64,000 nt of DNA from Paracoccus sp. SCSIO 75233 (GTDB lineage Bacteria; Pseudomonadota; Alphaproteobacteria; Rhodobacterales; Rhodobacteraceae): positions 2,942,501 to 3,006,500 of the forward strand of contig NZ_CP115757.1 in NCBI RefSeq assembly GCF_027912675.1. The letters run 5' to 3'. The notes under the pieces were generated by a model, which did no database searches, was not told the DNA's origin, and worked only from the letters and a program-made list of their open reading frames with translations. Both the position numbers and the translations under genes were made by a program. Within the stretch, counting starts at the first letter, position 1; every line of letters begins with the position of its first letter. Shown here one piece after another: positions 1 through 64,000 of the stretch.

Positions 1-1363
<1,363 letters not shown>

Positions 1364-1465
1364 GATCCGGAAGTGGCCAGATCTCAAAAGATCTCCACTC
1401 CAAAAGCATCCTTGGACAACATGACGCCCAACAAAACGGGCGCAACGCTGAGCGTTTCTTCTCCG

Positions 1466-1582
1466 ATCTGGTGGACATAGCACGAGCAAAACACCCGATC
1501 CCATCCCGAACTCGGCCGTTAAGTGCCGTCGCGCCAATGGTACTGCGTCTCAAGACGTGGGAGAGTAGGTCACCGCCAGATC
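1466..1582 (+). rRNA. 5S ribosomal RNA
   Basis: About 117 nt, starting GATCTGGTGG and ending CCGCCAGATC, so the two ends pair as helix I. The internal segment ATCCCATCCCGAACTCGG is a hallmark of bacterial 5S rRNA. It lies about 100 nt after the 23S end and before a tRNA-fMet, the usual rrn order in Rhodobacteraceae. Confidence 0.95.
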
Positions 1583-1669
1583 TGAAAAGAAACGCAATCT
1601 CTCGAAACGATGAAAACAACACGCACCATCAAAAACAGATCGGTGCAGCCGCGCACCAAGCGCACCTGT

Positions 1670-1753
<84 letters not shown>

Positions 1754-1968
1754 ACAAATAAAATCAATTTCTTATAAAAACATTGGTGCGTTGCAACCGC
1801 CTTTCTCGCGTTGCAAAGTGACGCAAAACCTTTCCTCGCGATACTAAAGACTTACAGACGTTCCGATTTCCTCCGTGCAACACAAATGCGACATGGATAA
1901 CGTACAATTTCTTTCGCACATTTGACGGAGATGCCGGTTCCTTTCAAACTTGCTGAGAGGAGCAGAGA

Positions 1969-2262
1969 ATGGACGAGAAGGGGAAGCCCAAAGCGATGGG
2001 GCAAGTGATCCAGATCGATGAGGCGCGGATCCGGGACCATCTTGGCGAAATGGTTCGCGGGACGGTCGAGGAGGCACTGAACGCGATGCTGGACGCAGAA
2101 GCCGACCGGTTGTGCGGCGCAGGTCGGTACGAACGCCGCGAGGGCCGGAAGGACACCCGCGCGGGCAGCTATGAGCGTTCGCTGGATACCAAGGCTGGCA
2201 AGGTCAGCCTGAAGGTTCCGAAGCTGCGGCGGCAGACGATTGAAACGGCGATTATCGAGCGG
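1969..2262 (+). pseudogene. IS256-family transposase, N-terminal fragment
   Basis: About 98 residues starting MDEKGKPKAMGQ and including DAEADRLCGAGRYERREGR and KVPKLRRQTIETAIIERY, typical of the first quarter of IS256-family (MULE-like) transposases of about 400 residues. The DDE core is absent: the similarity stops near 2262, where an IS66 fragment begins on the opposite strand. A GAGAGGAG ribosome-binding site precedes the start, so the fragment may still be translated but cannot act as a transposase. It lies about 220 bp after the tRNA-fMet, at the edge of the island. Confidence 0.85.
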
Positions 2263-3172
2263 TATAGCCATCGGCATGCATCCAGCCCCGATAGTCGGCC
2301 AGATGGTCTTTGGGATGCTGTCCCTTGCGGTCGCCCGAGAAGCGATACCATACGGCTGGCGGGGCCTCACCATCCCAGGGGCGTTCGACACGGGCATGGG
2401 TCCAGATCCGCGCTGTCCGGGTCTTGCCGGTGCCGGGTGCCAGCATGCGCACCGGGGTGTCGTCGGCAAAGATTGCTTCGGTCGACAGAACATGACGACC
2501 GATGGCATCGGTCAAAGGCTCCACCAGGGCTGTGGTCTTGCCAACCCAATCGGCCTGCGTCGACCGGTCCAGATCAATGCCTTCCCGATCGAAGATTTGG
2601 CTTTGGCGGTATAATGGCAGGTGATCCGCATATCTGCTGACCAGCACATGGGCCAGCAGCCCGGGTCCCGGGCGACCGCGTTCAATGGGGCGCGAGGGCA
2701 GCGGCGATTGCATAAAGCGTTCGCAACAGGCACAGGCGAAGCGCGGGCGCACGATGTGGTTCACGATGAAGCGCCCTGGCACATATTCCAGTTCTTCGGT
2801 CACGTCCTCGCCGATCCGCCGCAGATGCCCGCCGCAATCGGCACAGGCGTCAGAACCCGGTGTCAGTTCCACTTCCATCCGGGGAATGTGATCCGGGATC
2901 GGTTTGCGCTTCGGCTTGGACTTCGCCTCGATGTCGGGCAGTTTCATCCGGGCGGTCATTGCCGCGGCCGCGATCTCGCTGGTTTCCAGTGCCAGTTGCA
3001 GCTGTTCGACGGTCTCGGAGGAGGCGCCAAACCGATGGGCCCGGTGCCCGGCCAACTGAAGCCGCAGCTTTTCGATCAGTACCGCCTGCGCCTTGACCTC
3101 ATCCAGAAGCCGCGCCGTGAAGCTGCGCAGTTCCTCGGGATTGTCGGGGATGGTTACGGGCTCGTCCAGCAT
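2258..3172 (-). pseudogene. IS66-family transposase (TnpC), C-terminally truncated
   Basis: About 300 residues starting MLDEPVTIPDNPEELR. It has the IS66 leucine-rich N-terminus, the zinc-binding CADCGGHLRRIGEDVTEEL and CACCERF Cys pairs, and the transposase region with ADDTPVRMLAPG and ADYRGWMHADGY. Full IS66 TnpC proteins are about 500-530 residues. This one ends at the junction with the IS256 fragment near 2260, so it lacks the C-terminal catalytic part. The TnpA and TnpB genes are missing upstream. It is a dead remnant created by a rearrangement between two insertion sequences. Confidence 0.9.
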
Positions 3173-3182
3173 GGGAAAAGCT

Positions 3183-3555
3183 TACCCTGCAAAGGGCTTT
3201 GTGGGAATCCCGCTCGTCCCGGATCGGCGGATTATCCTGCGTTTGCGGCTTATATCCGCGACGTTCTGGTCCGGGAGATCGCTTCCAGAACCGTTGTCAT
3301 CTTCGATAACTTGGCCACGCACCGGAACAAGGAAGCCGCTTAGGCCCTGCGCGACCACGGCTGCTGTTTGCTCTACCCGCCGCCGTACTCGCCCGATCTG
3401 AACCCATAGAGCAGGCCTCCTCAAAGCTGAAAGCCCACTTGCGACGGATCGGGGCAAGAACCTTCGCCGACATCTTCGAAGCCATCGGATTAATCTGCGA
3501 TCTCTACCACCGGGAAGAGTGCTGGAGCTACTTCAAGGCCACCGGATATGCCGCA
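3183..3555 (+). pseudogene. IS630-family transposase, C-terminal remnant
   Basis: The frame reads AFAAYIRDVLVREI, then TVVIFDNLATHRNKEAA followed by a stop, then LLYPPPYSPDLNP, another stop, and finally FSKLKAHLRRIGART. These are the DN and the P-rich D-E signatures of IS630/Tc1 DDE transposases. At least two in-frame stops (near 3341 and 3407) interrupt it and the N-terminus is missing. It is not functional. It abuts the IS66 fragment on the left. Confidence 0.85.
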
Positions 3556-3586
3556 GGTAAAAACAGAAACGCTTTAGGAGAAGATC

Positions 3587-3790
3587 ATGGCAAGACGGCC
3601 GTGCCCGTCTCACAGTCCGGCAGTCGTGGTGGCCGCGATCAAAAGCGAAAAGACCCTGAGCGAGCTATCGTGGAATTTCGACCAGCATCAAAACCAGATT
3701 GAGCAGAGGCACGATCAGCTTCTGGAAGGCGCGACCGGGGTCTTCGGGGGCGCCGCGAAAGATGCCGAGCTCCCGGGCTCAACTCCGTGA
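3587..3790 (+). pseudogene. IS3-family OrfA fragment
   Basis: Sixty-seven residues starting MARRPCPSHSPA with IKSEKTLSELSWNFDQHQNQI and DQLLEGATGVFGG. This corresponds to the helix-turn-helix N-terminus of IS3-family OrfA proteins, which usually start MARRPRRNHSP. Parts of the usual sequence are missing or altered and no OrfB follows. The remnant closes a row of four different IS remnants between the tRNA and the catabolic genes. The 170 bases from 3791 to 3960 hold nothing I recognise. Confidence 0.7.
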
Positions 3791-3960
3791 CCGAAGCTTG
3801 TAATCGCTATATTTGCTTTCTGCTCGTGTGCGCGGCGGTGGCGTTCCGCTGACGAACTTTTTCCGTAGTGCTTCCTTCCATTCAAACGAAAGGATTATAC
3901 CATCAAGCCTCGGGACCAAACACATAGGTGAACCTTGCAATTGAGCCTGTAAGCAAACGC

Positions 3961-4647
3961 TCAGCCCTGATCATCGCAGACCTGATGGACGACCAGACGC
4001 ACCGCCTCCGAATAATCGGACAGCGAGACACCGCGGCGGCGATATTTGGCACGTTTTACGTACCAATCTTGCAATAGCGGCTTTATGAGAGATGGCAGAA
4101 GCGGGGTTGTATCCGACCTGAAGCTGCCTTCGGCCACTCCGCGGCGGATGACTTCAGCGAAGAACTCCTCGGTCAGTTCCTCGCTGTCAACGGCCATACG
4201 GCGTTCGGCGGCGGGGAAATTCTTGGCTTCCATAAATGCGAAAGTGAACCACGGAAGCATTGCCTCGGTGAGTTTCAGATGCGTGTCGATCAGCCAGTCG
4301 AGATGGGCAGATGGATTGGACGAAATTGCGTCCGGAACGGCCGACAAGGTTGCGCGCGTCTGTTCAGTGACCTCGGTCAGTATCATCTTCAGCAATGTCG
4401 TTTTCGAATCGAAATAGGCATAAAGCCCACCCATGGAAACGCCCGATTCTGCTGACAAATCACGCAGCGACATGGCGTGAAACCCTTTCGAGTTGGCGAG
4501 GCTAAGCGCCGCGCCTACGATCAGGTTCAGCTTTCGCACGGCGAATGCCGGTTTCTGAACGATGATCGTATCCCGATGACGTTCAAGCATCGAAGCACAG
4601 AGTGCCTCGGTGGTGAATTGCGACGTATCCAGCATTTCGGTTCCCAT
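3961..4647 (-). CDS. TetR-family transcriptional regulator
   Basis: A 228-residue protein. The helix-turn-helix is near residues 65-90 (SLRDLSAESGVSMGGLYAYF), followed by the helical ligand domain. The N-terminal arm of about 40 residues before the first DNA-binding helix is longer than usual. An internal ATG at 4635 is a possible alternative start, and neither start has a strong ribosome-binding site. It is divergent from the dehydrogenase operon starting at 4748, and a perfect 16-bp palindrome (4711-4726) lies between them. It is therefore the likely local repressor, probably relieved by an acyl-CoA or the free acid (inference from TetR regulators of acyl-CoA pathways). Confidence 0.88.
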   Translation of the reverse strand: MGTEMLDTSQFTTEALCASMLERHRDTIIVQKPAFAVRKLNLIVGAALSLANSKGFHAMSLRDLSAESGVSMGGLYAYFDSKTTLLKMILTEVTEQTRATLSAVPDAISSNPSAHLDWLIDTHLKLTEAMLPWFTFAFMEAKNFPAAERRMAVDSEELTEEFFAEVIRRGVAEGSFRSDTTPLLPSLIKPLLQDWYVKRAKYRRRGVSLSDYSEAVRLVVHQVCDDQG

Positions 4648-4710
4648 AACGCGGTCGACAATCTGACCGAAGAATCATTGCGTGTTAAGCAAAATCGACG
4701 TATTTATTTT

Positions 4711-4726
4711 TCGAGCGATCGCTCGA
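4711..4726. promoter_or_regulatory. perfect palindrome TCGAGCGATCGCTCGA, probable TetR operator
   Basis: A 16-bp perfect dyad between the divergent TetR gene (start 4647) and the dehydrogenase operon (start 4748), only 22 bp before the SDR start codon. Length and symmetry are typical of TetR-dimer operators. Binding by this regulator is inferred from position only. Confidence 0.65.
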
Positions 4727-4747
4727 CAAACAGGGGGAGGAACGCCG

Positions 4748-5527
4748 ATGCGCAAGAATGACAGCCCAGCCAACAGCATGACGTGGCCCGGTCTCGCGGG
4801 CAAAACCGCGCTTGTGACCGGGGCCTCATCGGGGTTAGGGGCGCATTTTGCCAAGCTGCTTTCCGGGCAGGGTGTTGGCGTTACGCTGGCTGCCCGCCGT
4901 GCAGTACGGCTGGAGGGGCTTGCTGCCGAGATCACCGCTGAAGGCGGGCGGGCCGATGTGATCGAGATGGACGTTTCGAATGCCGCAGGCGTGGAGGCGG
5001 CTCTGTCGGGCAAGCTTTTCGATATTGTCATCAACAATGCGGGCACGTCCGCTTCAACCCCGGCATTGGATCACAGTGCCGACGATATCGATATGGTCAT
5101 CGACACAAACCTGAAGGCACCGTTTCATGTTGCCAAGGCGACTGCGGCCGCGATGATTGCGGCGGGGCAGGGTGGCAGTATTGTAAATATCGCCTCGATC
5201 CTTGGCTTGAGGGTCAGCAATCATCTGTCAGCCTATGCGGCGTCGAAATCGGGCCTGATCCAACTCAGCCGGTCGCTGGCCCTAGAGTGGGCGCGGCATG
5301 GGATACGCGTCAATGCGATTTGCCCGGGTTACATTGAAACCGAAATCAACCGCGAGTTCTTTGCGACCGAAGCCGGAGAACGGCTTATCAAGCGCATCCC
5401 TCAGCGTCGGCTTGGCCTGCCTTCCGATCTTGACGGTGCGCTGCTGCTCCTGGTGTCCGACCTCGGTTCTTTCATGACCGGAAGCGAAATCATCGCCGAT
5501 GGCGGTCACGCGATAAACCCGCTTTGA
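4748..5527 (+). CDS. short-chain dehydrogenase/reductase (LvaD-like context)
   Basis: A 259-residue NAD(P)-dependent oxidoreductase of the classical SDR family. Visible motifs are TGASSGLG (cofactor loop), INNAGTSA, the catalytic Ser in NIASILG, the YAASK Tyr/Lys pair, and CPGYIETEI after it. The ATG at 4748 is chosen because GGGGGAGG sits 8 bp upstream; an in-frame ATG at 4682 has no such site. It is the first gene of an operon with an ACAD10/11-type dehydrogenase and kinase. By analogy with LvaD of Pseudomonas putida, it could interconvert a 4-oxoacyl-CoA and a 4-hydroxyacyl-CoA (inference). It could also be a 3-oxoacyl reductase. Confidence 0.93.
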   Translation: MRKNDSPANSMTWPGLAGKTALVTGASSGLGAHFAKLLSGQGVGVTLAARRAVRLEGLAAEITAEGGRADVIEMDVSNAAGVEAALSGKLFDIVINNAGTSASTPALDHSADDIDMVIDTNLKAPFHVAKATAAAMIAAGQGGSIVNIASILGLRVSNHLSAYAASKSGLIQLSRSLALEWARHGIRVNAICPGYIETEINREFFATEAGERLIKRIPQRRLGLPSDLDGALLLLVSDLGSFMTGSEIIADGGHAINPL

Positions 5528-5539
5528 GGAGGGACGGAT

Positions 5540-6742
5540 ATGGACTTTACAATTTCACCGCGGATTGAGGATTACCGTGCGCGGATCGAGCGTTTTGTGA
5601 ATGACGAGATCATTCCTGTCGAGGCAGATAAGACGGCTTGGGATGAGCATGAAAACATCTCCCTCGATGCGCTTGAGATATTGCGTGAAAAGGCGCGTGC
5701 CGAAGGGCTTTGGTGCCTGCAAGTGTCGAAAGAAAACGGCGGCCAGGAACTCGGCGTCCTTGGTATGGCCGTCTGCTACGAAGAGATGAACCGTTCGATT
5801 TTTGGGCCGGTTGCGTTCAACTCGGGCGCACCAGACGACGGCAATATGATGGTTCTGGAAAAAGTCGGAACCGATGCGCAGAAAGAGCGGTGGCTGGCGC
5901 CGGTCGTCGCGGGCAAGGCGCGTTCATCCTTTGTCATGACCGAACCGCATCCGGGCGGGGGCTCCGATCCGGGCATGATGCTGACCACGGCGCGCAAAGA
6001 TGGCGATAACTACGTTATCCGGGGGCGGAAATGGTTTATCACTGGCGCTGCTGAGGCTGAGCATTTCATTCTTGTCGCCCGCACATCGGACGATCCGCGC
6101 CGGGGGCTTTCGGCGTTTCTGCACTACAGGGACGATCCGGGTTTTCGAATTGATCGCCGTATCCCGATCATGGGGCCGGAGGAGCATGGCGGTCATTGCG
6201 AGGTGGTTTACGAGGATATGGTTCTTCCGGCCGACCGGCTGCTCATGGGAGAAGGCATGGGCCTGAAGGTGACGCAAATCCGGTTGGGTGTTGCGCGTTT
6301 GACGCATTGCATGCGCTGGCTTGGCCTTTCGAAGCGCTGCATGGAAATCGCGCGTGAATATGCGCAGAACCGCCATGGTTTCGGGGTGCGGTTGTCTGAT
6401 CGCGAGAGCATTCAGATCAAGCTGGGCGATCTGGCAATGGGGATCGAGATCGGGCGCATTCTGGTGGCCAAAGCGGCATGGGAGCTTGATCGCGGCAGTT
6501 TTGCGAAAAAAGAGGTCTCGATGGCCAAGATTCACGTCGCAAACCTGCTGCACAAGGCAGCGGATGTTGCGATCCAGATCAACGGTGCAAGGGGCTATTC
6601 GAAGGACACTGTGCTGGAGTGGATCTATCGCTATGCGCGTCAGGCGCGATTGGTCGATGGTGCTGACGAAGTACATCAGATGGTGCTTAACCGCCATCTC
6701 GACACTGAAGACCGGGATTTCTGGAAATGGGAAGTTGCGTGA
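5540..6742 (+). CDS. acyl-CoA dehydrogenase, ACAD10/ACAD11 (LvaC) type
   Basis: A 400-residue flavoprotein with the usual N-terminal helical, middle beta (SSFVMTEPHPGGGSDPG) and C-terminal helical domains (INGARGYSKDTVLEWIYR). Where medium-chain enzymes have the catalytic Glu in YEGT, this protein reads VDGADEVH, with Asp at that position. This substitution is known in the ACAD10/11 group. A GAGGAGGG site precedes the ATG and only 12 bp separate it from the SDR stop. In the known 4-hydroxyacyl-CoA pathways such enzymes act on the 4-phosphoryloxyacyl-CoA made by the partner kinase, eliminating phosphate and giving an enoyl-CoA. That partner gene follows here. Assignment to this subgroup is good; the substrate chain length is unknown. 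Confidence 0.93.
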   Translation: MDFTISPRIEDYRARIERFVNDEIIPVEADKTAWDEHENISLDALEILREKARAEGLWCLQVSKENGGQELGVLGMAVCYEEMNRSIFGPVAFNSGAPDDGNMMVLEKVGTDAQKERWLAPVVAGKARSSFVMTEPHPGGGSDPGMMLTTARKDGDNYVIRGRKWFITGAAEAEHFILVARTSDDPRRGLSAFLHYRDDPGFRIDRRIPIMGPEEHGGHCEVVYEDMVLPADRLLMGEGMGLKVTQIRLGVARLTHCMRWLGLSKRCMEIAREYAQNRHGFGVRLSDRESIQIKLGDLAMGIEIGRILVAKAAWELDRGSFAKKEVSMAKIHVANLLHKAADVAIQINGARGYSKDTVLEWIYRYARQARLVDGADEVHQMVLNRHLDTEDRDFWKWEVA

Positions 6743-6782
6743 TTGCATCTTGCTCAAGTCTTGATTGCATTGGGAGTGAGTG

Positions 6783-7790
6783 ATGAGCAAGCTTGATGTG
6801 CTGGCGCTGAAGCGCTGGCTTGGCGAGAAACTTCCGGTTTCCGATAGATTGGAACTGACCCGCATTGGTGGCGGGCAGTCCAATCCGACCTGGTTTGTCG
6901 ATTACGGCGATCATCGAATGGTGCTGCGCAAAAAGCCGGACGGGCCGATCCTGAAAGGTGCCCATGCGGTTGAGCGCGAATTCCGCGTCATGCGTGCGCT
7001 GGCGGATACCGACGTGCCGGTTCCGCGTGTCTTGTGGCTGGAAGAGGACGAAACCGTACTGGGGACGCCCTTCTACCTGATGGAGCGGCTTGAAGGCCGG
7101 GTTTTTCACCACGCCAGCCTGCCCGATCAATCGCCTGAGGAGCGCCGCGCGATCTATCTTGAAATGGCGCGGGTTCTTGCCCGGCTGCACGCGGCGCGAC
7201 CCGAAGATATCGGCCTCGCTGATTTTGGACGGCCGGGGAACTATTTCGACCGGCAGATTGCACGATGGAGCCGGCAATACCGTGAATCGTCCGGCCCCCG
7301 CATTCCCGCGCTCGACAGAATGTCCGACTGGCTGGCTGAGAATGTGCCGCCCGATGATGGAGCGGTGTCTATTGCGCATGGGGATTTCCGTTTGGGAAAC
7401 CTCATGTTTCACCCGAATGAGACGCGAGTGATCGGGGTGCTTGACTGGGAGCTGTCGACGCTTGGGCATCCGCTGGCCGATCTTGGATATGCGGCGATGA
7501 TATGGCGGTCGACGCCGGATGAATATGGCGGCATTCGTGGAACAGGATGGCAGGATGCCGGTGTCCCGACCGAAGCCGAGTTCGTTCGCGAATATTACGC
7601 CAACGCAATTCCGACCTCTCCGCTACTGCCGTTTCATATCGCCTTTGCCATGTTCCGTTTCTCGGTGATTTTCGTTGGTATCGCGGATCGCGTGCGGGCG
7701 GGAAATGCCGCCGCAGAGAATGCCGACAAGCTCGGGCCACTGGCGGAACGGTTCGCCATTTTGTCCGAGGAAGCGATTCAGGAAGGTTAG
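6783..7790 (+). CDS. APH-fold kinase of ACAD10/11 (LvaA) type
   Basis: A 335-residue aminoglycoside-phosphotransferase-fold protein. The N-lobe has RIGGGQSNPTWFV and VLRKKPDGPILKGAHAVE, a pattern typical of the kinase domain of ACAD10/11 rather than of antibiotic kinases. The C-lobe has the catalytic HGDFRLGN and the metal-binding VLDWEL. The ATG at 6783 follows GGGAG; a GTG one codon earlier is an alternative. Human ACAD11 fuses this kinase to the dehydrogenase, whereas here they are neighbouring genes. The expected role is phosphorylation of the 4-hydroxyl of a 4-hydroxyacyl-CoA. The small LvaB partner needed by P. putida LvaA is not found nearby. Confidence 0.9.
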   Translation: MSKLDVLALKRWLGEKLPVSDRLELTRIGGGQSNPTWFVDYGDHRMVLRKKPDGPILKGAHAVEREFRVMRALADTDVPVPRVLWLEEDETVLGTPFYLMERLEGRVFHHASLPDQSPEERRAIYLEMARVLARLHAARPEDIGLADFGRPGNYFDRQIARWSRQYRESSGPRIPALDRMSDWLAENVPPDDGAVSIAHGDFRLGNLMFHPNETRVIGVLDWELSTLGHPLADLGYAAMIWRSTPDEYGGIRGTGWQDAGVPTEAEFVREYYANAIPTSPLLPFHIAFAMFRFSVIFVGIADRVRAGNAAAENADKLGPLAERFAILSEEAIQEG

Positions 7791-7834
7791 CCCTGAGACG
7801 AGTACGATTTATTGAGTAACACGAATATTGTTGT

Positions 7835-7863
7835 TTGACACGCTCAGATTCGCCGCCTAGCCT
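7835..7863 (+). promoter_or_regulatory. putative sigma-70 promoter TTGACA-N17-TAGCCT
   Basis: A -35 TTGACA at 7835-7840, a 17-bp spacer and TAGCCT at 7858-7863, in the 303-bp gap between the kinase and the CoA ligase (7791-8093). The same architecture recurs at 16220 and 24261. Nothing else in the gap is recognisable apart from a possible 15-codon frame starting at 7881. Confidence 0.5.
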
Positions 7864-8093
7864 TTGCCTGGGGGGATGTGATGAAAAAGACCGAGAACGG
7901 ATCGCGAGCTGCGGCAATTCAAACATGATTTGTATCGTTGCTCGTCACTGGGTTCTGGCAGGCGCAGAATGAGCGACCGTGATGTCGTATATTCTCCCGC
8001 ATAGCCCAAGATCGACCCATCCTAGGCCTCGAGTGGCGAACTCTTTCGGATCTGTCATCTGCGGCATGCCCGCTTTTTCTGGAGCGCTTGATA

Positions 8094-9719
8094 ATGTACA
8101 AGACGACTGACCCCAGAATACCGCCGACCGAGGCTTGCGTCCTTCGTCCTTTGCTCGAACGGCAAGCTGAGATGTTGGGCTCGCGAATCTATGCAAAGTT
8201 CGGCGACGGAACGGAATGGAGCTTTGCGGAAACGCTCGCACAAACGCGCCGAACGGCTGCCGGGCTGAAAGCGCTTGGGGTGTGTCCGGGTCAGACCGTG
8301 CTGATCGCACTTCCAAACGGTCCAGATGCGCTTAGGGTATGGTTTGCGGTCAACTATCTCGGGGCGATTGCGGTTCACGTCAATCCTGCCTATCGCGGCG
8401 GATTGCTGGAAAGGGTTATTGTCAACTCTGGAGCGCACATCTTCGTTACGCTCGCAGATCTCGTGCCGTTTATCACAGCAACTGAACGTGGCGCGTTGCG
8501 GCAGTTGATCCTGTTCGGTGAAGCCGAAACGCCGGACGATCTTGAGGTGCATGCCGCCTCGGAGCTGGACGATCACGGCAACGATCCCGGTTCCGCCGAT
8601 ACCGATCTTCTGCCGTTCGATACGCAATGTATTATCTACACCTCCGGCACGACCGGGCCTTCGAAAGGCGTGATGTGTTCCTATCTGCATATCTACACAG
8701 CAGGACGGGCCGTCTATTTTCTGAATGACACTGATCGCTATCTGGTCAATCTGCCGATGTATCATGTCTCAGGTATTCTGCCCTGCATGCTGATGCTGGG
8801 GCTTGGCGGATCAATCGCCGTGATCGAGAGGTTCCGAACGCAGGACTTCTGGAAAACCATTGCCGATACCGAAGCGAGCTTTGCCATTCTGTTGGGCGTC
8901 ATGACCCGGTTTCTACTGAACCAGCCCGAATGTGAGGAAGAAAAACTGGGCCATTTGCGGCATATCATCCAGCAACCTCTGGATGAAGATGCCGCCATTC
9001 TGCGGGAACGTTTCGGTTTCGATGTCTACACTTCGTTTAATATGACCGAGGTGTCTCTGCCGATTGTTTCCTCTGCCAATCCGGGGGTCGCCGGTACATG
9101 CGGGACTGCGCGGGACGGTGTGTCGCTGCGAATTGTGGATGATTACGATTGCGAGGTGCCGACGGGAGAGACGGGGGAGCTGATCGTTCGGACGGATCGA
9201 CCCTACGCGATGATGCATGGCTATTACCGCGATCCGGAGGCAACGGCGAAGGCATGGCGCAACGGCTGGTTTCACACCGGTGACCGTTTCCGCATGGATG
9301 AGGCCGGAAACTACTATTTCGTCGACCGGCTCAAGGACACCATCAGGCGCCGCGGCGAGAACATTTCATCGTTTGAGGTTGAGGCTGCGCTTATGGCGCA
9401 CCCTTCCATTCGCGAGGCGGCGGCAGTGGCCGTCGACAGCGAGATCAGCGAAAGCGAGGTGCTGGCCGTCGTGTCTCTGGCTGACAGTCAGGTGCTCGAC
9501 CCTGCTGAACTGATTGTTTTTTTGCGCCCGAGGCTGGCGCATTTCATGATCCCGCGATTTGTGCGGATCGTGGAGGAATTGCCCAAAACGCCGACGCAGA
9601 AAATTGAAAAACATGTGTTGCGCAAGATTGGGCTGAGCGAAGGCGATGCTTGGGACCGGGAGCTGGCGGGGGTCTCTGTCCGTCGCGCGGCCCCTGGGAC
9701 TGCTGACGCCCATAGGTGA
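8094..9719 (+). CDS. acyl-CoA synthetase (AMP-forming), CaiC/LvaE-like
   Basis: A 541-residue ANL-superfamily ligase. It has the P-loop-like YTSGTTGPSKGVM near residue 180, YTSFNMTEV (A5 motif), FHTGDRF (A7 region), and the C-terminal PKTPTQKIEKHVL, whose Lys completes adenylation. The pattern is closest to carnitine/crotonobetaine-CoA ligases. The ATG at 8094 follows GGAG with 9-bp spacing; a TTG two codons earlier is less likely. It activates a free acid to its CoA thioester and would supply the dehydrogenase/kinase pair upstream. A 12-bp gap links it to the carboxylase gene. The substrate cannot be read from the sequence. Confidence 0.93.
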   Translation: MYKTTDPRIPPTEACVLRPLLERQAEMLGSRIYAKFGDGTEWSFAETLAQTRRTAAGLKALGVCPGQTVLIALPNGPDALRVWFAVNYLGAIAVHVNPAYRGGLLERVIVNSGAHIFVTLADLVPFITATERGALRQLILFGEAETPDDLEVHAASELDDHGNDPGSADTDLLPFDTQCIIYTSGTTGPSKGVMCSYLHIYTAGRAVYFLNDTDRYLVNLPMYHVSGILPCMLMLGLGGSIAVIERFRTQDFWKTIADTEASFAILLGVMTRFLLNQPECEEEKLGHLRHIIQQPLDEDAAILRERFGFDVYTSFNMTEVSLPIVSSANPGVAGTCGTARDGVSLRIVDDYDCEVPTGETGELIVRTDRPYAMMHGYYRDPEATAKAWRNGWFHTGDRFRMDEAGNYYFVDRLKDTIRRRGENISSFEVEAALMAHPSIREAAAVAVDSEISESEVLAVVSLADSQVLDPAELIVFLRPRLAHFMIPRFVRIVEELPKTPTQKIEKHVLRKIGLSEGDAWDRELAGVSVRRAAPGTADAHR

Positions 9720-9731
9720 AGGAATATCCGC

Positions 9732-12700
9732 GTGCCGGAACTCAAGTCACTCCTCATCGCCAATCGCGGCGAGATCGCAATCCGCATCGCGCGGGCGGCG
9801 GCGGAACTTGGAATAGAAACGATCGGGATCGCGCCGCGTGATGATGGCGCCTCGCTGCATCTCAGTCATGTGGATCGATTTCGGACGCTTGAAGGCGTGG
9901 GAGCGAAAGCCTATCTCGATTTGGATACAATCATGGCAATTGTCGCAGAAGAAGGCTGCGATGCGGTCCATCCCGGTTATGGCTTTCTGAGCGAGAACGC
10001 GGAATTCGCACGGCGCTGTGAGGACGCCGGGGTCCGCTTTGTTGGACCGGATTCCGAAGTACTGTCGGAATTGGGTGATAAGGCTGCGGCCCGAACATTG
10101 GCCCTTTCTCATTCCGTCCCGCTGCTCGAAGGAACTGACGCGGGCATTACGGAAGCTGACGCCGCCGCTTTTATGGCATCGTTGGGAGACGACGCATCCA
10201 TCATGATCAAGGCAGTTTCAGGTGGCGGGGGGCGTGGCATGCGTGTGGTCCGCACGCGAGATGATTTACCACAAGCTTATGCAATCTGCCGGAGTGAAGC
10301 TCTGGCGGCATTTGGCGACGATGCGGTCTACGCGGAGCGCTTTGTGCCGCGAGCCCGCCATGTTGAAGTCCAAATCCTGGGGGATAACCGGGGCGGGCTT
10401 TGCCATCTTTGGGATCGCGAATGCTCGCTTCAACGCCGCCATCAGAAAGTGATTGAAATTGCGCCTTGCGTGGGTTTGCCAATCACCACAAGGCAGGCGA
10501 TGATTGACGCCGCTTTGAAAATGGCTGGTGCGGTCGACTATCGTAGCCTTGGCACATTTGAGTTTCTCGTAGATGCGGATGCGCCCGGTTCTGACGCATT
10601 TTGGTTCATGGAGGCAAATCCGCGCATTCAGGTTGAGCACACGGTCACCGAGGAAGCGACCGGGATTGATATCGTGCAGGCGCAACTTGCTATCGCGGGC
10701 GGAGCAACACTGAGCGACCTTGGGCTGAATGACAGCCTTCCGGAGCCAGCTTTCACGGCAATACAGGCTCGGGTCACGATGGAGCGGATTGAAGCGGATG
10801 GCAGCTTAAAGCCGGCAGCGGGCAAGCTGAGCGTTTTTGAGCCGCCTACCGGACCGGGGGTGCGGACGGATAGCTTCGCTTATGCGGGTTACCACACCAG
10901 TACCGCATATGATCCGCTGCTAGCGAAGGTTATTGTGAAAACGCGCGGACATGATTTTGGGCGTGCGGTCGGGAAGTTGGATCGTGCGCTTTCGGAGATG
11001 CAGATTCAAGGTGTCGATACGAATCTGGAATTTCTGCGCCGGTTGCTGGCCCATCCGCAGGTTGTGGAGGGGAGTTTTTATACACGGTTCATCGAAGATC
11101 ATGCCGTCGATCTGCTAAATGCGGGTCTGGCTGCGAAGCGCCATCCGGCGGCTGAGGTAGAAACCGGCGCGCATGCATCGAGCGACAGCGACGCGCCTTC
11201 GCTTGGCTCTGGCGAAATTGCCGTGGCCGCCCCGATGCAGGGAATGGTGATTACTGTTAGCGTGAAGCCGGGCGATGAGGTGGTTCCGGGACAGGAGTTG
11301 GGTCTTGTCGAGGCGATGAAGATGCAAATGGCGATTACCGCTCCGCAATCCGGGCAGATAACCTTCGCCATTGCGGAGGGATCCCAGACCGAGGCTGGCG
11401 GGGTTCTCTTTCATATCGCGGCAGATCAAAAAGCCGAGGCGCTGCGGAAGGCGGCTGAGGCGCCCGATCCTGATCATATTCGCCCAGAGCTTGAGGAGTT
11501 GCAGGCGCGACGTGCGACCTTGCTTGACGATGCCCGGCCCGAAGCTGTGGCCAAGCGGCACGGGCTGGGAAAGCGCACGATTCGGGAAAACCTGGCCGAA
11601 TTTTTCGATGAAACACGTTATGATGAATATGGCAGCCTGACAATCGCCGCGCAGCGTCAGCGCAGATCAATAGATGAACTTATACGCATAAGCCCCGCTG
11701 ACGGCATGATCGCCGCGATAGGTCAGGTCAATTCAGACGAGTTTGGAGCGCAAGCCACGCGCTGCATTGCGCTTGCCTATGATTACACGGTGCTGGCCGG
11801 GACGCAGGGCATCAACTCTCACAAGAAGACGGATCGGATGCTTGAATTGGCCGGGAAATGGCGCGCGCCGGTCATGATCTTTGCCGAGGGTGGCGGTGGA
11901 AGGCCCGGGGATACGGACTATCCCGGCATGACCGGGTTGGCGTCGATGACCTTTCGACGCCTTGCTGCGCTGAATGGTCAGGTGCCGCTTGTCGGCATCG
12001 CGACGGGTCGTTGCTTTGCCGGGAATGCGGCAATGCTGGGATGTTGTGACGTTATAATAGCAACGGAAGACTCGTCTATCGGCATGGCTGGTCCGGCGAT
12101 GATCGAAGGCGGAGGGCTGGGCGTCGTCCGTCCCGAAGAGGTCGGCCCGGTTTCTGTACAGGGTCCGAATGGGGTTATCGATATTCTGGTGAAGGACGAA
12201 GCCGCCGCCATGGATATTTCGCGCAAGTATCTTAGCTATTTTCAGGGCCGGATCGACGATTGGGATGCGGCTGATCAGCGCCTGTTGAGGAATGCAATCC
12301 CGCAAGACCGAATGCGAGCTTATGATATTCGGTCGCTGATCGGTTTGCTTTGCGACGTGAATTCGGTGCTGGAGCTTCGCGCGCAGTTTGCGCCGGGCAT
12401 TGTGACGGCACTGGTCCGCATCGAAGGTCATCCGATGGGCCTGATCGCGAATGATCCGCGTGTGCTTGGCGGCGCCATCGATGCGGACTGTGCAGACAAG
12501 ACGGCCCGGTTTTTGCAATTATGCGATGCATTCGACCTTCCGGTCCTGTCACTTTGCGACACGCCGGGTTTCATGGTTGGGCCGGCGGCCGAAAAAACCG
12601 CGTTGGTAAGACATGTCTCGCGCATGTTTGTCGCGGCGGCTGGCATGGATGTTCCACTTGTTACGCTGGTACTGCGCAAGGGTTACGGGCTGGGTGCCAT

Positions 12701-13025
12701 GGGTATGTCGGGGGGCAGCTTTCATGCCGCTGATGCGACATTTGCCTGGCCCACCGGAGAATTCGGCGGGATGGGCCTAGAAGGCGCGGTCCGGCTCGCT
12801 TACCGCAAGGAGCTGGCTGCGGTCGAGGGAAAGGCGCGTGAGGCGCTTTTCCGCGAATATGTCGATAAGCTCTATGAGAAAGGTAAGGCGCTCAACATCG
12901 CCGCGTCTCTGGAAATCGATGATGTGATTGATCCTGCCGAAACGCGCAGCCGCATTGTGAATGTTCTGGCAACCGCGGAATTTTCACGGAAGTCGTGCGC
13001 AATGAGGCGAATAGACACCTGGTAG
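9732..13025 (+). CDS. single-chain acyl-CoA carboxylase (biotin carboxylase-BCCP-carboxyltransferase)
   Basis: A 1097-residue biotin-dependent carboxylase with all activities in one chain. Biotin carboxylase occupies about residues 1-450 (ANRGEIAIRIARAA, HPGYGFLSENAEF, KAVSGGGGRGMR, MEANPRIQVEH). The biotinyl domain has VEAMKMQM near residue 525. The carboxyltransferase occupies about 590-1090 (AGTQGINSHKKTDRM, GGGGRPGDTDYPG, RKGYGLGAMGMSG). This layout matches the homohexameric long-chain acyl-CoA carboxylase (LCC) group. It starts with GTG after AAGGA. If the upstream enzymes release propionyl-CoA, carboxylation to methylmalonyl-CoA would be the natural job, but LCC-type enzymes are promiscuous and the substrate is open. 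Confidence 0.93.
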   Translation: MPELKSLLIANRGEIAIRIARAAAELGIETIGIAPRDDGASLHLSHVDRFRTLEGVGAKAYLDLDTIMAIVAEEGCDAVHPGYGFLSENAEFARRCEDAGVRFVGPDSEVLSELGDKAAARTLALSHSVPLLEGTDAGITEADAAAFMASLGDDASIMIKAVSGGGGRGMRVVRTRDDLPQAYAICRSEALAAFGDDAVYAERFVPRARHVEVQILGDNRGGLCHLWDRECSLQRRHQKVIEIAPCVGLPITTRQAMIDAALKMAGAVDYRSLGTFEFLVDADAPGSDAFWFMEANPRIQVEHTVTEEATGIDIVQAQLAIAGGATLSDLGLNDSLPEPAFTAIQARVTMERIEADGSLKPAAGKLSVFEPPTGPGVRTDSFAYAGYHTSTAYDPLLAKVIVKTRGHDFGRAVGKLDRALSEMQIQGVDTNLEFLRRLLAHPQVVEGSFYTRFIEDHAVDLLNAGLAAKRHPAAEVETGAHASSDSDAPSLGSGEIAVAAPMQGMVITVSVKPGDEVVPGQELGLVEAMKMQMAITAPQSGQITFAIAEGSQTEAGGVLFHIAADQKAEALRKAAEAPDPDHIRPELEELQARRATLLDDARPEAVAKRHGLGKRTIRENLAEFFDETRYDEYGSLTIAAQRQRRSIDELIRISPADGMIAAIGQVNSDEFGAQATRCIALAYDYTVLAGTQGINSHKKTDRMLELAGKWRAPVMIFAEGGGGRPGDTDYPGMTGLASMTFRRLAALNGQVPLVGIATGRCFAGNAAMLGCCDVIIATEDSSIGMAGPAMIEGGGLGVVRPEEVGPVSVQGPNGVIDILVKDEAAAMDISRKYLSYFQGRIDDWDAADQRLLRNAIPQDRMRAYDIRSLIGLLCDVNSVLELRAQFAPGIVTALVRIEGHPMGLIANDPRVLGGAIDADCADKTARFLQLCDAFDLPVLSLCDTPGFMVGPAAEKTALVRHVSRMFVAAAGMDVPLVTLVLRKGYGLGAMGMSGGSFHAADATFAWPTGEFGGMGLEGAVRLAYRKELAAVEGKAREALFREYVDKLYEKGKALNIAASLEIDDVIDPAETRSRIVNVLATAEFSRKSCAMRRIDTW

Positions 13026-13101
13026 TTGTGCTGCTCCGCAACGTTCGCGGTAAAATGCGACATATTTCTTGGCAAAGGACGTTTCGATGTGTGACACTAG
13101 A

Positions 13102-13126
13102 GTTGCCATATGAAATCTATGGCAAC
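13102..13126. promoter_or_regulatory. 9-bp perfect inverted repeat before the TRAP operon
   Basis: GTTGCCATA (13102-13110) and TATGGCAAC (13118-13126) flank a 7-nt centre and end 14 bp before the dctP-like start codon at 13140. It could be an operator, for example for the IclR regulator encoded at 19956-20744, or an mRNA hairpin near the ribosome-binding site. Its role is inferred from position. Confidence 0.5.
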
Positions 13127-13139
13127 CAGGGAGGAAACC

Positions 13140-14264
13140 ATGACACATATCTCGACCACGTTGGGGGCGCTGGCAGTTGCCACGGCTTTGTCAACGCCAT
13201 CCGCAAATGCTGAAGAGTTGCGTTTTGCGATCGGTGTGCCTGAGAACTTTACCATCGTTCAGGCGATGACCTATTTTGCGGATACCATTCCGGAACGAAC
13301 GAATGGCGAAATTACCGCCAAACTCTTTACCGGCTCATCGTTGCTCAACTTTACCGAAACCTTCTCCGGTGTGCGCGACGGGATCGCGGATATGGGTTAT
13401 GTGGTTTCGGCCTATCACCGGGCGGAGCTGAAAGAATCAAACCTGATCGGTGATCTTGGCATGCTCGGTTCCAATCTGGTCGTTATGGCGGGCGCTGCCA
13501 GCGAATACTGCCTAACGGATGCCGAATGCATTGCCGAATATCAGCGCGAGGGCCAGGTGTTTCTCGGCTTCGCGTCGACACCTCCCTATAGGTTGATTTC
13601 GGTGGAGCCCTTGGAAACGCTGGACGACGTAAAGGGCAAACGGATCCGCAGCTTTTCGGGTCAGGGACGCTGGGCAGAAGCGCTTGGCGCAGTTCAGGTC
13701 AACCTGCCCGCGGGCGATATTTACGAAGGGTTTTCTCAGGGTACGATTGACGTGAATACTCATCCATATGAGGCGTTTGAGACGTTGAGCCTCAAGGATG
13801 TGGCGAAATATGTCACGGATCTGCCGCTAGGCACCTTCTATGTTAACGCGCTATTCAACACCAATATCGACGTTTGGCGGAATTGGGACGAAGCGACCCG
13901 GATCGCTGTCATGGATACGGCCGCGGAGGGTCTTGGTCGTGCTGCAGCGGCGACCTATGCGGAGGATCTGGCCTATCACGACGGCGGTGTCGAGGCCTTG
14001 GGCGTCACCGTAATCACTCCCTCGCCGGAGCTGATAAGCGCAACCGAGGAGTTTGTTGCGGCTGATGTTCCGGGCATCGCGACGCTGAACGAAGAGACCT
14101 TTGGCGTGACAGGCGCTGCGGAGAAAATTGATAGGTTTCGGGCTCTGGTGGAAAAATGGACCGGCCTTGTCGGTGAAATTGACGCCAGCGATCCTGAGGC
14201 CGTCGCCGGGCTGTATCGCGAAAACATCTTCGGGGATGTCGACAAAGCCAATTACGGGCTTTGA
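13140..14264 (+). CDS. TRAP transporter substrate-binding protein (DctP family)
   Basis: A 374-residue periplasmic binding protein with a signal peptide of about 25 residues (THISTTLGALAVATALS, cut after ANA). The mature part includes GKRIRSFSGQGRWAEALGA and ELISATEEFVAADV, in the style of DctP/DctB folds. The substrate-orienting Arg is probably in the KRIRSF segment. GGGAGGAAACC sits just before the ATG at 13140; an ATG at 13110 lies within the inverted repeat and is unlikely. It is the first gene of a complete TRAP set. TRAP systems take up carboxylates with a sodium gradient, and the hydratase and lyase genes downstream suggest a di- or tricarboxylic acid ligand (inference). Confidence 0.92.
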   Translation: MTHISTTLGALAVATALSTPSANAEELRFAIGVPENFTIVQAMTYFADTIPERTNGEITAKLFTGSSLLNFTETFSGVRDGIADMGYVVSAYHRAELKESNLIGDLGMLGSNLVVMAGAASEYCLTDAECIAEYQREGQVFLGFASTPPYRLISVEPLETLDDVKGKRIRSFSGQGRWAEALGAVQVNLPAGDIYEGFSQGTIDVNTHPYEAFETLSLKDVAKYVTDLPLGTFYVNALFNTNIDVWRNWDEATRIAVMDTAAEGLGRAAAATYAEDLAYHDGGVEALGVTVITPSPELISATEEFVAADVPGIATLNEETFGVTGAAEKIDRFRALVEKWTGLVGEIDASDPEAVAGLYRENIFGDVDKANYGL

Positions 14265-14332
14265 TCCGCTTGCCCTAATTTCGCGCGGGGGTCTTCCCCC
14301 GCGTTTTCATCCATCTGTGGAAAGGGCATATC

Positions 14333-14869
14333 ATGCTTTTCGCGATTGGCCGTGTTATTGGGCGGGTGCTCGACGCCACGCAAATCATCGCCGCGTTTCT
14401 GATCCTCGCCATGATGCTGCATGTCTCAGCCGATGTGATCATGAAATACGGATTCAATATGGGGTTTCCGGCCACTGTCGAGATCGTCTCGAATTACTAC
14501 ATGGTGGGCCTCGCATTCTTGCCGTTGGCGTTTGCAGAGCGAATGAATGCGCATATTACCGTTGAGGTCGTAACATCAAATCTCAGCCAGAAAGTGCAAG
14601 ATATTGCCCAGATTATCGCATGGTTATTGTCCATCATTGTCTATTCTCTGCTGACCTATCGCAGCTTTTTGGACGCACAGGAAAAGCGTGAAATCGGCGC
14701 GTTTCTGTTTAGTCAGGGTGTGCGGATAGATATTTGGCCCAGTTACTATTTCCTGCCTGTCGGTTTCGCGCTGATGATGCTGACGCTGGCGTATAAGCTG
14801 ATCGTTTTTTTCCGGCCATCGGATGACGGGCTCTCCCAAACGCGACGCTTGGAGGTTGGCTCATCATGA
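14333..14869 (+). CDS. TRAP transporter small permease (DctQ family)
   Basis: A 178-residue membrane protein with four predicted transmembrane segments, starting around residues 10-30 (LDATQIIAAFLILAMMLH), 45-65 (EIVSNYYMVGLAFLPLAF), 85-110 (IAQIIAWLLSIIVYSLL) and 130-155 (YYFLPVGFALMMLTLAY). The conserved DctQ element EIVSNYYMVGLAFL is present. Its stop overlaps the start of the large permease gene (ATGA), showing translational coupling. It lies 68 bp after the binding-protein gene. Confidence 0.93.
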   Translation: MLFAIGRVIGRVLDATQIIAAFLILAMMLHVSADVIMKYGFNMGFPATVEIVSNYYMVGLAFLPLAFAERMNAHITVEVVTSNLSQKVQDIAQIIAWLLSIIVYSLLTYRSFLDAQEKREIGAFLFSQGVRIDIWPSYYFLPVGFALMMLTLAYKLIVFFRPSDDGLSQTRRLEVGSS

Positions 14870-16176
14870 CGGATCTGATGATTGGCTTTACCGGGATAGG
14901 GGTGGCTGTCTTTCTCATCCTCGCGCGTATCCCGATAGCAGTCGCGCTGATATCGGTCTCTTTCGTGGGTATTTTCGTTCTGCTCGGCGAACGGGCCGCG
15001 TTCGGTATCCTCTCTGCGGTCGTTTATGATTTCATCGCGAAGTGGACGCTTACCTCTATTCCGATGTTCCTTCTGATGGGGTTTGTCTGCTTTCATGCGG
15101 GGCTAACGCGCGGGCTCTTCAATATGTGCCGGGTTTTCCTTGCGCGCCTGCCAGGAGGCCTCGCGATCACGGCGGTTGCCGGCTCAGCGGGATTTGCCAC
15201 GGTTTCCGGCTCCAGCGTTGCCTGCGCTGCCGCCATGGGTCGCATTGCCGTGCCAGAGATGCTGCGGCTTGGTTACAAACCGGAACTGGCGACGGGTTCG
15301 ATTGCTGCTGCCGGTACGATAGGCGCGCTTATTCCCCCGTCGATCCTGCTCATCCTGTTCGGCATATTCACGCAAACCCCGATCAGCCTGCTGTTTCTCG
15401 GCGGGATCGGCGCGGGGATCATAACTGCGCTGTCCTATGTCTTCATCATCATTCTTAGAGTCAGGCGGGATCCATCCCTGGCGCCGATGTCCGCTGAACC
15501 GATCACGGCAGAAGAGCGCCGACAGGCGATCCGTGAGACATGGCCCACGCTTCTGTTGATTGCAGTCGTCTTTGGCGGGCTGTTTTCCGGGATATTTACC
15601 GCGACGGAGGCCGGTGCTGTCGGTGCATTGGCCTCATTCGTCATTGCTGCGATGAACCGTACGCTGACGCGGCGGGTGGCGTGGGATGCCATCACCGAAA
15701 CCACTTACACGACCGCCAGCATCTTCGTGATTACGATCGGCGCCAATTTGCTGACCCGGTTCCTTTCCGTGAGCGACGTTGCAAATGTGATGTCACAGGC
15801 TGTGATCTCCTTCGGTGCAGAGCCGTGGATCCTTGCCTGTGGGCTCGTGCTTCTCTATCTGGCGCTCGGACTTATTCTTGAGCCTATGGGTGCGCTTCTG
15901 CTGACGTTGCCGGTCGTGCTGCCGGTAATGGAATCGTCAGGTGCCAGCATGATCTGGTACGGAGTCCTGATCGTGAAACTGCTGGAGATGGGCATGATCA
16001 CGCCGCCGGTCGGGCTGAACGTTTTTGTCGTGAAAAGCGTGGTTGGCGACCTCGTTCCGACATCAGCCATCTTCCGCGGCATATTGTGGTTTCTTCTCAT
16101 CGATCTGGTCGTGGTCGGGTTGATGATCGCATTTCCGTCGCTCGTCACGATGATTCCCGAATTGTTGGCGGAGTGA
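14866..16176 (+). CDS. TRAP transporter large permease (DctM family)
   Basis: A 436-residue integral membrane protein with about 12 hydrophobic segments. The conserved DctM stretches are GSAGFATVSGSSVACAAAMG and AAGTIGALIPPSILLILFG early, and GLILEPMGALLLTLPVVLPV and KLLEMGMITPPVGLNVFVVK late. Length is normal (about 425-440). It overlaps the small permease gene by 4 bp. With DctP and DctQ it forms a complete importer. The C-terminal EMGMITPPVGLN motif is typical of functional family members, so I see no sign of decay. Confidence 0.95.
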   Translation: MTDLMIGFTGIGVAVFLILARIPIAVALISVSFVGIFVLLGERAAFGILSAVVYDFIAKWTLTSIPMFLLMGFVCFHAGLTRGLFNMCRVFLARLPGGLAITAVAGSAGFATVSGSSVACAAAMGRIAVPEMLRLGYKPELATGSIAAAGTIGALIPPSILLILFGIFTQTPISLLFLGGIGAGIITALSYVFIIILRVRRDPSLAPMSAEPITAEERRQAIRETWPTLLLIAVVFGGLFSGIFTATEAGAVGALASFVIAAMNRTLTRRVAWDAITETTYTTASIFVITIGANLLTRFLSVSDVANVMSQAVISFGAEPWILACGLVLLYLALGLILEPMGALLLTLPVVLPVMESSGASMIWYGVLIVKLLEMGMITPPVGLNVFVVKSVVGDLVPTSAIFRGILWFLLIDLVVVGLMIAFPSLVTMIPELLAE

Positions 16177-16219
16177 CGGATCCGCCTGTCGTCTCACTAG
16201 ACAACATGGCGGTTGTATG

Positions 16220-16248
16220 TTGACACGTTAGATGCGTGGGCGTAGGCT
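16220..16248 (+). promoter_or_regulatory. putative sigma-70 promoter TTGACA-N17-TAGGCT
   Basis: TTGACA at 16220-16225, a 17-bp spacer and TAGGCT at 16243-16248, 31 bp before the hydrolase start codon. It is nearly the same arrangement as at 7835 and 24261. Confidence 0.5.
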
Positions 16249-16279
16249 TTGCGGGAGCAATGTTGGCTGGAGGAGCAAC

Positions 16280-17185
16280 ATGGCCGTCTTTCAGGTCGGA
16301 GATTATCGTATTCAGCGGATCGAGGAGATCCTCGAAAAAGGCTATAAGCCCGAGTTCATGTTGCGTGGCTTTTCCCCCGACATGTTCGACGCCCATCCGG
16401 AAGCCGCTACGGAAAACTTCTTCGACCGCGAAACCGGGCGCTCCTGGAGTTCCGTGCATTCCTGGCTGATCACGCATGGCGATACCAAGATCATCGTCGA
16501 TACGTGCTCGGGAAACGGAAAAGCCCGTGCGCTGCCGGTGTTTCAGCGGTTCCATATGCTTGAGTTGCCTTATCTCGAAAACCTGGCTGACGCTGGATTG
16601 AGCCCGGATGACATCGACATTGTCTTCAATACGCATTTGCACATAGACCATGTCGGTTGGAACACCCGTAAGGAGGGTGACGCCTGGGTGCCGACCTTCG
16701 GCAACGCGCGCTATATTTTCGGCAGAGCGGAAATGGAGCATTGGCGGCCCGATGGGGTTGGGCCGAGGGTTTTCCCTGACAATATTGCGGTTATTGAGGA
16801 TAGCGTTGTGCCATGCGTCGACGCGGGCGTGGTCGAGTATGTCGATGATGGGGACGAGATTTATCCCGGCCTGCGTGTCGAGGCTGCGCCAGGCCACACT
16901 GCGACACAGTTGGTACTGAAGCATGACGGACCGGACGGCGCGTTCGTGATCTCTGCCGATATATTGCACTATCCTATCCAGATCTACGAGCCGCATGTCA
17001 CCAGCAGATTTTGCGAGGATCCCCACGCGGCGGAAAAGACCCGCCGTGAACTTCTCGAATGGGCAGTTGAAAGAGAAGCTCTGGTTTTGCCGATGCATTT
17101 TGGGCGGCCCCATGCCGCCTACATTGAGCGAAGGGGAGAGGGTTACGGGTTCCGTCCAGCAGAGAGCATGTCATCGATCATATGA
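16280..17185 (+). CDS. metallo-beta-lactamase-fold hydrolase
   Basis: A 301-residue protein with the dinuclear metal signature NTHLHIDHVGW (HxHxDH), a further His in APGHTATQ, the bridging Asp in SADILHYP, and a last His in LPMHFGRPH. The overall form resembles the lactonase/alkylsulfatase-like MBL group. The ATG at 16280 follows GGAGGAG. It heads a transcription unit with the aconitase-type hydratase pair and the lyase. It could open a lactone or hydrolyse an ester or thioester at the start of the pathway (inference). No partner is visible that would decide between these. Confidence 0.88.
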   Translation: MAVFQVGDYRIQRIEEILEKGYKPEFMLRGFSPDMFDAHPEAATENFFDRETGRSWSSVHSWLITHGDTKIIVDTCSGNGKARALPVFQRFHMLELPYLENLADAGLSPDDIDIVFNTHLHIDHVGWNTRKEGDAWVPTFGNARYIFGRAEMEHWRPDGVGPRVFPDNIAVIEDSVVPCVDAGVVEYVDDGDEIYPGLRVEAAPGHTATQLVLKHDGPDGAFVISADILHYPIQIYEPHVTSRFCEDPHAAEKTRRELLEWAVEREALVLPMHFGRPHAAYIERRGEGYGFRPAESMSSII

Positions 17186-17259
17186 AATTTCGGATGTTAT
17201 CAAAGTGAGAATAGCGCGTGGGTCCGCGCAAGCCGAACGCCAACGAACAGGACGAAACA

Positions 17260-18516
17260 ATGGGTTACACGATTACGGAAAAAATTCTTGCTCGGGTGTC
17301 GGGCAAGGAAAATGTCAGAGCCGGAGACGAAGTCATGGCCAAGCCGGATTTCGTGGTTGCTTATGATTTCCCTGGCTACACCGATGTCATTTTTCGGCAA
17401 ATGAAAGAGGATTTCGGGATCGAAAAAGTTGCAGAGCCGGAGCGTTTTGCGATCTTCATCGACCACATGGTACCTTCAGCCACGCCGAAAGATGAGGAAC
17501 TGCATATCGGGACACGCACCTGGTGCAAGGAAAACGACGTCGCGCTTTATGAGCGGCGCGGCATTGGTCACCAGGTTGCGGCGGAGGTGGGATATGCCGT
17601 CCCAGGTGCGTTCGTTGTGCATTTTGACGGTCATATCAGCCAGCTCGGAACTTTTGGAACGCTGGCCATGGGGGTGCGCCGCAATCTGCTGGAAGCCTTT
17701 GTCAAGGAACGGATCTCGATCAAGGTGCCGCAGACGGTGCGGGTCAATCTTCACGGAGCATTGAAGCCCGGGGTGATGGCGCGCGATGTGTTCCACCACC
17801 TCGTGCGGGTTCTCGGGCCTGCCTCTTGCCGCTTTCAGGTGCTTGAGATCGGTGGTCCGGGAGTAGAATCGATTTCGACCGAGGGGCTTCAGGTCATCAC
17901 CGGACTGGCGATGTTCACCGGAGCGGTGACCGCTATCGTCAACCCTGACAAAGAGCGGCTGGACTACGCCTTGTCCCGCGCTCGTAAGGAGATTGAGCCA
18001 GTTTGGAGCGATGAAGACGCCGAATATGCGGCGGTGCATGATCTTGACATCTCCGATCTGGAGCCGGTGATCGTGATCCCGCCGACACCGTCGAATACCC
18101 GCGATCTCGTCGACTATCTCGGGTTGGAACTGAACGCCGGTTATCTTGGCTCCTGTGCGTCCGGGCGTCTTGAAGACCTGAAGATCGCGGCGGAAATTCT
18201 GAAAGGCAAACAAGTCGCTCAGGGGTTCCAGCTCAATGTTGTGCCGACAAGCCAGGAGATCATGGCAGAGGCAGGGCGGCTTGGTTATCTGTCGGTTCTG
18301 ACCGAGGCCGGGGCTTTCGTCTCTGCGCCAAGCTGCGACTATTGCTACGGTCGAATGGGCACGATGAGTGAAAAGCAGCGGGCGGTTTCAACCGGCACGC
18401 TGAATGTACGGGGACGGATGGGCAGCCCGGATAGCGAAATCTATCTTTGCAACGCTGCAACCGTGGCGGCTTCTGCCCTTGAGGGGAAGGTCGCCGATCC
18501 CCGGAAATATCTGTGA
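17260..18516 (+). CDS. aconitase-family hydratase, large subunit (LeuC/DmdA-like)
   Basis: A 418-residue iron-sulfur hydrolyase subunit of the short LeuC/homoaconitase type. The [4Fe-4S] ligands are visible as GSCASGR near residue 298 and SCDYCYG near 365, followed by MSEKQRAVSTGTLNVRGRMG. The start at 17260 follows AGGA; a GTG at 17218 is possible but poorly placed. The small subunit follows after 12 bp. The enzyme adds or removes water next to a carboxylate. Isopropylmalate isomerase is unlikely because no leucine genes are near. Dimethylmaleate hydratase (DmdAB of Eubacterium barkeri) offers a better contextual parallel, because a PEP-mutase-family lyase follows. Confidence 0.9.
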   Translation: MGYTITEKILARVSGKENVRAGDEVMAKPDFVVAYDFPGYTDVIFRQMKEDFGIEKVAEPERFAIFIDHMVPSATPKDEELHIGTRTWCKENDVALYERRGIGHQVAAEVGYAVPGAFVVHFDGHISQLGTFGTLAMGVRRNLLEAFVKERISIKVPQTVRVNLHGALKPGVMARDVFHHLVRVLGPASCRFQVLEIGGPGVESISTEGLQVITGLAMFTGAVTAIVNPDKERLDYALSRARKEIEPVWSDEDAEYAAVHDLDISDLEPVIVIPPTPSNTRDLVDYLGLELNAGYLGSCASGRLEDLKIAAEILKGKQVAQGFQLNVVPTSQEIMAEAGRLGYLSVLTEAGAFVSAPSCDYCYGRMGTMSEKQRAVSTGTLNVRGRMGSPDSEIYLCNAATVAASALEGKVADPRKYL

Positions 18517-18528
18517 TGGAGAGCTAGG

Positions 18529-19077
18529 ATGACACTCAGCAATCTGCGCGGACGGGTCGCTTTCATTTTCGAGGAACAAGATTTTGACATCGACCAGATC
18601 GTCGGCGTCAAGAATATCAAAATTCAGGATCTCGACGAACTCGCGGCAATCGCAATGGAAAGCTACGATCCAGATTTTGCGTCCAAGATAAAACCGGGCG
18701 ATATTCTCGTCGGGAACCATAATTTCGGTTACGGACATCCGCATTATCCCTCGATGCGTGCGATGCGGCATCTTGGGATCGGAGGCGTGGTTTGCGAAAG
18801 CTTCTCTCCCGGCTATTGGCGCGGCGAGATTTCTATGGGTTTCCCGCAAGTTACCTGCCCGGGTATCCTGGACATTGTCAGCCGCTGGGATGAGATCGAA
18901 GTCGATTGGGACGCTTGTGAGCTTCGCAATCTGACGACGGGAAAAACCCTGCCGACCGAACCACTATCGAATGCCGACCGTGCCATGCTCGAATATGGCG
19001 GGCTGATTGGCTACCTCAAGCGACCCAACGACAGCACCGGGTCTGAAACAGCAGCAAATGAAAGGCAGTCGAAATGA
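18529..19077 (+). CDS. aconitase-family hydratase, small subunit (LeuD/DmdB-like)
   Basis: A 182-residue swivel-domain protein. It keeps the general plan (IVGVKNIKIQDLDELA, then DILVGNHNFGYG, then GIGGVVCESFSPGYW). It lacks the canonical GSSREHAP substrate-recognition loop of LeuD; the corresponding place reads FGYGHPHYPSMRAM. The active-site loop is therefore distinct and the substrate is probably not isopropylmalate. The final segment runs past the usual end and its stop overlaps the lyase start by 4 bp. The tail after residue 150 (GGLIGYLKRPNDSTGSETAA) looks unstructured. Confidence 0.85.
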   Translation: MTLSNLRGRVAFIFEEQDFDIDQIVGVKNIKIQDLDELAAIAMESYDPDFASKIKPGDILVGNHNFGYGHPHYPSMRAMRHLGIGGVVCESFSPGYWRGEISMGFPQVTCPGILDIVSRWDEIEVDWDACELRNLTTGKTLPTEPLSNADRAMLEYGGLIGYLKRPNDSTGSETAANERQSK

Positions 19078-19949
19078 GAACCGCGGATTTCAAGAATAAG
19101 GTCACAGGCCAGAAAACCGTCTGGACTGGAGGTTGCTTCGATGCTCTGTCCGCGAAGCTGATCGAGCGCGCCGGTTTCGATGCCGTCATGACAAGCGGTT
19201 TCGGCGTGTCCGCGTCGCTTTTGGGGATGCCGGACGCCGAACTCTATACCATGACCGAAAACTCGGGAGTGGTGCGTAATGTCGCGAGCGCGGTCGACAT
19301 TCCGGTCATTGCGGATATGGACACCGGCTATGGCAATGCGATTAACGTCATGCGCTCGGTCCGGGAATTCGAGCAGACGGGGGCGTCTGCGGTGATCCTA
19401 GAGGACCAGGTGTCACCCAAACGTTGTCCGATTTGTGTCAGCGGGGTCGAGGTGATCGGTCGCGATGAGGCGGCAAAAAAAGTTGCCGCCGCCGTTGAGG
19501 CGCGCCGCGACCCGAATATGCTGATTATTGCGCGGACAGATGCGTCCACGGTGGACGAAGCGATTCTGCGTGCCAAGGAATACGTTGCCGCAGGTGCTGA
19601 TATTGTCCAGCCGATCAGCGGCACGTTCAAATCGCTTGACGATCTGAAGCGCCTCCGCGAGGCAGCCGGTGTCCCGCTATCGCTGCAAATTCTTGGCTGG
19701 CTGGAGCAGGATCTGTCGGCAGAAGACATTGAAAGCGTGGCAGGCCTAGCCGTCTACCCGCTGATCGCTTTGATGACTGCTGCGGAGGCAATGTCGGAAA
19801 ACCTCGCAAAGCTCCGCGCCGAGCGAAGCTCTGCTAATCTGCCCCATGCAAGAATGGATCATCACGAATTCATCGATATGATTGGCTTTTCTGAGGTCGA
19901 GAGATTGCAGCTTAAATATCTTAAAAATGATGCGGAAAGCGCGGCTTGA
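19074..19949 (+). CDS. isocitrate lyase/PEP mutase-family lyase (dimethylmalate lyase-like)
   Basis: A 291-residue TIM-barrel lyase. The metal and substrate motifs are DMDTGYGNA, ILEDQVSPKRCPIC and IARTDAS. The lyase signature in this family is K-[KR]-C-G-H; here it is KRCPI, so the catalytic Cys is kept but the next two residues differ. Members with Cys cleave 2-hydroxyacids carrying a carboxylated C3, for example 2-methylisocitrate lyase and 2,3-dimethylmalate lyase, giving pyruvate or an analogue. Translational overlap with the hydratase small subunit makes sequential action likely. The gene ends 33 bp before a strong terminator that lies inside the converging IclR gene. Confidence 0.9.
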   Translation: MRTADFKNKVTGQKTVWTGGCFDALSAKLIERAGFDAVMTSGFGVSASLLGMPDAELYTMTENSGVVRNVASAVDIPVIADMDTGYGNAINVMRSVREFEQTGASAVILEDQVSPKRCPICVSGVEVIGRDEAAKKVAAAVEARRDPNMLIIARTDASTVDEAILRAKEYVAAGADIVQPISGTFKSLDDLKRLREAAGVPLSLQILGWLEQDLSAEDIESVAGLAVYPLIALMTAAEAMSENLAKLRAERSSANLPHARMDHHEFIDMIGFSEVERLQLKYLKNDAESAA

Positions 19950-19955
19950 TTCACT

Positions 19956-20744
19956 TTATGTGTCTCCGTGAATTCCAAGATCGCGGCGGACTTTCGCCGC
20001 GGTTTTTTGTAAACGCTCAAGGTAGATCGGTTCGTCCCCACGCATCATCTGCGGCGTCAGCCCGGCAACGGAGAGTGCACATATGACCGAGCCGTCCCGA
20101 TCGAAGATTGGTATAGCCAAAGCGGTCAGCCCGAGCGCAACATCATCGACGGCGCATTCCCAACCGCGATCACGGATGAGCTTTAGTCGTTCTATCAGCT
20201 CGTCACGGCTGGTGATCGACATCTCGTTCATTCGGGCGATGCTGCCGTCTATCAATCGCTCGACAACTTCATCGGGCTGATAAGCCAAAAGTAGCTTCGG
20301 GGCACCGCCTACGTTCAGCGGCAGCGTGCCGCCGACCGTCCACCAATGGACCTCAATGCCGCGCATATCGTGAACGCGGTCAAGACATACCGCACTATCG
20401 TCTTTAAACACCGAGAGAAATGCGGTCACGCTGAGATCAACGGCCAATTCCTCCAAGACCGGCCGCAAAATAACCCGCAAATCGCGCGCGTCCTCGACAT
20501 TTGACGCAAGCTCTCGGATCGCACGGCCCAGCTTGTATTGATGTGTGATGCTGTCCTGAGCGATAAAATCGCTTTGCATCAGTGTGATAAGCAGCCGCCG
20601 CGTCGTCCCCTTGTCAAGTCCTGTGGCATTTGTCACCTCTGCCAAGGTCTGTGATCCTCTTCCGGCGAAAGAATTTAACACCTCGAGTGCGCGAGTTACC
20701 GCTCGTACATTTGGTGTGGAAGATGCCTTGGGGCCTGATGCCAT
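19956..20744 (-). CDS. IclR-family transcriptional regulator
   Basis: A 262-residue protein. The winged helix-turn-helix is at about 15-75 (ALEVLNSFAGRGSQTLAEV, TGLDKGTTRRLLITLMQSDF), followed by the GAF-like IclR effector domain with CLDRVHDMRG, GGAPKLLLAY and the C-terminal ECAVDDVALGLTALAIP. IclR proteins usually sense the small organic acid degraded by neighbouring genes. It converges on the TRAP/hydratase/lyase operon and diverges from the FAD oxidase gene with 181 bp between starts. It could therefore control either, and the inverted repeat at 13102 is a candidate site. Confidence 0.92.
   Translation of the reverse strand: MASGPKASSTPNVRAVTRALEVLNSFAGRGSQTLAEVTNATGLDKGTTRRLLITLMQSDFIAQDSITHQYKLGRAIRELASNVEDARDLRVILRPVLEELAVDLSVTAFLSVFKDDSAVCLDRVHDMRGIEVHWWTVGGTLPLNVGGAPKLLLAYQPDEVVERLIDGSIARMNEMSITSRDELIERLKLIRDRGWECAVDDVALGLTALAIPIFDRDGSVICALSVAGLTPQMMRGDEPIYLERLQKTAAKVRRDLGIHGDT
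19982..20008 (+). terminator. rho-independent terminator inside the 3' end of the IclR gene
   Basis: CGCGGCG (19982-19988) and CGCCGCG (19995-20001) pair perfectly across a 6-nt loop and are followed by G then TTTTTT. It terminates the plus-strand hydratase/lyase transcript and at the same time encodes the C-terminus of the converging regulator. Confidence 0.85.
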
Positions 20745-20925
20745 TTAAGTTTACCCTTCTAGTGCCGCGCGGAAATATCGCGTGAGGGCAGATGTTACTG
20801 CGTGAAATGATGCTTGACCAGTGTCACAGGTGCGGGAGCTGGTTTCGTACGATGAAAGTTATATCGGCTGTTGACACAACTACATCTCAGCGGCACTCTG
20901 TAATCATCTTTGGGGGGAGTCAAAG

Positions 20926-22521
20926 ATGCAGGGCATCGCAGAAGCGGACGCGCAGGCGTTGTCGCTGATCGTCAAGGCCATTGGCGCTGACAAAGTCGAC
21001 AACAGTGATGACATTCGCGAATACTACGCTAATGATATTTTCTGGCAGCCGGGGATTGAGCCGCTCGCGGTGATCAGTCCTTCGACGCAACGGGAAGCAG
21101 CAGAGGCTGTTCGAGTTGCGATCGAGAATGGCATCGCCATCGTGCCGCGTGGTGGCGGCATGTCGTACACAAAGGGTTATCTCCCTGATCGTGCGCGGTC
21201 TTTGGTGATTGACACGCGCAACCTCAATCGCATTGTCGAAATCAACGCTAAGGACGGCTATGTCACGGTAGAGGCGGGCGCTACATGGGCAGCGTTGAAA
21301 GATGCTTTGGCGTCGAGCGGGATGCGCAGCGGCTATTGGGGGCCGCTGTCCGGGGTCAATGCGACTATCGGCGGCGCTCTGTCTCAAAACAGCGCTTTTT
21401 TCGGGTCTTCCCGCTACGGAACCGTCGCGGAATCAGTGCTTGGCGTGACCGTAGTGCTTGCTGATGGGTCAATCGCGACGACAGGATCGGGTGGGAGGAA
21501 AGGTGCGCGACCGTTCACGCGTTATGGCGGGCCTGATATGACGGGGATTTTCCTTGGCGACAATGGTGCGCTTGGCCTGAAATTGTCCGCAACACTGGCG
21601 ATACGACCAAAACCGCCCGAGACCGGATTCTTGTCCCTCGGGTTTGAGAAATTCACCGATATGGCTGCGACGCAGGTCGAAATGGCCCGCAGTGGGCTTG
21701 TTACCGAAGGCTTTGGGATTGACCGTGACAAGGCGCTTCAATCGGCGAGCGTGAACCGCCTGTCAGATAATGTTGACGCGCTAAAGAAGGTCGTTGGGCA
21801 GGGTAAGTCCTTGCTCTCGGGTTTGAAAGATGCCGCAAAAATAGCGACCTCCGGCCTCGACTGGCTGACGGGCCATAACTACTCGCTTCATATCGTGACA
21901 GAAGCTGAAACCGCCGAAGCACTGTGTACGAACCTAGCGGTTCTGGCCGAAATCGGGGAACGGCGCGGCGCGATTTTGCCTGACTCAATTCCACGCGTTA
22001 TGCGCTCCAAACCGTTTTCGCCGGTGCGCGGAATGCTGGGCAAAAACGGGGAAAGATGGGTGCCAATTCATGCGGTGTTCCCATTGAGCGAGGCGGAGCG
22101 TGTCGTGGAGGCGAACGAAGCCTTTTTTGCCGAACGGGCAGGCTGGCTTAAGGAAAAAGGCATCCTGTACACCGTAATGACGATGACGGTCGGGCAGTCA
22201 TTTTTTATCGAGCCCGCGTTTTACTGGCTCGATGAATTAACCCCGCTTCATATCCGGTCAGTGGGTGACGCGATAAAGCCGGATTGGAAACGGCGGCCTG
22301 CAAATGAGGATAGTCGTAACGCCGTGGTCGAACTCCGACGGGCGACGCAGGAGTTCTATGTCAGCCTTGGCGGAGCAAGTTGGCAGGTCGCGCGTGACTA
22401 TCCGTATCGCGAGGTGCTGGATGATGGCACGCGCGGTTTGCTCGACGCATTAAAGCGGGCGGTTGACCCGGAAGGACTCATGAATCCCGGTTCCTTGGGT
22501 CTCGCGGCCACATTTCAATAG
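20926..22521 (+). CDS. FAD-linked oxidase (VAO/PCMH family)
   Basis: A 531-residue flavoprotein. The N-terminal FAD-binding PCMH domain shows IAIVPRGGGMSYTKGYL, then DGYVTVEAGATWAALK and GPLSGVNATIGGALSQN. The C-terminal cap ends VDPEGLMNPGSLGL, typical of FAD-linked oxidase C domains of the lactate/glycolate/alkyl-DHAP synthase group. GGGGGGAGTC precedes the ATG. It could oxidise a 2-hydroxy acid or a phenolic or alcohol substrate; the sequence alone does not decide. A TTGACA at 20871 may belong to its promoter, but the matching -10 is poor. The CoA ligase follows after 28 bp, so the product may be activated to a thioester. Confidence 0.88.
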   Translation: MQGIAEADAQALSLIVKAIGADKVDNSDDIREYYANDIFWQPGIEPLAVISPSTQREAAEAVRVAIENGIAIVPRGGGMSYTKGYLPDRARSLVIDTRNLNRIVEINAKDGYVTVEAGATWAALKDALASSGMRSGYWGPLSGVNATIGGALSQNSAFFGSSRYGTVAESVLGVTVVLADGSIATTGSGGRKGARPFTRYGGPDMTGIFLGDNGALGLKLSATLAIRPKPPETGFLSLGFEKFTDMAATQVEMARSGLVTEGFGIDRDKALQSASVNRLSDNVDALKKVVGQGKSLLSGLKDAAKIATSGLDWLTGHNYSLHIVTEAETAEALCTNLAVLAEIGERRGAILPDSIPRVMRSKPFSPVRGMLGKNGERWVPIHAVFPLSEAERVVEANEAFFAERAGWLKEKGILYTVMTMTVGQSFFIEPAFYWLDELTPLHIRSVGDAIKPDWKRRPANEDSRNAVVELRRATQEFYVSLGGASWQVARDYPYREVLDDGTRGLLDALKRAVDPEGLMNPGSLGLAATFQ

Positions 22522-22549
22522 AGAGTATCGAGGCGGTAGGGAGATCAAT

Positions 22550-24202
22550 ATGAACGAGCCGAACGCGACGACATGGCCTCAGGGTATTCCCCGTCATTTG
22601 CCGACATTGCCAGCAAGTCCGTTTCAAAGCCTGCGCGACGTCGCAGGGCGCGTCCCTGATAAGGTTGCTCTCGATTACTATGGCAAGACGATCAGCTACG
22701 GTGAGATGCTGGCGTTAACCATGCGGCTGGCGTCCGTGCTAGATCAGGAGGGGGTAGGGAAAGGTGACCGGGTACTTCTGTGCCTGCAAAACTCCCCGCA
22801 ATTTGTCATTTCCTTCTATGCCATTTCGGCACTTGGCGCAGTGGTTGTGCCGGTGAATCCGATGAACAAGTCTGACGAAATCGCCTATCTCCTCAGCGAT
22901 ACCGGCGCGCGGATCATTATTGCCGGACAGGAGAAACTGGACGATCTTTCTGCGCTGCCACAAGGAAGCCTCGCACGCGCGCTCCTCGTGACGTATTCCG
23001 ACTACCTGCCAGAAACCCTGCAAATCCGACTTCCGGCTGAAGTGACCGCCGCCCCGGTCGAGACGGAGAACCGGCTATTTCTACGATGGGCTGCCACGCT
23101 CGCTCAGGCACCCGGTCAAGTTGTCTTGCCGGACCCCGATCCGGAGGCGCCTTCGGTCATGCCTTATACCAGTGGAACGACCGGAAATCCGAAAGGCTGC
23201 GTTCACCTGAACCGGACGACGATGACAACAGCGGTTGGCTCAGCGCTGTGGCTGGGGTTTGACGAAGACGATGTGCAGCTTCTTACACTGCCAATGTTCC
23301 ATGTCACCGGCATGCATATCCCGATGCTGGGGGGCATCCTGCGCGGCGGGAGCTTGCAGATTATGACCCGCTGGGATCGCGATGTCGCGATCGATCTTAT
23401 TGAGACAAGGGGCATCACGGTCTGGATCTGTATAGCGGCAATGGTCATAGACGTGGTGAATGCCGAGGGTTTGAGCGAACGCGATCTGTCATCGCTGAGG
23501 ATGATCATGGGCGGCGGTGCAGCCATGCCGGAGGCCGTTGCAAAGCGCCTCCGCGATCTCGTCGGACTCGACTATATCGAGGGCTATGGTCTCTCTGAGA
23601 CAGCCGCTCCGGTGATGATAAACCCGCCTGACGCACCTAAACGTGCATGCCTTGGCATTCCCTTGATGGGGGTGGATGCGCGAATTCTTGATGTCGACAG
23701 TCTTCAGACGGTGCCCGACGGAGAACAGGGGGAAATCATCATCAGTGCGCCACAGGTCTTCACGGGTTACTGGCGGCGACCGGAGACCGAAAGCGAAACC
23801 TTCATAAGCCTTGACGGCAAGCGCTTCCTTCGGACGGGGGATCTCGGCTATCGCGATGTCGACGGCTATTTTTATATGGTCGACCGCCTGAAGCGGATGA
23901 TCAATGCCAGCGGCTACAAAGTCTGGCCAACCGAGGTGGAAGCGACGCTGTTCAAGCATCCCGACATCCGGGAAGCCTGTGTGATTGCAACTCCAGATGA
24001 GCGCAAGGGTGAGGCCGTGAAGGCGTTCATCGTACCGCGAGACAACAACCAGCATGCGTCTGAAGACGAGATTGTTGCGTGGTGCCGTGAACGCATGTCG
24101 GCCTACAAGGTTCCGCGTCATGTGTCATTCGTTGATGCGCTTCCGAAATCGGGGACGGGAAAAATCATGTGGCGTGAGCTTCAGGAAAAGGAGTGGGCTT
24201 GA
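22550..24202 (+). CDS. long/medium-chain acyl-CoA synthetase (AMP-forming)
   Basis: A 550-residue ANL-superfamily ligase with MPYTSGTTGNPKGCVH near residue 205, EGYGLSETAAP (A5), FLRTGDLGYRD (A7), DRLKRMINASGYKVWP (A8) and the catalytic Lys in LPKSGTGKIMWRE. All motifs are intact. GGGAG lies before the ATG. It forms a unit with the FAD oxidase and probably activates the acid that oxidase makes. It is one of three complete CoA ligases in the island plus one broken C-terminal piece (see 24518), so the island likely handles more than one acid. Confidence 0.93.
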   Translation: MNEPNATTWPQGIPRHLPTLPASPFQSLRDVAGRVPDKVALDYYGKTISYGEMLALTMRLASVLDQEGVGKGDRVLLCLQNSPQFVISFYAISALGAVVVPVNPMNKSDEIAYLLSDTGARIIIAGQEKLDDLSALPQGSLARALLVTYSDYLPETLQIRLPAEVTAAPVETENRLFLRWAATLAQAPGQVVLPDPDPEAPSVMPYTSGTTGNPKGCVHLNRTTMTTAVGSALWLGFDEDDVQLLTLPMFHVTGMHIPMLGGILRGGSLQIMTRWDRDVAIDLIETRGITVWICIAAMVIDVVNAEGLSERDLSSLRMIMGGGAAMPEAVAKRLRDLVGLDYIEGYGLSETAAPVMINPPDAPKRACLGIPLMGVDARILDVDSLQTVPDGEQGEIIISAPQVFTGYWRRPETESETFISLDGKRFLRTGDLGYRDVDGYFYMVDRLKRMINASGYKVWPTEVEATLFKHPDIREACVIATPDERKGEAVKAFIVPRDNNQHASEDEIVAWCRERMSAYKVPRHVSFVDALPKSGTGKIMWRELQEKEWA

Positions 24203-24260
24203 GCAATCAAGCTTATGATCAAAACCAAATCGTATCACTCTGTAACACATAATTCATCTA

Positions 24261-24290
24261 TTGACAGGATGGCTTTGGTCACTTTAGGCT
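24261..24290 (+). promoter_or_regulatory. putative promoter TTGACA-N18-TAGGCT in the 24203-24517 gap
   Basis: TTGACA at 24261-24266 and TAGGCT at 24285-24290 lie in a 315-bp gap before the binding-protein gene. They form the third member of the set at 7835 and 16220. The rest of the gap holds no gene that I recognise; the leader of about 230 nt between promoter and start codon is unexplained. Confidence 0.45.
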
Positions 24291-24517
24291 AGTTGAGAGG
24301 GGGAGTTATCGAGGGGGGATCATGCCACCACTCGCCAACAGCCGTTCTTACCGGCTGGCTGTGCGAGGTTATCATATCACTGCTGATCGCATCCAAAGCC
24401 ATAATCACGACCAGACGGCCACGTCGTCGTCTCAACCGTTATGCGGCCAGCGTTGGCAATTTACCTAGGCTACGTAATCCCGCCACATCAGGCGGGGCGA
24501 ACCCAAGGGGGGAGTTC

Positions 24518-25741
24518 ATGGAAAGATTAAGCAACAAGTTGACGGGCGCAGCGGCAGCGCTGGCGCTCAGCCTCGGGGGGGCGGCATTCGCCGCTCCGAC
24601 GCCCGGCGAATATAATATCGGCATCATCAGTGACGATACCGGGCCGATCGCTTCTGCCGGCATTTCGTATCACAACGGTGCGGAGCTTGCGGTCGAAGAA
24701 ATTAATGCCGGCGGTTACGCAGGTGATGGTGTGACGCTGAATCTGCTCGTCAAAGATAGCGGTACCGATGCCGCCCGCGCGGTGCAGGCGATGACGCAAT
24801 TCGCCGCTGATCGTTCAGTAATGGCGACGACTTGCTGTATCATCACCCCTATTGCTGGCGCCGTGTCGCAGGTGGCGATGCGGGAGAAATTGCCGCTGGT
24901 GATTTATGGCGCGACGCGCGAAGGGCTGCCGCAGGAGCCATTCGTCACTTCGGTTGTGGCGCTGCCCGGTCCGCAAGAGGTCATGATGGCCAAGGAACTG
25001 GCGAATGTTCTCGACCCCAAGCGGGTGGTCTATTACGTGACCGGCGACAACGACATCTTCCTTGATCGCGCCTATGCGATGAAAGAGGTGCTCGAAGAGT
25101 ATGGTGCCGAAACAGTCGCGGAAATTTCCACGCTTGCAAACGATACCGACTTTACCGGACCGGCGACGCAAGGCATGGGCGCGGACCCCGACCTGATCCT
25201 GGTCATGGCCACCCAGCAACCTTCTGTGGGGATTATCTCCGCGCTGCGTGAACGTGGGTTCGAAGGCAACATCGCGACATCCGAGGTGCTTTCGCCACCT
25301 GCGATTTATCAGAAGTCTGGCAATATCGTAGCTGGCATTCCGTTTGCTTTGTCGTTCCAGCCGGGCCTCTCATCGTCTGAAGAGGCGACGGCATTCATCG
25401 AGGCGTATCAGGAAAAATTCGGCTCACTGCCGGATGTGTATGCCGCACAAGGCTATACTGCGATTCAATACATGGCGCAGGGCATGGCCGCGCTTGATGG
25501 CGATCCGACGCGAGAAGCTCTGGCGGAAAGCATGTGGCAGATCAACGAAATTGAGCGCAACCTCGTTTCGGCAGGCGATCCGCCAGACCCGCGCGCGATC
25601 GCGGGTTTTGTTGCCGAAAGGCTCGCATCCTATAAATGTCCGCAGGAATATGAATTCGTGTCAGAACTGCCCCGCAACGCCTTGGGCAAAGTGCTTAAGT
25701 CAGAGTTGCAAAGCCTGTTTACTTTTTCCGGGAAAGCCTAG
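24518..25741 (+). pseudogene. chimera: branched-chain-type ABC binding protein fused to a CoA-ligase C-terminus
   Basis: A 407-residue open frame. Residues 1-24 are a signal peptide (ALALSLGGAAFA), and up to about 345 it is a LivJ-type binding protein (GIISDDTGPIASAGISYHNG, VEEINAGGYAGDGV). The last 55 residues are the C-terminal subdomain of an AMP-forming CoA ligase (IAGFVAERLASYKCPQEYEF, SELPRNALGKVLKSELQ), including its catalytic Lys. The two halves never belong together. The join near 25545-25580 marks a deletion that removed the end of the binding protein, any transporter genes and most of a ligase gene, by chance in frame. A strong GGGGGGAG site precedes the ATG. Export of a functional protein is doubtful. 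Confidence 0.85.
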
Positions 25742-25743
25742 CT

Positions 25744-27402
25744 TTAGCCGTCTGCGGCCTTTTCCTCATCTTCGAGAACGCGGCGCAAAAGCTTGCCGGC
25801 CGCGCTCCGTGGCAGTTCGGCCCGGAACTCTAGCGCAGTGGGAAGTTCATGGCGCCCCAGTCTTTCGGCCAGAAAGCCACGCAAGGCCTCTAGTGTCATT
25901 TGCTTCGCTTCCGGCTTTAATGTGATGAAAGCTTTCACCGATTGTCCGCGATAGTCATCCGGGATCCCCACGGCCAATACTTCTGCCACGTCGGGATGTT
26001 CGTAAATCGCGTTCTCGACATGCGCCGGATAAACATTGAACCCGCCGGAAATGATCAGGCTTTTCTTGCGGTCAACAAGATATAGCAGGCCATTTTCGTC
26101 CCGGTAACCGATGTCCCCGCTGAGGAAGAAACCATCTGCGAAAGCCTTCGCCGTTTCTTCCTTTCGATTCCAATATCCTGAAAACACATTCGGCCCCCGG
26201 ATGCGGAGTTCGCCGATTTCGTTGGCGCCAAGGGTCCGATGCGGATCGTCCAGTGAAACGACTTCGATTTCAACAGAAGGTTGCGGCACCCCGATTATGC
26301 CGGACTTCATGACGGCTTGCATGGGGATCTGGCTACCGACCGGAGAGGCTTCGGTCATACCCCATCCACCGAGAAGCCGATTACCGATAATATTCTCTAC
26401 GCGTCGAGCGGTTTCCGGCGGCAGTGGTGCGCCGCCTGAGATACAAAACTGCAGTGAGGAGAGATCATGCTGCTGCGCTGCCGGATGCCCGGCAATGGCG
26501 ATCCACATTGTGGGAACGCCGGGGAAAACGGTCAAACGTTCCTGTTCGATCTGGCGGATCACCGTCTCCGCGTCGAAACGTCGGTGCAAATAAACACAGC
26601 ATCCCTCGCGAAACTGGCGAAGGATCACGAAATTCATGGCGTAGGCATGAAACAGCGGCAGTACGCCCAGAACCCGCTCCTCTCCCGGTCTTTCGGCGCG
26701 GATGTCTTTCCAATGAACGGCAATATCTACCGCTGCCGTGAGGTTTCCGTGACTGAGCATTGCCGCCTTCGGCACGCCTGTCGTGCCTCCGGTATACTGT
26801 AAAACGGCAATATCTTCCTTTTTCAGAGCTGGCCATGCGTCCGGCAGGGGGCAATCGAAAAGCTCTTCGAGATTTTCGAAGCGAAGATCTTCCGGCAATT
26901 GGGCGAGTTCTGACGCCGACGCACCCCAGCGGGCTTCATCACAGACCCAGACAAGCTCCAGTTGCCCTTCGTCCAAAACGGTGATGGCATTTTTCAGCAT
27001 GTCTGGTTGGTTCAGCGTAATCATCCGCCGCGCCCCGGTGTCGTTCAGCTTGAAGATAAGCTCTCGCGCGGGATCGAGCGGCGAAAGATTGACGATCCGC
27101 GCCCCAATGCGTGCCAAAGCGAAAAACGCCAGATAATAGCTCGCAGTGTTTGGGAGATAAATTCCGACAGCTTCGCCGCTTTTGACGCCCTGCTGCATCA
27201 ATCCGGCAGCAAGATGTTTCGAGAGCCGATCTATCTCGTTAAAACTCAAAGCGTTGTCACGGTAGACGAGAGCAGTTTTTTCGCCATATCGACCTACCGC
27301 ACCGTCTGTCATGTCGGGAAGAGTTGTCGCTGTGATGTTCGCATCCCAATGACAACTTGGTGGGTAGGCTTTGATCCAGGGGTGATCGATTTTGTCAGGC
27401 AC
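25744..27402 (-). CDS. acyl-CoA synthetase (AMP-forming), PimA-like position
   Basis: A 552-residue ANL ligase starting with GTG. It has LQYTGGTTGVPKAAML near residue 210, GGWGMTEASPVG (A5), FLSGDIGYRDENG (A7), DRKKSLIISGGFNVYP (A8) and LPRSAAGKLLRRVL with the catalytic Lys. It resembles long-chain fatty-acid CoA ligases of FadD type. It is the last gene of a leftward run with a small and a large acyl-CoA dehydrogenase, the same composition as the pim operon of Rhodopseudomonas palustris, where PimA activates pimelate. Its stop lies 2 bp from the converging chimeric gene, so the deletion junction there may have removed a terminator. Confidence 0.93.
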   Translation of the reverse strand: MPDKIDHPWIKAYPPSCHWDANITATTLPDMTDGAVGRYGEKTALVYRDNALSFNEIDRLSKHLAAGLMQQGVKSGEAVGIYLPNTASYYLAFFALARIGARIVNLSPLDPARELIFKLNDTGARRMITLNQPDMLKNAITVLDEGQLELVWVCDEARWGASASELAQLPEDLRFENLEELFDCPLPDAWPALKKEDIAVLQYTGGTTGVPKAAMLSHGNLTAAVDIAVHWKDIRAERPGEERVLGVLPLFHAYAMNFVILRQFREGCCVYLHRRFDAETVIRQIEQERLTVFPGVPTMWIAIAGHPAAQQHDLSSLQFCISGGAPLPPETARRVENIIGNRLLGGWGMTEASPVGSQIPMQAVMKSGIIGVPQPSVEIEVVSLDDPHRTLGANEIGELRIRGPNVFSGYWNRKEETAKAFADGFFLSGDIGYRDENGLLYLVDRKKSLIISGGFNVYPAHVENAIYEHPDVAEVLAVGIPDDYRGQSVKAFITLKPEAKQMTLEALRGFLAERLGRHELPTALEFRAELPRSAAGKLLRRVLEDEEKAADG

Positions 27403-27418
27403 CGGAGCCTACCTTTCC

Positions 27419-28480
27419 TCAGAACCCGAGCTCGCGTGCAACTATGTCAGCATGGTGCGAATACCCACCCAACAGCTCAGACGATACTCGACCTGATTTC
27501 AGAAACAGCCCGATGTCGTGTTCGGCAGTCATGCCGATGCCGCCATGAAGCTGTAGGCAATCCGCAAGCACGACACGTGACAGATCCGCCAATTTGGCTT
27601 TCGCAACGGAGCTGTGCAGTGCCAGCTCCGCTTCATGCCGGTCTAACGCAATGGCTGCACGATGTGTGGCAGACCAGCCGTCTTCGATCTCGCAGTAGAT
27701 TTGTGCGAGACGGTGCTGGATCGCCTGAAAGGACGCGATCCGCCGGTCAAACTGCTTGCGTTCGCGCAGATAGTCGAGGGTGAGTTCAAAGGCCGCTTCA
27801 ACGGTGCCGCAGCTATAGGCTGAGATCCAGGTTGCGGCGCAGTTCATCGCCGCTGCCGGTGCCTCGTCTGACATGATGGTGTCGCGTTCAACCTGCACGG
27901 CGTTCAGCGTGATCTGCGCAAGCATGCGGCCGTCGGCCATGCGACGCGGGGCAATCTCTATGCCGGCATTGTCGACAGGGACCAGAGCGAGAACCGACAC
28001 ATCGTCGTGGTCCGCGCGAATAATCAGCGAAGTCGCTCCTACGGCATCTATGCCCCACGCACAAACACCGTTGAGCAGACCGTCCGCTAAGACCACTTCG
28101 CCGTCGAGACCCAAGCCGATTTGCTCCGTGCCTTCCGTAATACCGGCCAGACAGTCTTCGCGCATCTTGTCGGACCCGAAGCGCGCTATCGTATGGGCGG
28201 TGACGGTTGTACCTAACAGAGGAGATATGACGAGTTCCCGTCCCAACTCCCTGGCAACGAGGCATGCAGCGACCATATCCATATCCGAACCGCCGTGATC
28301 TTCGTCAACAAGCATGCCGGGAAAGCCGAGCTCATGCAGTTTTGATGATAAATCACTGGAACATGCGATCTTACTTTCTGGCGCTAATAAAGTCCGCGCG
28401 CCGCTGACGGATTCCGCCCTTGCGATGCTCCGAGCGCTATCGCGCACCATGGACTGTTCTTCTGAGAATGCGTACATCAT
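27419..28480 (-). CDS. acyl-CoA dehydrogenase, small subunit type (PimD/FadE28-like)
   Basis: A 353-residue acyl-CoA dehydrogenase paralogue with the general fold (MYAFSEEQSMVRDSARSIA at the N-terminus, DYLRERKQFDRRIASFQAIQ and DCLQLHGGIGMTAEHDIGLF late). It lacks a clear middle-domain Y-x-T-E-P flavin loop and a catalytic Glu where the large partner has one. In known two-gene enzymes (PimC/PimD, FadE28/29) such a subunit pairs with a full-length partner in a heterotetramer. The start at 28480 leaves 1 bp after the large-subunit stop and follows AAGGAC. The frame extends further upstream, but that stretch is antisense-like shadow. Confidence 0.88.
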   Translation of the reverse strand: MMYAFSEEQSMVRDSARSIARAESVSGARTLLAPESKIACSSDLSSKLHELGFPGMLVDEDHGGSDMDMVAACLVARELGRELVISPLLGTTVTAHTIARFGSDKMREDCLAGITEGTEQIGLGLDGEVVLADGLLNGVCAWGIDAVGATSLIIRADHDDVSVLALVPVDNAGIEIAPRRMADGRMLAQITLNAVQVERDTIMSDEAPAAAMNCAATWISAYSCGTVEAAFELTLDYLRERKQFDRRIASFQAIQHRLAQIYCEIEDGWSATHRAAIALDRHEAELALHSSVAKAKLADLSRVVLADCLQLHGGIGMTAEHDIGLFLKSGRVSSELLGGYSHHADIVARELGF

Positions 28481-28481
28481 G

Positions 28482-29663
28482 TCAGTCCTTTGGAAGTTCG
28501 AGTATTTGTTTGGCGATGATCTCCAGCATGATTTCGGTGGTCCCGCCTTCGATAGAATTTCCCTTGGAGCGGAGCCAGCTACGCCCCGTTGAACTTTCGG
28601 ATGCGCCGTTTTCCCATCTGAAACTCTCAAGCCCTTGCAAAGATACCAGAAGCTCCTGTCTTCGCTTATTAAACTCCGTCCCTGTGAGCTTGGCGACCGC
28701 AGAGCGGGGGCCAAGCGATCCTCCTTGCTCAGTTTCTTCGAGATACCGGGCGCGGGTAGCTTCGAAGGCATGGGTATCAATTGCCGCTCTGGCAATCTCC
28801 GCGCGCAATATCTCGTCGGCGAGGCGTCCGCCGGTTTGGGTTGCGGCTTTGGCTGCCGCTGCGTTCAGGTCATTCGCGTCAAATAAGTTGCTCCCACCAC
28901 GCGCGATTGTTTCACGCTCATGGGTCAGCAGATATTTCGCGACATCCCATCCCTTGTCGATCTCTCCGACCACATTCGCGACGGGGACGCGCACATTGTC
29001 GAAGAAGGTTTCGCAGAATGGGGAGCTGCCAGAGATCAGCCTGATCGGACGTGTGGATACACCGGCGGATTGCATATCAAAAAGCAGAAAAGTGATCCCG
29101 CGCTGCTTCTTGGCTTCGGGGTTGGTGCGCACCAGGCAGAAGATCCAATCTGCCCTGTCAGCGTAGGACGTCCAGACTTTCTGACCGTTTAAAACGAATT
29201 CTTGACCGTCTCTAACGGCGGAAGTTCGCAGCGCTGCCAGGTCGGAGCCCGCGTTTGGTTCAGAATAGCCCTGACACCAACGAATCTCGCCATTGATTAT
29301 GGGCGGCAGATAAGCGGTTTTTTGTTCCTCCGTGCCAAACTCCAGCAAGGCTGGTCCGATCATAGACAGGCCAAAACCCTCGAGTGGAGGACGCGCAGCA
29401 ATCCGTCGCATTTCCTGGTCGAGAATGCGGCATTCCTCAGGGCTTAGCCCACCACCGCCATACTCCTTGGGCCACCCCGGCGCTGTCCAGCCCCGTGCCG
29501 CCATGCGGCGCAGCCAGATTTCCTGCGCCGTGCTTTGGAACGCCCAGCCCCGACCACCCCAGCAGACATCGTCATCCGATTCAATGGGATGACGCATCTC
29601 ATTGGGACAGTTTTCGGCAAGCCATTCAACCACTTCGCTCCGAAATTCGTCAGACTCCGCCAC
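28482..29663 (-). CDS. acyl-CoA dehydrogenase, large subunit type (PimC/FadE29-like)
   Basis: A 393-residue flavoprotein starting with GTG behind GGAGG. It has WPKEYGGGGLSPEECRILDQ at the N-terminus, CQGYSEPNAGSDLAALRTSA and NGQKVWTSYADRADWIFCLV in the flavin-binding middle domain, and SIEGGTTEIMLEIIAKQILE at the end, where the catalytic Glu is within GGTTEIM. It is translationally adjacent to the small paralogue, which supports a heteromeric dehydrogenase for a bulky or dicarboxylic acyl-CoA. An imperfect dyad at 29681-29694 lies just upstream. Confidence 0.92.
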   Translation of the reverse strand: MAESDEFRSEVVEWLAENCPNEMRHPIESDDDVCWGGRGWAFQSTAQEIWLRRMAARGWTAPGWPKEYGGGGLSPEECRILDQEMRRIAARPPLEGFGLSMIGPALLEFGTEEQKTAYLPPIINGEIRWCQGYSEPNAGSDLAALRTSAVRDGQEFVLNGQKVWTSYADRADWIFCLVRTNPEAKKQRGITFLLFDMQSAGVSTRPIRLISGSSPFCETFFDNVRVPVANVVGEIDKGWDVAKYLLTHERETIARGGSNLFDANDLNAAAAKAATQTGGRLADEILRAEIARAAIDTHAFEATRARYLEETEQGGSLGPRSAVAKLTGTEFNKRRQELLVSLQGLESFRWENGASESSTGRSWLRSKGNSIEGGTTEIMLEIIAKQILELPKD

Positions 29664-29680
29664 AGTATCGCCTCCAAATA

Positions 29681-29694
29681 ATACTGCGTAGTAT
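29681..29694. promoter_or_regulatory. ATACT-N4-AGTAT dyad, possible TetR operator
   Basis: ATACT (29681-29685) and AGTAT (29690-29694) are placed 18 bp upstream of the large dehydrogenase start and downstream of the TetR gene. The AT-rich surroundings would suit a promoter. Binding by the 29750-30382 regulator is inferred from position. Confidence 0.35.
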
Positions 29695-29749
29695 AATTTA
29701 ATTGTCCCACAAGTCTACTGGTTTGTAAGGGATCATGGGTTTTGGAATG

Positions 29750-30382
29750 TCAGCTGATAAGGCCACGCATTGCGACAGACGTCACCGTTTCTGCTAGATT
29801 ATTTGCATGCGAATGCGCCTTATCGGCTTGCGGCCGATACCACTGCGCTGTGCTGTTCAGCGTTCCGAACATTGTGCGGGTTGCGAGGACAGGTTCGATC
29901 TGTCGCAACTGGCCCGCAGCCACGGCGTCGGCAATATGAGAGCTGAACATTGCCTCATAGTCGTGCCGCTGCTGAATGATCTTCCCGATTGCCTGCCGCT
30001 CGATCTCGGTCAGCGAACGTCGGCGGTGGCGGTTCAGCATGTCCTGGGTCACGACATGGAACGGCAGAGACTCGATAACCTGAAGGGCGTGCGCATAGGC
30101 CATGGCGTACAGCTTATCCAAGGCGTCGTCAGAAGCATTCTTGGCTTCCATCACAGCGCGCAGGGTTCGGCTCATACCTTCCTCCATGACAGCGATGAGC
30201 AAGGAGGTTTTGGACGGAAAACTATAGTAAAGTCTGCCTTTCGTAGAGTTCAACCGGCCTGCAATGTCATCCACAGTCGCGGCATCGAAACCGGATTCCA
30301 TGAAGGCAATCGCTGCCGCTTCAAGGATTCGTAAGCGATTTTCGTCAGTATGTGCGGCATTTGCGCGGGTTTTTCTGGCCAT
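29750..30382 (-). CDS. TetR-family transcriptional regulator
   Basis: A 210-residue regulator. The DNA-binding domain is at residues 15-60 (RILEAAAIAFMESGFDAATV, DDIAGRLNSTKGRLYYSFPS), with a helical C-terminal ligand domain of the kind found in KstR2/FadR-like acyl-CoA sensors. It is upstream of and co-oriented with the dehydrogenase pair (86-bp gap) and divergent from the FadB-like gene at 30524. It is therefore well placed to control both sides of this beta-oxidation module. Confidence 0.9.
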   Translation of the reverse strand: MARKTRANAAHTDENRLRILEAAAIAFMESGFDAATVDDIAGRLNSTKGRLYYSFPSKTSLLIAVMEEGMSRTLRAVMEAKNASDDALDKLYAMAYAHALQVIESLPFHVVTQDMLNRHRRRSLTEIERQAIGKIIQQRHDYEAMFSSHIADAVAAGQLRQIEPVLATRTMFGTLNSTAQWYRPQADKAHSHANNLAETVTSVAMRGLIS

Positions 30383-30523
30383 GCTGCGCCTCTTATCATG
30401 CTGCGGATGTGGAGGGGAGATCTCGGCGAGATCGATATGTTGCGTGGTGTAATATGCATTGCATCTGTTGACATATCCGTTTGGCGCATGATTGATGTTA
30501 TTTGCAATATTGTGGAGGAGATA

Positions 30524-32602
30524 ATGACCAAGCCCGGCTCGGATCCGACATTTGCGCGCATCGAACTGGATAATCCGCCCGTTAATGCGCTCAATCTTAC
30601 CACGAGACGTTCTCTTATGGATCAGATCGAAGCAGCACTTGCGGAACCCACAATAAAAGGCGTGATAATTTCAGGCGCGAGAAAACGTTTCTCTGGCGGG
30701 GCCGATGTGACGGAATTCAACCGCCCAGAAGCGCTGTCCTATCCGCTGATTACCGATATCGGGGCTATGATCGAAAAGGCCGAGAAGCCGGTCGTTGCCG
30801 CCATCGATGGTCTTGCACTGGGCGGGGGGCTCGAATTAGCCCTGTTCTGCCATTATCGTGTCGCGGCGGCGGAAAGCCAGATCGGCCTGCCCGAGGTGAA
30901 GCTGGGTGTTTTGCCAGGTGGCGGGGGTACTCAACGGTTGCCACGGCTCATTGGGGCAGAAGCGGCTATCTCAATGATGACCATGGGTAGGACCATTTCG
31001 GCAGAAGAAGCCGTTCAAATCGGTTTGGTCGATGAGTTGGCCGCGGACGACCTGTTGATAGAGGCTGAAGCGCTCTTACGTCGCAGGCTCTCCGAGGGGA
31101 AAGCGTTAAAGCCAGCAATATCTAAAGAAATCGATATTGCTGACGCGCCGAAAAAATTCTTTGCTGCCGCCAGAGCACAAGCCAGAGCCCTCAAAAGAGG
31201 TCCAGCACCTGAAGCGATCGTCGATTGTGTCGAAGCCGCCGCAACATTGTCTGTTGCTGACGCGGCTGAGTTTGAGAAGAACGCTTTTGTTCGCCTGTCG
31301 CAAACGTCCGAGAGCCTCGCACTTCGGCATCTGTTCTTTGCGGAGCGTAAAGCTGCGCGCATTGCCGGACTGCCGTCTGATACAAGGGCGCGCACAATCT
31401 CAAGCGTGGGCGTCATTGGCGCAGGTACGATGGGCACGGGCATCGCGATGGCATTTGCAAATTCCGGCTTCCCTGTTGCGCTATTTGACAGCTCTGCGGA
31501 AGCAATGTTCCGTAGTCGAGTGAACCGGACCAAGGCCTACTCTTCTGCTCAGAAACGAGGCCGAATGACGGCGACGGAAGCGGAACGGGCGGCCGACCGA
31601 ATTGTCGAACATTCCACGATTGTGTCGCTAGGCGATTGTGATCTGGTCGTCGAAGCAGTGATCGAGGATGCGTCGATCAAGAAGCAGCTCATCGGCAAGC
31701 TCTCGTCAGTCCTGAAACAGGACGCAATTATCGCATCCAACACGTCCTATCTCGATATCAACGAGTTAGCGATGGTGACCGATCGGCCAGAAAACGTTCT
31801 TGGCCTGCACTTCTTCAGCCCAGCACACATTATGCGGCTGGTCGAGGTGGTCAGGGGATCAAATACGTCAAATGAGGTGCTGGCGACCGCCATGGCTACG
31901 GTTAAGCGCTTGGGAAAGATCGGAGTCGTAGCCGGTGTCTGTGATGGCTTTATCGGCAATCGCATGGTCGACCAGTATTTTCTCCGCGCAAACGAGCTTT
32001 TGATGGAGGGTGCAACACCGGAGCAAGTTGATGCGGCAATCCGTCGTTTTGGCTTTGCAATGGGTCCGTTCACCATGTCTGACATGGCTGGCAATGATAT
32101 CGCATGGTTGACACGTCAGCGGCGGGCAGCGCAGGATCCGAATTTTAGCTATCCTCTGATCGCTGATGCGATAGCAGAGCGCGGTTGGCTGGGTCAAAAA
32201 TCTGGGCAGGGCTATTATGGCTATGAAGAAGGTAGCCGCGATCCGATCACAAGCCCCGAAGTGGAAGCTCTGCTGCGTGAGTTACGCGTATCTGCTGGAA
32301 TTACGCCGCGCGAGATTGACGAAACCGAGATTGTTGACCGTTGCCTTCACGCGCTGATTAATGAAGGTTGTCGGATTATTGCCGAAAATGTAGCTCAGCG
32401 TGCTTCGGACGTCGATGTCGTTTATGTCCGTGGCTATGGGTTTCCTGATCTGAAGGGGGGGCCGATGCATTGGGCTGAGCAGCAAGGTTTGGCTAAAATC
32501 GCGGATGCAATTGAACAGCGGTTCCAAACGACCGGAGACCCAGCGTGGAAACCCAGTCCACGGCTGATTGAAGCGGCAGAAGCGGGGTATTTCGGGGACT
32601 GA
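30524..32602 (+). CDS. bifunctional enoyl-CoA hydratase/3-hydroxyacyl-CoA dehydrogenase (FadB/PimF-like)
   Basis: A 692-residue multifunctional beta-oxidation protein. The crotonase half (about 1-190) has KRFSGGADVTEFN and IDGLALGGGLELALF with the hydratase glutamates in the GLPEVKLGVLPGGGGTQRLP stretch. The 3HCDH NAD domain begins near 295 (VGVIGAGTMGTGIAMAFANS) and continues to NVLGLHFFSPAHIMRLVEVV. The C-terminal 3HCDH repeats follow (GFAMGPFTMSDMAGNDI). The ATG at 30524 follows GTGGAGGAG; earlier in-frame starts lie over the divergent TetR gene. A TTGACA at 30468 fits its promoter. No thiolase gene is present in the module, so the final cleavage must be supplied elsewhere. Confidence 0.95.
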   Translation: MTKPGSDPTFARIELDNPPVNALNLTTRRSLMDQIEAALAEPTIKGVIISGARKRFSGGADVTEFNRPEALSYPLITDIGAMIEKAEKPVVAAIDGLALGGGLELALFCHYRVAAAESQIGLPEVKLGVLPGGGGTQRLPRLIGAEAAISMMTMGRTISAEEAVQIGLVDELAADDLLIEAEALLRRRLSEGKALKPAISKEIDIADAPKKFFAAARAQARALKRGPAPEAIVDCVEAAATLSVADAAEFEKNAFVRLSQTSESLALRHLFFAERKAARIAGLPSDTRARTISSVGVIGAGTMGTGIAMAFANSGFPVALFDSSAEAMFRSRVNRTKAYSSAQKRGRMTATEAERAADRIVEHSTIVSLGDCDLVVEAVIEDASIKKQLIGKLSSVLKQDAIIASNTSYLDINELAMVTDRPENVLGLHFFSPAHIMRLVEVVRGSNTSNEVLATAMATVKRLGKIGVVAGVCDGFIGNRMVDQYFLRANELLMEGATPEQVDAAIRRFGFAMGPFTMSDMAGNDIAWLTRQRRAAQDPNFSYPLIADAIAERGWLGQKSGQGYYGYEEGSRDPITSPEVEALLRELRVSAGITPREIDETEIVDRCLHALINEGCRIIAENVAQRASDVDVVYVRGYGFPDLKGGPMHWAEQQGLAKIADAIEQRFQTTGDPAWKPSPRLIEAAEAGYFGD

Positions 32603-33331
32603 CAGCAGCGCCTGCATGCTGTCCGTTCCGCTGGTATAGTTTGCCCGCAGCTACGTTACGCTCAGAGGCCCCATAACCTGCATCATCCCAGCCACCTGTG
32701 TCGTTGGGCCGGAGTGTAACTCTCCAAAATCCGGGGGGTAACCCTCTCGCGTGAATCAATCAGTTGGAGGCGATATCATATAGTGGTGGGCCAACGTAAG
32801 AGCATGAAATTAAATCGAATATCTGCGCAGAACTGACGGAGGTATATCGACCGAAGGTCGCTGATGGTGCGGGCCGAATTTGAACCGGCGATCTCCTTGG
32901 TCGATGGACCCCACGGGCTGACCAGACCGCCCCACAGCGCGATGCAAGGGGGCGGGACATGCCCGGCCGACAAATATCAGGCCCGCCTGATGCGAACCGA
33001 GGTGCGAACCCGCGAACCCCGGGTGCGAACCCAAAAAAAACGCTGCGAACTGGCGATCTTGAGCGCTTACGCCCCCCGCATACACATTCCCCCGCCGGAG
33101 GACCCGGAAGGGGTTGACAGATCGGAGGCCGACGGCGTCAGAGCGCCCGGAACGCCGCGACGCGGGCAGGGGCGACAGCGCAGTCCGCTGCTTGTCCCGA
33201 CGCCCCGCCCCGGCCCGACGTCAGTCCGGGATTGCCGCGCCTCCCGCTTAGGGATCGGTCGGTAAGGAACCGCCGCTTTTCCGATTATTCCGGCTTTATA
33301 CCTCTCAGAGCTGCCAATGGGGCGCGGTGCG
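32603..33331. other. non-coding junction between catabolic genes and the integrative element
   Basis: No gene can be supported in these 729 bases. They contain the GCGAAC-rich repeat described separately (33004-33145) and, near 32700-32760, a GC-rich stretch that could be an IS end but is not identifiable. Short open frames on both strands lack ribosome-binding sites and family features. Confidence 0.6.
33004..33145. repeat. diverged 142-bp repeat with GCGAAC iterations (copy 1)
   Basis: It matches 60758-60898 with scattered substitutions. Its left end contains GCGAAC at 33004, 33012, 33025 and 33045, with another at 32992 just outside. The shared block runs to TCAGAGCG. In both places it lies downstream (3' side) of a primase-helicase gene or its remnant, so it is a conserved part of this element family. 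Confidence 0.8.
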
Positions 33332-33557
33332 TGACGCAGTGGTGACGCAAGAGTGACGGGTGATATCTCGTAAGTCATTGATAGTGTTGAGATGACGCAG
33401 TTGCCCGGGCAGTTCTTTATATAAGGGGGGATAGTTTGTTTTCAGGGTTGTTTGGATTTCTCCTCCAATATGAAAAGGTTGGAACGAACTGCGTCATCTC
33501 AACACTATCAATGGGTTAGCTGGAAATACCCGTCACTCCTGCGTCATTCCTGCGTCA
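33332..33557. repeat. symmetric iteron array with 27-bp perfect inverted repeat (candidate replication origin)
   Basis: The left arm (33332-33402) has TGACGCA at 33332, 33343 and 33393 and the variant TGACGGG at 33354. The right arm (33487-33557) mirrors it with TGCGTCA at 33490, 33540 and 33551 and CCCGTCA at 33529. Steps of 11, 11 and 39 bp are identical in both arms, and both arms share one centre at 33444.5. The innermost 27 bp (33376-33402 and 33487-33513) are a perfect inverted repeat around an 84-bp, relatively AT-rich centre. It adjoins and slightly overlaps the 3' end of the primase-helicase gene. The layout recalls the iteron-bearing ori and crr sites of phage P4 (family analogy). 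Confidence 0.7.
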
Positions 33558-35637
33558 CTTTCATGCCGATGAAGTACCGTCCGTCGCTTTTTCGCTTATC
33601 GTCGATGTCGGGAACCTGCGCCCGCACGCGCTGGACGAAGCCGTTGATCGCGGGGATCTTCTCGGGCCGGAAGCCTTCGGCCTGTGCCCAGGCCTTGAAG
33701 TCGAGATACGCATCGCGGGTGGCGAGCAGCGGGCCGCCGTTCCTGATGGGCACGACCTTCACACAGGCGTCGATCCAGGCCAGCACCAGGTCTTCGCCCA
33801 GCACCCAGTCGGTCAGCGCCCGGCGGCAGCTTGCGGGGATGGAGAAGTTGCGCTGGCGGATCAGCCGGGCCGCGCCCTGGACCGCCCATGCCAGCAGCAG
33901 GTCGGCCTCCTCCGCGGCGATGCGCTTGCCGATATCCGCGATGCGCTCCTCAACGGGGATGGTGCGGTTAAAGGGGATCACCGCCAGACGGCGCTGTATG
34001 CCCCGATCCACGCCGCCCTTGAAGCCGGGCAACTGGTTTGCCGCAAAAAGATTCTGCGCGACCGAGCGGAACTCGACCCGGCTCTTGTAGACATCGCGCG
34101 CCTCGATGGGCTCGCCGGTCACGACGGACTTGAAGGTGTCGGAGGCGATGGCTTCCGGCGACAACTCGTCTGATGCGTTCAGCAGCTTGCCGACCAGCCC
34201 GGTGCGGTGGTGTTCATCTCCCATCTTCGCGGCCGGCACGCAGCAGATGGCGCTGGCGGGCAGGAGACCGCGGGCGAGTTCGAGGATCTGGCTCTTGCCG
34301 TTCTCTGCTGTCTTGCCGTGCAACACGACGGCGCGGGGCTGCAAGAGACGGGTGGCATGGCCGAGCGCGGCGGATCCGCAGATTTCGGCCAGAAGGTCGC
34401 ATTTGGCTTGCGCCTCGGGGTCGCCTTTGAAGCTGCCGGTCAACAGACGGTGCAGCAGGGAGGCTTCGGGCGGGATGGCAGCCATACCGGGGTGCCAGTG
34501 ACCGGGAAGGGTATGGCGGCAGCGGTGATCGCGGTGATGGGCGTCGAGATGGGCGGTTCCATCGGCATCGAAGCGGATGAAGCCCGAGGCGCAGTTGATG
34601 CCGATGGGTGGGTTATCGAAGAAGTCCGGCTCGGCGCAGAGTGCGGCGCATTCATTCAGCACCGAGTCCACACGGGATCTGTTCAGCTTGACGCGTGAGG
34701 GTCCGCCTGCCGCCGTCACGAAAGCCGCGCCGTCATAGGCATGGACCGGCAGCCGGATCAGATTGTCGTCGATAGCCTCCCAGTCGGTGCTGCCATAGCG
34801 CCAGAATGCACCCTCGGCATAAACAATCTGCCCGTGACGGGCGCTCAGATCCTCGCGGACGCGCCCGGCGATCTCGACGTCTGACCCGATACAGAGCGCC
34901 TTGCGGCGGGTGTCGGTTCGGTCGGCGCGAAAGGGTTCAGCGGCCGCGATACGATTGCGGATCGCGTCTTCGCCGTCGCGCAGCAGCATGTCGTTGAAGT
35001 CCTCGCCCTCGGGCGGGGTGGCCATGAGCACCGTGAGACCGCGTGCGGAAAGCGTATTGGCGCTGCGCAGGATCTGGCCCTCGGCTTTGCTGCCGGGCGC
35101 GTCGCCATCGCGGGCGATGATCACCCTGGCCTGTTCGGGAACCGGTGCCCGGGCGATGTTCGAGATGCCGAGACAGGCCCAGACCTCCTGACCGGTCGCC
35201 TGCCAGACCGACAGCGCGGTTTCGACACCCTCGCAAAGCACCAGCGGTTCGCGTCCCGGCAGGCGCACGGCGGCACGCTCGGCCCAGCCGTCGACGGCCT
35301 TGTTGGTGCGCTTGACCGGATCGACCGGGGCCTTCCTGCCATTGGCTGTCAGATAGACCTGCTGGATGGCCAGCACGTCTCCAGCCGCATCGGTGGCCAG
35401 CGCGACCATCGCGCCATACCGGCCATAGGCGTTCCGGCGAAAGCGGATGCAGTCGGGAAGCTGAATGGTGATCCCGCGCCCCTGCAGATAGGCGTGGACC
35501 GGTGTTCCGTCCGGACCTTCGGTCTGACGCATGATCCCGGCAACCTTGGCGATGCGTTCGGCGTCCGACAGATTCACGGTGCGGGCCCGGCCAGATGCAG
35601 GGGCCTTGGCTGGTTTGGCAGCCCATGAAGATGGCAT
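33544..35637 (-). CDS. P4-type primase-helicase, main part (Toprim plus SF3-like helicase)
   Basis: A 697-residue open frame. A Toprim domain near 120-230 shows LVLCEGVETALSVW and VIIARDGDAPGSKAEG. The C-terminal half is a D5/P4-type helicase with Walker A LHGKTAENGKSQILEL, LNASDELSPEAI and ANQLPGFKGGVDRGIQRRL. Such proteins start replication of P4-like satellite elements. A TAG at 35653-35655 separates this frame, without a frame change, from the 111-residue reading frame upstream (see 35653-35988). Changing TAG to TGG would give ARHWLGD and one protein of about 814 residues. The present gene is thus probably broken, or restarts at 35637, where no good ribosome-binding site is visible. Confidence 0.85.
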   Translation of the reverse strand: MPSSWAAKPAKAPASGRARTVNLSDAERIAKVAGIMRQTEGPDGTPVHAYLQGRGITIQLPDCIRFRRNAYGRYGAMVALATDAAGDVLAIQQVYLTANGRKAPVDPVKRTNKAVDGWAERAAVRLPGREPLVLCEGVETALSVWQATGQEVWACLGISNIARAPVPEQARVIIARDGDAPGSKAEGQILRSANTLSARGLTVLMATPPEGEDFNDMLLRDGEDAIRNRIAAAEPFRADRTDTRRKALCIGSDVEIAGRVREDLSARHGQIVYAEGAFWRYGSTDWEAIDDNLIRLPVHAYDGAAFVTAAGGPSRVKLNRSRVDSVLNECAALCAEPDFFDNPPIGINCASGFIRFDADGTAHLDAHHRDHRCRHTLPGHWHPGMAAIPPEASLLHRLLTGSFKGDPEAQAKCDLLAEICGSAALGHATRLLQPRAVVLHGKTAENGKSQILELARGLLPASAICCVPAAKMGDEHHRTGLVGKLLNASDELSPEAIASDTFKSVVTGEPIEARDVYKSRVEFRSVAQNLFAANQLPGFKGGVDRGIQRRLAVIPFNRTIPVEERIADIGKRIAAEEADLLLAWAVQGAARLIRQRNFSIPASCRRALTDWVLGEDLVLAWIDACVKVVPIRNGGPLLATRDAYLDFKAWAQAEGFRPEKIPAINGFVQRVRAQVPDIDDKRKSDGRYFIGMKVTQE

Positions 35638-35652
35638 TTCCGTGTCGCCGAG

Positions 35653-35988
35653 CTAGTGCCGCGCCCAGTCCCGCGCAGCCTTGTCGTCCAGCCCCAAACG
35701 GTGACGGATCAGTTCCAGCCCGGCACCGCCGATACCCGCCTCGTGGTCATACCAGCGCCCGGCTTGCTTGCCCGCAATTTCCACGGCGATGCTGCCCTTG
35801 CTGCCAAAGCGCAACTGCTGCGGGCTGGACCGGGCGCGGTTCGGCGTGCCAAGCAGTTCCACGGCAAGATCGGCAATCCGGTCGTTCAGCAGTTCCGCCA
35901 GCCGGGCCACCGAGATGCGCCGGGACGCATGATCGTCACGCACGGGCGGCAGGTCATTGAAGTCGAGCGGATTGTCCTGCAGGGTCAT
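35653..35988 (-). CDS. N-terminal part of the primase-helicase, ended by an amber codon
   Basis: 111 residues ending IGGAGLELIRHRLGLDDKAA, then RDWARH and TAG. The pattern GSKGSIAVEIAGKQAGRWYD followed by HEAGIGG is the usual N-terminal region of Toprim-type primases in alphaproteobacterial mobile elements, which normally runs straight into the Toprim part. It shares reading frame with the 33544-35637 frame and is separated from it by the stop plus five codons. It is therefore most likely the first segment of one nonsense-mutated gene, although a genuinely split gene cannot be excluded. Confidence 0.75.
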   Translation of the reverse strand: MTLQDNPLDFNDLPPVRDDHASRRISVARLAELLNDRIADLAVELLGTPNRARSSPQQLRFGSKGSIAVEIAGKQAGRWYDHEAGIGGAGLELIRHRLGLDDKAARDWARH

Positions 35989-36066
35989 GGGGTGCCGGCG
36001 CTATGTATCTGATGGAAGAGGAAGCCCGCGACCGGATCGCGGAGTCCAGCTCATCTGCGGTTGTCG

Positions 36067-36327
36067 TCACTCACCCGGGGTGGAACGCTCCTGCTGCGCG
36101 ATCCAGTTCAGCAGCGTGCTTTTGCGGGCGCAGATCACCGAACCCATCTTGAAGTGGGGCATGCCCCTCGGGGCCTCGCCGGTCAGGTAGTAGACCTTGC
36201 GGCGGTGCTTCACGTCGCCAAACATGAACTTCGCGATCTCGTCCGCGCCGCGGAGCAGATCATCGCCGAGCGTCACCTCGGTCGCGATCTGCTGCATGTT
36301 CCCGACGGAACCGGGATGTCTGATCAT
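36067..36327 (-). CDS. small excisionase/AlpA-like DNA-binding protein
   Basis: An 86-residue basic protein. The central part (GADEIAKFMFGDVKHRRKVY, YLTGEAPRGMPHFKMGSVIC, ARKSTLLNWI) has the shape of a winged helix of the HTH_17/MerR-like excisionase group, in which the DEIAKF helix is followed by a wing and a positioning Arg/Lys. In P4-like islands a protein of this size between primase and integrase usually controls excision. It lies 15 bp after the 238-residue gene's stop, in the same transcription unit. Assignment is by shape and context, not by a strong signature. Confidence 0.65.
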   Translation of the reverse strand: MIRHPGSVGNMQQIATEVTLGDDLLRGADEIAKFMFGDVKHRRKVYYLTGEAPRGMPHFKMGSVICARKSTLLNWIAQQERSTPGE

Positions 36328-36342
36328 GGTTGGGTCTCCAGT

Positions 36343-37059
36343 TTATCGCAGGGCGTCCTGCAGGAAGTGGGCGTCAAGTCCGTGGAGGCGGCGCCATGTG
36401 GCGCGAACCTGCATGCTGATGTTGATGCTGGCGGTGCTCAGCGCGTTGGCACGGCTTGCCATGGCCAGCTTGTAGATGCGCTCGGCGGTCGTCGCTTGCG
36501 CAGGTGTCGTGAGCTTCGAGAGCCTGGCGCGGCCCTCCGGACGGCCAACCAGCCACGGCAGCATCTGGAACCTGTCCTTGGATGCCGCATAGCCGAGGAT
36601 CAGGGCGGTCTCTCCGGGCGGCGCGTCCGGGAACAGCAAGGAAACGATAGGCGGCACCCGCAGAAACAGGAATTTCCGGTTGATCAGATCGAGGTGCCAG
36701 TCGTCCTCCGCAGATCGGATCAGCGGCCCTGCCTCCGGCGAGATGGTATCTGCAATCGAGGCTGTCAGTGCGGTCCATGTGCCGGATCGCGTCGTGGACA
36801 TCACCTCGGCCACGATCCGGATGTTCCAGGCAAAATGCTCGCTGATCGCGGCACCGATCGAGGCCACCAGCACGTCGTCCTCGCGCCACATCCGCTTGAA
36901 GCCGCCATGCTGCTTGGGCGTCTTCCGTGCCTGAATGGCGCCGGCCGCTTGCAGGACACGCAGGCTGGGCAGGGGCATTCCCGATGCCGCGACCGCTTCC
37001 GCGTCGCCATGCAAGACCGGTTCGGTCGCTTCCGCTCCGTTCCGTTCGCTGGCAGTCAT
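36343..37059 (-). CDS. element-borne hypothetical protein with MerR-like N-terminus
   Basis: 238 residues. I recognise no named family. Residues 28-65 (PLPSLRVLQAAGAIQARKTP, HGGFKRMWREDDVLV) resemble a MerR-type helix-turn-helix, while the rest is helical with LRVPPIVSLLFPDAPPG in the middle. It is divergent from the integrase gene with 132 bp between starts, and followed by the excisionase-like gene and the primase. This is the position of a regulatory or partition-like gene in satellite elements. A role in lysogeny-type control is only inferred. Confidence 0.65.
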   Translation of the reverse strand: MTASERNGAEATEPVLHGDAEAVAASGMPLPSLRVLQAAGAIQARKTPKQHGGFKRMWREDDVLVASIGAAISEHFAWNIRIVAEVMSTTRSGTWTALTASIADTISPEAGPLIRSAEDDWHLDLINRKFLFLRVPPIVSLLFPDAPPGETALILGYAASKDRFQMLPWLVGRPEGRARLSKLTTPAQATTAERIYKLAMASRANALSTASINISMQVRATWRRLHGLDAHFLQDALR

Positions 37060-37191
37060 TGTCGAGGGCTCCGTTCATAACCAGGGCTTTACATATGCAA
37101 CAATCCGTTGCAGGTGCGTATGAGACAGTTCATATCGCCATTAACGGGCTTTGACAACTGCTCCCGTTTCTTACGATCACGGAGGATAACC

Positions 37192-38295
37192 ATGGCCACG
37201 ATCCGCAAACGCACGCTGCCCTCGGGCCTGGTCCGCTGGCAGGTGGACTTCACCGACCAGGCGGGCAAACGCCGGTCCAGGATGTTCCCGCGCCGCAAGG
37301 ACGCCGATGTCTATCTGGTCAAAGTCCGCTCGCTGGTCGCCAACAACACTTATCTCGCCGACAGTGAAAGCACGACCGTGGCCGAAGCAGCGAAGGCTTG
37401 GCTGGACCATTGCGCGTTGCGCTGCCAGACCGGGCGGCGGATGGAGCGATCTACCCTGCGCGGCTACAGCGATTATGTGCGGCTGCACATCACCGCGCCC
37501 GGGATCGGCATCGGGGACAAGCTGATCGCTCAGCTGAGTCGCCGTCATGTCAATGAGTTCCGCGACCGCCTGCTTCTGAATGGCCGATCCGAACATCTGA
37601 CCCGGCGTGCGCTGTCGGTGCTGAAGCTGGTCCTCGACCATGCCATCGACAACGGCAAACTGTTCACCAATGCGGCGCAGGGCGTGCGGGTGATCAGGTC
37701 CGGCCGGATCGAGCACAAGGCCCCGGTGCCGTCAAAGGAGGCGATCCGCGCCCTGATCGGGGCGGCCGATGAGGGTCTCAAGCCGCATCTGATCGTCTCG
37801 GCCCTGGGCGGCCTGCGTGCCTCGGAACTGCGCGGCCTGCGCTGGCGGGACGTGGATTTTGACAACGGCTTCCTGCATATCCGCCAGCGCGCCGACGCCT
37901 ATAACCAGATCGGCGATCCGAAATCGCGGGCCGGGTTCCGCGACATCCCGGCCGGGCCGATGGTGCTGAACGCCCTGCGCAGCTGGAAACTGCGCTGCCC
38001 GAAGAGTGAGCTGGGCCTCGTCTTCCCCGCACCGCGCGGCGGCATCCTGCAGCACACCAATATCCAGAAGCTGTTTCGCAAGCTCTGCCGGGACGTCGAG
38101 GTGACCATGCGCTGGCACGACCTGCGCCACTTCGCGGTGTCGCTGTGGATCGAGCAGGGCTTTTCGATCAAGGAAGTGATGACCTTCGCCGGCCATTCCT
38201 CGATCCAGATGACCATGGAGCGCTACGGCCACCTCTTCCCCTCGCCCGACCACCAGAACGCGATGGCCATGGTTGAGGCGAAGCTGCTGGGGTGA
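37192..38295 (+). CDS. tyrosine site-specific integrase
   Basis: A 367-residue tyrosine recombinase. An N-terminal AP2-like arm-binding part (ATIRKRTLPSGLVRWQVDF) is followed by a core-binding SAM-like domain near 60-165. The catalytic domain has Arg in GGLRASELRGLRWRDVD, HDLRH in the C-terminal half, His in AGHSS and Tyr in MERYGHL. All catalytic residues are present. The ATG at 37192 follows GGAGG with 6-bp spacing; the frame is open further upstream without a ribosome-binding site. It points at the tRNA-fMet fragment starting 118 bp after its stop, the classic int-att arrangement. It is therefore the likely agent of the island's integration. Confidence 0.95.
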   Translation: MATIRKRTLPSGLVRWQVDFTDQAGKRRSRMFPRRKDADVYLVKVRSLVANNTYLADSESTTVAEAAKAWLDHCALRCQTGRRMERSTLRGYSDYVRLHITAPGIGIGDKLIAQLSRRHVNEFRDRLLLNGRSEHLTRRALSVLKLVLDHAIDNGKLFTNAAQGVRVIRSGRIEHKAPVPSKEAIRALIGAADEGLKPHLIVSALGGLRASELRGLRWRDVDFDNGFLHIRQRADAYNQIGDPKSRAGFRDIPAGPMVLNALRSWKLRCPKSELGLVFPAPRGGILQHTNIQKLFRKLCRDVEVTMRWHDLRHFAVSLWIEQGFSIKEVMTFAGHSSIQMTMERYGHLFPSPDHQNAMAMVEAKLLG

Positions 38296-38412
38296 TTACC
38301 GTTTCCTACCAAAGGCTTGCGGCTACTCCGTGCGGCACGTCACCGACATTGCGTGTCTGGAAATACTCTAATAGTCTGAAATCAAACAACTATATCTGCC
38401 GAAGCGGTGACC

Positions 38413-38464
38413 CTCATAACCTGAAGGTCGCAAGTTCAAATCTTGCCCCCGCAACCAAAAAATA
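38413..38464 (+). repeat. right direct repeat (putative attR): 3' half of a tRNA-fMet
   Basis: The sequence runs from the anticodon loop (CTCATAACC) through a T arm GCAAG-TTCAAAT-CTTGC to CCCCGCAACCA and seven more bases. It matches 1702-1753 at 48 of 52 positions. No D arm or 5' acceptor strand precedes it, so it is not a tRNA gene. The two T-stem changes relative to 1702-1753 are paired (U-A to C-G and G-C to A-U), so this half descends from a different functional tRNA-fMet allele. Confidence 0.75.
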
Positions 38465-38684
38465 CCCTAATATCAAACACTTGGATGGCGGCTGAAACAG
38501 TCAGACATCCCAATCATCACTTTACATCAACGCCACGTCAACGTTTGAAAAAGGCGCGTGGCAGTATCGGCTCGACTTCGCATGGTCGGGTGACCACCTC
38601 TCCTGACGCAATATTCCCGAAAGCTCTTGAACCCCATTGCGCGAGCGAGGATGGTAGGCAGCGTCCTAGAAAAGTCCTGCACTT

Positions 38685-39728
38685 ATGCTCTTCAGAGATT
38701 TGATTTCGACCTACGGTGCGTCGTTGGCGAACAAGTCCGCGCCGCACAATGACCCGGTTTGGCATCTCGGAAAAACCGACGAACAGCTGAATTTTCGTCA
38801 ATATACCATCGATGCGCTGCAGCAGGCAAAGGTCTATTTGCTCGATCACGCTGCGGCTGCCTATGCCGATACCCTGCATGACACGATTCAGGACAGAACC
38901 GAAGACGAGAACGTTGCTGCATTGACCTTCTTGGGAGAAGTCGAACCTCCCGGAAAGGTTGCATGGGCCGAGTTCGATTATCGCGAATTGGTCGCGGCGC
39001 GCGTCAGGCGAGGCTCTCCTGTAATAGAGCACCACGAAAACCCATCGGGCTCGGGGAAGCGCGGCTATCTGATCGATGATCGGGACACGAATGCTCTGAC
39101 GGTGACGATGTTCAGCTGCGACTCGCGGGGGAGGGTCGTCGATCCGTTTTTTACCTTGCGATTCGAGCGTCCTGAACAAGGTGGGCTTAACTCCTTTCAG
39201 CCTCAGATGCACAACTACATGGCCGACTTGATGTCCAAGCGTGGTATGGCGAAGGAAGAAATTTCCGGTCGCTCCCAGATCTCGTTGGTCGATACGGCCT
39301 CGGATCTCTTCATCCCCTACGCGCTATTCGCGATGCTGACTTCCCCGGACCTGGGCGGGATGATTCCGACAGAAGCTGTCACATTCTCACCAAAGGAGCT
39401 GAAGACCGCGCGCAAATTCGGGAAGTCGTGGATCCTTGGCGCTGGAAAGTCCCATCACACCATACGCATCGGCCCGCAAGCTGCGGCGCACATGCAGGAA
39501 CAGCGCGCGCGCCTCGAATTTGAACGCGTGGCGCGTAACGGCCGGAACGGTCCGATCCGTCATTGGGTGGCCGAACATGAGCGGCATTACCGGAGCGGCA
39601 AGGTCGTTCTGATCAAGGGACACCACCGAGGTCACGAGCCAGATCCGGGTGTTCCAACCCGGGTTATGGGTCCGAGATCGGAAGCGGCAGTGTTCGTATT
39701 GCCGCCCAAGGATCAATCAGGCATTTGA
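38685..39728 (+). CDS. hypothetical protein, 347 residues
   Basis: I do not recognise a family. The protein begins MLFRDLISTYGASLANKSAP and has a mixed alpha/beta composition. Its basic C-terminus (RHWVAEHERHYRSGKVVLIK, GHHRGHEPD) is rich in His and Arg, suggesting nucleic-acid or metal contact. No signal peptide or membrane segment is visible. It lies just outside the putative attR and before a small helix-turn-helix gene of opposite strand, in an accessory stretch that continues to the antiphage pair. A 224-residue frame on the other strand overlaps it but shows no family features. Confidence 0.6.
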   Translation: MLFRDLISTYGASLANKSAPHNDPVWHLGKTDEQLNFRQYTIDALQQAKVYLLDHAAAAYADTLHDTIQDRTEDENVAALTFLGEVEPPGKVAWAEFDYRELVAARVRRGSPVIEHHENPSGSGKRGYLIDDRDTNALTVTMFSCDSRGRVVDPFFTLRFERPEQGGLNSFQPQMHNYMADLMSKRGMAKEEISGRSQISLVDTASDLFIPYALFAMLTSPDLGGMIPTEAVTFSPKELKTARKFGKSWILGAGKSHHTIRIGPQAAAHMQEQRARLEFERVARNGRNGPIRHWVAEHERHYRSGKVVLIKGHHRGHEPDPGVPTRVMGPRSEAAVFVLPPKDQSGI

Positions 39729-39777
39729 GGCGTTGCCCTTGTTACCGTGACCTTGCAGCATGAAAATCCGGGCGGAA

Positions 39778-40104
39778 TCAGCGTCTCCTGTCATCCGGAT
39801 CCAACCTATCACGTTCCCGCTCGATTCGTCCGGCCATTGCCAGCAAGGTGATGAAAACTGCGTCGGAATGCCGGGCCAATGCGATCAGATGCTCGCCGCT
39901 TGGTCCTCGCTCCGCGGACATCCAGTATTTGACGGTCCGCTCGCTTGCACCGGTCCAGCGCATCGCGGTCTTGATCGCCCGGTGCGTCGGACCGAGGTCT
40001 GCGACCAGTGCGGCGGCGATTGCTTCCCTGTATTCCCCCGGAATTGCTGCCAGGTGCACAATTGTGCCCATTTCCGGCACAATTGTGCCCATCTTCACCC
40101 ACAT
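39778..40104 (-). CDS. small helix-turn-helix protein (phage-type regulator)
   Basis: 108 residues starting MWVKMGTIVPEMGTIV. Residues 40-75 (THRAIKTAMRWTGASERTVK, YWMSAERGPSGEHLIALARH) form a helix-turn-helix typical of small phage-like regulators, followed by a helical tail rich in Arg and Glu. The ATG at 40104 follows GAGGAGGGAAAG, which decides the start; the open frame upstream is shadow. The first 17 codons contain a tandem 21-bp unit that is also a pair of palindromes (see 40056-40089), suggesting autoregulation. The 416 bases upstream (40105-40520) hold no other gene that I can support. Confidence 0.7.
   Translation of the reverse strand: MWVKMGTIVPEMGTIVHLAAIPGEYREAIAAALVADLGPTHRAIKTAMRWTGASERTVKYWMSAERGPSGEHLIALARHSDAVFITLLAMAGRIERERDRLDPDDRRR
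40056..40089. promoter_or_regulatory. two GCACAATTGTGC palindromes spaced 21 bp
   Basis: Identical 12-bp perfect dyads at 40056-40067 and 40077-40088 (the second extends to GGCACAATTGTGCC, 40076-40089). Centre spacing is 21 bp, two helical turns, so both lie on one face. They sit inside codons 5-17 of the HTH gene and encode the repeated peptide MGTIV. Confidence 0.5.
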
Positions 40105-40520
40105 ACCCTTTCCCTCCTCGGCTAAACCTGAGTGGAAACATGAAAACGGCAGGTTCCAATTTGCATCCGGATCGGGCGTTCGGGGCGGTCGGCCCGGGGG
40201 TTGGCTCAGCCCGCAGTGCCGGAGGTGGCCGACGGCTAGGCCGCAGGTATCGGGAAAGTCAGGATGGGGACCCGGACCCGAAAGCGCGGGGAACGCAGGA
40301 GACGCCGGACCGTGGGCCGGATCGAGTGCGGGGTGGGGATGGCGGCGAACCCGTTCGGAGCCCACCGGGGTCGGCCAGCATATCGCCGACCAAGTGGATA
40401 TCCCGAAACTGGATATCCGAGATGACAGGTGGGCGCGCTGGTCTTCCTGGACGGACAGGTGGTCCGGCTTGGAGATGGTGCGCCCGAAGGGGTTAGCAGC
40501 CTGCTTTCAATTCAGCAGGC

Positions 40521-42992
40521 TCAAACTACGATGACCGTTCCAACTGCCGTCAATGCTTGGATAACAGCAGCGACCTCCGCATGAAGCTCACATTCCAGCT
40601 TTTCGGCATCTATTTCGACTACGAGAGAATACCGAACAGTGGGCAGCGCATCCTGCAACCGCGACTTTGCTTTCCACCAGCCGGTCACTGGATGCACGGC
40701 TATAAGATTTCGTCGGGCAAGATCCGAAGCCTTGCAAGTCAATTGGTCGATGTGCAGGGAGCCGACATCGCGTCGATTGCTTCCAAAATCCCATCCATCC
40801 TGCTCGTCGCTTTCTGGTTCGTCAGTTTGTTCGGCAGCCTTGCTGATCCTGGCGAGAAACTGAGCTTCGCTTTCGTCAGCACGATTCAGTTTGAAGCGCA
40901 GGTTGTGGGACGCGTACCGGTATCGATTGCCACGAGAGGGTTCTGACGGGTTAGGGGCAATGAACGTGCTCAGGGTGACGCGCAACGTGACATTCGCGTT
41001 GCCGAGCTTACGCAGCTCTTCTACTGGCCAAGGCAAGGTGAAGAGTTTCAGCTCATGATGAACATCGTTTCCGGTTTTGCCAGAAAGTGCATAGGGGGTG
41101 ATTGTGTCTTCGACGATCAGCGTTAATGCGTTCGAGGCGCTTCGCCTTGCGCGATCAAGATCTGGCACGCCATAGCCGTAGCGCTGAAATAGGGTGGCAA
41201 AGCTCCCCTTTGGCGGATTTGCGCCAGCGGGTAAGTGGGAACGCATTTGCGATGTCCATCTGGCGGAGGATACATAAAGGCCACGTACAGTTTCCGGCCA
41301 GAGCAAGGGATATTCCGACCAAAGTGTCGAAATTTGATTTGCAGCAAGGGCCGTTGCTGCACTGGTGTCAAAGGTGAAGCAGAATGATCTCTGCGGATAC
41401 CGGTGGTCGGTCGACAGCAAGGACAACCAACCATGCCGCATCGGTGGAGGACTGTTGCCGGTCGCCCAGTTTCCACCCTCAAGCACCACGTCCGGTTTCA
41501 AGGGCCAGTAGGACGACCACGAGGCAGTGCGCGAGGCAGGCGACAGATCACCGAACGGCGCGAGGGCTGCCGTACCTTCGCCAGCTGGAAGGGCTGTTTT
41601 TTCGGTATAGGCCCCAACGCACATTGCATTCCAGGCTTGTGCGGGCGCTTCAACTTCGTTGTCGGGGTGATCGCATCGATCAAGGTAATTGCCCGAACCG
41701 AAGGTGAAATTGTCCGTGTTGCCTGCGGAAATGAGGAGCAACCGTCTGACCTTTTGCTGACCTAGGACACCCGCAGCGAGCTCGTCGATGGCGCTCGACC
41801 AAGAGGTGGGCGCGCCGTCATGCGGGGTATCCTCGCTTGTCGTGGCTGGCATTGAAAAGATGCGTCGTCTTAACCAACGTGCTTCAACTGCATCGATCGC
41901 GTCACGGGTAACGGCCCCGAGAAGGTGGTGCGGGTTTTCGCCCGCATCAGGTAGCAGTTTGACCGATTCCAGCCGATGATGGATTTCGACCGGCTCCATC
42001 TGTTGAAGTTTGGTGGTGAGGTCGCCGAAGAGGGCAAGGCCGGCCATCTGGGTTCCGTGGCCTTTGATATCCTCTACTGCCCAACTCGGATCGGCAGCGT
42101 GACGATCATCAGACGACAAAGATGGCTGGATCAGGGGGTGAGCGCGACTGACCCCGGTATCCAGCAGAGTAATGAAGCCAGGATCAGCGTTTGGTGGATA
42201 GCTGGTTCGCTGGCCAAGCTCATCCACCCACGCAGCCTGTTCCTTCACAGGCAAACCTTCAAAGAAATCTGCCGTGACCGTTGGTGCGGCGAGCGCTCGG
42301 ACCCCTCCGATTTTCCGAACTGCGGTCGCGAGTGCATCTTGGGTTCCGTTCGCGACGATCACCACGTCTTCAGGAAATCTAAGCCATTCACTTCCCGGTT
42401 CGAGCCCGTATTCTGGCGCAACTTGAATAAATCGATCAACTTCATCTGGATTGAGCCAGATTTCCCAGAGCACGTCGACACCGGCCGCTGGAAATTTGTG
42501 GGAGGGGCTTCGCCATAAAGCGCGTAAGCCTGCTTCGGTGATAGCGGCCAAGCTCTGCACAAGATCGGCGTTCTTTGGCCTTCCTGGGATCAACTGACCA
42601 TTTTTTTCGCGGTCCGGGGTGTTCTCTGTTTTAAACTGGGCGACTTTCTTGCGAAAGGCCTCGACGCCTTTCTCTGTCGCGAAAATGGTCGCCTTATCCA
42701 GCCCGTCCTCTCGATATTTGCCTTCCTCGTATTTGAGCAGGTTGAGGTGTTTGGTGTCGAGGCTTGTTCGCTTCAGTTTTTCGCCCGCACGCCCGGAGAC
42801 CTCCAGATACAACCCTGGCAATCCGTCGGATTTAATATCGGGAAGCGCGTCAAGCGCGCGCAGCAAGATTTGAGCATGGGCCTCCCTATCCGGCACATCG
42901 CTCGGTCGCTTGCTGACTGGCGTACCTTTCCATTGGTATGGCTTACTTGCCCCGAGGTCCCTGAGATGAAAGTGACGCAGGTTTCTTGGCAT
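40521..42992 (-). CDS. ietS: subtilisin-like serine protease, IetS-type antiphage effector
   Basis: An 823-residue S8-family peptidase without signal peptide. The catalytic Asp is in FITLLDTGVSRAHPL, the His in VEDIKGHGTQMAGLAL, the oxyanion Asn in LLISAGNTDN and the Ser in TFDTSAATALAANQIS; the usual GTSMA is DTSAA here. Long N- and C-terminal extensions of unknown fold flank the protease. The ATG at 42992 overlaps the ATPase gene by 50 bp. An AAA ATPase followed by a cytoplasmic subtilase is the composition of IetAS, first described as a toxin-antitoxin-like pair in Agrobacterium and later shown to protect against phage. The protease is presumably the effector held in check by the ATPase (inference). 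Confidence 0.85.
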   Translation of the reverse strand: MPRNLRHFHLRDLGASKPYQWKGTPVSKRPSDVPDREAHAQILLRALDALPDIKSDGLPGLYLEVSGRAGEKLKRTSLDTKHLNLLKYEEGKYREDGLDKATIFATEKGVEAFRKKVAQFKTENTPDREKNGQLIPGRPKNADLVQSLAAITEAGLRALWRSPSHKFPAAGVDVLWEIWLNPDEVDRFIQVAPEYGLEPGSEWLRFPEDVVIVANGTQDALATAVRKIGGVRALAAPTVTADFFEGLPVKEQAAWVDELGQRTSYPPNADPGFITLLDTGVSRAHPLIQPSLSSDDRHAADPSWAVEDIKGHGTQMAGLALFGDLTTKLQQMEPVEIHHRLESVKLLPDAGENPHHLLGAVTRDAIDAVEARWLRRRIFSMPATTSEDTPHDGAPTSWSSAIDELAAGVLGQQKVRRLLLISAGNTDNFTFGSGNYLDRCDHPDNEVEAPAQAWNAMCVGAYTEKTALPAGEGTAALAPFGDLSPASRTASWSSYWPLKPDVVLEGGNWATGNSPPPMRHGWLSLLSTDHRYPQRSFCFTFDTSAATALAANQISTLWSEYPLLWPETVRGLYVSSARWTSQMRSHLPAGANPPKGSFATLFQRYGYGVPDLDRARRSASNALTLIVEDTITPYALSGKTGNDVHHELKLFTLPWPVEELRKLGNANVTLRVTLSTFIAPNPSEPSRGNRYRYASHNLRFKLNRADESEAQFLARISKAAEQTDEPESDEQDGWDFGSNRRDVGSLHIDQLTCKASDLARRNLIAVHPVTGWWKAKSRLQDALPTVRYSLVVEIDAEKLECELHAEVAAVIQALTAVGTVIVV

Positions 42993-43980
42993 GCTCGTCC
43001 GTCCCCAAGCCCTGCAACGCGCGGCGGCGCTGCAAAGCATCGATCAAATTTTTCGTTGCAATCTTGTTGGTGTCGCTGAGGACTGCTCGGCGTGCGGCGT
43101 CCTCCGCTGCAGCGACCACGTCCGCCGTCGAGAGATTGCGGGCGTGATCCGTGACCCGTTTCCAGCCTATTCGGCTCAACGAAAAACCGATCAGGCGGCG
43201 TTCAAGAGCTTGTTGAATCGCCGCAGCATCAGGCATTTCATAGGGCAGTACGAGATCAAAGCGCCGCAGCACGGCGCGGTCCAGAATACCAGGCAGGTTA
43301 GTCGTGGCAACAACAATGGACGGACCTGTGTCTTCGTCCATAAACTGAAGGAACGAATTCAGTACGCGGCGCGCTTCTCCAACATCGTTGTCGTTACTTC
43401 TTGCTGCTGCCAGTGCATCAATTTCGTCGAACAGATAGACACCGCGCGTGGTCTTGATTGCGTCGAATACCATCTTGAGCTTTTGAGCTGTTTCGCCCAT
43501 GAATTTGGTGATCAACCCGTGCAGCATGACTGAAAACAGCGGAAACTGGAGTTCGCCTGCCAATGCATGTGCACTTAGAGTTTTTCCAGTTCCCGGAGGC
43601 CCAGAGAAAAGCAGTCGGCGCCGTGGCTTCAGACCCTTTTCTTCAAGCTTTTCGCGCTGCCGGGTTTCGACAACGATGTGGGCCAGTTCTTCTTCTATCT
43701 GAAGAGGCAGAATCACATCCGCCAAACGCTCGGAGGGATAGGAAGCGGCGAGAAATTGCCCTAGGTCGCCACGAGGAGTCGCAAGCGGCGTGATTTCTGG
43801 CTTGCGCTTTGCGGGTGCTTTTTGGCCAGCCTCCGCCCATTGGCGAAGCTGTTCGGCCAGGCGCGTATGACCTTTTTGTTCCTCGGCCGCAGACAACTGC
43901 ATCGCCAGATCGTAAAAACGATCAGCGTTACCTTCAGCATGGCTTTTGACCAAGCCTATCAGTTGCTGCGCGGATGCCAT
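42943..43980 (-). CDS. ietA: AAA ATPase, IetA-type
   Basis: 345 residues. A helical N-terminus is followed by one AAA module: Walker A FSGPPGTGKTLSAHALAG near residue 130, Walker B GVYLFDEIDALAA near 185, sensor 1 IVVATTNLPGILD, and the arginine finger in LDRAVLRRFDLVLPY. The C-terminal lid has KNLIDALQRRRALQGLG. It overlaps the subtilase gene by 50 bp and is co-transcribed. Length and order fit IetA. In the known pair it acts as the partner that restrains or activates the protease. Confidence 0.85.
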   Translation of the reverse strand: MASAQQLIGLVKSHAEGNADRFYDLAMQLSAAEEQKGHTRLAEQLRQWAEAGQKAPAKRKPEITPLATPRGDLGQFLAASYPSERLADVILPLQIEEELAHIVVETRQREKLEEKGLKPRRRLLFSGPPGTGKTLSAHALAGELQFPLFSVMLHGLITKFMGETAQKLKMVFDAIKTTRGVYLFDEIDALAAARSNDNDVGEARRVLNSFLQFMDEDTGPSIVVATTNLPGILDRAVLRRFDLVLPYEMPDAAAIQQALERRLIGFSLSRIGWKRVTDHARNLSTADVVAAAEDAARRAVLSDTNKIATKNLIDALQRRRALQGLGTDEHAKKPASLSSQGPRGK

Positions 43981-44096
43981 ACGTGCCCTCTGCCGATCTC
44001 GATAGATCCTGATCTATATCTGTACACGGCGTTTCCCAGTCACGCTAGATGCCCCCAGGTTTGTTGACGAGCGCTGTTGCGAGGATGACTCGGCGG

Positions 44097-44483
44097 CTAC
44101 CTGCTCGGGCCGCACGCCCGCGCCCGCGCTCGCAGCACGGCACAGTCCGCGATCATCCCGACCAGGGCCGCACCTTCCGGCAGCGCCTCCAACTCCACCG
44201 CCGCCGGGTCCCGTTCCGCCTGATCGTAAGCCACTACAGGCGGACAGACTACGCAGCCCGGACCAGAACCACCCGTTGCGCAGGCGGTCAGTAAGCTCGA
44301 GGCGATCAGGAGGGCGGTTGCTGGATGCCTCCAGCATGCGGCGTGGCGACCGGCGGTTTCAACAAAACGTCGCAGGTTAAGGAGCCCGTCGAACAGGCGC
44401 AGGGCCTCATTTTGGGTGACATATTTCTTCGCCTGCGCCGCCATCAGATTTGGCGGCCGCAGGTTTGTGGTCCTGTCGGACAT
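44097..44483 (-). pseudogene. prophage remnant: DUF2793 N-terminus joined to Rz1-like lipoprotein part
   Basis: 128 residues in two unrelated parts. The first 38 (NLRPPNLMAAQAKKYVTQNE, ALRLFDGLL) match the start of DUF2793 phage tail proteins. The remainder has a hydrophobic segment with a lipobox (ATALLIASSLLTACATGG) and CPPVVAYDQAERDP, as in small Rz1-like or lysis-associated phage lipoproteins. The join probably marks a deletion inside an old prophage. Neither part can work as in the parent proteins, since the lipoprotein signal is now internal. The flank to 44728 may carry further decayed phage sequence that I could not identify. Confidence 0.6.
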
Positions 44484-44728
44484 TCTTGCTGCCGGTCTTC
44501 AGAGTTGAGGGTTGGTGGTGCGCGCGGTGCGGCGCCTGACACGGGTCGAAGGCTGGCAGGTGCGAATGGTCAGGCTGCCGCCGGGCGCTAGCATTGCGCC
44601 CCAATCGGCGATCTGTTGGGCGGAGGTGTAGTGCGCCGAATTGGTGCTCGTCTCAAGGCATCCCAATACGGTAGGGTTCGTTCTGGCCGAGTTAGAACGG
44701 CCAGTTAAATCGCGGTGAGCGCCGATAA

Positions 44729-45253
44729 TCAGCGGACGACGAAATGGAGTATTGCGTCAGCCTTCTCCCGTTCCAGTAGCGCACGCTTACGCCGATATCC
44801 CCACCGATAGCCCGAGGTCGAACCGTCTTTCTTGATCACGCGGTGGCAGGGGATCAGGATGGCGATACCGTTCGCCGCGATGGCTGCGGTGACGTCGCGG
44901 GCGTCCTTCCTGCCGAGTTTCGCGGCGAGGGTGCCGTAATTGGTTGTCTCACCGGCGGGAATGTCGCGCAGCATCTGCCAGACTTGGCGTTCATAGTTTG
45001 AGCCTCGCGGGTCGAGCGGGATACCTGCACCAGACTGAGGGTGATCAATCACGTTTGACAGCGTCTCGATCAGGTCTGCCAGTGCGTCTTGATCTTCTTT
45101 CATGGTCGCACCGGGAAGCCTTTGCATAAGAGTGTCTAAAGCGGCTGCGCGCTTGTCGGCGAATTCAAAAGCAACGATACCGGTTGGCGATGTGGCCACG
45201 ATAAATTCGCCAAGCGAACTTTCGCCCCATGCGTATGAGATTTGTTCGGACAT
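44729..45253 (-). CDS. ogt: methylated-DNA-protein-cysteine methyltransferase
   Basis: A 174-residue suicide alkyltransferase that removes O6-alkylguanine lesions. The active-site motif ILIPCHRVIKKDGSTSGYRWG is complete, with the accepting Cys in PCHRV, and the helix-turn-helix part with the Arg finger precedes it (YGTLAAKLGRKDARDVTAAI). The ATG at 45253 follows AAGGAG. It is separated by a terminator from the larger alkylation-repair operon. It carries its own Ada-box-like site at 45319-45331, 66 bp before the start, which implies the same induction. Confidence 0.93.
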   Translation of the reverse strand: MSEQISYAWGESSLGEFIVATSPTGIVAFEFADKRAAALDTLMQRLPGATMKEDQDALADLIETLSNVIDHPQSGAGIPLDPRGSNYERQVWQMLRDIPAGETTNYGTLAAKLGRKDARDVTAAIAANGIAILIPCHRVIKKDGSTSGYRWGYRRKRALLEREKADAILHFVVR

Positions 45254-45318
45254 GATCTCTGCTCCTTTTTCAGTTGCCTTGAACATAGTCCGTGTCTTCG
45301 TCTGTGACGCTCCGCGCC

Positions 45319-45331
45319 TTACTTTCAAATT
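45319..45331 (-). promoter_or_regulatory. Ada-box-like site before ogt
   Basis: On the minus strand AAT-N6-GTAA, followed by G, three bases and CGGAG. It shares most of its sequence with the site before ada (47295-47307) and lies 66 bp upstream of the ogt start. E. coli Ada boxes are AAT-N6-GCAA. Confidence 0.55.
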
Positions 45332-45360
45332 CGCACGCCACGCATGACAAGAATTAAAAC

Positions 45361-45398
45361 GCCCGGCACCTGCGATGAATGGACCGCGGTTGCCGGGC
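45361..45398 (-). terminator. terminator at the end of the Ada operon
   Basis: TGCCGGGC (45391-45398) pairs perfectly with GCCCGGCA (45361-45368) across a 22-nt loop; on the minus strand GTTTTAATT follows. It lies between the 2OG-oxygenase stop and the ogt promoter. Confidence 0.6.
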
Positions 45399-45415
45399 AT
45401 CAGTTTATCATTGGA

Positions 45416-46165
45416 TCACTTCGCGTCGTGAAAAATGATCCCGACGGTATTTCGCTGGCCGCTGCGGACGCGGCTGACGCCGTGGCGCAGGTTGACGCGG
45501 TAGCTTCCGCGCGTGCCTTGCACGGGTCGGTTGTGGACAGCGAAAGCGACAGCGTCGCCCTGCATCAACGGAACGACCTCGGCCCGGCTTTGCATCCGGG
45601 GGCGCTGTTCGGTCAGCACGAACTCACCGCCAGTGAAGTCGCGGCCAGGTTCGGACAGCAGGAACGCCACCTGGATCGGGAAGGCCAGATCGCCATAAAG
45701 ATCCTGATGCAGGCAGTTGAAGTCGCCCGGAACGTATTGCAACAGCAGCGGCGTCGGGCGTTTCTGCCCAGCCTCGTGGCATTGCTGCAGGAAATCGGCA
45801 TGAGCTTCGGGATAGCGCTGATCCAGCCCCATACGCTCATTCCAGCTGTTCGCGACCTCGGCCAGTTTCGTCCACAACGCGGTGCGCAAACCGCCCAGCA
45901 GGTCCGGCAGCGGATATTTGAAATAGCGGTATTCACCCTTACCAAAACCGTGCCGCGCCATGTGGATATGGCTGCGGAAATGCTGCTCCTGCGGGTAAAG
46001 TGCGGCAAGGCGGCGGCACTCTTCCGGGGACAGAATGCCTTTCAGCGTCGCGCAGCCGAAATTGTTCATTTCGTCTGCAAAAGCCGACCAGTCATAGGTC
46101 GCGAGGCGCTGCTCGGCCGATTTCACGACCGGCGCGGCGGGGATAAAATCGCTCACGGCATTCAT
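45416..46165 (-). CDS. 2-oxoglutarate/Fe(II)-dependent oxygenase of the Ada operon
   Basis: A 249-residue prolyl-hydroxylase-like 2OG-Fe(II) oxygenase. Iron ligands are visible as the H-x-D in CLHQDLYGDLAFPIQ and the distal His in VAFAVHNRPVQG; the 2OG-binding Arg is in SYRVNLRHGVSRV. Its ATG overlaps the ada stop by 4 bp, so it is co-translated with Ada. Many alphaproteobacteria carry this gene next to ada. Direct dealkylation of damaged nucleic acid or protein is the natural guess, but it is not an AlkB orthologue; AlkB is a separate gene here. Confidence 0.85.
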   Translation of the reverse strand: MNAVSDFIPAAPVVKSAEQRLATYDWSAFADEMNNFGCATLKGILSPEECRRLAALYPQEQHFRSHIHMARHGFGKGEYRYFKYPLPDLLGGLRTALWTKLAEVANSWNERMGLDQRYPEAHADFLQQCHEAGQKRPTPLLLQYVPGDFNCLHQDLYGDLAFPIQVAFLLSEPGRDFTGGEFVLTEQRPRMQSRAEVVPLMQGDAVAFAVHNRPVQGTRGSYRVNLRHGVSRVRSGQRNTVGIIFHDAK

Positions 46166-47226
46166 GCTGCGGACTCCTTTTCCAGCAGGGCGCGTTTGCG
46201 TTCGATCCCCCAGCGATAACCCGAAAGATCGCCATCGTTGCGCACGACCCGGTGGCAGGGGATGGCCACGGCGAGCTTGTTGGCCGCACAGGCCCCCGCC
46301 ACGGCGCGGACCGATTTGGGTGCGCCGATCTTGCGGGCGATGTCAGTGTAGCTGACCGTCTCACCCACCGGGATGTCGCGAAGGGCCTGCCAGACGCGCT
46401 GCTGGAAGGCGGTGCCACGAATGTTCAGCGGCAGGTCCAGCCCGATCTGCGGGGCTTCGACAAAGCCCACCACCTGAGCGACACGAGCCTCGAAAGCCGC
46501 ATCCCCACCAATCAGATTGGCCTTCGGAAAGCGGTCCTGCAACTCGTTGACGAGGGTTTCGGGATCATCCCCCAAGGCAATCGCGCAGATACCCTTATCG
46601 CTTTCGGCCACCAGGATCGCCCCAAGCGCGCTTTCGCCCAGGGCAAAGCGGATATCGGTATCCTTGCCGCCCTGACGGAAGGCCGTGGGCGTCATGCCCA
46701 GAACCTTGTTCGAGGTCTCGTAAAACCGGCTGTTCGCGTTGAACCCGGCGTCGTAAATCGCTTCGGTCACGGTATTCTCCTTATCCTGCAGTTCAGCGCG
46801 CACCTTTTGCGCACGATGCGCGGCGCCCCATTCGCGTGGCGTCAGCCCGGTGATCGCCTTGAACTGGCGGTGAAAGTAATGGCTGCTGAAGCCCACCTTG
46901 GCGGCGAGATCGTCCAGCTTGGGCATCTCGTCCGAGGCCGCGATGATGCGACAGGCCTCGGCGATGATTTCGGTATTGGCCTGTGCGGCCGACTGCCCCT
47001 TGGGATTGCACCGCATGCAGGGGCGGAAGCCTGCGGCCTCGGCGTCCTTCGGCGCATCGTAAAAGACGACATTGACGGACTTGGCCCGGCGCGAGGGACA
47101 GGATGGGCGGCAATAGATGCCGGTGGTTTTGACGGCAAAGACAAAATTACCATCCGCGGCCGCATCCCGGTCCACGACGTTTTGCCAGCGCGGGTCCTGT
47201 TCAGTTTGGGTCTTGTTGATTGTCAT
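46162..47226 (-). CDS. ada: bifunctional Ada: DNA repair alkyltransferase and transcriptional activator
   Basis: 354 residues. The N-terminal zinc domain takes methyl groups from phosphotriesters (FAVKTTGIYCRPSCPSR, with FRPCMRCNP completing the Cys4 site). An AraC-type helix-turn-helix (LAAKVGFSSHYFHRQFKAIT) and an O6-alkylguanine transferase domain with IPCHRVVRNDGDLSGYRWG follow. All active-site cysteines are present, so it should work as sensor and repair enzyme. The ATG at 47226 is chosen by the conserved start of the zinc domain. Its own Ada-box-like site lies at 47295-47307. Confidence 0.96.
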   Translation of the reverse strand: MTINKTQTEQDPRWQNVVDRDAAADGNFVFAVKTTGIYCRPSCPSRRAKSVNVVFYDAPKDAEAAGFRPCMRCNPKGQSAAQANTEIIAEACRIIAASDEMPKLDDLAAKVGFSSHYFHRQFKAITGLTPREWGAAHRAQKVRAELQDKENTVTEAIYDAGFNANSRFYETSNKVLGMTPTAFRQGGKDTDIRFALGESALGAILVAESDKGICAIALGDDPETLVNELQDRFPKANLIGGDAAFEARVAQVVGFVEAPQIGLDLPLNIRGTAFQQRVWQALRDIPVGETVSYTDIARKIGAPKSVRAVAGACAANKLAVAIPCHRVVRNDGDLSGYRWGIERKRALLEKESAA

Positions 47227-47294
47227 GCTCTTTACCCGATTGGTTGGCTGTTGATCCCAATATAAGGCACTTTCGCCCCCGCTCACTCCGCGCC

Positions 47295-47307
47295 TTGCTT
47301 TCAAATC
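47295..47307 (-). promoter_or_regulatory. Ada-box-like site before ada
   Basis: On the minus strand GAT-N6-GCAA followed by G, three bases and CGGAG; a TATATT -10-like element follows about 21 bp later. It is 69 bp before the ada start, which would give ada an internal promoter in addition to read-through. Confidence 0.6.
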
Positions 47308-47311
47308 CGGT

Positions 47312-47551
47312 TCACCCGATGCGGTAAATGGCGGTCTGCGTCAGGCGAAACACCTCGCCGGATGCCAGATGCAACTCGTGTTCGCCGTCAGGCAGGGCTT
47401 TCAAACGGGCCAGACCGGCCCGGAAGACGCCTGCGGCGTCGTCCAGAAAATTGGCCTTTGTATAGCCGTTCTGGCACCCGCCGCAGCCTGCGCAGCCCGC
47501 AGAACGAGAGACCTGCGGGGCATCTGCCCCCTTGGTTTTCTGATTCAACAT
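47312..47551 (-). CDS. small Cys-rich protein of the Ada operon, function unknown
   Basis: 79 residues with a compact cysteine cluster, GCAGCGGCQNG, near residues 19-29, then a globular-looking part ending HLASGEVFRLTQTAIYRIG. I do not recognise it. Three closely spaced Cys (C-x2-C-x2-C) could bind zinc or an iron-sulfur centre. It starts 4 bp after the stop of the PEP-mutase-family gene and lies before ada, so it is expressed with the alkylation response. A role as metallochaperone or redox partner for the operon's iron-dependent oxygenases is speculation. Confidence 0.65.
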   Translation of the reverse strand: MLNQKTKGADAPQVSRSAGCAGCGGCQNGYTKANFLDDAAGVFRAGLARLKALPDGEHELHLASGEVFRLTQTAIYRIG

Positions 47552-47555
47552 GGCA

Positions 47556-48323
47556 TCAACCGAAGCTCGCTGCGGGCAGGCTGCCGTTTTGCTGCAGTTC
47601 AGTGGCAGCAGAGATAAAGGCAGTGCGCGCAGGCACGGCGAGGAAACCGCCTACGCTGATGCGCCGAACGCCTGAATTTTTCAGATCTTCCGCATTCATC
47701 TCCGGGCTGACCAGAAGCACATTGACAGGCTTCGGCGCGACGGCAGCGACAATGGCGGCGATGTCGTCCGGCTTTGTGACGGCGGGCGCATAGAGGACGT
47801 CCGCCCCGGCCTCGGCATAGGCCTGCAACCGTTCGATGGTCGCAGCCAGATCGGCATTGCCCAACAGAAAGCCTTCGCTGCGGCCAATCAGCATGACATT
47901 CTGGTCAATTGCGTCGATGGCCTCGCGTGCCGCCCGGATGCGGAGTGCCGCTTTTTCGAGGGGATATAGCGTGTCGCCCGCGCGGTCCTCGATGGACAGC
48001 CCGGCGACGCCTGTTTCGACGGCACGAGTCACGTTGGCTGCCACGCCCTCTGGGTCATCCGCAAATCCGGCCTCGAAATCCGCGTTGATCGGAAGATCGG
48101 TGGCTGCGACGAGATCGCGCAGATTGGCCAGCGTTTCCTCCAATGTCGCCGACAGATCATCCTCGCCGAGCGTCAGCGCAAGCCCGTGGCTGGTCGAGGC
48201 AATCGCCTTGAAGCCCAGCTTCGTCAGTTCCCTGGCCTCGCCAGCGGTGGCCGCGTTCGGCATGGTGAAAAAGCCATCGTGCAGTTTGCGGAAGGCAGCG
48301 CGTCGTGCTGAGACGTCAGTCAT
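47556..48323 (-). CDS. isocitrate lyase/PEP mutase-family protein in the Ada operon
   Basis: 255 residues of TIM-barrel lyase type (TDVSARRAAFRKLHDGFF at the start, then INADFEAGFADDPEGVAANV, LSIEDRAGDTLYPLEKAALR and LIGRSEGFLLG). It lacks the Cys-containing KKCGH lyase loop of isocitrate lyase, as usual for the phosphonopyruvate/oxaloacetate hydrolase-like branch, so the reaction is uncertain. The ATG at 48323 has AAAAGGAG at good distance. The frame also remains open from the upstream alkB without a stop, giving a possible AlkB fusion (see alkB). Its presence in a DNA repair operon is not explained. Confidence 0.85.
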   Translation of the reverse strand: MTDVSARRAAFRKLHDGFFTMPNAATAGEARELTKLGFKAIASTSHGLALTLGEDDLSATLEETLANLRDLVAATDLPINADFEAGFADDPEGVAANVTRAVETGVAGLSIEDRAGDTLYPLEKAALRIRAAREAIDAIDQNVMLIGRSEGFLLGNADLAATIERLQAYAEAGADVLYAPAVTKPDDIAAIVAAVAPKPVNVLLVSPEMNAEDLKNSGVRRISVGGFLAVPARTAFISAATELQQNGSLPAASFG

Positions 48324-49064
48324 CGGTTTCTCCTTTTCAAGATTTCCCGGACATATTTGCTGATTTCCAGTCTTCCGGCACTCCGATCCTTGCGCTCGAA
48401 TATCGACGCATTCAAAGTCGCCACGAAAGGTCAGGTTCAGCCGCATCCGTCCGACCGCAGGATGCTCCCCATCCTTCATCGTCAAAACCCCATGATAGCA
48501 AAGCCGCGATGGCCCGCCCCAGACCGCGACATCACCATGCATCAGCGCGTATTTCTGCACCGGATCGTTCCGTTTCAGCCCGCCGAATTGAAACGTGGCC
48601 GGCAGGCCAAGAGAAACCGAAACGATGGGATTGCCCATATCGCGCTCATTCCTGTCCTGATGCAGCGACAGCCGCGCGCCCAGTTCATAGCGGTTGATCA
48701 GACAGGCATCGGGGCGAAAATCGGGATAGCCCGCCTTCGTCGCGGCCTCGGTCGCGACTGCCATGAAACTGTCGGGCATCGCGGGCCAGGGTCTACCGGC
48801 TTCCGGATCGATCCCGTCATAGCGATAGCCGCTGCGATCCGTGATCCAGCCCGCCTGTCCGCAATTGGTCGTCGCCACCGACATCACATGACCGCCGGGC
48901 GTCACCATGTTGCGAAAGGGTGAGGCAGTTGACACCTCGCGGATCGCGGTCAGCAGGTCGTCCACCCTCGTCAGAGCCTGTCCGCGTAGCAGGACGGCAC
49001 CCTCCGCCATATGATCGCGAGCGGTTTGCTGCGGCTCGATGCCGCCGAATAGATCATTGATCAT
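48324..49064 (-). CDS. alkB: AlkB-type alkylated-DNA dioxygenase, reading through into the next gene
   Basis: About 214 residues form a normal AlkB (FRNMVTPGGHVMSVATTNCG, iron ligands H and D in RLSLHQDRNERD, the distal His in SRLCYHGVLTM, 2OG Arg in RMRLNLTF). It oxidatively removes methyl groups from 1-methyladenine and 3-methylcytosine. After LNLTFR (48423) there is no stop. About 33 further codons read through the intergenic region into the lyase ATG at 48323 in the same frame, predicting a 502-residue fusion. A TGA exists in another frame 12 bp after LTFR, so a one-base indel may have removed the original stop. The start overlaps the 203-residue gene by 11 bp. Confidence 0.88.
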
Positions 49065-49665
49065 GGCCTGCCTCTTTCACATATGCGGATGGGTGAAGAA
49101 CCGGACGATATCCGGCTTTCATGACGGCGTAGCTCGAAGGCGGTGTCAGCATGCCATCGAGATCGGGCGGATCACTGGCCGAGTAGCCTTTGGGCGACCA
49201 TTCCAGCCATCGTCCAGCCCATAGCCATGACGTATGCCCGGATGCCGCAATGACGCCGACTGGCAGCGGTCCTGATGGTAATGGATGCAGGCGCTTGTCA
49301 CGCCCGTTCAGCCGCTCTGAATGCAGGACGGCGTCCATCACCTTGACCGAAGGCGCGCTGTCCCAACCATCCCGAAACCGCAAGGCCGCCTCCCTGCGGC
49401 AAAGGAAGCAAGGGCGATGGCCTGCCGCAAGTGCGGTCGCTTCATCCAGAAAGAACAACTCGGTCCAGTTCCGGCCGGTCATCACCTCGCGCCGACGTCC
49501 CTTGTAGTCGCAACGACAGATCAGCCAGACCTTGCTTGTCCAACGCCGATTGCTCAGTCGCTGCTCCTTGGGCATATGAATAATGCCGCGATTGCCAGTG
49601 AACATACCCCGAGCGTTAACGGCGATAACGTCGCCAAATGGGGTGACACGGTTTTGCAGCGGCAT
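49054..49665 (-). CDS. uncharacterised 203-residue protein heading the Ada operon
   Basis: The protein starts MPLQNRVTPFGDVIAVNARG behind AAGGAG. It has a basic middle part (RRWTSKVWLICRCDYKGRRR, EVMTGRNWTELFFLDEATAL), a Cys pair in AAGHRPCFLCRREAALRF, and ends PSSYAVMKAGYRPVLHPSA. I know no function; similar proteins occur near ada/alkB genes in other alphaproteobacteria, as far as I recall. GHRPCFLCRR resembles the second Cys pair of Ada's zinc domain (FRPCMRCNP), but the context sequence is otherwise different. It is the first gene after the Ada box at 49726, so it should be strongly damage-induced. A nucleic-acid-binding role is inferred. Confidence 0.75.
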   Translation of the reverse strand: MPLQNRVTPFGDVIAVNARGMFTGNRGIIHMPKEQRLSNRRWTSKVWLICRCDYKGRRREVMTGRNWTELFFLDEATALAAGHRPCFLCRREAALRFRDGWDSAPSVKVMDAVLHSERLNGRDKRLHPLPSGPLPVGVIAASGHTSWLWAGRWLEWSPKGYSASDPPDLDGMLTPPSSYAVMKAGYRPVLHPSAYVKEAGHDQ

Positions 49666-49725
49666 TCCTCGCTCCTTTTGAAGGGACCAAATTGGCGGGG
49701 TGATGGCCGGATGCCACTCCGAATC

Positions 49726-49738
49726 TTGCGCTTTAATC
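49726..49738 (-). promoter_or_regulatory. Ada-box-like site of the main Ada operon
   Basis: On the minus strand GAT-N6-GCAA with the core TTAAAGCGCAAG, close to the E. coli ada box AATTAAAGCGCAA. CGGAG follows four bases after GCAA, as in the other sites. It lies 61 bp before the operon's first start codon (49665). Confidence 0.7.
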
Positions 49739-49743
49739 GGACG

Positions 49744-49756
49744 GGTTTGACCGCAA
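49744..49756 (+). promoter_or_regulatory. possible Ada-box-like site before alkA
   Basis: On the plus strand GGT-N6-GCAA, followed by G, three bases and CGGGG. The first triplet deviates from AAT/GAT, but the right half and the distance to the alkA start (65 bp) match the three other sites. Confidence 0.4.
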
Positions 49757-49821
49757 GAAACGGGGTTCATTTCTGCCTCGTCCGTGCGACTCGCGACTTT
49801 CATTCATGATACTGGAACAAA

Positions 49822-50463
49822 ATGCAGACCGACGACCGTTACACTGACGCCGAGAACTTCCTGCGTGATCTGGATGAAGATTGGGCGCACGTCATTGATC
49901 TGATCGGACCCTGCCGTCACGATCCGAAAGCGGCGCGCGAGCCCTATGAGGCCCTTATCCGCGCTATCGCCTATCAGCAATTGACTGCCAAAGCCGGTGA
50001 CGCAATCCTCACGCGGCTGAAGGCGCTGTGCCCTGACAATCTTTTCCCAACACCCGACGCAGTCATCGCGATGGAATTCGACGCCCTGCGGGCCTGCGGG
50101 TTCTCGGCCAGCAAGATCGCTACGATCAAGGCCATCGCGGAAGGTTCGAAGACCGGCCTTGTGCCGTCACGAGGCATCGCCGTCAGGATGGATGACGAGG
50201 CCCTGATTTCCAACATATCGGCGATCAAAGGTATCGGTCGCTGGACGGTCGAGATGCTGTTGATGTATTCCCTTGAACGCGCCGATATCCTGCCAGCCGA
50301 TGATTTCGGCGTCCGAGAGGGCTATCGTGCGTTAAGGGAGCTTGATGAGCCGCCCAAACCCAAGGCGCTGCGCGAAATCTCACTAGCCTGGTCGCCATAC
50401 AGAACAGTCGCCTCATGGTATCTTTGGCGCGTTCCACGTGAACGGGGAAACGTGCTTCGATGA
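49822..50463 (+). CDS. alkA: DNA-3-methyladenine glycosylase II (AlkA-like)
   Basis: A 213-residue HhH-GPD glycosylase that excises alkylated purines. The hairpin is in ISNISAIKGIGRWTVEMLLM, followed by the catalytic Asp in RADILPADDFGVREGYRAL; FEALIRAIAYQQL-like residues (YEALIRAIAYQQLTAKAG) begin the fold. It lacks the N-terminal TBP-like domain of E. coli AlkA, as is common in this short class. It is divergent from the Ada operon with 156 bp between starts, and a weak Ada-box-like site faces it. Confidence 0.93.
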   Translation: MQTDDRYTDAENFLRDLDEDWAHVIDLIGPCRHDPKAAREPYEALIRAIAYQQLTAKAGDAILTRLKALCPDNLFPTPDAVIAMEFDALRACGFSASKIATIKAIAEGSKTGLVPSRGIAVRMDDEALISNISAIKGIGRWTVEMLLMYSLERADILPADDFGVREGYRALRELDEPPKPKALREISLAWSPYRTVASWYLWRVPRERGNVLR

Positions 50464-50489
50464 GCGGGCTTGTGACACGAATGCTGACT

Positions 50490-51527
50490 TCAGCCAAAAG
50501 TGGCGCCGCTGATGTTCTCGCGTGTAATGACTTCGACGGGTACCATACCGATACGTGCTGGCCGGTTCTCAAGGAGGCCGATCATTGCCTGAACCGCCAG
50601 TTCAGCAATTCGCTGCATATTCTGATGGATCACGATATCCATCGAACCGTCCAACAGATAGGAAGCGGTTTTCGGCGTCAGATTATGTCCGATCAACGTG
50701 ATCTTGTCCGCTACACCGGCATCCTTCAATGCGGTCACAACACCTTCGTTGCCTCCACCAACATTATAGATGCCAACAATGTCGGGAAATTCTCTGAGAA
50801 TCTCCTGCACGACCTTGCAATTCTCGGCCATCTCATCCTGTCCGGAATAAGTTCCGACGACCTGCAAGTGAGCGAAGTCCCTGCGAATGGTCGACCGAAA
50901 GCCCATTTCGCGGTCGCTGTGGTTTCGGTAGAGATGCATACCGGAAATAACGGCAACCGGTCCGGATCGGCGGGTTATGAGTCCCATGAGGCGTGCCGCC
51001 GTGCGCCCGGCCGCCATGTTGTCCGTGCCTATGAACTGACCGATCACCGGGCTGACCAGATCAGATACAATCGGCACGCAGGGTATCCCCAGCGAATGAA
51101 GTTCCTCTACCGCGTCCACAACGCGTGGATCGTCCAGAGCCTGAAAGCCGATCGCATCTATTCCCTGTCCAGCACAGGCGCGTAGTTTTCGCGCCAACAA
51201 TGAAGGTTCGAGCTTCTTGGAAAAAATGCAATCTATTGTGGCGCGGCCATCGGTGTACACATTCTGGAAGCAGTTTCCCAAAAACTCCGTGGACGGGCCT
51301 GCCTCTTCGGGCAGGAAGATCCTCAGCCGCCAAGGGCGTGCGCGATCCTCAATCTGTGCGCCGGTTTCGATGGCATGCTTCGCCTGCATGACACGTTGGC
51401 GGGTTTCGGCCCGCACATTAACACGATTGTTCAGGACCCGGTCCACGGTCGCGGTGCCGACACCTGCCAGTTTCGCAATCTCCGCAACACTGGCGCGTTT
51501 GAAAACTATCGGTTCTTCATCGTTCAT
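50490..51527 (-). CDS. LacI-family transcriptional regulator
   Basis: A 345-residue repressor. The LacI helix-turn-helix and hinge are at residues 12-60 (ASVAEIAKLAGVGTATVDRV, NNRVNVRAETRQRVMQA), and a periplasmic-binding-like sugar domain follows (VDAVEELHSLGIPCVPIVSD, GSMDIVIHQNMQRIAELAVQ). It converges on alkA and diverges from the truncated TRAP binding-protein gene, with AT-rich intergenic DNA between. A sugar or cyclitol ligand is likely, and the iol genes further right make an inositol-related inducer plausible (inference). Confidence 0.92.
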   Translation of the reverse strand: MNDEEPIVFKRASVAEIAKLAGVGTATVDRVLNNRVNVRAETRQRVMQAKHAIETGAQIEDRARPWRLRIFLPEEAGPSTEFLGNCFQNVYTDGRATIDCIFSKKLEPSLLARKLRACAGQGIDAIGFQALDDPRVVDAVEELHSLGIPCVPIVSDLVSPVIGQFIGTDNMAAGRTAARLMGLITRRSGPVAVISGMHLYRNHSDREMGFRSTIRRDFAHLQVVGTYSGQDEMAENCKVVQEILREFPDIVGIYNVGGGNEGVVTALKDAGVADKITLIGHNLTPKTASYLLDGSMDIVIHQNMQRIAELAVQAMIGLLENRPARIGMVPVEVITRENISGATFG

Positions 51528-51709
51528 GGCTCGGTTCTAAAGCCAATGGAAATCAAAAGCCATCAAAAAGAAGCCGTCATTGATAACACCATAAAGCATC
51601 AAAAAACATCAGTTACGTCAGGATGATGTAAATTTCTTGCTAGAGAATGCGGCCAAGGTTTATCAAGCAATCACGAGACGGGAGCCTTTGCCCGTTTAGG
51701 GAGGAAAGA

Positions 51710-52558
51710 ATGACAGTTGCAATGAAAATGGTGGCGGGCGCCGCCGGTCTTATGATGTCCGTGTCCATGGGCGCGGCCGCAGACTTCACCTTCAAATATG
51801 CCAATGACCAACCGGAAAGCTCAGTCCGGTCCCAGACGATGATCTGGTTCGAGGAGGAGCTGGAAAAGCGCACGGATGGCCGCATCGAAGTGGAAAACTT
51901 CTTTGGCGGGGCCCTGGGCAACGAACGCGAGATGATGGACCAAGTGACCTCAGGTCTTTTGCAGGGCACCCGTGGCGGGTTCTTCGCTGACGCGACGCCT
52001 GCATACAACCTCTATCAGCTTCCCTTCCTTGTGAATGGCTGGGACCAAATGCAGTGCCTTGTCGGTAGCGAGTTCACGCAGGAAATACAGAATAGAGCCG
52101 AGGCCAACGGCTATCACATCCCCGCTACCGGTATCAGCCAAGGCTTTCGCGCGTATACGAATAACGTCCGCCCCATCACTTCGGTTGAAGATCTGAAGGG
52201 GCTTCGCATCCGGGAACCGCAGTCGGATCTGATGATCGCAACTGGCACGGCCCTCGGCTCAATCCCGGTCGCCATGCCGTTTTCTGAAGCCTATCAGGCC
52301 TTCAAGCAGGGCGTCATCGACGGTCAGCACAATCCGCCGCAAAATATCTGGGACTTCAAGATTCAGGAAGTGCAGAAATATCTGACCCTGTCCAACCACA
52401 TGACTGGCCCTGATCCGTTGATCGTGAACAAGGCATGGTACGATGGATTGCCGGACGATCTGAAGGTCATTTTCGATGACGTCGCTCAGGAAACGCTGGC
52501 CATGTCTGATGATATGTATCGTGAGGCAGAGGCCAAGATTGTCCGTCGTCAGAACATT
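51710..52558 (+). pseudogene. TRAP substrate-binding protein (DctP), 3' end cut off by an IS
   Basis: It encodes a signal peptide (VAGAAGLMMSVSMGAAA) and about 258 residues of a DctP-type binding protein (ANDQPESSVRSQTMIWFEEE, VEDLKGLRIREPQSDLMI, AYQAFKQGVIDGQHNPPQN). Family members are about 325-340 residues. The coding sequence runs into the IS3 terminal repeat at 52559 and stops at 52624 after about 20 foreign residues. The ATG at 51710 follows GGGAGG. The permease genes that should follow are gone; beyond the IS lies the tail of an unrelated gene. The transporter is inactive. Confidence 0.9.
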
Positions 52559-52613
52559 TGGCGCAGATTGGGGCGTAGACTAGCGGAGAGCGGGCCTCGT
52601 CTGGGATTTGATG

Positions 52614-53594
52614 TTAGGCTGTGAGCTTGCGGTGCTGCAAGCGCCGATATTCGATGGTTTTTCGTTTGATCCTTTCGCGCTGTTTGATGATGGCCTGTGC
52701 CCTGCCGAAGTAGACATCGGCAGGCGTCACGTTGGCCAGGCTCTCGTGGTAACGCTGGTTGTTGTAGTGCTCGACGAAGGCCTCGATCTGGGACTCGAGG
52801 TCGCCGGGCAGGAAGTAGTTCTCCAACAGGATGCGGTTCTTCAGGGTCTGGTGCCAGCGCTCGATCTTGCCCTGGGTCTGCGGGTGGCACGGCGCGCCGC
52901 GCACATGGCTCATCTTGTTGGACTCGATGTATTCGGCCAGCTCGCCCGCGATGTAGCTGGGGCCATTGTCCGATAGCAGCCTGGGTTTGTGTAGAACGGT
53001 GGCGCTGTCGCAGCCCGAGGCGGCGAGCGCGAGGTCCAGCGTGTCGGTCACGTCCTCGGCCCGCATGTTGGTGCATAGCTTCCAGGCGATGATGTAGCGC
53101 GAGAAGTCGTCAAGCACCGTCGAGAGGTACATCCAGCCCCACCCGATGATCTTGAAGTAGGTGAAGTCGGTCTGCCACATCTCATTCGGCCGCGTGGTCT
53201 TGGTGTGGAACTGATCGGCCGCCTTGATTACCGTATAGGCTGGGCTGGTGATCAGGTCATGGGCCTTGAGCAACCGGTAGACCGTGGCTTCCGACACGAA
53301 GTAGTGTTTCTCGTCGGTGAAGCGCACGGCCAGTTCGCGTGGGCTGAGGTCGGTCGCCTCCAACGCCATCTCGACGATCTGGTCCTGGATGTCCTCGCCA
53401 ATGCGGTTCCACACCCGGTTCGGTGCCGAAGGGCGATCCTCCAGCGCTTCCGGCCCACCTTCCCGGTAGCGGTCATACCAGCGGTAGAAGGTCCGGCGGG
53501 CAATGCCGAGCTGGTCCAGCGTCCGCCTGGCCGGCAGGTGCGACTGCTCGACGATACGGATGATCTCCAGCTTCTCGGATGCGGGATACCTCAT
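52614..53594 (-). CDS. IS3-family transposase OrfB (DDE integrase core)
   Basis: 326 residues. A helix-turn-helix N-terminus (ARRTLDQLGIARRTFYRWYD) is followed by the rve catalytic core with Asp in EMWQTDFTYF, Asp in LLSDNGPSYIA and Glu in PQTQGKIERWHQTLK, thus a complete DDE triad. It lies in the -1 frame relative to orfA. A run of seven A (53629-53623 on the minus strand) just upstream, with the -1 frame open from there into orfB, allows the usual OrfAB fusion by ribosomal slippage. The element appears able to move. Confidence 0.93.
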   Translation of the reverse strand: MRYPASEKLEIIRIVEQSHLPARRTLDQLGIARRTFYRWYDRYREGGPEALEDRPSAPNRVWNRIGEDIQDQIVEMALEATDLSPRELAVRFTDEKHYFVSEATVYRLLKAHDLITSPAYTVIKAADQFHTKTTRPNEMWQTDFTYFKIIGWGWMYLSTVLDDFSRYIIAWKLCTNMRAEDVTDTLDLALAASGCDSATVLHKPRLLSDNGPSYIAGELAEYIESNKMSHVRGAPCHPQTQGKIERWHQTLKNRILLENYFLPGDLESQIEAFVEHYNNQRYHESLANVTPADVYFGRAQAIIKQRERIKRKTIEYRRLQHRKLTA

Positions 53595-53977
53595 TCGTCG
53601 TCGCCCCCATCCGCGATCATGCTTTTTTTAAGCAAGCGGTTTTCCAGCGTCAGGTCCGCCACGCACTCCTTCAGCGCACGGGCTTCGCGGCGCAAGTCCT
53701 GCACGTCACCGGAGGTCGCCGCACGGGCGGTGTCCCCGGCCAGGCGGCGTTTGCCGGCTTCCATGAACTCCTTGGACCAGCTGTAGTACAGACTCTGCGC
53801 GATGCCCTCTTTGCGGCACAACTCGGCGATACTGTCGTCACCGCGAAGACCTTCAAGCACGATGCGGATCTTGTCTTCGGCCGAGAAGTGGCGGCGGGTC
53901 TGACGCCGGATGTCCTTGACCACCCGATCTGCAGGGGGCTTGGTCGGCGATTTTGAATTGGAGGATTTGGGCTTCAT
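53591..53977 (-). CDS. IS3-family transposase OrfA
   Basis: 128 residues with a basic N-terminus, a helix-turn-helix (RRHFSAEDKIRIVLEGLRGD, DSIAELCRKEGIAQSLYYSW) and a C-terminal leucine zipper-like coiled coil (DLRREARALKECVADLTLEN, RLLKKSM). It binds the IS ends and pairs with OrfB through frameshifting. The stop overlaps the orfB start (ATGA). Confidence 0.92.
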   Translation of the reverse strand: MKPKSSNSKSPTKPPADRVVKDIRRQTRRHFSAEDKIRIVLEGLRGDDSIAELCRKEGIAQSLYYSWSKEFMEAGKRRLAGDTARAATSGDVQDLRREARALKECVADLTLENRLLKKSMIADGGDDE

Positions 53978-54043
53978 CTTCGTTCCTTCGTCACTACGAC
54001 GAAGCCCAAATCCTCCTTAAATCACAACCTCAAATCTGTGCCA

Positions 54044-54519
54044 TAGCCGCTGACGGGGGACAGCCTCTGATTGCACCGGCCATCGATGTCATCAGGGACG
54101 CTGGCCTGACCCTCGTGGTTGAAACCGGCAACGGTACGATGGTCAACTCGAACTATACCGGCCGGAAACTGATCGACGATCTGAATGCAAAGGGCGCTCT
54201 GAAAGTGCTTTGGGACCCGGCCAACAACTGCTGGTGTCATGAACAGGCATTTCCGGCGGGCTATGAGGAGGTGAAGGATGGCTACCTCGGTCATATCCAT
54301 ATCAAGGATGTCCAGGTCGACACACCTCGCGCGACGCTGGAGGTCCGGCGCATGGGTGAGGGACAATTGGCAGACCAATTCCAGCCCATGGCGGATGCCC
54401 TGAGATCAGACGGATATGACGGTGTGATATCTTTCGAAAGCGTCTACCATCCGGGCAAAGGTAATTTTGAAGACGGTTTCCGGCTTTGTGTCGACCGCTT
54501 CAAGACGATTTACGGGTAA
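54044..54519 (+). pseudogene. sugar phosphate isomerase/epimerase-type TIM barrel, C-terminal part
   Basis: About 158 residues (QPLIAPAIDVIRDAGLTLVV, ETGNGTMVNSNYTGRKLIDD, KVLWDPANNCWCH, LGHIHIKDVQVDTPR, GVISFESVYHPGKGN), typical of the xylose-isomerase-like AP-endonuclease-2 family. Metal-binding Glu, Asp and His positions are visible. The N-terminal half is missing because the IS3 right end (54043) enters the frame. Together with the truncated dctP this shows that the IS removed the intervening permease genes and the start of this gene. From 54520 to 54787 I see no gene. Confidence 0.85.
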
Positions 54520-54787
54520 GGCCGGAATCCTCCCATCTGCACATGCGGATGATGCCGTGTTCAAGCGCATATCGATCATCATGCACATGATCGCGGCGAA
54601 AGAAGCTGGGCTGGCGAAGTTAGTCGGTGGGCATACCCCCCTGGCTGCCAGCCCGGTCTGCAAGGAAAAACTATTAGTGCTTTCGCAATGCGAAGACCAC
54701 ACGCTGCGGCGCACTAACCTCGGGGAACGAAAGTCACCATCGGTCTTATCGCTGAAGCGGATGACATATAGCTGCAAGGATTGCCCC

Positions 54788-56709
54788 ATGACCAAACCGC
54801 TTGATCTCATCACCATCGGCCGTTCTTCGGTCGATCTTTACGGCGACCAGATTGGTGGCCGGTTAGAGGATATGGGTCGTTTTCGAAGTATATCGGCGGC
54901 TCTCCGACGAATATCGCCTGCGGCACTGCGCGGCTGGGTCTGCGCTCGGCGGTGATTACGGGCGTCGGCGACGAACATATGGGCCGCTTCATCCGCGAAC
55001 AGCTGATCCGCGAAGGCGTGGACACGCGCGGCGTCAAAACCGACCCGGACCGCCTGACCGCCTTGGTCCTGCTGGGCATCCGCGATGAAGACAGCTTTCC
55101 CCTGATCTTTTATCGCGAAAACTGCGCCGATATGGGTCTGACCGAGGCGGATATTGATGAGGGCTTTATCGCCGAGGCCCGCGCGGTTGTGGCGACGGGG
55201 ACGCATCTGTCGCATCCGCAGACCGAGGCGGCGGTGATCAAGGCGCTGGAACTGGCGCGCAAACATGGCGCGCGGACGGCGCTGGATATCGACTATCGCC
55301 CGAATCTCTGGGGCGTGGCGGGGCATGGCGATGGCGAAAGCCGCTTTGTCGAAAGCGCCGCGGTGACGGCGAAGCTGCAGGCGAGCCTGCATTATTTCGA
55401 CCTGATCGTGGGCACGGAAGAGGAATTCCACATCGCCGGTGGCAGCACGGATACCATCAAGGCGTTGCGCAATGTCCGCAAAGTCTCGGACGCCACGCTG
55501 GTCTGCAAGCGCGGTGCGGCGGGGGCGGTGGCCTTTGAAGGCGACATCCCCGACAGTCTGGACGAGGGCCAGACCGGGCCGGGTTTCCCGATTGAGGTGT
55601 TCAACGTTCTGGGCGCGGGCGACGGGTTCTTTTCCGGGCTGATGAAGGGCTGGCTGGACGATGCCGATTGGCCGACGGCGCTCACATACGCCAATGCCTG
55701 CGGGGCTTTCGCGGTCAGCCGCCACGGTTGCACACCGGCCTATCCCTCGCTGACGGAACTGGAGTTCTTCCTCAGGCGCGGCGTGATCCAGCCCGATCTG
55801 CGCAACGATGCGGAACTGGAGCAGATCCACCGCGCCACGAACCGCACCGGTCCCGGCACGGGCGACTGGTCCGAGATGCGGGTCTTTGCTTTCGACCATC
55901 GTGGGCAGCTGGAAGAGATGGAAGGCTATACGCCGCAGAAGGGCGGCGCCTTCAAGGAGCTGTGCCTGAGCGCCGCGCGGCAGGTGGCGGGGGACCGGCC
56001 CGGCTATGGCATTCTGTGCGACAACCGCATCGGGCGGGCGGCGCTGCATGCGGCCTCGGGCTCGGGGCTGTGGATCGGGCGGCCTGCCGAATGGCCGGGC
56101 TCGCGGCCCCTGACGCTTGAGCCGGAGCTGGGCCCCGATTGCGGCGGCTTGCAGGCATGGGCGCGCGAGAATGTGGTCAAGGTGCTGTGTTTCTGCCATC
56201 CGGGTGACGATGCCGGGATGCGTGCGGATCAGGAGGCGACGGTCCGGCGGCTTTATACAGCGGCGCGGCGCAGCGGGCTGGAATTTCTGCTGGAGGTGAT
56301 CCCGTCCAAGGTCGGTTCGGTCGATGACGGCACGACGGCGACGCTGATCCGGCAATTCTATGCCGCCGGGATTTACCCCGACTGGTGGAAGCTGGAACCG
56401 ATGCAGAGCCGTGCGGGCTGGGCGCAGGCCATCGCCGCCATCGAGGAACATGACCGCCACACACGCGGCATTGTGGTGCTGGGGCTGGACGCGCCCGAGG
56501 CGGAGCTGGCGGCGAGCTTTGAGGTCGCGGCGGGCTTCGATCTGGTGCGCGGTTTTGCTGTCGGGCGGACGATATTCGCCGATGCGGCGCGGGGCTGGAT
56601 GCGCGGCGAGATGAGCGATGCGGAGGCGGTGGCGCAGATGGCCGGGCGTTACGGGCGGCTTTGCGACCTCTGGGACAAGGCGCGCGGCGCGGCGCGGGTG
56701 GCGGCCTAG
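54788..56709 (+). pseudogene. iolC: iolC (5-dehydro-2-deoxygluconokinase with DUF2090 domain), frameshifted
   Basis: The gene starts TKPLDLITIGRSSVDLYGDQ, then loses frame at about 54877: GGTCG stands where GGTTCG is expected. Restoring one base gives SKYIGGSPTNIACGTARLGL and joins the long downstream frame. That frame contains the PfkB kinase (residues to about 330, with NVLGAGDGFFSGL as the catalytic signature) and the C-terminal DUF2090 aldolase-like part. The intact protein would be about 640 residues. It phosphorylates 5-dehydro-2-deoxygluconate in myo-inositol breakdown, and the DUF2090 part may split the product. Translation from a late GTG (54952) would lack the substrate-binding N-terminus. 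Confidence 0.88.
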
Positions 56710-56725
56710 GGATCGGGTGTCAGGA

Positions 56726-56759
56726 CCGGGGGCGCTGCCCCCGGACCCCCGGGATATTT
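56726..56759. repeat. iol intergenic hairpin plus CCCGGGATATTT element (copy 1)
   Basis: CCGGGGGC-GCT-GCCCCCGG (56726-56744) is a perfect 8-bp hairpin, followed at 56748 by CCCGGGATATTT. The same pair of elements recurs at 59585-59633 between iolE and iolB. It may act as an mRNA-stabilising or weak terminator structure. Confidence 0.6.
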
Positions 56760-56796
56760 GGATGAAGAAGAAACAAGCGGTCGTGGAGGCGAAGCA

Positions 56797-58635
56797 ATGG
56801 GCAAGGTGATCCGGTTGACGGCGGCGCAGGCGATGATGCGCTGGCTCTCGGTGCAGAAGAACGAGGATGGCGACCGCTTTATCGAAGGCGTCTGGGCGAT
56901 CTTCGGCCATGGCAATGTCGCGGGCATAGGCGAGGCGCTGCACGGGATCGGGGACGCGCTGCCGACATGGCGGGGCCAGAACGAACAGTCGATGGCCCAT
57001 GCCGCGATTGCCTATGCCAAGGGGCAGGGGCGCAGGCGGGCGCAGGCGGTGACCACATCCATCGGGCCGGGCGCCACGAATGTCGTGACGGCGGCGGCGC
57101 TGGCGCATGTGAACCGGCTGCCGCTGCTGGTCATCGCGGGCGATGTCTTTGCCAATCGCCGGCCCGATCCGGTGCTGCAACAGGTCGAGGATTTCGGGGA
57201 CGGGACGGTCAGCGCCAATGACTGTTTCCGCCCCGTCAGCCGCTATTTCGACCGCATCACACGGCCCGAACATTTGCTGAGCGCGCTGCCCCGTGCCATG
57301 CGCGCCATGACCGACCCGGCGGAATGCGGGCCGGTGGTGCTGGCGTTCTGTCAGGATGTGCAGGCGGAAGGCTATGACTGGCCCGAGGAATTCTTCGCGC
57401 CGCGCATCTGGCGCATCCGCCGCCCCGAACCCGACCGTCAGGAACTGGCCGAGGTGGCAGGGATGATCCGCGCCGCAACATCGCCGGTGATCGTGGCGGG
57501 CGGGGGCGTGATCTATGCGCAGGCCGAAGAGGCTCTGGCGGAGTTCGCCAGCCGCCACGATATCCCGGTGATCGAGACGCAGGCAGGCAAATCCGCGCTG
57601 CCGCAGGATCATCCGATGAATTACGGCGCGGCGGGGGTCGATGGTTCGGCTGCGGCGAACCTGATGGCGGGGCAGGCTGATCTGGTGATCGGCATCGGCA
57701 CGAGGTTGCAGGATTTCACCACCGGCTCGCGGACGCTGTTCGGGGATGCGAAGCTGGCCTCGATCAATGTCCAGCCCTATGACGCGGCCAAACATGGCGG
57801 GGTCAGCCTTGTCGCGGATGCCAGGGTCGCGCTTGCCGCACTGACGCAGGCCCTTGGCGATTATCGCGCCGATGCGGCAAACCCGCGGGCCCGCGCCGAT
57901 TGGCTGGAGGCCGTCAATGCCCATTGCGCGGCCCCCACCGATACCAATGAACTGCCGACCGATGCGCAGGTGATCGGCGCGGTGCAGCGTGCGACCGGCA
58001 AAGACGCCATCGCCATGTGCGCCGCCGGCACCATGCCCGGCGCGCTCAAGCTGCTGTGGCAGGCCTCAAAGCACGGCTATCACATGGAATATGGCTATAG
58101 CTGCATGGGATATGAGGTGGCCGGCGCCATGGGCCTCAAACTGGCGCAGCCCGAGCGCGAGGTGATCTGCTTTGTCGGTGATGGCAGCTATATGATGGCC
58201 AATTCGGAACTGGCGACGGCGGTGATGCGGCGCATCCCCTTTACCGTCGTGCTGACCGATAATCGCGGCTATGGCTGCATCAACCGGCTGCAGCAGAATA
58301 CCGGCGGGGCGGAATTCAACAATATGTATGTCGACAGCAATATCGAGACGCAGCCGCAGATCGACTTCGTGGCCCACGCCGCCAGCATGGGGGCGCATGC
58401 GGTCAAGGCGGGTGGTATCGCGGATCTGGAGGCGCAGCTTCAGGCCGCGCGCAGCCGCGACATCCCCACCGTGATCGTGATCGACACCACCGCCGCGCCG
58501 GGCCCCGGCGACGGGCTGGAAGGGGCCGGGCATTTCTGGGACGTGGCCGTGCCCGAGATGGGTGATACGGCAAAATTGCGCGATGCCTATGACGATTACC
58601 TCGCCAGTATCGCGCATCAGCGCCTTTTGAACTGA
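56797..58635 (+). CDS. iolD: 3D-(3,5/4)-trihydroxycyclohexane-1,2-dione hydrolase
   Basis: A 612-residue thiamine-diphosphate enzyme. The Pyr domain has FGHGNVAGIGEALHG and TTSIGPGATNVVTAAALAHV; the C-terminal PP domain has the Mg-ThDP signature GDGSYMMANSELATAVMRRI, closing with NRGYGCINRLQ. It opens the ring of the inositol-derived dione to 5-deoxyglucuronate. The ATG at 56797 follows GGAGG. It is the second step gene of the iol cluster and is intact. Confidence 0.96.
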   Translation: MGKVIRLTAAQAMMRWLSVQKNEDGDRFIEGVWAIFGHGNVAGIGEALHGIGDALPTWRGQNEQSMAHAAIAYAKGQGRRRAQAVTTSIGPGATNVVTAAALAHVNRLPLLVIAGDVFANRRPDPVLQQVEDFGDGTVSANDCFRPVSRYFDRITRPEHLLSALPRAMRAMTDPAECGPVVLAFCQDVQAEGYDWPEEFFAPRIWRIRRPEPDRQELAEVAGMIRAATSPVIVAGGGVIYAQAEEALAEFASRHDIPVIETQAGKSALPQDHPMNYGAAGVDGSAAANLMAGQADLVIGIGTRLQDFTTGSRTLFGDAKLASINVQPYDAAKHGGVSLVADARVALAALTQALGDYRADAANPRARADWLEAVNAHCAAPTDTNELPTDAQVIGAVQRATGKDAIAMCAAGTMPGALKLLWQASKHGYHMEYGYSCMGYEVAGAMGLKLAQPEREVICFVGDGSYMMANSELATAVMRRIPFTVVLTDNRGYGCINRLQQNTGGAEFNNMYVDSNIETQPQIDFVAHAASMGAHAVKAGGIADLEAQLQAARSRDIPTVIVIDTTAAPGPGDGLEGAGHFWDVAVPEMGDTAKLRDAYDDYLASIAHQRLLN

Positions 58636-58659
58636 ACGCGTCACCTGAAGGAGAGGCAC

Positions 58660-59574
58660 ATGATCCGCTACGGCACCAATCCGATCGCCTGGTCGAATGA
58701 CGACGACCACAGCATCGGCGCGCATCTGTCGCTGGAAGACTGCCTGTCCGATTGCCGCGAGATCGGCTTTGACGGCATCGAAAAGGGCCACAAGATGCCC
58801 TCGGAGGGCGCGGCGCTGAAAGACGCGCTTGGCGCCTGGGGCCTGCGTTTCATCGGCGGCTGGCATTCGACCAATATCCTCAGCCCCGGCGCGACGCCTG
58901 AGGTCGAGCGCGCCGCGATGGACGCCCATATCGCCATGTCGAAAGCGGCGGGCAGCGATGTGATCATCATCTGCGAATGTTCCAACACCGTGCATGGCAA
59001 TGATCAGGTCGCGGCCAATGACCGGCCCATTCTGTCGGATGCGGAATGGGACCGTTTCATGGCCGGGATCAACGATCTGGCGGGTCATGCGGCGGGGCAG
59101 GGGATGCGCTTCTGCTATCACCACCATGTCGGATCCTGCGTCGAAAGCGACGCGGATATTGACCGCTTCATGGCCGCCGCCGGGCCGGATGTGCATCTGC
59201 TGCTGGATACCGGGCATGCCCGTTTCGGCGGTGCCGATCCGGCTGAGCTGGCGCGGAAATACATGCCCCGCGTGGGCCATATCCATTGCAAGAATATCCG
59301 GCAGCCGGTGATGGAACAGGTCCGCGCCGAGGGTCTGTCCTTCATCGAGGGCGTCCGTCGCGGCGCCTTCACCGTGCCCGGCGACCCCGAGGGCTGCGTC
59401 GATTTCGCGCCGGTCCTGCGCATCGCCGCCGAACAGGGCTATGACGGCTGGCTGGTGATCGAGGCCGAACAGGACAGTGCCATCCGCAACCCGCTGCATT
59501 ACCAGTCGATGGGACATGAGGCGCTGCGCCGGATGGCGCGCGAGGCCGGGCTGGACCGCGATGCGGCGGCATAA
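58660..59574 (+). CDS. iolE: inosose dehydratase (2-keto-myo-inositol dehydratase)
   Basis: A 304-residue TIM barrel of the xylose-isomerase-like family, starting MIRYGTNPIAWSNDDD, with metal ligands in RFCYHHHVGSCVESDADI, LLLDTGHARFGG and VGHIHCKNIR. It dehydrates 2-inosose to the dione used by IolD. GAAGGAGAGG lies upstream of the ATG and 24 bp separate it from iolD. Length and motifs are normal. Confidence 0.95.
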   Translation: MIRYGTNPIAWSNDDDHSIGAHLSLEDCLSDCREIGFDGIEKGHKMPSEGAALKDALGAWGLRFIGGWHSTNILSPGATPEVERAAMDAHIAMSKAAGSDVIIICECSNTVHGNDQVAANDRPILSDAEWDRFMAGINDLAGHAAGQGMRFCYHHHVGSCVESDADIDRFMAAAGPDVHLLLDTGHARFGGADPAELARKYMPRVGHIHCKNIRQPVMEQVRAEGLSFIEGVRRGAFTVPGDPEGCVDFAPVLRIAAEQGYDGWLVIEAEQDSAIRNPLHYQSMGHEALRRMAREAGLDRDAAA

Positions 59575-59584
59575 GCCATTGGCA

Positions 59585-59633
59585 GAGGGGCGCTGCCCCT
59601 CCTGGCCTGCGGCCAGTTCACCCCGGGATATTT
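59585..59633. repeat. iol intergenic hairpin plus CCCGGGATATTT element (copy 2)
   Basis: GAGGGGC-GCT-GCCCCTC (59585-59601) followed at 59622-59633 by CCCGGGATATTT, in the 257-bp gap between iolE and iolB. It is homologous in plan to the copy at 56726. The rest of the gap (59634-59831) has no recognisable feature. Confidence 0.55.
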
Positions 59634-59831
59634 CGACCAGGGTGAGGGGGCGTTCCGCGATGTTCGGTGTACGCGCTGTGTACAGGCTGTGCATGGCGGG
59701 TGCACGTCCTGTGCCGCCGTTTTGCCAGCAAATGCGGGGCGCTTTGCAGGCGGTCGGATGATCCGCCCCTCGGCGCAACGCACGGTGCTGTTGCATGTGG
59801 CGGCGGCGCTGAGTTTGAGAAAGGAAACGCT

Positions 59832-60641
59832 ATGAGCCATCTTCTGCACAAACCCTTCGGCACACGCGGCGAGGTGCATCGCATCACACCCCAGGATGCT
59901 GGCTGGCGCTATGTCGGGTTCTCGCTGCACCGCCTGCGCGCGGGCGACCGCGCCGGCGATCTGACCGGGGATCGCGAGGTCATTCTGGTCATGGTCGAAG
60001 GCAAGGCCCGGATCGAGGCCGCCGGTCAGGATTGGGGCGAATTGGGCGACCGGATGGATGTGTTCGAAAAGACCCCGCCGCATTGTCTCTATGTCCCGAA
60101 CGGCCTGCAATGGCAGGCCGAAGCACTCACCGATTGCGTCATCGCGGTTTGCTCCGCCCCCGGTCGCGGCGGCCATGAGGCCCGCCGGATCGGCCCCGAC
60201 GGCATCACCCTGACCGAGCGTGGGAAGGGTACCAACACCCGCCATATCAACAACATCGCCATGGAGGCCGAAGACTACTGCGACAGCCTGCTGGTGACCG
60301 AGGTCTTCACTCCCGCAGGCCACTGGTCCAGCTATCCCAGCCACCGCCATGACGAGGACGACTTTCCCCGCATCACCTATCTGGAAGAAACCTATTACCA
60401 CCGCCTGAACCCCGCCAATGGCTGGGCGGTACAACGGGTCTATACCGATGACGGCAGCCTCGACGAAACCATGGCCGTCCACGACGGCGATGTCGTCTGC
60501 GTCCCCCGAGGCCACCACCCCTGCGGCGCCCCCTACGGCTTCGAGATGTACTACCTCAACGTCATGGCCGGCCCACGCAGAAACTGGCGCTTCGTCCCCG
60601 CGCCGGAGGTCGAGTGGATCATGGAGAGAGATGCGACATAA
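59832..60641 (+). CDS. iolB: 5-deoxy-glucuronate isomerase
   Basis: A 269-residue double-cupin protein starting MSHLLHKPFGTRGEVHRITP, with metal-binding patterns in HWSSYPSHRHDEDDFPR and GDVVCVPRGHHPCGAPYGF. It converts 5-deoxy-glucuronate to 5-dehydro-2-deoxygluconate, the substrate of IolC. AAAGGAAACG precedes the ATG. iolG and iolA, needed for the first and last steps, are not in the window. Confidence 0.95.
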   Translation: MSHLLHKPFGTRGEVHRITPQDAGWRYVGFSLHRLRAGDRAGDLTGDREVILVMVEGKARIEAAGQDWGELGDRMDVFEKTPPHCLYVPNGLQWQAEALTDCVIAVCSAPGRGGHEARRIGPDGITLTERGKGTNTRHINNIAMEAEDYCDSLLVTEVFTPAGHWSSYPSHRHDEDDFPRITYLEETYYHRLNPANGWAVQRVYTDDGSLDETMAVHDGDVVCVPRGHHPCGAPYGFEMYYLNVMAGPRRNWRFVPAPEVEWIMERDAT

Positions 60642-60757
60642 AGCCGGTGTTGGCTTGTCTTATTTGGTAAGAGCCACTGGTCGTGGGTTTTCCACGCCAT
60701 GCAAAATGCCGGGAACTGCCGGGCCAACGATTGTCAGGCGCGCAGGGTGCGAACCTG

Positions 60758-60898
60758 CGAACCCGCGAACCCCGGATGCGAACCCAAAAAAATCGCTGCG
60801 AACTGGTGATCTTGCGCGCTTACGCCCGCCGCATACACATTCCCCCGCCGGAGGACCCGGAAGAGGTTGACAGATTGGAGCCCGACCGAATCAGAGCG
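60758..60898. repeat. diverged 141-bp repeat (copy 2 of 33004-33145)
   Basis: It carries the same GCGAAC-rich left part, the AAAAAAA run and the CATACACATTCCCCCGCCGG core as copy 1, with about one change in ten. It marks the remains of a second element of the same family. Confidence 0.8.
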
Positions 60899-60924
60899 TC
60901 GTGAATGCCGCGAGCACTGCGTCT

Positions 60925-61078
60925 TGGACCGTCCACGCCAGCAGCAGGTCGGCTTCCTCCGCGGCGATGCGTTTGCCTATATCCGCGATGCGCTCCTCAA
61001 CGGGGATGGTGCGGTTAAAGGGGATCACCGCCAGACGGCGCTGTATGCCCCGATCCACGCTGCCCTTGAAGCCGGGCA
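60925..61078 (-). pseudogene. primase-helicase gene fragment (second element)
   Basis: About 150 bp closely match 33879-34032 inside the complete primase-helicase gene, encoding on the minus strand GFKGSVDRGIQRRLAVIPFN, RTIPVEERIADIGKRIAAEE and ADLLLAWTVQDA. Both ends break off into unrelated sequence, so it is an internal fragment of the helicase part. It lies beside a repeat copy and an intact integrase and is what is left of a related satellite element. Confidence 0.85.
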
Positions 61079-61278
61079 GCAGCAGTAAACACGACTGGGG
61101 CGGCATTTGGCGTTTCGTGGACGCCGCATTTATCGGCGTGGCCTGCCGGAACCCGCATCCGAGTCGGTACGCGAATGCGAATCCTGGTTCATGGAGCGCG
61201 TCACAGAGCCACCCGACCTCTCTACGATCCGAAAGAAGATCGGTGCGGGTCACCGCGACCTTCTGGCAGATCAGCCAA

Positions 61279-62493
61279 TCAATCGACCACGCGCAGTCGC
61301 GGGCGCAGGAAGCCGGCAACGTCGTTCACGCCTTCCCGCAGGGGCGAGTCCATGAGATGAGCGTAACGCTTGGTGGTTTTCGCCTGGGTGTGGCCGAGCA
61401 GGGCGCCGATCATCTCCAGCGACGAGCCGCGATTGATCAACAATGACGCAAAGGTATGGCGTAGATCGTGCAGGCGGATATCCTCCAGACCTGCCTCCCG
61501 AAGCGTCCGGTGCCAGAACCGGCGCAGATCCTGCACCGGCTTGTCCGGCGCGTCGCCGGGAAACACCCAGCCCTTACGGATGCCCAACTCCTCCTGACGC
61601 GCCCGGATCAGCGCCACGGCGTCCAGCGATAGTGGCACCCGATGCACCCGGCGCTGCTTGGTGTAAGCCGCCTGTTTCGTCCATGCGGCATTGTCCAGAT
61701 CGAAGTCTTCAAACCGTGCCTCGCGCACCTCTCCCAGCCGCGCGCCGGTCAGCAGGCACATGCGCACGATGGCCGCGCTGCGCCGGTCCTCGGTTGCCGA
61801 CAGCGCTGTGGCCAGCGCCGACAACTCGTCCGGCGACAGGAAGCGGTCGCGCTCCGTTTCCGGACGTTTGAAGAAATGCTGCGCCGGGTTTTCGGTGATC
61901 ATTTTCCATTTGATCGCCAGATTGAACATCTTGCGCAGCATCTCGCCGCAGCGATTGGCTCGAACCGGGGTGGGGCGCGGCGCCGCCTCGCCTTTCTTTG
62001 GTGTTTTGCGCTTGCGGGCGCGGCCCTGCGCGACGCTGCGCAGCAGGGTATCAACATCCGTGGGGGTGATCTCGCTGACCAGACGGTTGCGCCAGACCGG
62101 CAGTACAAACTGCTCCAGCATGGATTTCTGATCCGATGCATTCCGCGCTGCGAGGCTCGGCAGATGCTCCTCGATGAAGCGGGTCACCAGATCGGAGATG
62201 CGTGGGGCGGTTCGGGCGGTTTCGCGTTCCTCCAAGGGATCGATCCCGGCATCGAGCTGACGGCGCAGATCCCTGACGCGATCCCGCGCGGCGGTCACCG
62301 ACCATTCCGGCCAGCGACCGAGGGTGAAGCGGCGCTGCCGGCCGTGATGGCGATAGGCGAAGGTGAAGGCGCGATTTCCGGAGGCGTAGATCCGGATGGC
62401 CATACCCAGCGCCTCGGAATCGAAGATCTCGTAATCCTTGCTGCGCGGCTGCGCGGCTTTGACGGACCGCTCTGTCAAGCGAACTCGAAACAT
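61279..62493 (-). CDS. tyrosine integrase with DUF4102 arm-binding domain
   Basis: 404 residues. The N-terminal DUF4102 region (VRLTERSVKAAQPRSKDYEI, RRFTLGRWPEWSVTAARDRV) is followed by a core-binding domain and a complete catalytic domain: Arg in LLTGARLGEVREARF, HDLRHTFASLL, LLGHTQAKTT and the nucleophilic Tyr in KRYAHLMDSPL. This is the P4/CP4 integrase class, distinct from the one at 37192. It lies next to the primase remnant. No tRNA gene or tRNA fragment is found within the window on either side, so its attachment site is unknown. Confidence 0.94.
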   Translation of the reverse strand: MFRVRLTERSVKAAQPRSKDYEIFDSEALGMAIRIYASGNRAFTFAYRHHGRQRRFTLGRWPEWSVTAARDRVRDLRRQLDAGIDPLEERETARTAPRISDLVTRFIEEHLPSLAARNASDQKSMLEQFVLPVWRNRLVSEITPTDVDTLLRSVAQGRARKRKTPKKGEAAPRPTPVRANRCGEMLRKMFNLAIKWKMITENPAQHFFKRPETERDRFLSPDELSALATALSATEDRRSAAIVRMCLLTGARLGEVREARFEDFDLDNAAWTKQAAYTKQRRVHRVPLSLDAVALIRARQEELGIRKGWVFPGDAPDKPVQDLRRFWHRTLREAGLEDIRLHDLRHTFASLLINRGSSLEMIGALLGHTQAKTTKRYAHLMDSPLREGVNDVAGFLRPRLRVVD

Positions 62494-62802
62494 ATGGTTT
62501 CCTCGTTACAAAACCGCCTGAATACAGCGTCGCCGGGGAGGGTGATCAAGTCGGGTTCGGTCGTCTTAGATAATGCGCGCTCATGCCGACGGATGGTGGA
62601 AGCCGCAGCTCACGGTTGTCCGTTCCTTCAGGCCGTCGAGCTGCAACGCGGCCCTGATCGGGCAGAGCAGGCGGAGCGCAGACGCCCTGTCGGACCGCTG
62701 CTTGATCTCGAAGGATGGAGAACGCGTTCCCGAGCAGCGCATGCTCAGGGCTTTGAGGGGGGCAGCGACCTCAGCATTTTCGATCAATTGTTGCTCACCA
62801 TT
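62494..62802. other. gap without recognisable gene
   Basis: About 310 bases between the integrase and the ABC-2 permease. Frames of 68 and 77 residues exist on both strands but lack a ribosome-binding site and family features. I found no tRNA fragment or clear inverted repeat here. Confidence 0.5.
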
Positions 62803-63915
62803 CTAACCAAGCCTGTTACGGAACAGCCACGCTGCCAGTGGCAGGGTGACAGCGGCGATGCATAGGAGGGGGATGAAACTAAGGGCCACATCTTGAAATG
62901 TCGCACCTTCAAGATAAACGCGGCGCACGATATCAATGCCAAAGCGCAGTGGGTTGACGAAAGTGACAGCCTGCAGAATCTGCGGCATGTTACGCACCGG
63001 TGTCAGCAGCCCAGACAGCAGCATAAGCGGCATGATGGTCATGAACGTATAAAGCATGGCCTGCTGCATGGTCAGTGAGATGGCGGAAATAGACAGCCCG
63101 ATCCCAACCGCGGCAGTCGTAAAGGTGACAAGACCCAGATAGAGGAGCCAGACCGGACCGCTGATCGGGATGCCGAACCAGAACAGAATAATCAGGAAGA
63201 TGATCGTTGATTGTATCAGCCCGACCAGAATGGAGGGCAGCGCTTTGCCGATAAGAATTTGCAACGGCGTCATCGGCGTGACAAGCAGTTGGTCAAATGT
63301 TCCTTGCTCGCGCTCCCTGGCCACGGATAAAGCGGCAAGCATCAGGGTCTGCAACAGACTGAGCGAGGCGATCAGTGCCGGCATTAGATTCCAGCGGGAC
63401 TCGTAGTTGGGATTGAACCATGCCCGGCGCATGATGACGAGCGGCGAGGAAACGCCAAGCGATGCATTATAGGAAGCGATGATCGCAGAAATCTGCGCTG
63501 AAGCCGCACCGGCGGTTGATGAGTTTCGTCCGTCAAAAATCACCTGTACGGGTGCAGCTTCCGAGGCCGCCAGCTTCGCTTCAAAGTCGGACTGAAAGGT
63601 GATGACCAGCAGGGCATTGCCGCTGTCGATCTGCTCTGCAATCTGTTCTGATCCGGTCAGGGTCGCAATCCGCTGGAAAACGCCTGTTCCGTCAATGCGG
63701 GCCAGAATTTCACGCGAGGCGGCGCCTCCGCTCTGATTCAGAACAGCATAGGGTGCATTGGTCAGATCATAGGTTGCGCCATAGCCGAACAAAAGCGCCT
63801 GCATCAGTGCCGGTGCGAACAGCAGCGCGCGGCTCGCCGGGTCCTTCAGGATGGCCAGCATTTCCTTGCGTATGAGCGAAACCGTCTGAGTGACGTAGAT
63901 AATGATGGCCTGCAT
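62803..63915 (-). CDS. ABC-2 type transporter permease (YbhR/YhhJ-like)
   Basis: A 370-residue exporter permease. One N-terminal membrane segment (ASRALLFAPALMQALLFGYG) is followed by a large periplasmic domain (about 45-165), then five C-terminal segments (LMPALIASLSLLQTLMLAAL, LIQSTIIFLIILFWFGIPIS, LGLVTFTTAAVGIGLSISAI and others). The ABC-2 signature ALSVAREREQGTFDQLLVTP is present. Its ATG is 3 bp after the stop of another gene whose visible end also looks like an ABC-2 permease. This suggests the HlyD-ATPase-permease-permease export set (YbhGFSR type). Confidence 0.92.
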   Translation of the reverse strand: MQAIIIYVTQTVSLIRKEMLAILKDPASRALLFAPALMQALLFGYGATYDLTNAPYAVLNQSGGAASREILARIDGTGVFQRIATLTGSEQIAEQIDSGNALLVITFQSDFEAKLAASEAAPVQVIFDGRNSSTAGAASAQISAIIASYNASLGVSSPLVIMRRAWFNPNYESRWNLMPALIASLSLLQTLMLAALSVAREREQGTFDQLLVTPMTPLQILIGKALPSILVGLIQSTIIFLIILFWFGIPISGPVWLLYLGLVTFTTAAVGIGLSISAISLTMQQAMLYTFMTIMPLMLLSGLLTPVRNMPQILQAVTFVNPLRFGIDIVRRVYLEGATFQDVALSFIPLLCIAAVTLPLAAWLFRNRLG

Positions 63916-63918
63916 TGA

Positions 63919-64000
63919 TTATTCTAGCTTCTTGGCAAGAAGACGACGCGTCAGCGCAATCAGAATGACAGCGTAGAGCGCCAGAACCGCGCAGTTTTTC
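63919..64000 (-). CDS. ABC-2 type permease, C-terminal end (partial, runs off window)
   Basis: Only the last 26 codons are visible, encoding AVLALYAVILIALTRRLLAK followed by KLE and a TAA at 63919. The hydrophobic helix with a basic end is what ABC-2 permeases have as last membrane segment. Adjacency to a second permease gene supports this, but the fragment alone proves little. Confidence 0.6.
   Translation of the reverse strand, partial: KNCAVLALYAVILIALTRRLLAKKLE

Follow-up and report, generated by a model that had tools for sequence, protein, structure and literature searches.

The window (the whole stretch of 64,000 nucleotides analysed here) encodes a TRAP importer, an MBL-fold hydrolase, an aconitase-type pair of subunits and a lyase of the PEP-mutase/isocitrate-lyase (PEPM) family, together with the further genes listed below.

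8088..9719, + strand: acyl-CoA ligase LIG1, upstream ligase-carboxylase-TRAP operon
9732..13025, + strand: single-chain biotin-dependent acyl-CoA carboxylase, 1097 aa, LIG1 operon (Pfam Biotin_carb_N/C, Biotin_lipoyl, Carboxyl_trans)
13140..14264, + strand: TRAP solute-binding protein DctP (PF03480 DctP, 95 bits)
14333..14869, + strand: TRAP small permease DctQ (PF04290 DctQ, 86 bits)
14866..16176, + strand: TRAP large permease DctM (PF06808 DctM, 259 bits; TIGR00786 above cut-off)
16280..17185, + strand: MBL-fold metallo-hydrolase, lactonase/methyl-parathion-hydrolase-like (PF00753 Lactamase_B, 66 bits)
17260..18516, + strand: aconitase/LeuC-type large subunit, class II (PF00330 Aconitase, 205 bits)
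18529..19077, + strand: LeuD-type small subunit, class II, with GHPHYP replacing GSSREH (TIGR02087 LeuD/DmdB)
19074..19949, + strand: PEP-mutase/isocitrate-lyase-family lyase, class II, with KRCP replacing KRCGH (PF13714 PEP_mutase, 142 bits)
19956..20744, - strand: IclR-type regulator of the cassette (PF01614, PF09339), with relatives adjoining the cassette in other loci
20926..22521, + strand: FAD_binding_4 oxidoreductase of the cassette (PF01565)
24293..25741, + strand: ABC importer remnant, a LivK-type binding protein fused to an acyl-CoA-ligase C-terminus (Peripla_BP_6)
25744..27402, - strand: PimA-like acyl-CoA ligase LIG3 of a neighbouring beta-oxidation-type operon (TIGR03205, under cut-off)
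28482..29663, - strand: PimC-like acyl-CoA dehydrogenase (TIGR03204, under cut-off)
47595-48293: second PEPM gene of the window, from the family scan

The TRAP importer, MBL hydrolase, LeuC/LeuD-type pair and PEPM lyase had been described in an earlier note on this DNA, and all were recovered at these positions by Pfam and NCBIfam, with DctP, DctQ and DctM side by side. The IclR-type gene and the FAD oxidoreductase gene, which were absent from that first description, are also members of the cassette; their relatives occur in the same cassette elsewhere. Inspection of the sequence located a purine-rich ribosome-binding site ahead of the ATG codons at 13140 (DctP) and 16280 (MBL), while comparison with homologues placed the start of the LeuC-like protein at 17260 and not at the GTG at 17218. 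LIG3 (67% identity to locus L019) scored 605.7 bits against a TIGR03205 cut-off of 705.6, and the PimC-like dehydrogenase (75% to L019) scored 285.6 bits against a TIGR03204 cut-off of 623.85.

Conservation of the cassette was assessed over 86 loci with a LeuD-like gene, 80 from genomes and 6 from plasmids, some of them cut by contig ends; L166 and L167 were taken as contigs of L043 and L089 and left uncounted. The 80 genome loci were retrieved using the LeuC patterns AYDFPGYT and VHFDGH[IV]S, so the conservation of both LeuC stretches, and with it the Ser166-to-Gly change, is in part a product of the selection; this does not apply to the changes in LeuD, at Arg447 and in the lyase, which lie outside these patterns. 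LeuC was found within 10 kb of the LeuD-like gene in 85 of the 86 loci and a PEPM-family gene within the same distance in 81, and this arrangement of genes is not chance. The proposed pairing of hydratase and lyase is supported as a conserved one, and this conservation makes it likely that the two enzymes have a common intermediate. The MBL gene was present in 37/86 loci only, which argues against a lactonase-like step as a constant element, and relatives of the FAD oxidoreductase were present in 32/86, the best cassette neighbours being 59-64% identical. One genome scan gave 258 stretches in which relatives are encoded, and in an evenly drawn sample of the class to which the window belongs, 8 of 385 genomes had them.

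The hydratase was examined subunit by subunit. The small subunit had no Pfam match and missed the TIGR02087 cut-off by 1.5 bits (107.4 against 108.95), and the large subunit fell below that of TIGR01343 (335 against 385.7). The 3-isopropylmalate isomerase equivalogs TIGR02083 (299.5 against 610.65) and TIGR02084 (82.4 against 245.85) were not reached either, and the best solved relatives were isopropylmalate/citramalate isomerases and homoaconitase (4kp1, 4nqy, 4kp2, 3vba, 1v7l, 2pkp). The [4Fe-4S] cysteines and the Fe-side Asp, His and Glu residues are kept (GSC, SCDxC, DH, GHQ, D.H and E). On the substrate side, GSSRE with its catalytic serine, assumed from the superfamily to be the DmdB motif as well, is absent from the window's small subunit, which reads GHPHYP; GHPH stood where aconitases read GSSRE in all 86 loci and in 120/120 among the homologues listed, the window's own included. 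The role of this serine as base is that described for Ser642 (PMC8184944). Across the 86 LeuC rows the Arg447 equivalent is Leu throughout, the Arg452 equivalent is always kept, and the Ser166 equivalent is Gly (94%; Gly in the window) or Pro.

The lyase is altered too. It scored 188.4 bits against the TIGR02317 (PrpB) cut-off of 354.4, about half. The KRCGH/KKCGH sequence, described as the catalytic loop of PEPM/ICL-superfamily C-C lyases in PMC11982470, reads KRCP in the window, and CP was found in 73 of 82 cluster members; the EGGKTP loop on the leaving-group side is replaced in class II lyases. In P. aeruginosa PrpB numbering the Mg2+ ligands are D60, D87, D89 and E117, and the 2-oxo-acid arginine is Arg160 (PMC11982470 and PMC7609661). 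With columns matched by hand, the Mg ligands and the arginine were 95-100% conserved in class II lyases and the catalytic cysteine 95%; in L054, L060, L061 and L090 the lyase reads KHT[N/D], without Cys there. The residue roles given for both enzymes are borrowed from proteins of low sequence identity to them, namely PrpB, ICL and mitochondrial aconitase.

The nearest solved relatives of the MBL protein are of organophosphorus/lactonase type, and HxHxDH was present in 37/37 members of its cluster. It scored below the cut-offs of the AHL lactonase equivalogs (AiiA, AttM, AidB, AhlS and YtnP), the best being AidB with 56.3 against 360. In the cluster of the FAD oxidoreductase, the D-2-hydroxyacid dehydrogenase motif HxGDGNxH was found in 0/32 members, compared with 14/14 in cluster c18, and PF02913 was not reported by the Pfam scan for the ORF at 20926-22521. 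In three loci where no lyase was seen (L008, L073 and L077), a FAH-family gene lies directly upstream of LeuC. That of L008 precedes the remains of a frameshifted LeuC, with matches in two frames, and its best NCBIfam match was 2,4-diketo-acid hydrolase (157.9 bits against a cut-off of 500). L008 and L073 also carry the HxGDGNxH dehydrogenase, and L077 carries an SDR. The L073 contig stops 1.7 kb beyond LeuD, where a lyase further on is possible, and the sole other PEPM-family match in that genome reads KRCGH. The PEPM-less loci L168 and L169 gave no FAH match either, the L169 contig stopping 1.4 kb beyond LeuD. A 538-aa protein of cluster c21 yielded a poor AF2 model (pLDDT 46) and, in a PDB profile search, one match at chance level (E 2.1).

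Canonical LeuCD operons provided a second class (class I), for which 12 loci were picked from plasmid or relative matches on account of their canonical LeuCD and not as a random sample. In 10 of the 12 the stretch read included the lyase, and in all 10 of these GSSRE, CGH and the Arg447 equivalent are intact. Pairs of canonical type for which the stretch read gave no PEPM match (L095, L096, L097 and L109) are outside the 12, but L096 and L097 contributed to the 13 canonical LeuC rows used in the residue tally and tree. A row for the genome's own canonical LeuC, being in a wrong reading frame, was left out of that tally, and the motifs of this protein were taken from a separate reading. In the LeuC tree (45 rows, 32 class II and 13 canonical) the classes split at 100/100, under a program warning that long branches meet. 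Two annotated class I operons have amidase/hydantoinase-family neighbours. If the reading given below is right, the contrast between the classes offers a direct test, since one class has the distal site and the other lacks it on the same two enzyme folds.

The importer was also considered. Orthologues of LIG1 (72-74%), the carboxylase (61-62%) and DctPQM occur together in L140, L141 and L142, the three other genomes in which close TRAP orthologues were found, with DctPQM placed after the ligase-carboxylase pair, and in L140 the TRAP genes are on a different contig from the same genome's cassette. The original substrate of the TRAP system would so belong to the ligase-carboxylase operon, which tells against the earlier view of it as the cassette's own importer; a TRAP system as a proven part of the cassette was rejected on this context. 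Neither LIG1 nor the carboxylase reached an NCBIfam cut-off (acyl-CoA ligase and equivalog, respectively) among the 25 families listed for each. The DctP AF2 model (pLDDT 92.8) had aromatic-acid TRAP binding proteins among its top structural matches. The commonest importer of the cassette across loci is a branched-chain-type ABC system, and at 24293-25741 a truncated LivK-type protein (Peripla_BP_6 above cut-off; 78% identical across 326 aa to the LivK inside the L019 cassette) runs in frame into AMP-binding_C (24.2 bits against a cut-off of 24.5). The cassette was probably acquired horizontally and, judging from its nearest relatives, would originally have come with such an ABC importer. It could be that the TRAP system now serves the cassette, having replaced the lost ABC importer once both operons adjoined: DctM ends ~100 bp ahead of the MBL gene on the same strand, and what is left of LivK is a truncated gene in a fusion. 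Against the orthologues in L140, L141 and L142, we regard this as possible, at clearly less than an even chance; it is compatible with the interpretation of the cassette that follows.

Our best explanation is a catabolic cassette of MBL hydrolase, class II LeuC/LeuD hydratase, class II PEPM lyase, IclR regulator and FAD oxidoreductase, for which we infer the order of reactions, the intermediate and the products. The MBL hydrolase would open a lactone or an ester. Hydration of an unsaturated acid by the [4Fe-4S] enzyme would then yield a 2-hydroxy acid, which the Mg-dependent lyase would split into a 2-oxo acid, either pyruvate or glyoxylate, and a second fragment. Taken whole, this reading is tentative and falls a little short of an even chance. 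The half-site for C(OH)-COO- is kept in both enzymes (the Fe, acid/base residues and Arg452 equivalent of the hydratase; the Mg ligands, Arg and Cys of the lyase), while the distal half-site common to canonical relatives is lost in both, and this joint loss points to a shared intermediate with a non-carboxylate distal group. That the intermediate is distinct and lacks a second carboxylate is about evenly balanced on these sequence grounds; the class II enzymes could hold a second carboxylate via other residues. The likeliest group of this kind is a ketone; this more specific version is, taken by itself, rather unlikely. Here a 4-oxo-2-enoate would be hydrated to a 2-hydroxy-4-oxo acid and then cut by a retro-aldol reaction, with His replacing the Ser base, and the dehydrogenase and FAH-family route of L008, L073 and L077 would be another exit from the same acid. 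The full route, from a lactone-derived 4-oxo-2-enoate through a His-base hydratase and a PEP-mutase-fold retro-aldolase, the latter step being taken over in some genomes by a dehydrogenase and a FAH-family C-C hydrolase, is similarly rather unlikely in just this form. We know of no earlier aconitase-fold case with His replacing the serine base, and the cassette would be the first, if true. Nothing supports the idea, also weighed, that the substrate derives from tetrapyrrole maleimides or from butenolides resembling strigolactones.

DmdAB and 2,3-dimethylmalate lyase (Dml) act in nicotinate fermentation by Eubacterium barkeri, and the earlier note had proposed an aerobic version with a dimethylmaleate-type substrate. 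The hydratase would then make a dialkylmalate, to be cleaved to pyruvate and either propionate or one of its homologues, with the residue changes doing no more than tune alkyl size; in the note's proposal propionyl-CoA could feed the nearby carboxylase. The fold pair and gene order are those of DmdAB and Dml, and the class I operons show that a bacterial pairing of LeuCD with PEPM exists. However, the canonical residues kept in class I are replaced in both class II enzymes together, and the window's proteins score under the TIGR02087 (marginally), TIGR01343 and TIGR02317 cut-offs; this substrate now appears unlikely for the cassette, and the class I operons suit the idea better.

More unlikely still is a substrate that derives from an amide or imide, such as a half amide of maleamate type, in which a carboxamide takes the place of the second carboxylate, the ring being opened by MBL, hydantoinase or other hydrolases. 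Homologues of hydantoinase A and/or B occur in 7/86 class II loci, and in a search of 94 loci L069 and L169 also carried hydantoinase homologues; that search covered hydantoinase, isochorismatase and polysaccharide-deacetylase queries, and returned 0/94 for both isochorismatase queries and 1/94 for polysaccharide deacetylase. Amide hydrolases of these kinds are thus scarce among class II loci, which counts against the idea. On chemical reasoning, an amide-stabilised carbanion brings no obvious gain over a carboxylate. It is very improbable that the genes are housekeeping duplicates, a leucine isomerase and a methylisocitrate lyase, adjacent by chance, even though listed homologues are named 3-isopropylmalate dehydratase or 3-isopropylmalate/(R)-2-methylmalate dehydratase. 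Judged by Pfam domains and gene arrangement, a separate LeuC/LeuD pair and a fused aconitase are encoded elsewhere in the genome, its PrpB scores 395 bits against a cut-off of 354 where the window lyase scores 188, and the pairing is kept across loci. Roles in leucine biosynthesis or the methylcitrate pathway were therefore rejected, and the combination of isopropylmalate isomerase and methylisocitrate lyase that the note named as its refutation is disfavoured.

Returning to the preferred catabolic cassette, it may degrade a compound other than those of its usual relatives. No paper on it or its chemistry was found in CC-licensed PMC text; if the reading is true, 'LeuC/LeuD' and 'isocitrate lyase/PEP mutase' annotations in many Proteobacteria mask a catabolic pathway not found in print. 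DmdAB and Dml likewise comprise a heterodimeric [4Fe-4S] LeuC/LeuD-type hydratase adjoining a PEPM-family lyase, whereas the window enzymes are without GSSRE, the Arg447 equivalent, KRCGH and EGGKTP. Isopropylmalate/citramalate isomerase and homoaconitase share the fold, cluster cysteines and Fe-side acid/base residues, but in the window the substrate-side Ser and Arg are replaced and LeuCD is encoded elsewhere in the genome. PrpB of the 2-methylcitrate cycle has the same Mg ligands, Arg and catalytic Cys (PMC11982470), but the window lyase has KRCP instead of KRCGH and a replaced leaving-group loop, and a PrpB above the cut-off lies elsewhere in the genome. Genes of methylcitrate clusters also go by the name 'dimethylmalate lyase' (PMC9804861 and PMC8471276). 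Aconitase X is a branch of the aconitase superfamily that has taken on a new substrate, and the cassette, if the reading is true, would be a further case of such a shift; aconitase X keeps Ser at the base position (Ser70; PMC8184944), whereas class II has His.

All genes that the earlier note had named, namely a TRAP importer, an MBL hydrolase, a LeuC/LeuD-like pair and a lyase of the PEP-mutase/isocitrate-lyase (PEPM) family, were found as open reading frames, and two further genes absent from that note, encoding an IclR regulator and an oxidoreductase, were found to be part of the cassette unit:

13140-14264, DctP, open frame
14333-14869, DctQ, open frame
14866-16176, DctM, open frame
16280-17185, MBL hydrolase, open frame
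17260-18516, LeuC-like, start at 17260 set by homologue alignment
18529-19077, LeuD-like, open frame
19074-19949, PEPM-family lyase, open frame
19956-20744, minus strand, IclR regulator
20926-22521, FAD_binding_4 oxidoreductase

A second PEP_mutase-family gene, at 47595-48293 on the minus strand, scored 206 bits against Pfam, above the cassette lyase, and gave weak matches to all named NCBIfam lyases. At 24293-25741 a shortened LivK-type binding protein reads in frame into the C terminus of an acyl-CoA ligase, and this fusion is the scar of a lost ABC importer. The ligase-carboxylase-TRAP operon that precedes the cassette was also present in L140 and L142, where an IclR belonging to it (63-67% to that of the window) and a further MBL (37-40%) were seen (L140 4738-6499; L142 15434-17175), so the compounds that this operon and the cassette act on may be related.

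The spread of the cassette was studied by scanning genome contigs with the LeuC alignment, which gave 258 stretches encoding relatives. Genes were called in 86 loci (the best 80 of the 258, plus six plasmid loci; some end at contig ends), and LeuD was found in 86/86, LeuC in 85/86 and the PEPM lyase in 81/86. One IclR cluster was present in 49/86 loci and a second in 12/86, and a tandem alpha/beta hydrolase in 23/86. The MBL hydrolase (37/86) and the FAD enzyme (32/86) were each found in less than half of the loci and are therefore dispensable in some versions of the pathway. The importer was not constant either: 44 loci carried an ABC permease and 21 a TRAP DctM, including three with both, while 24 had neither. 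Only in loci with TRAP DctM was cluster c21 seen, a protein of ~440-540 aa encoded at L074 12695-14311 and in nine other loci; the L074 copy had no Pfam or NCBIfam match, and eight other members were 76-96% identical to it on alignment. When the class to which the window belongs was sampled evenly, relatives at E <= 1e-40 were detected in 8/385 genomes, and an even sample of its phylum gave 4/398, its own genome being counted in both. In a set of 101 genomes (its own and relatives), matches from the same genus other than the window itself were weak (E 1e-5 to 5e-4). This distribution suggests that the cassette is accessory and probably acquired. Remains at the left end of the window (1852-3343) resemble an IS66-type transposase and would fit a mobile origin.

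The hydratase active site was explored by comparing the large subunit with solved relatives and the aconitase of the same genome, with residues numbered as in mitochondrial aconitase and their roles transferred at low identity. In class II, the cassette type with changed active-site residues to which the window belongs, the large subunit retains the equivalent of Arg452 as well as the cysteines of the cluster and, on the Fe side, DH, GHQ, D.H and E. The Arg447 position is Leu in 86/86 class II rows and the Ser166 position Gly (94%) or Pro. Because the scan patterns contain two LeuC stretches, one of them with the Ser166 position, these stretches are conserved partly by construction. The roles of these residues are those familiar from mitochondrial aconitase. 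In the small subunit, GHPHYP replaces GSSREH in 86/86 loci; among the 120 homologues listed, the window's own counted, GHPH was found in 120 and GHPHYP in 119, and in eight additional loci GHPH is followed by Y, F or A. Ser642 of mitochondrial aconitase is described as acting as base (PMC8184944). A third aconitase-like pair, with motifs NFGH-HNH and QFNYQGR, was seen in Roseomonas plasmids (L092 4542-6540; L094 4610-6432), near a gene for a TTT binding protein and genes for fumarate hydratase.

The class II lyase retains the Mg ligands, 2-oxo-acid Arg and catalytic Cys that are known from PrpB and ICL (PMC11982470, PMC7609661). It lacks the GH of KRCGH, with CP in 73/82 cluster members, and carries SLQ[IL]LGWLE where the ANMVEGGKTP loop would be. 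The nine non-CP lyases comprise three with KRCA, four with KHT[ND], a second copy in L056 with KRCG, and L069 with KKCG. The KHT[ND] lyases, which are without the catalytic Cys, belong to class II loci L054, L060, L061 and L090; these have gene cluster c35 in common, the L060 member of which is a LysR-type regulator.

Both class II enzymes keep the C(OH)-COO- half-site and have the other half-site replaced, and the simplest reading is that hydratase and lyase would share one intermediate with a group other than carboxylate at its distal end. On chemical grounds, with a ketone at this position the proton to be abstracted would be acidic enough to be taken by a His base, and a retro-aldol reaction by the lyase would become possible. 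Support for this mechanism comes from lyase-less loci L008, L073 and L077, in which the gene immediately upstream of LeuC (frameshifted remains in L008) is of the FAH family, and which carry either a D-2-hydroxyacid dehydrogenase with HxGDGNxH (L008, L073) or an SDR (L077). The best model for the L008 FAH copy was 2,4-diketo-acid hydrolase (157.9 bits vs a cut-off of 500). In these loci, oxidation and hydrolysis would be an equivalent way to break down a 2-hydroxy-4-oxo acid. The other readable PEPM-family copies in the L073 and L077 genomes, a draft and a MAG, have CGH, not CP, as would be expected if neither genome encodes a class II lyase. FAH-family genes are also present in lyase-bearing L009 and L036, on the other strand and not adjoining LeuC. 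Counting against the proposed mechanism, L168 and L169 gave neither a lyase nor an FAH match, contig ends truncate L049 and L087, and the L073 contig stops 1.7 kb past LeuD.

The possibility that the cassette encodes an isopropylmalate isomerase and a methylisocitrate lyase, which the earlier note had set against its own proposal, was weighed against the rest of the genome. Elsewhere it encodes a fused aconitase, a LeuC/LeuD pair and a PrpB (C1:99271; 395 bits vs a cut-off of 354). The window's lyase reached 188 bits, and leucine and methylcitrate roles for the cassette thus appear unlikely. That proposal was an aerobic counterpart of dimethylmaleate hydratase (DmdAB) and 2,3-dimethylmalate lyase (Dml), and here the parallel class I operons, with canonical motifs, would fit better than the window's cassette. 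Canonical LeuCD pairs also adjoin PEPM genes: among 12 class I loci, selected for canonical LeuCD and not a random sample, ten had a lyase within the stretch read, and 10/10 of these showed CGH, GSSRE and the Arg447 equivalent. No lyase was found within the stretch read in L126 and L127, nor a PEPM match at the other canonical pairs L095, L096, L097 and L109. A LeuC tree was computed from 32 class II and 13 canonical rows, 45 in all, with L096 and L097 among the canonical ones; one branch splits the classes with support of 100/100, subject to a long-branch warning.

In Burkholderia plantarii L124 (393-7805), canonical LeuC-LeuD and a KRCGH lyase lie beside an isochorismatase and two polysaccharide-deacetylase-family proteins, and in Paraburkholderia L129 (3682-10459) the same three genes lie beside hydantoinases and an isochorismatase. 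The neighbours in both of these annotated loci are of amide- or imide-hydrolase-type families; L126 has the same hydantoinase/isochorismatase set as L129, and a search of L093, L123, L125, L127 and L128 did not find it. The L124, L129 and L126 operons look as though they might first open a cyclic imide or amide to an alkylmaleate, and an aerobic pathway of the dimethylmaleate type would be more at home in these class I operons than in the class II cassette.
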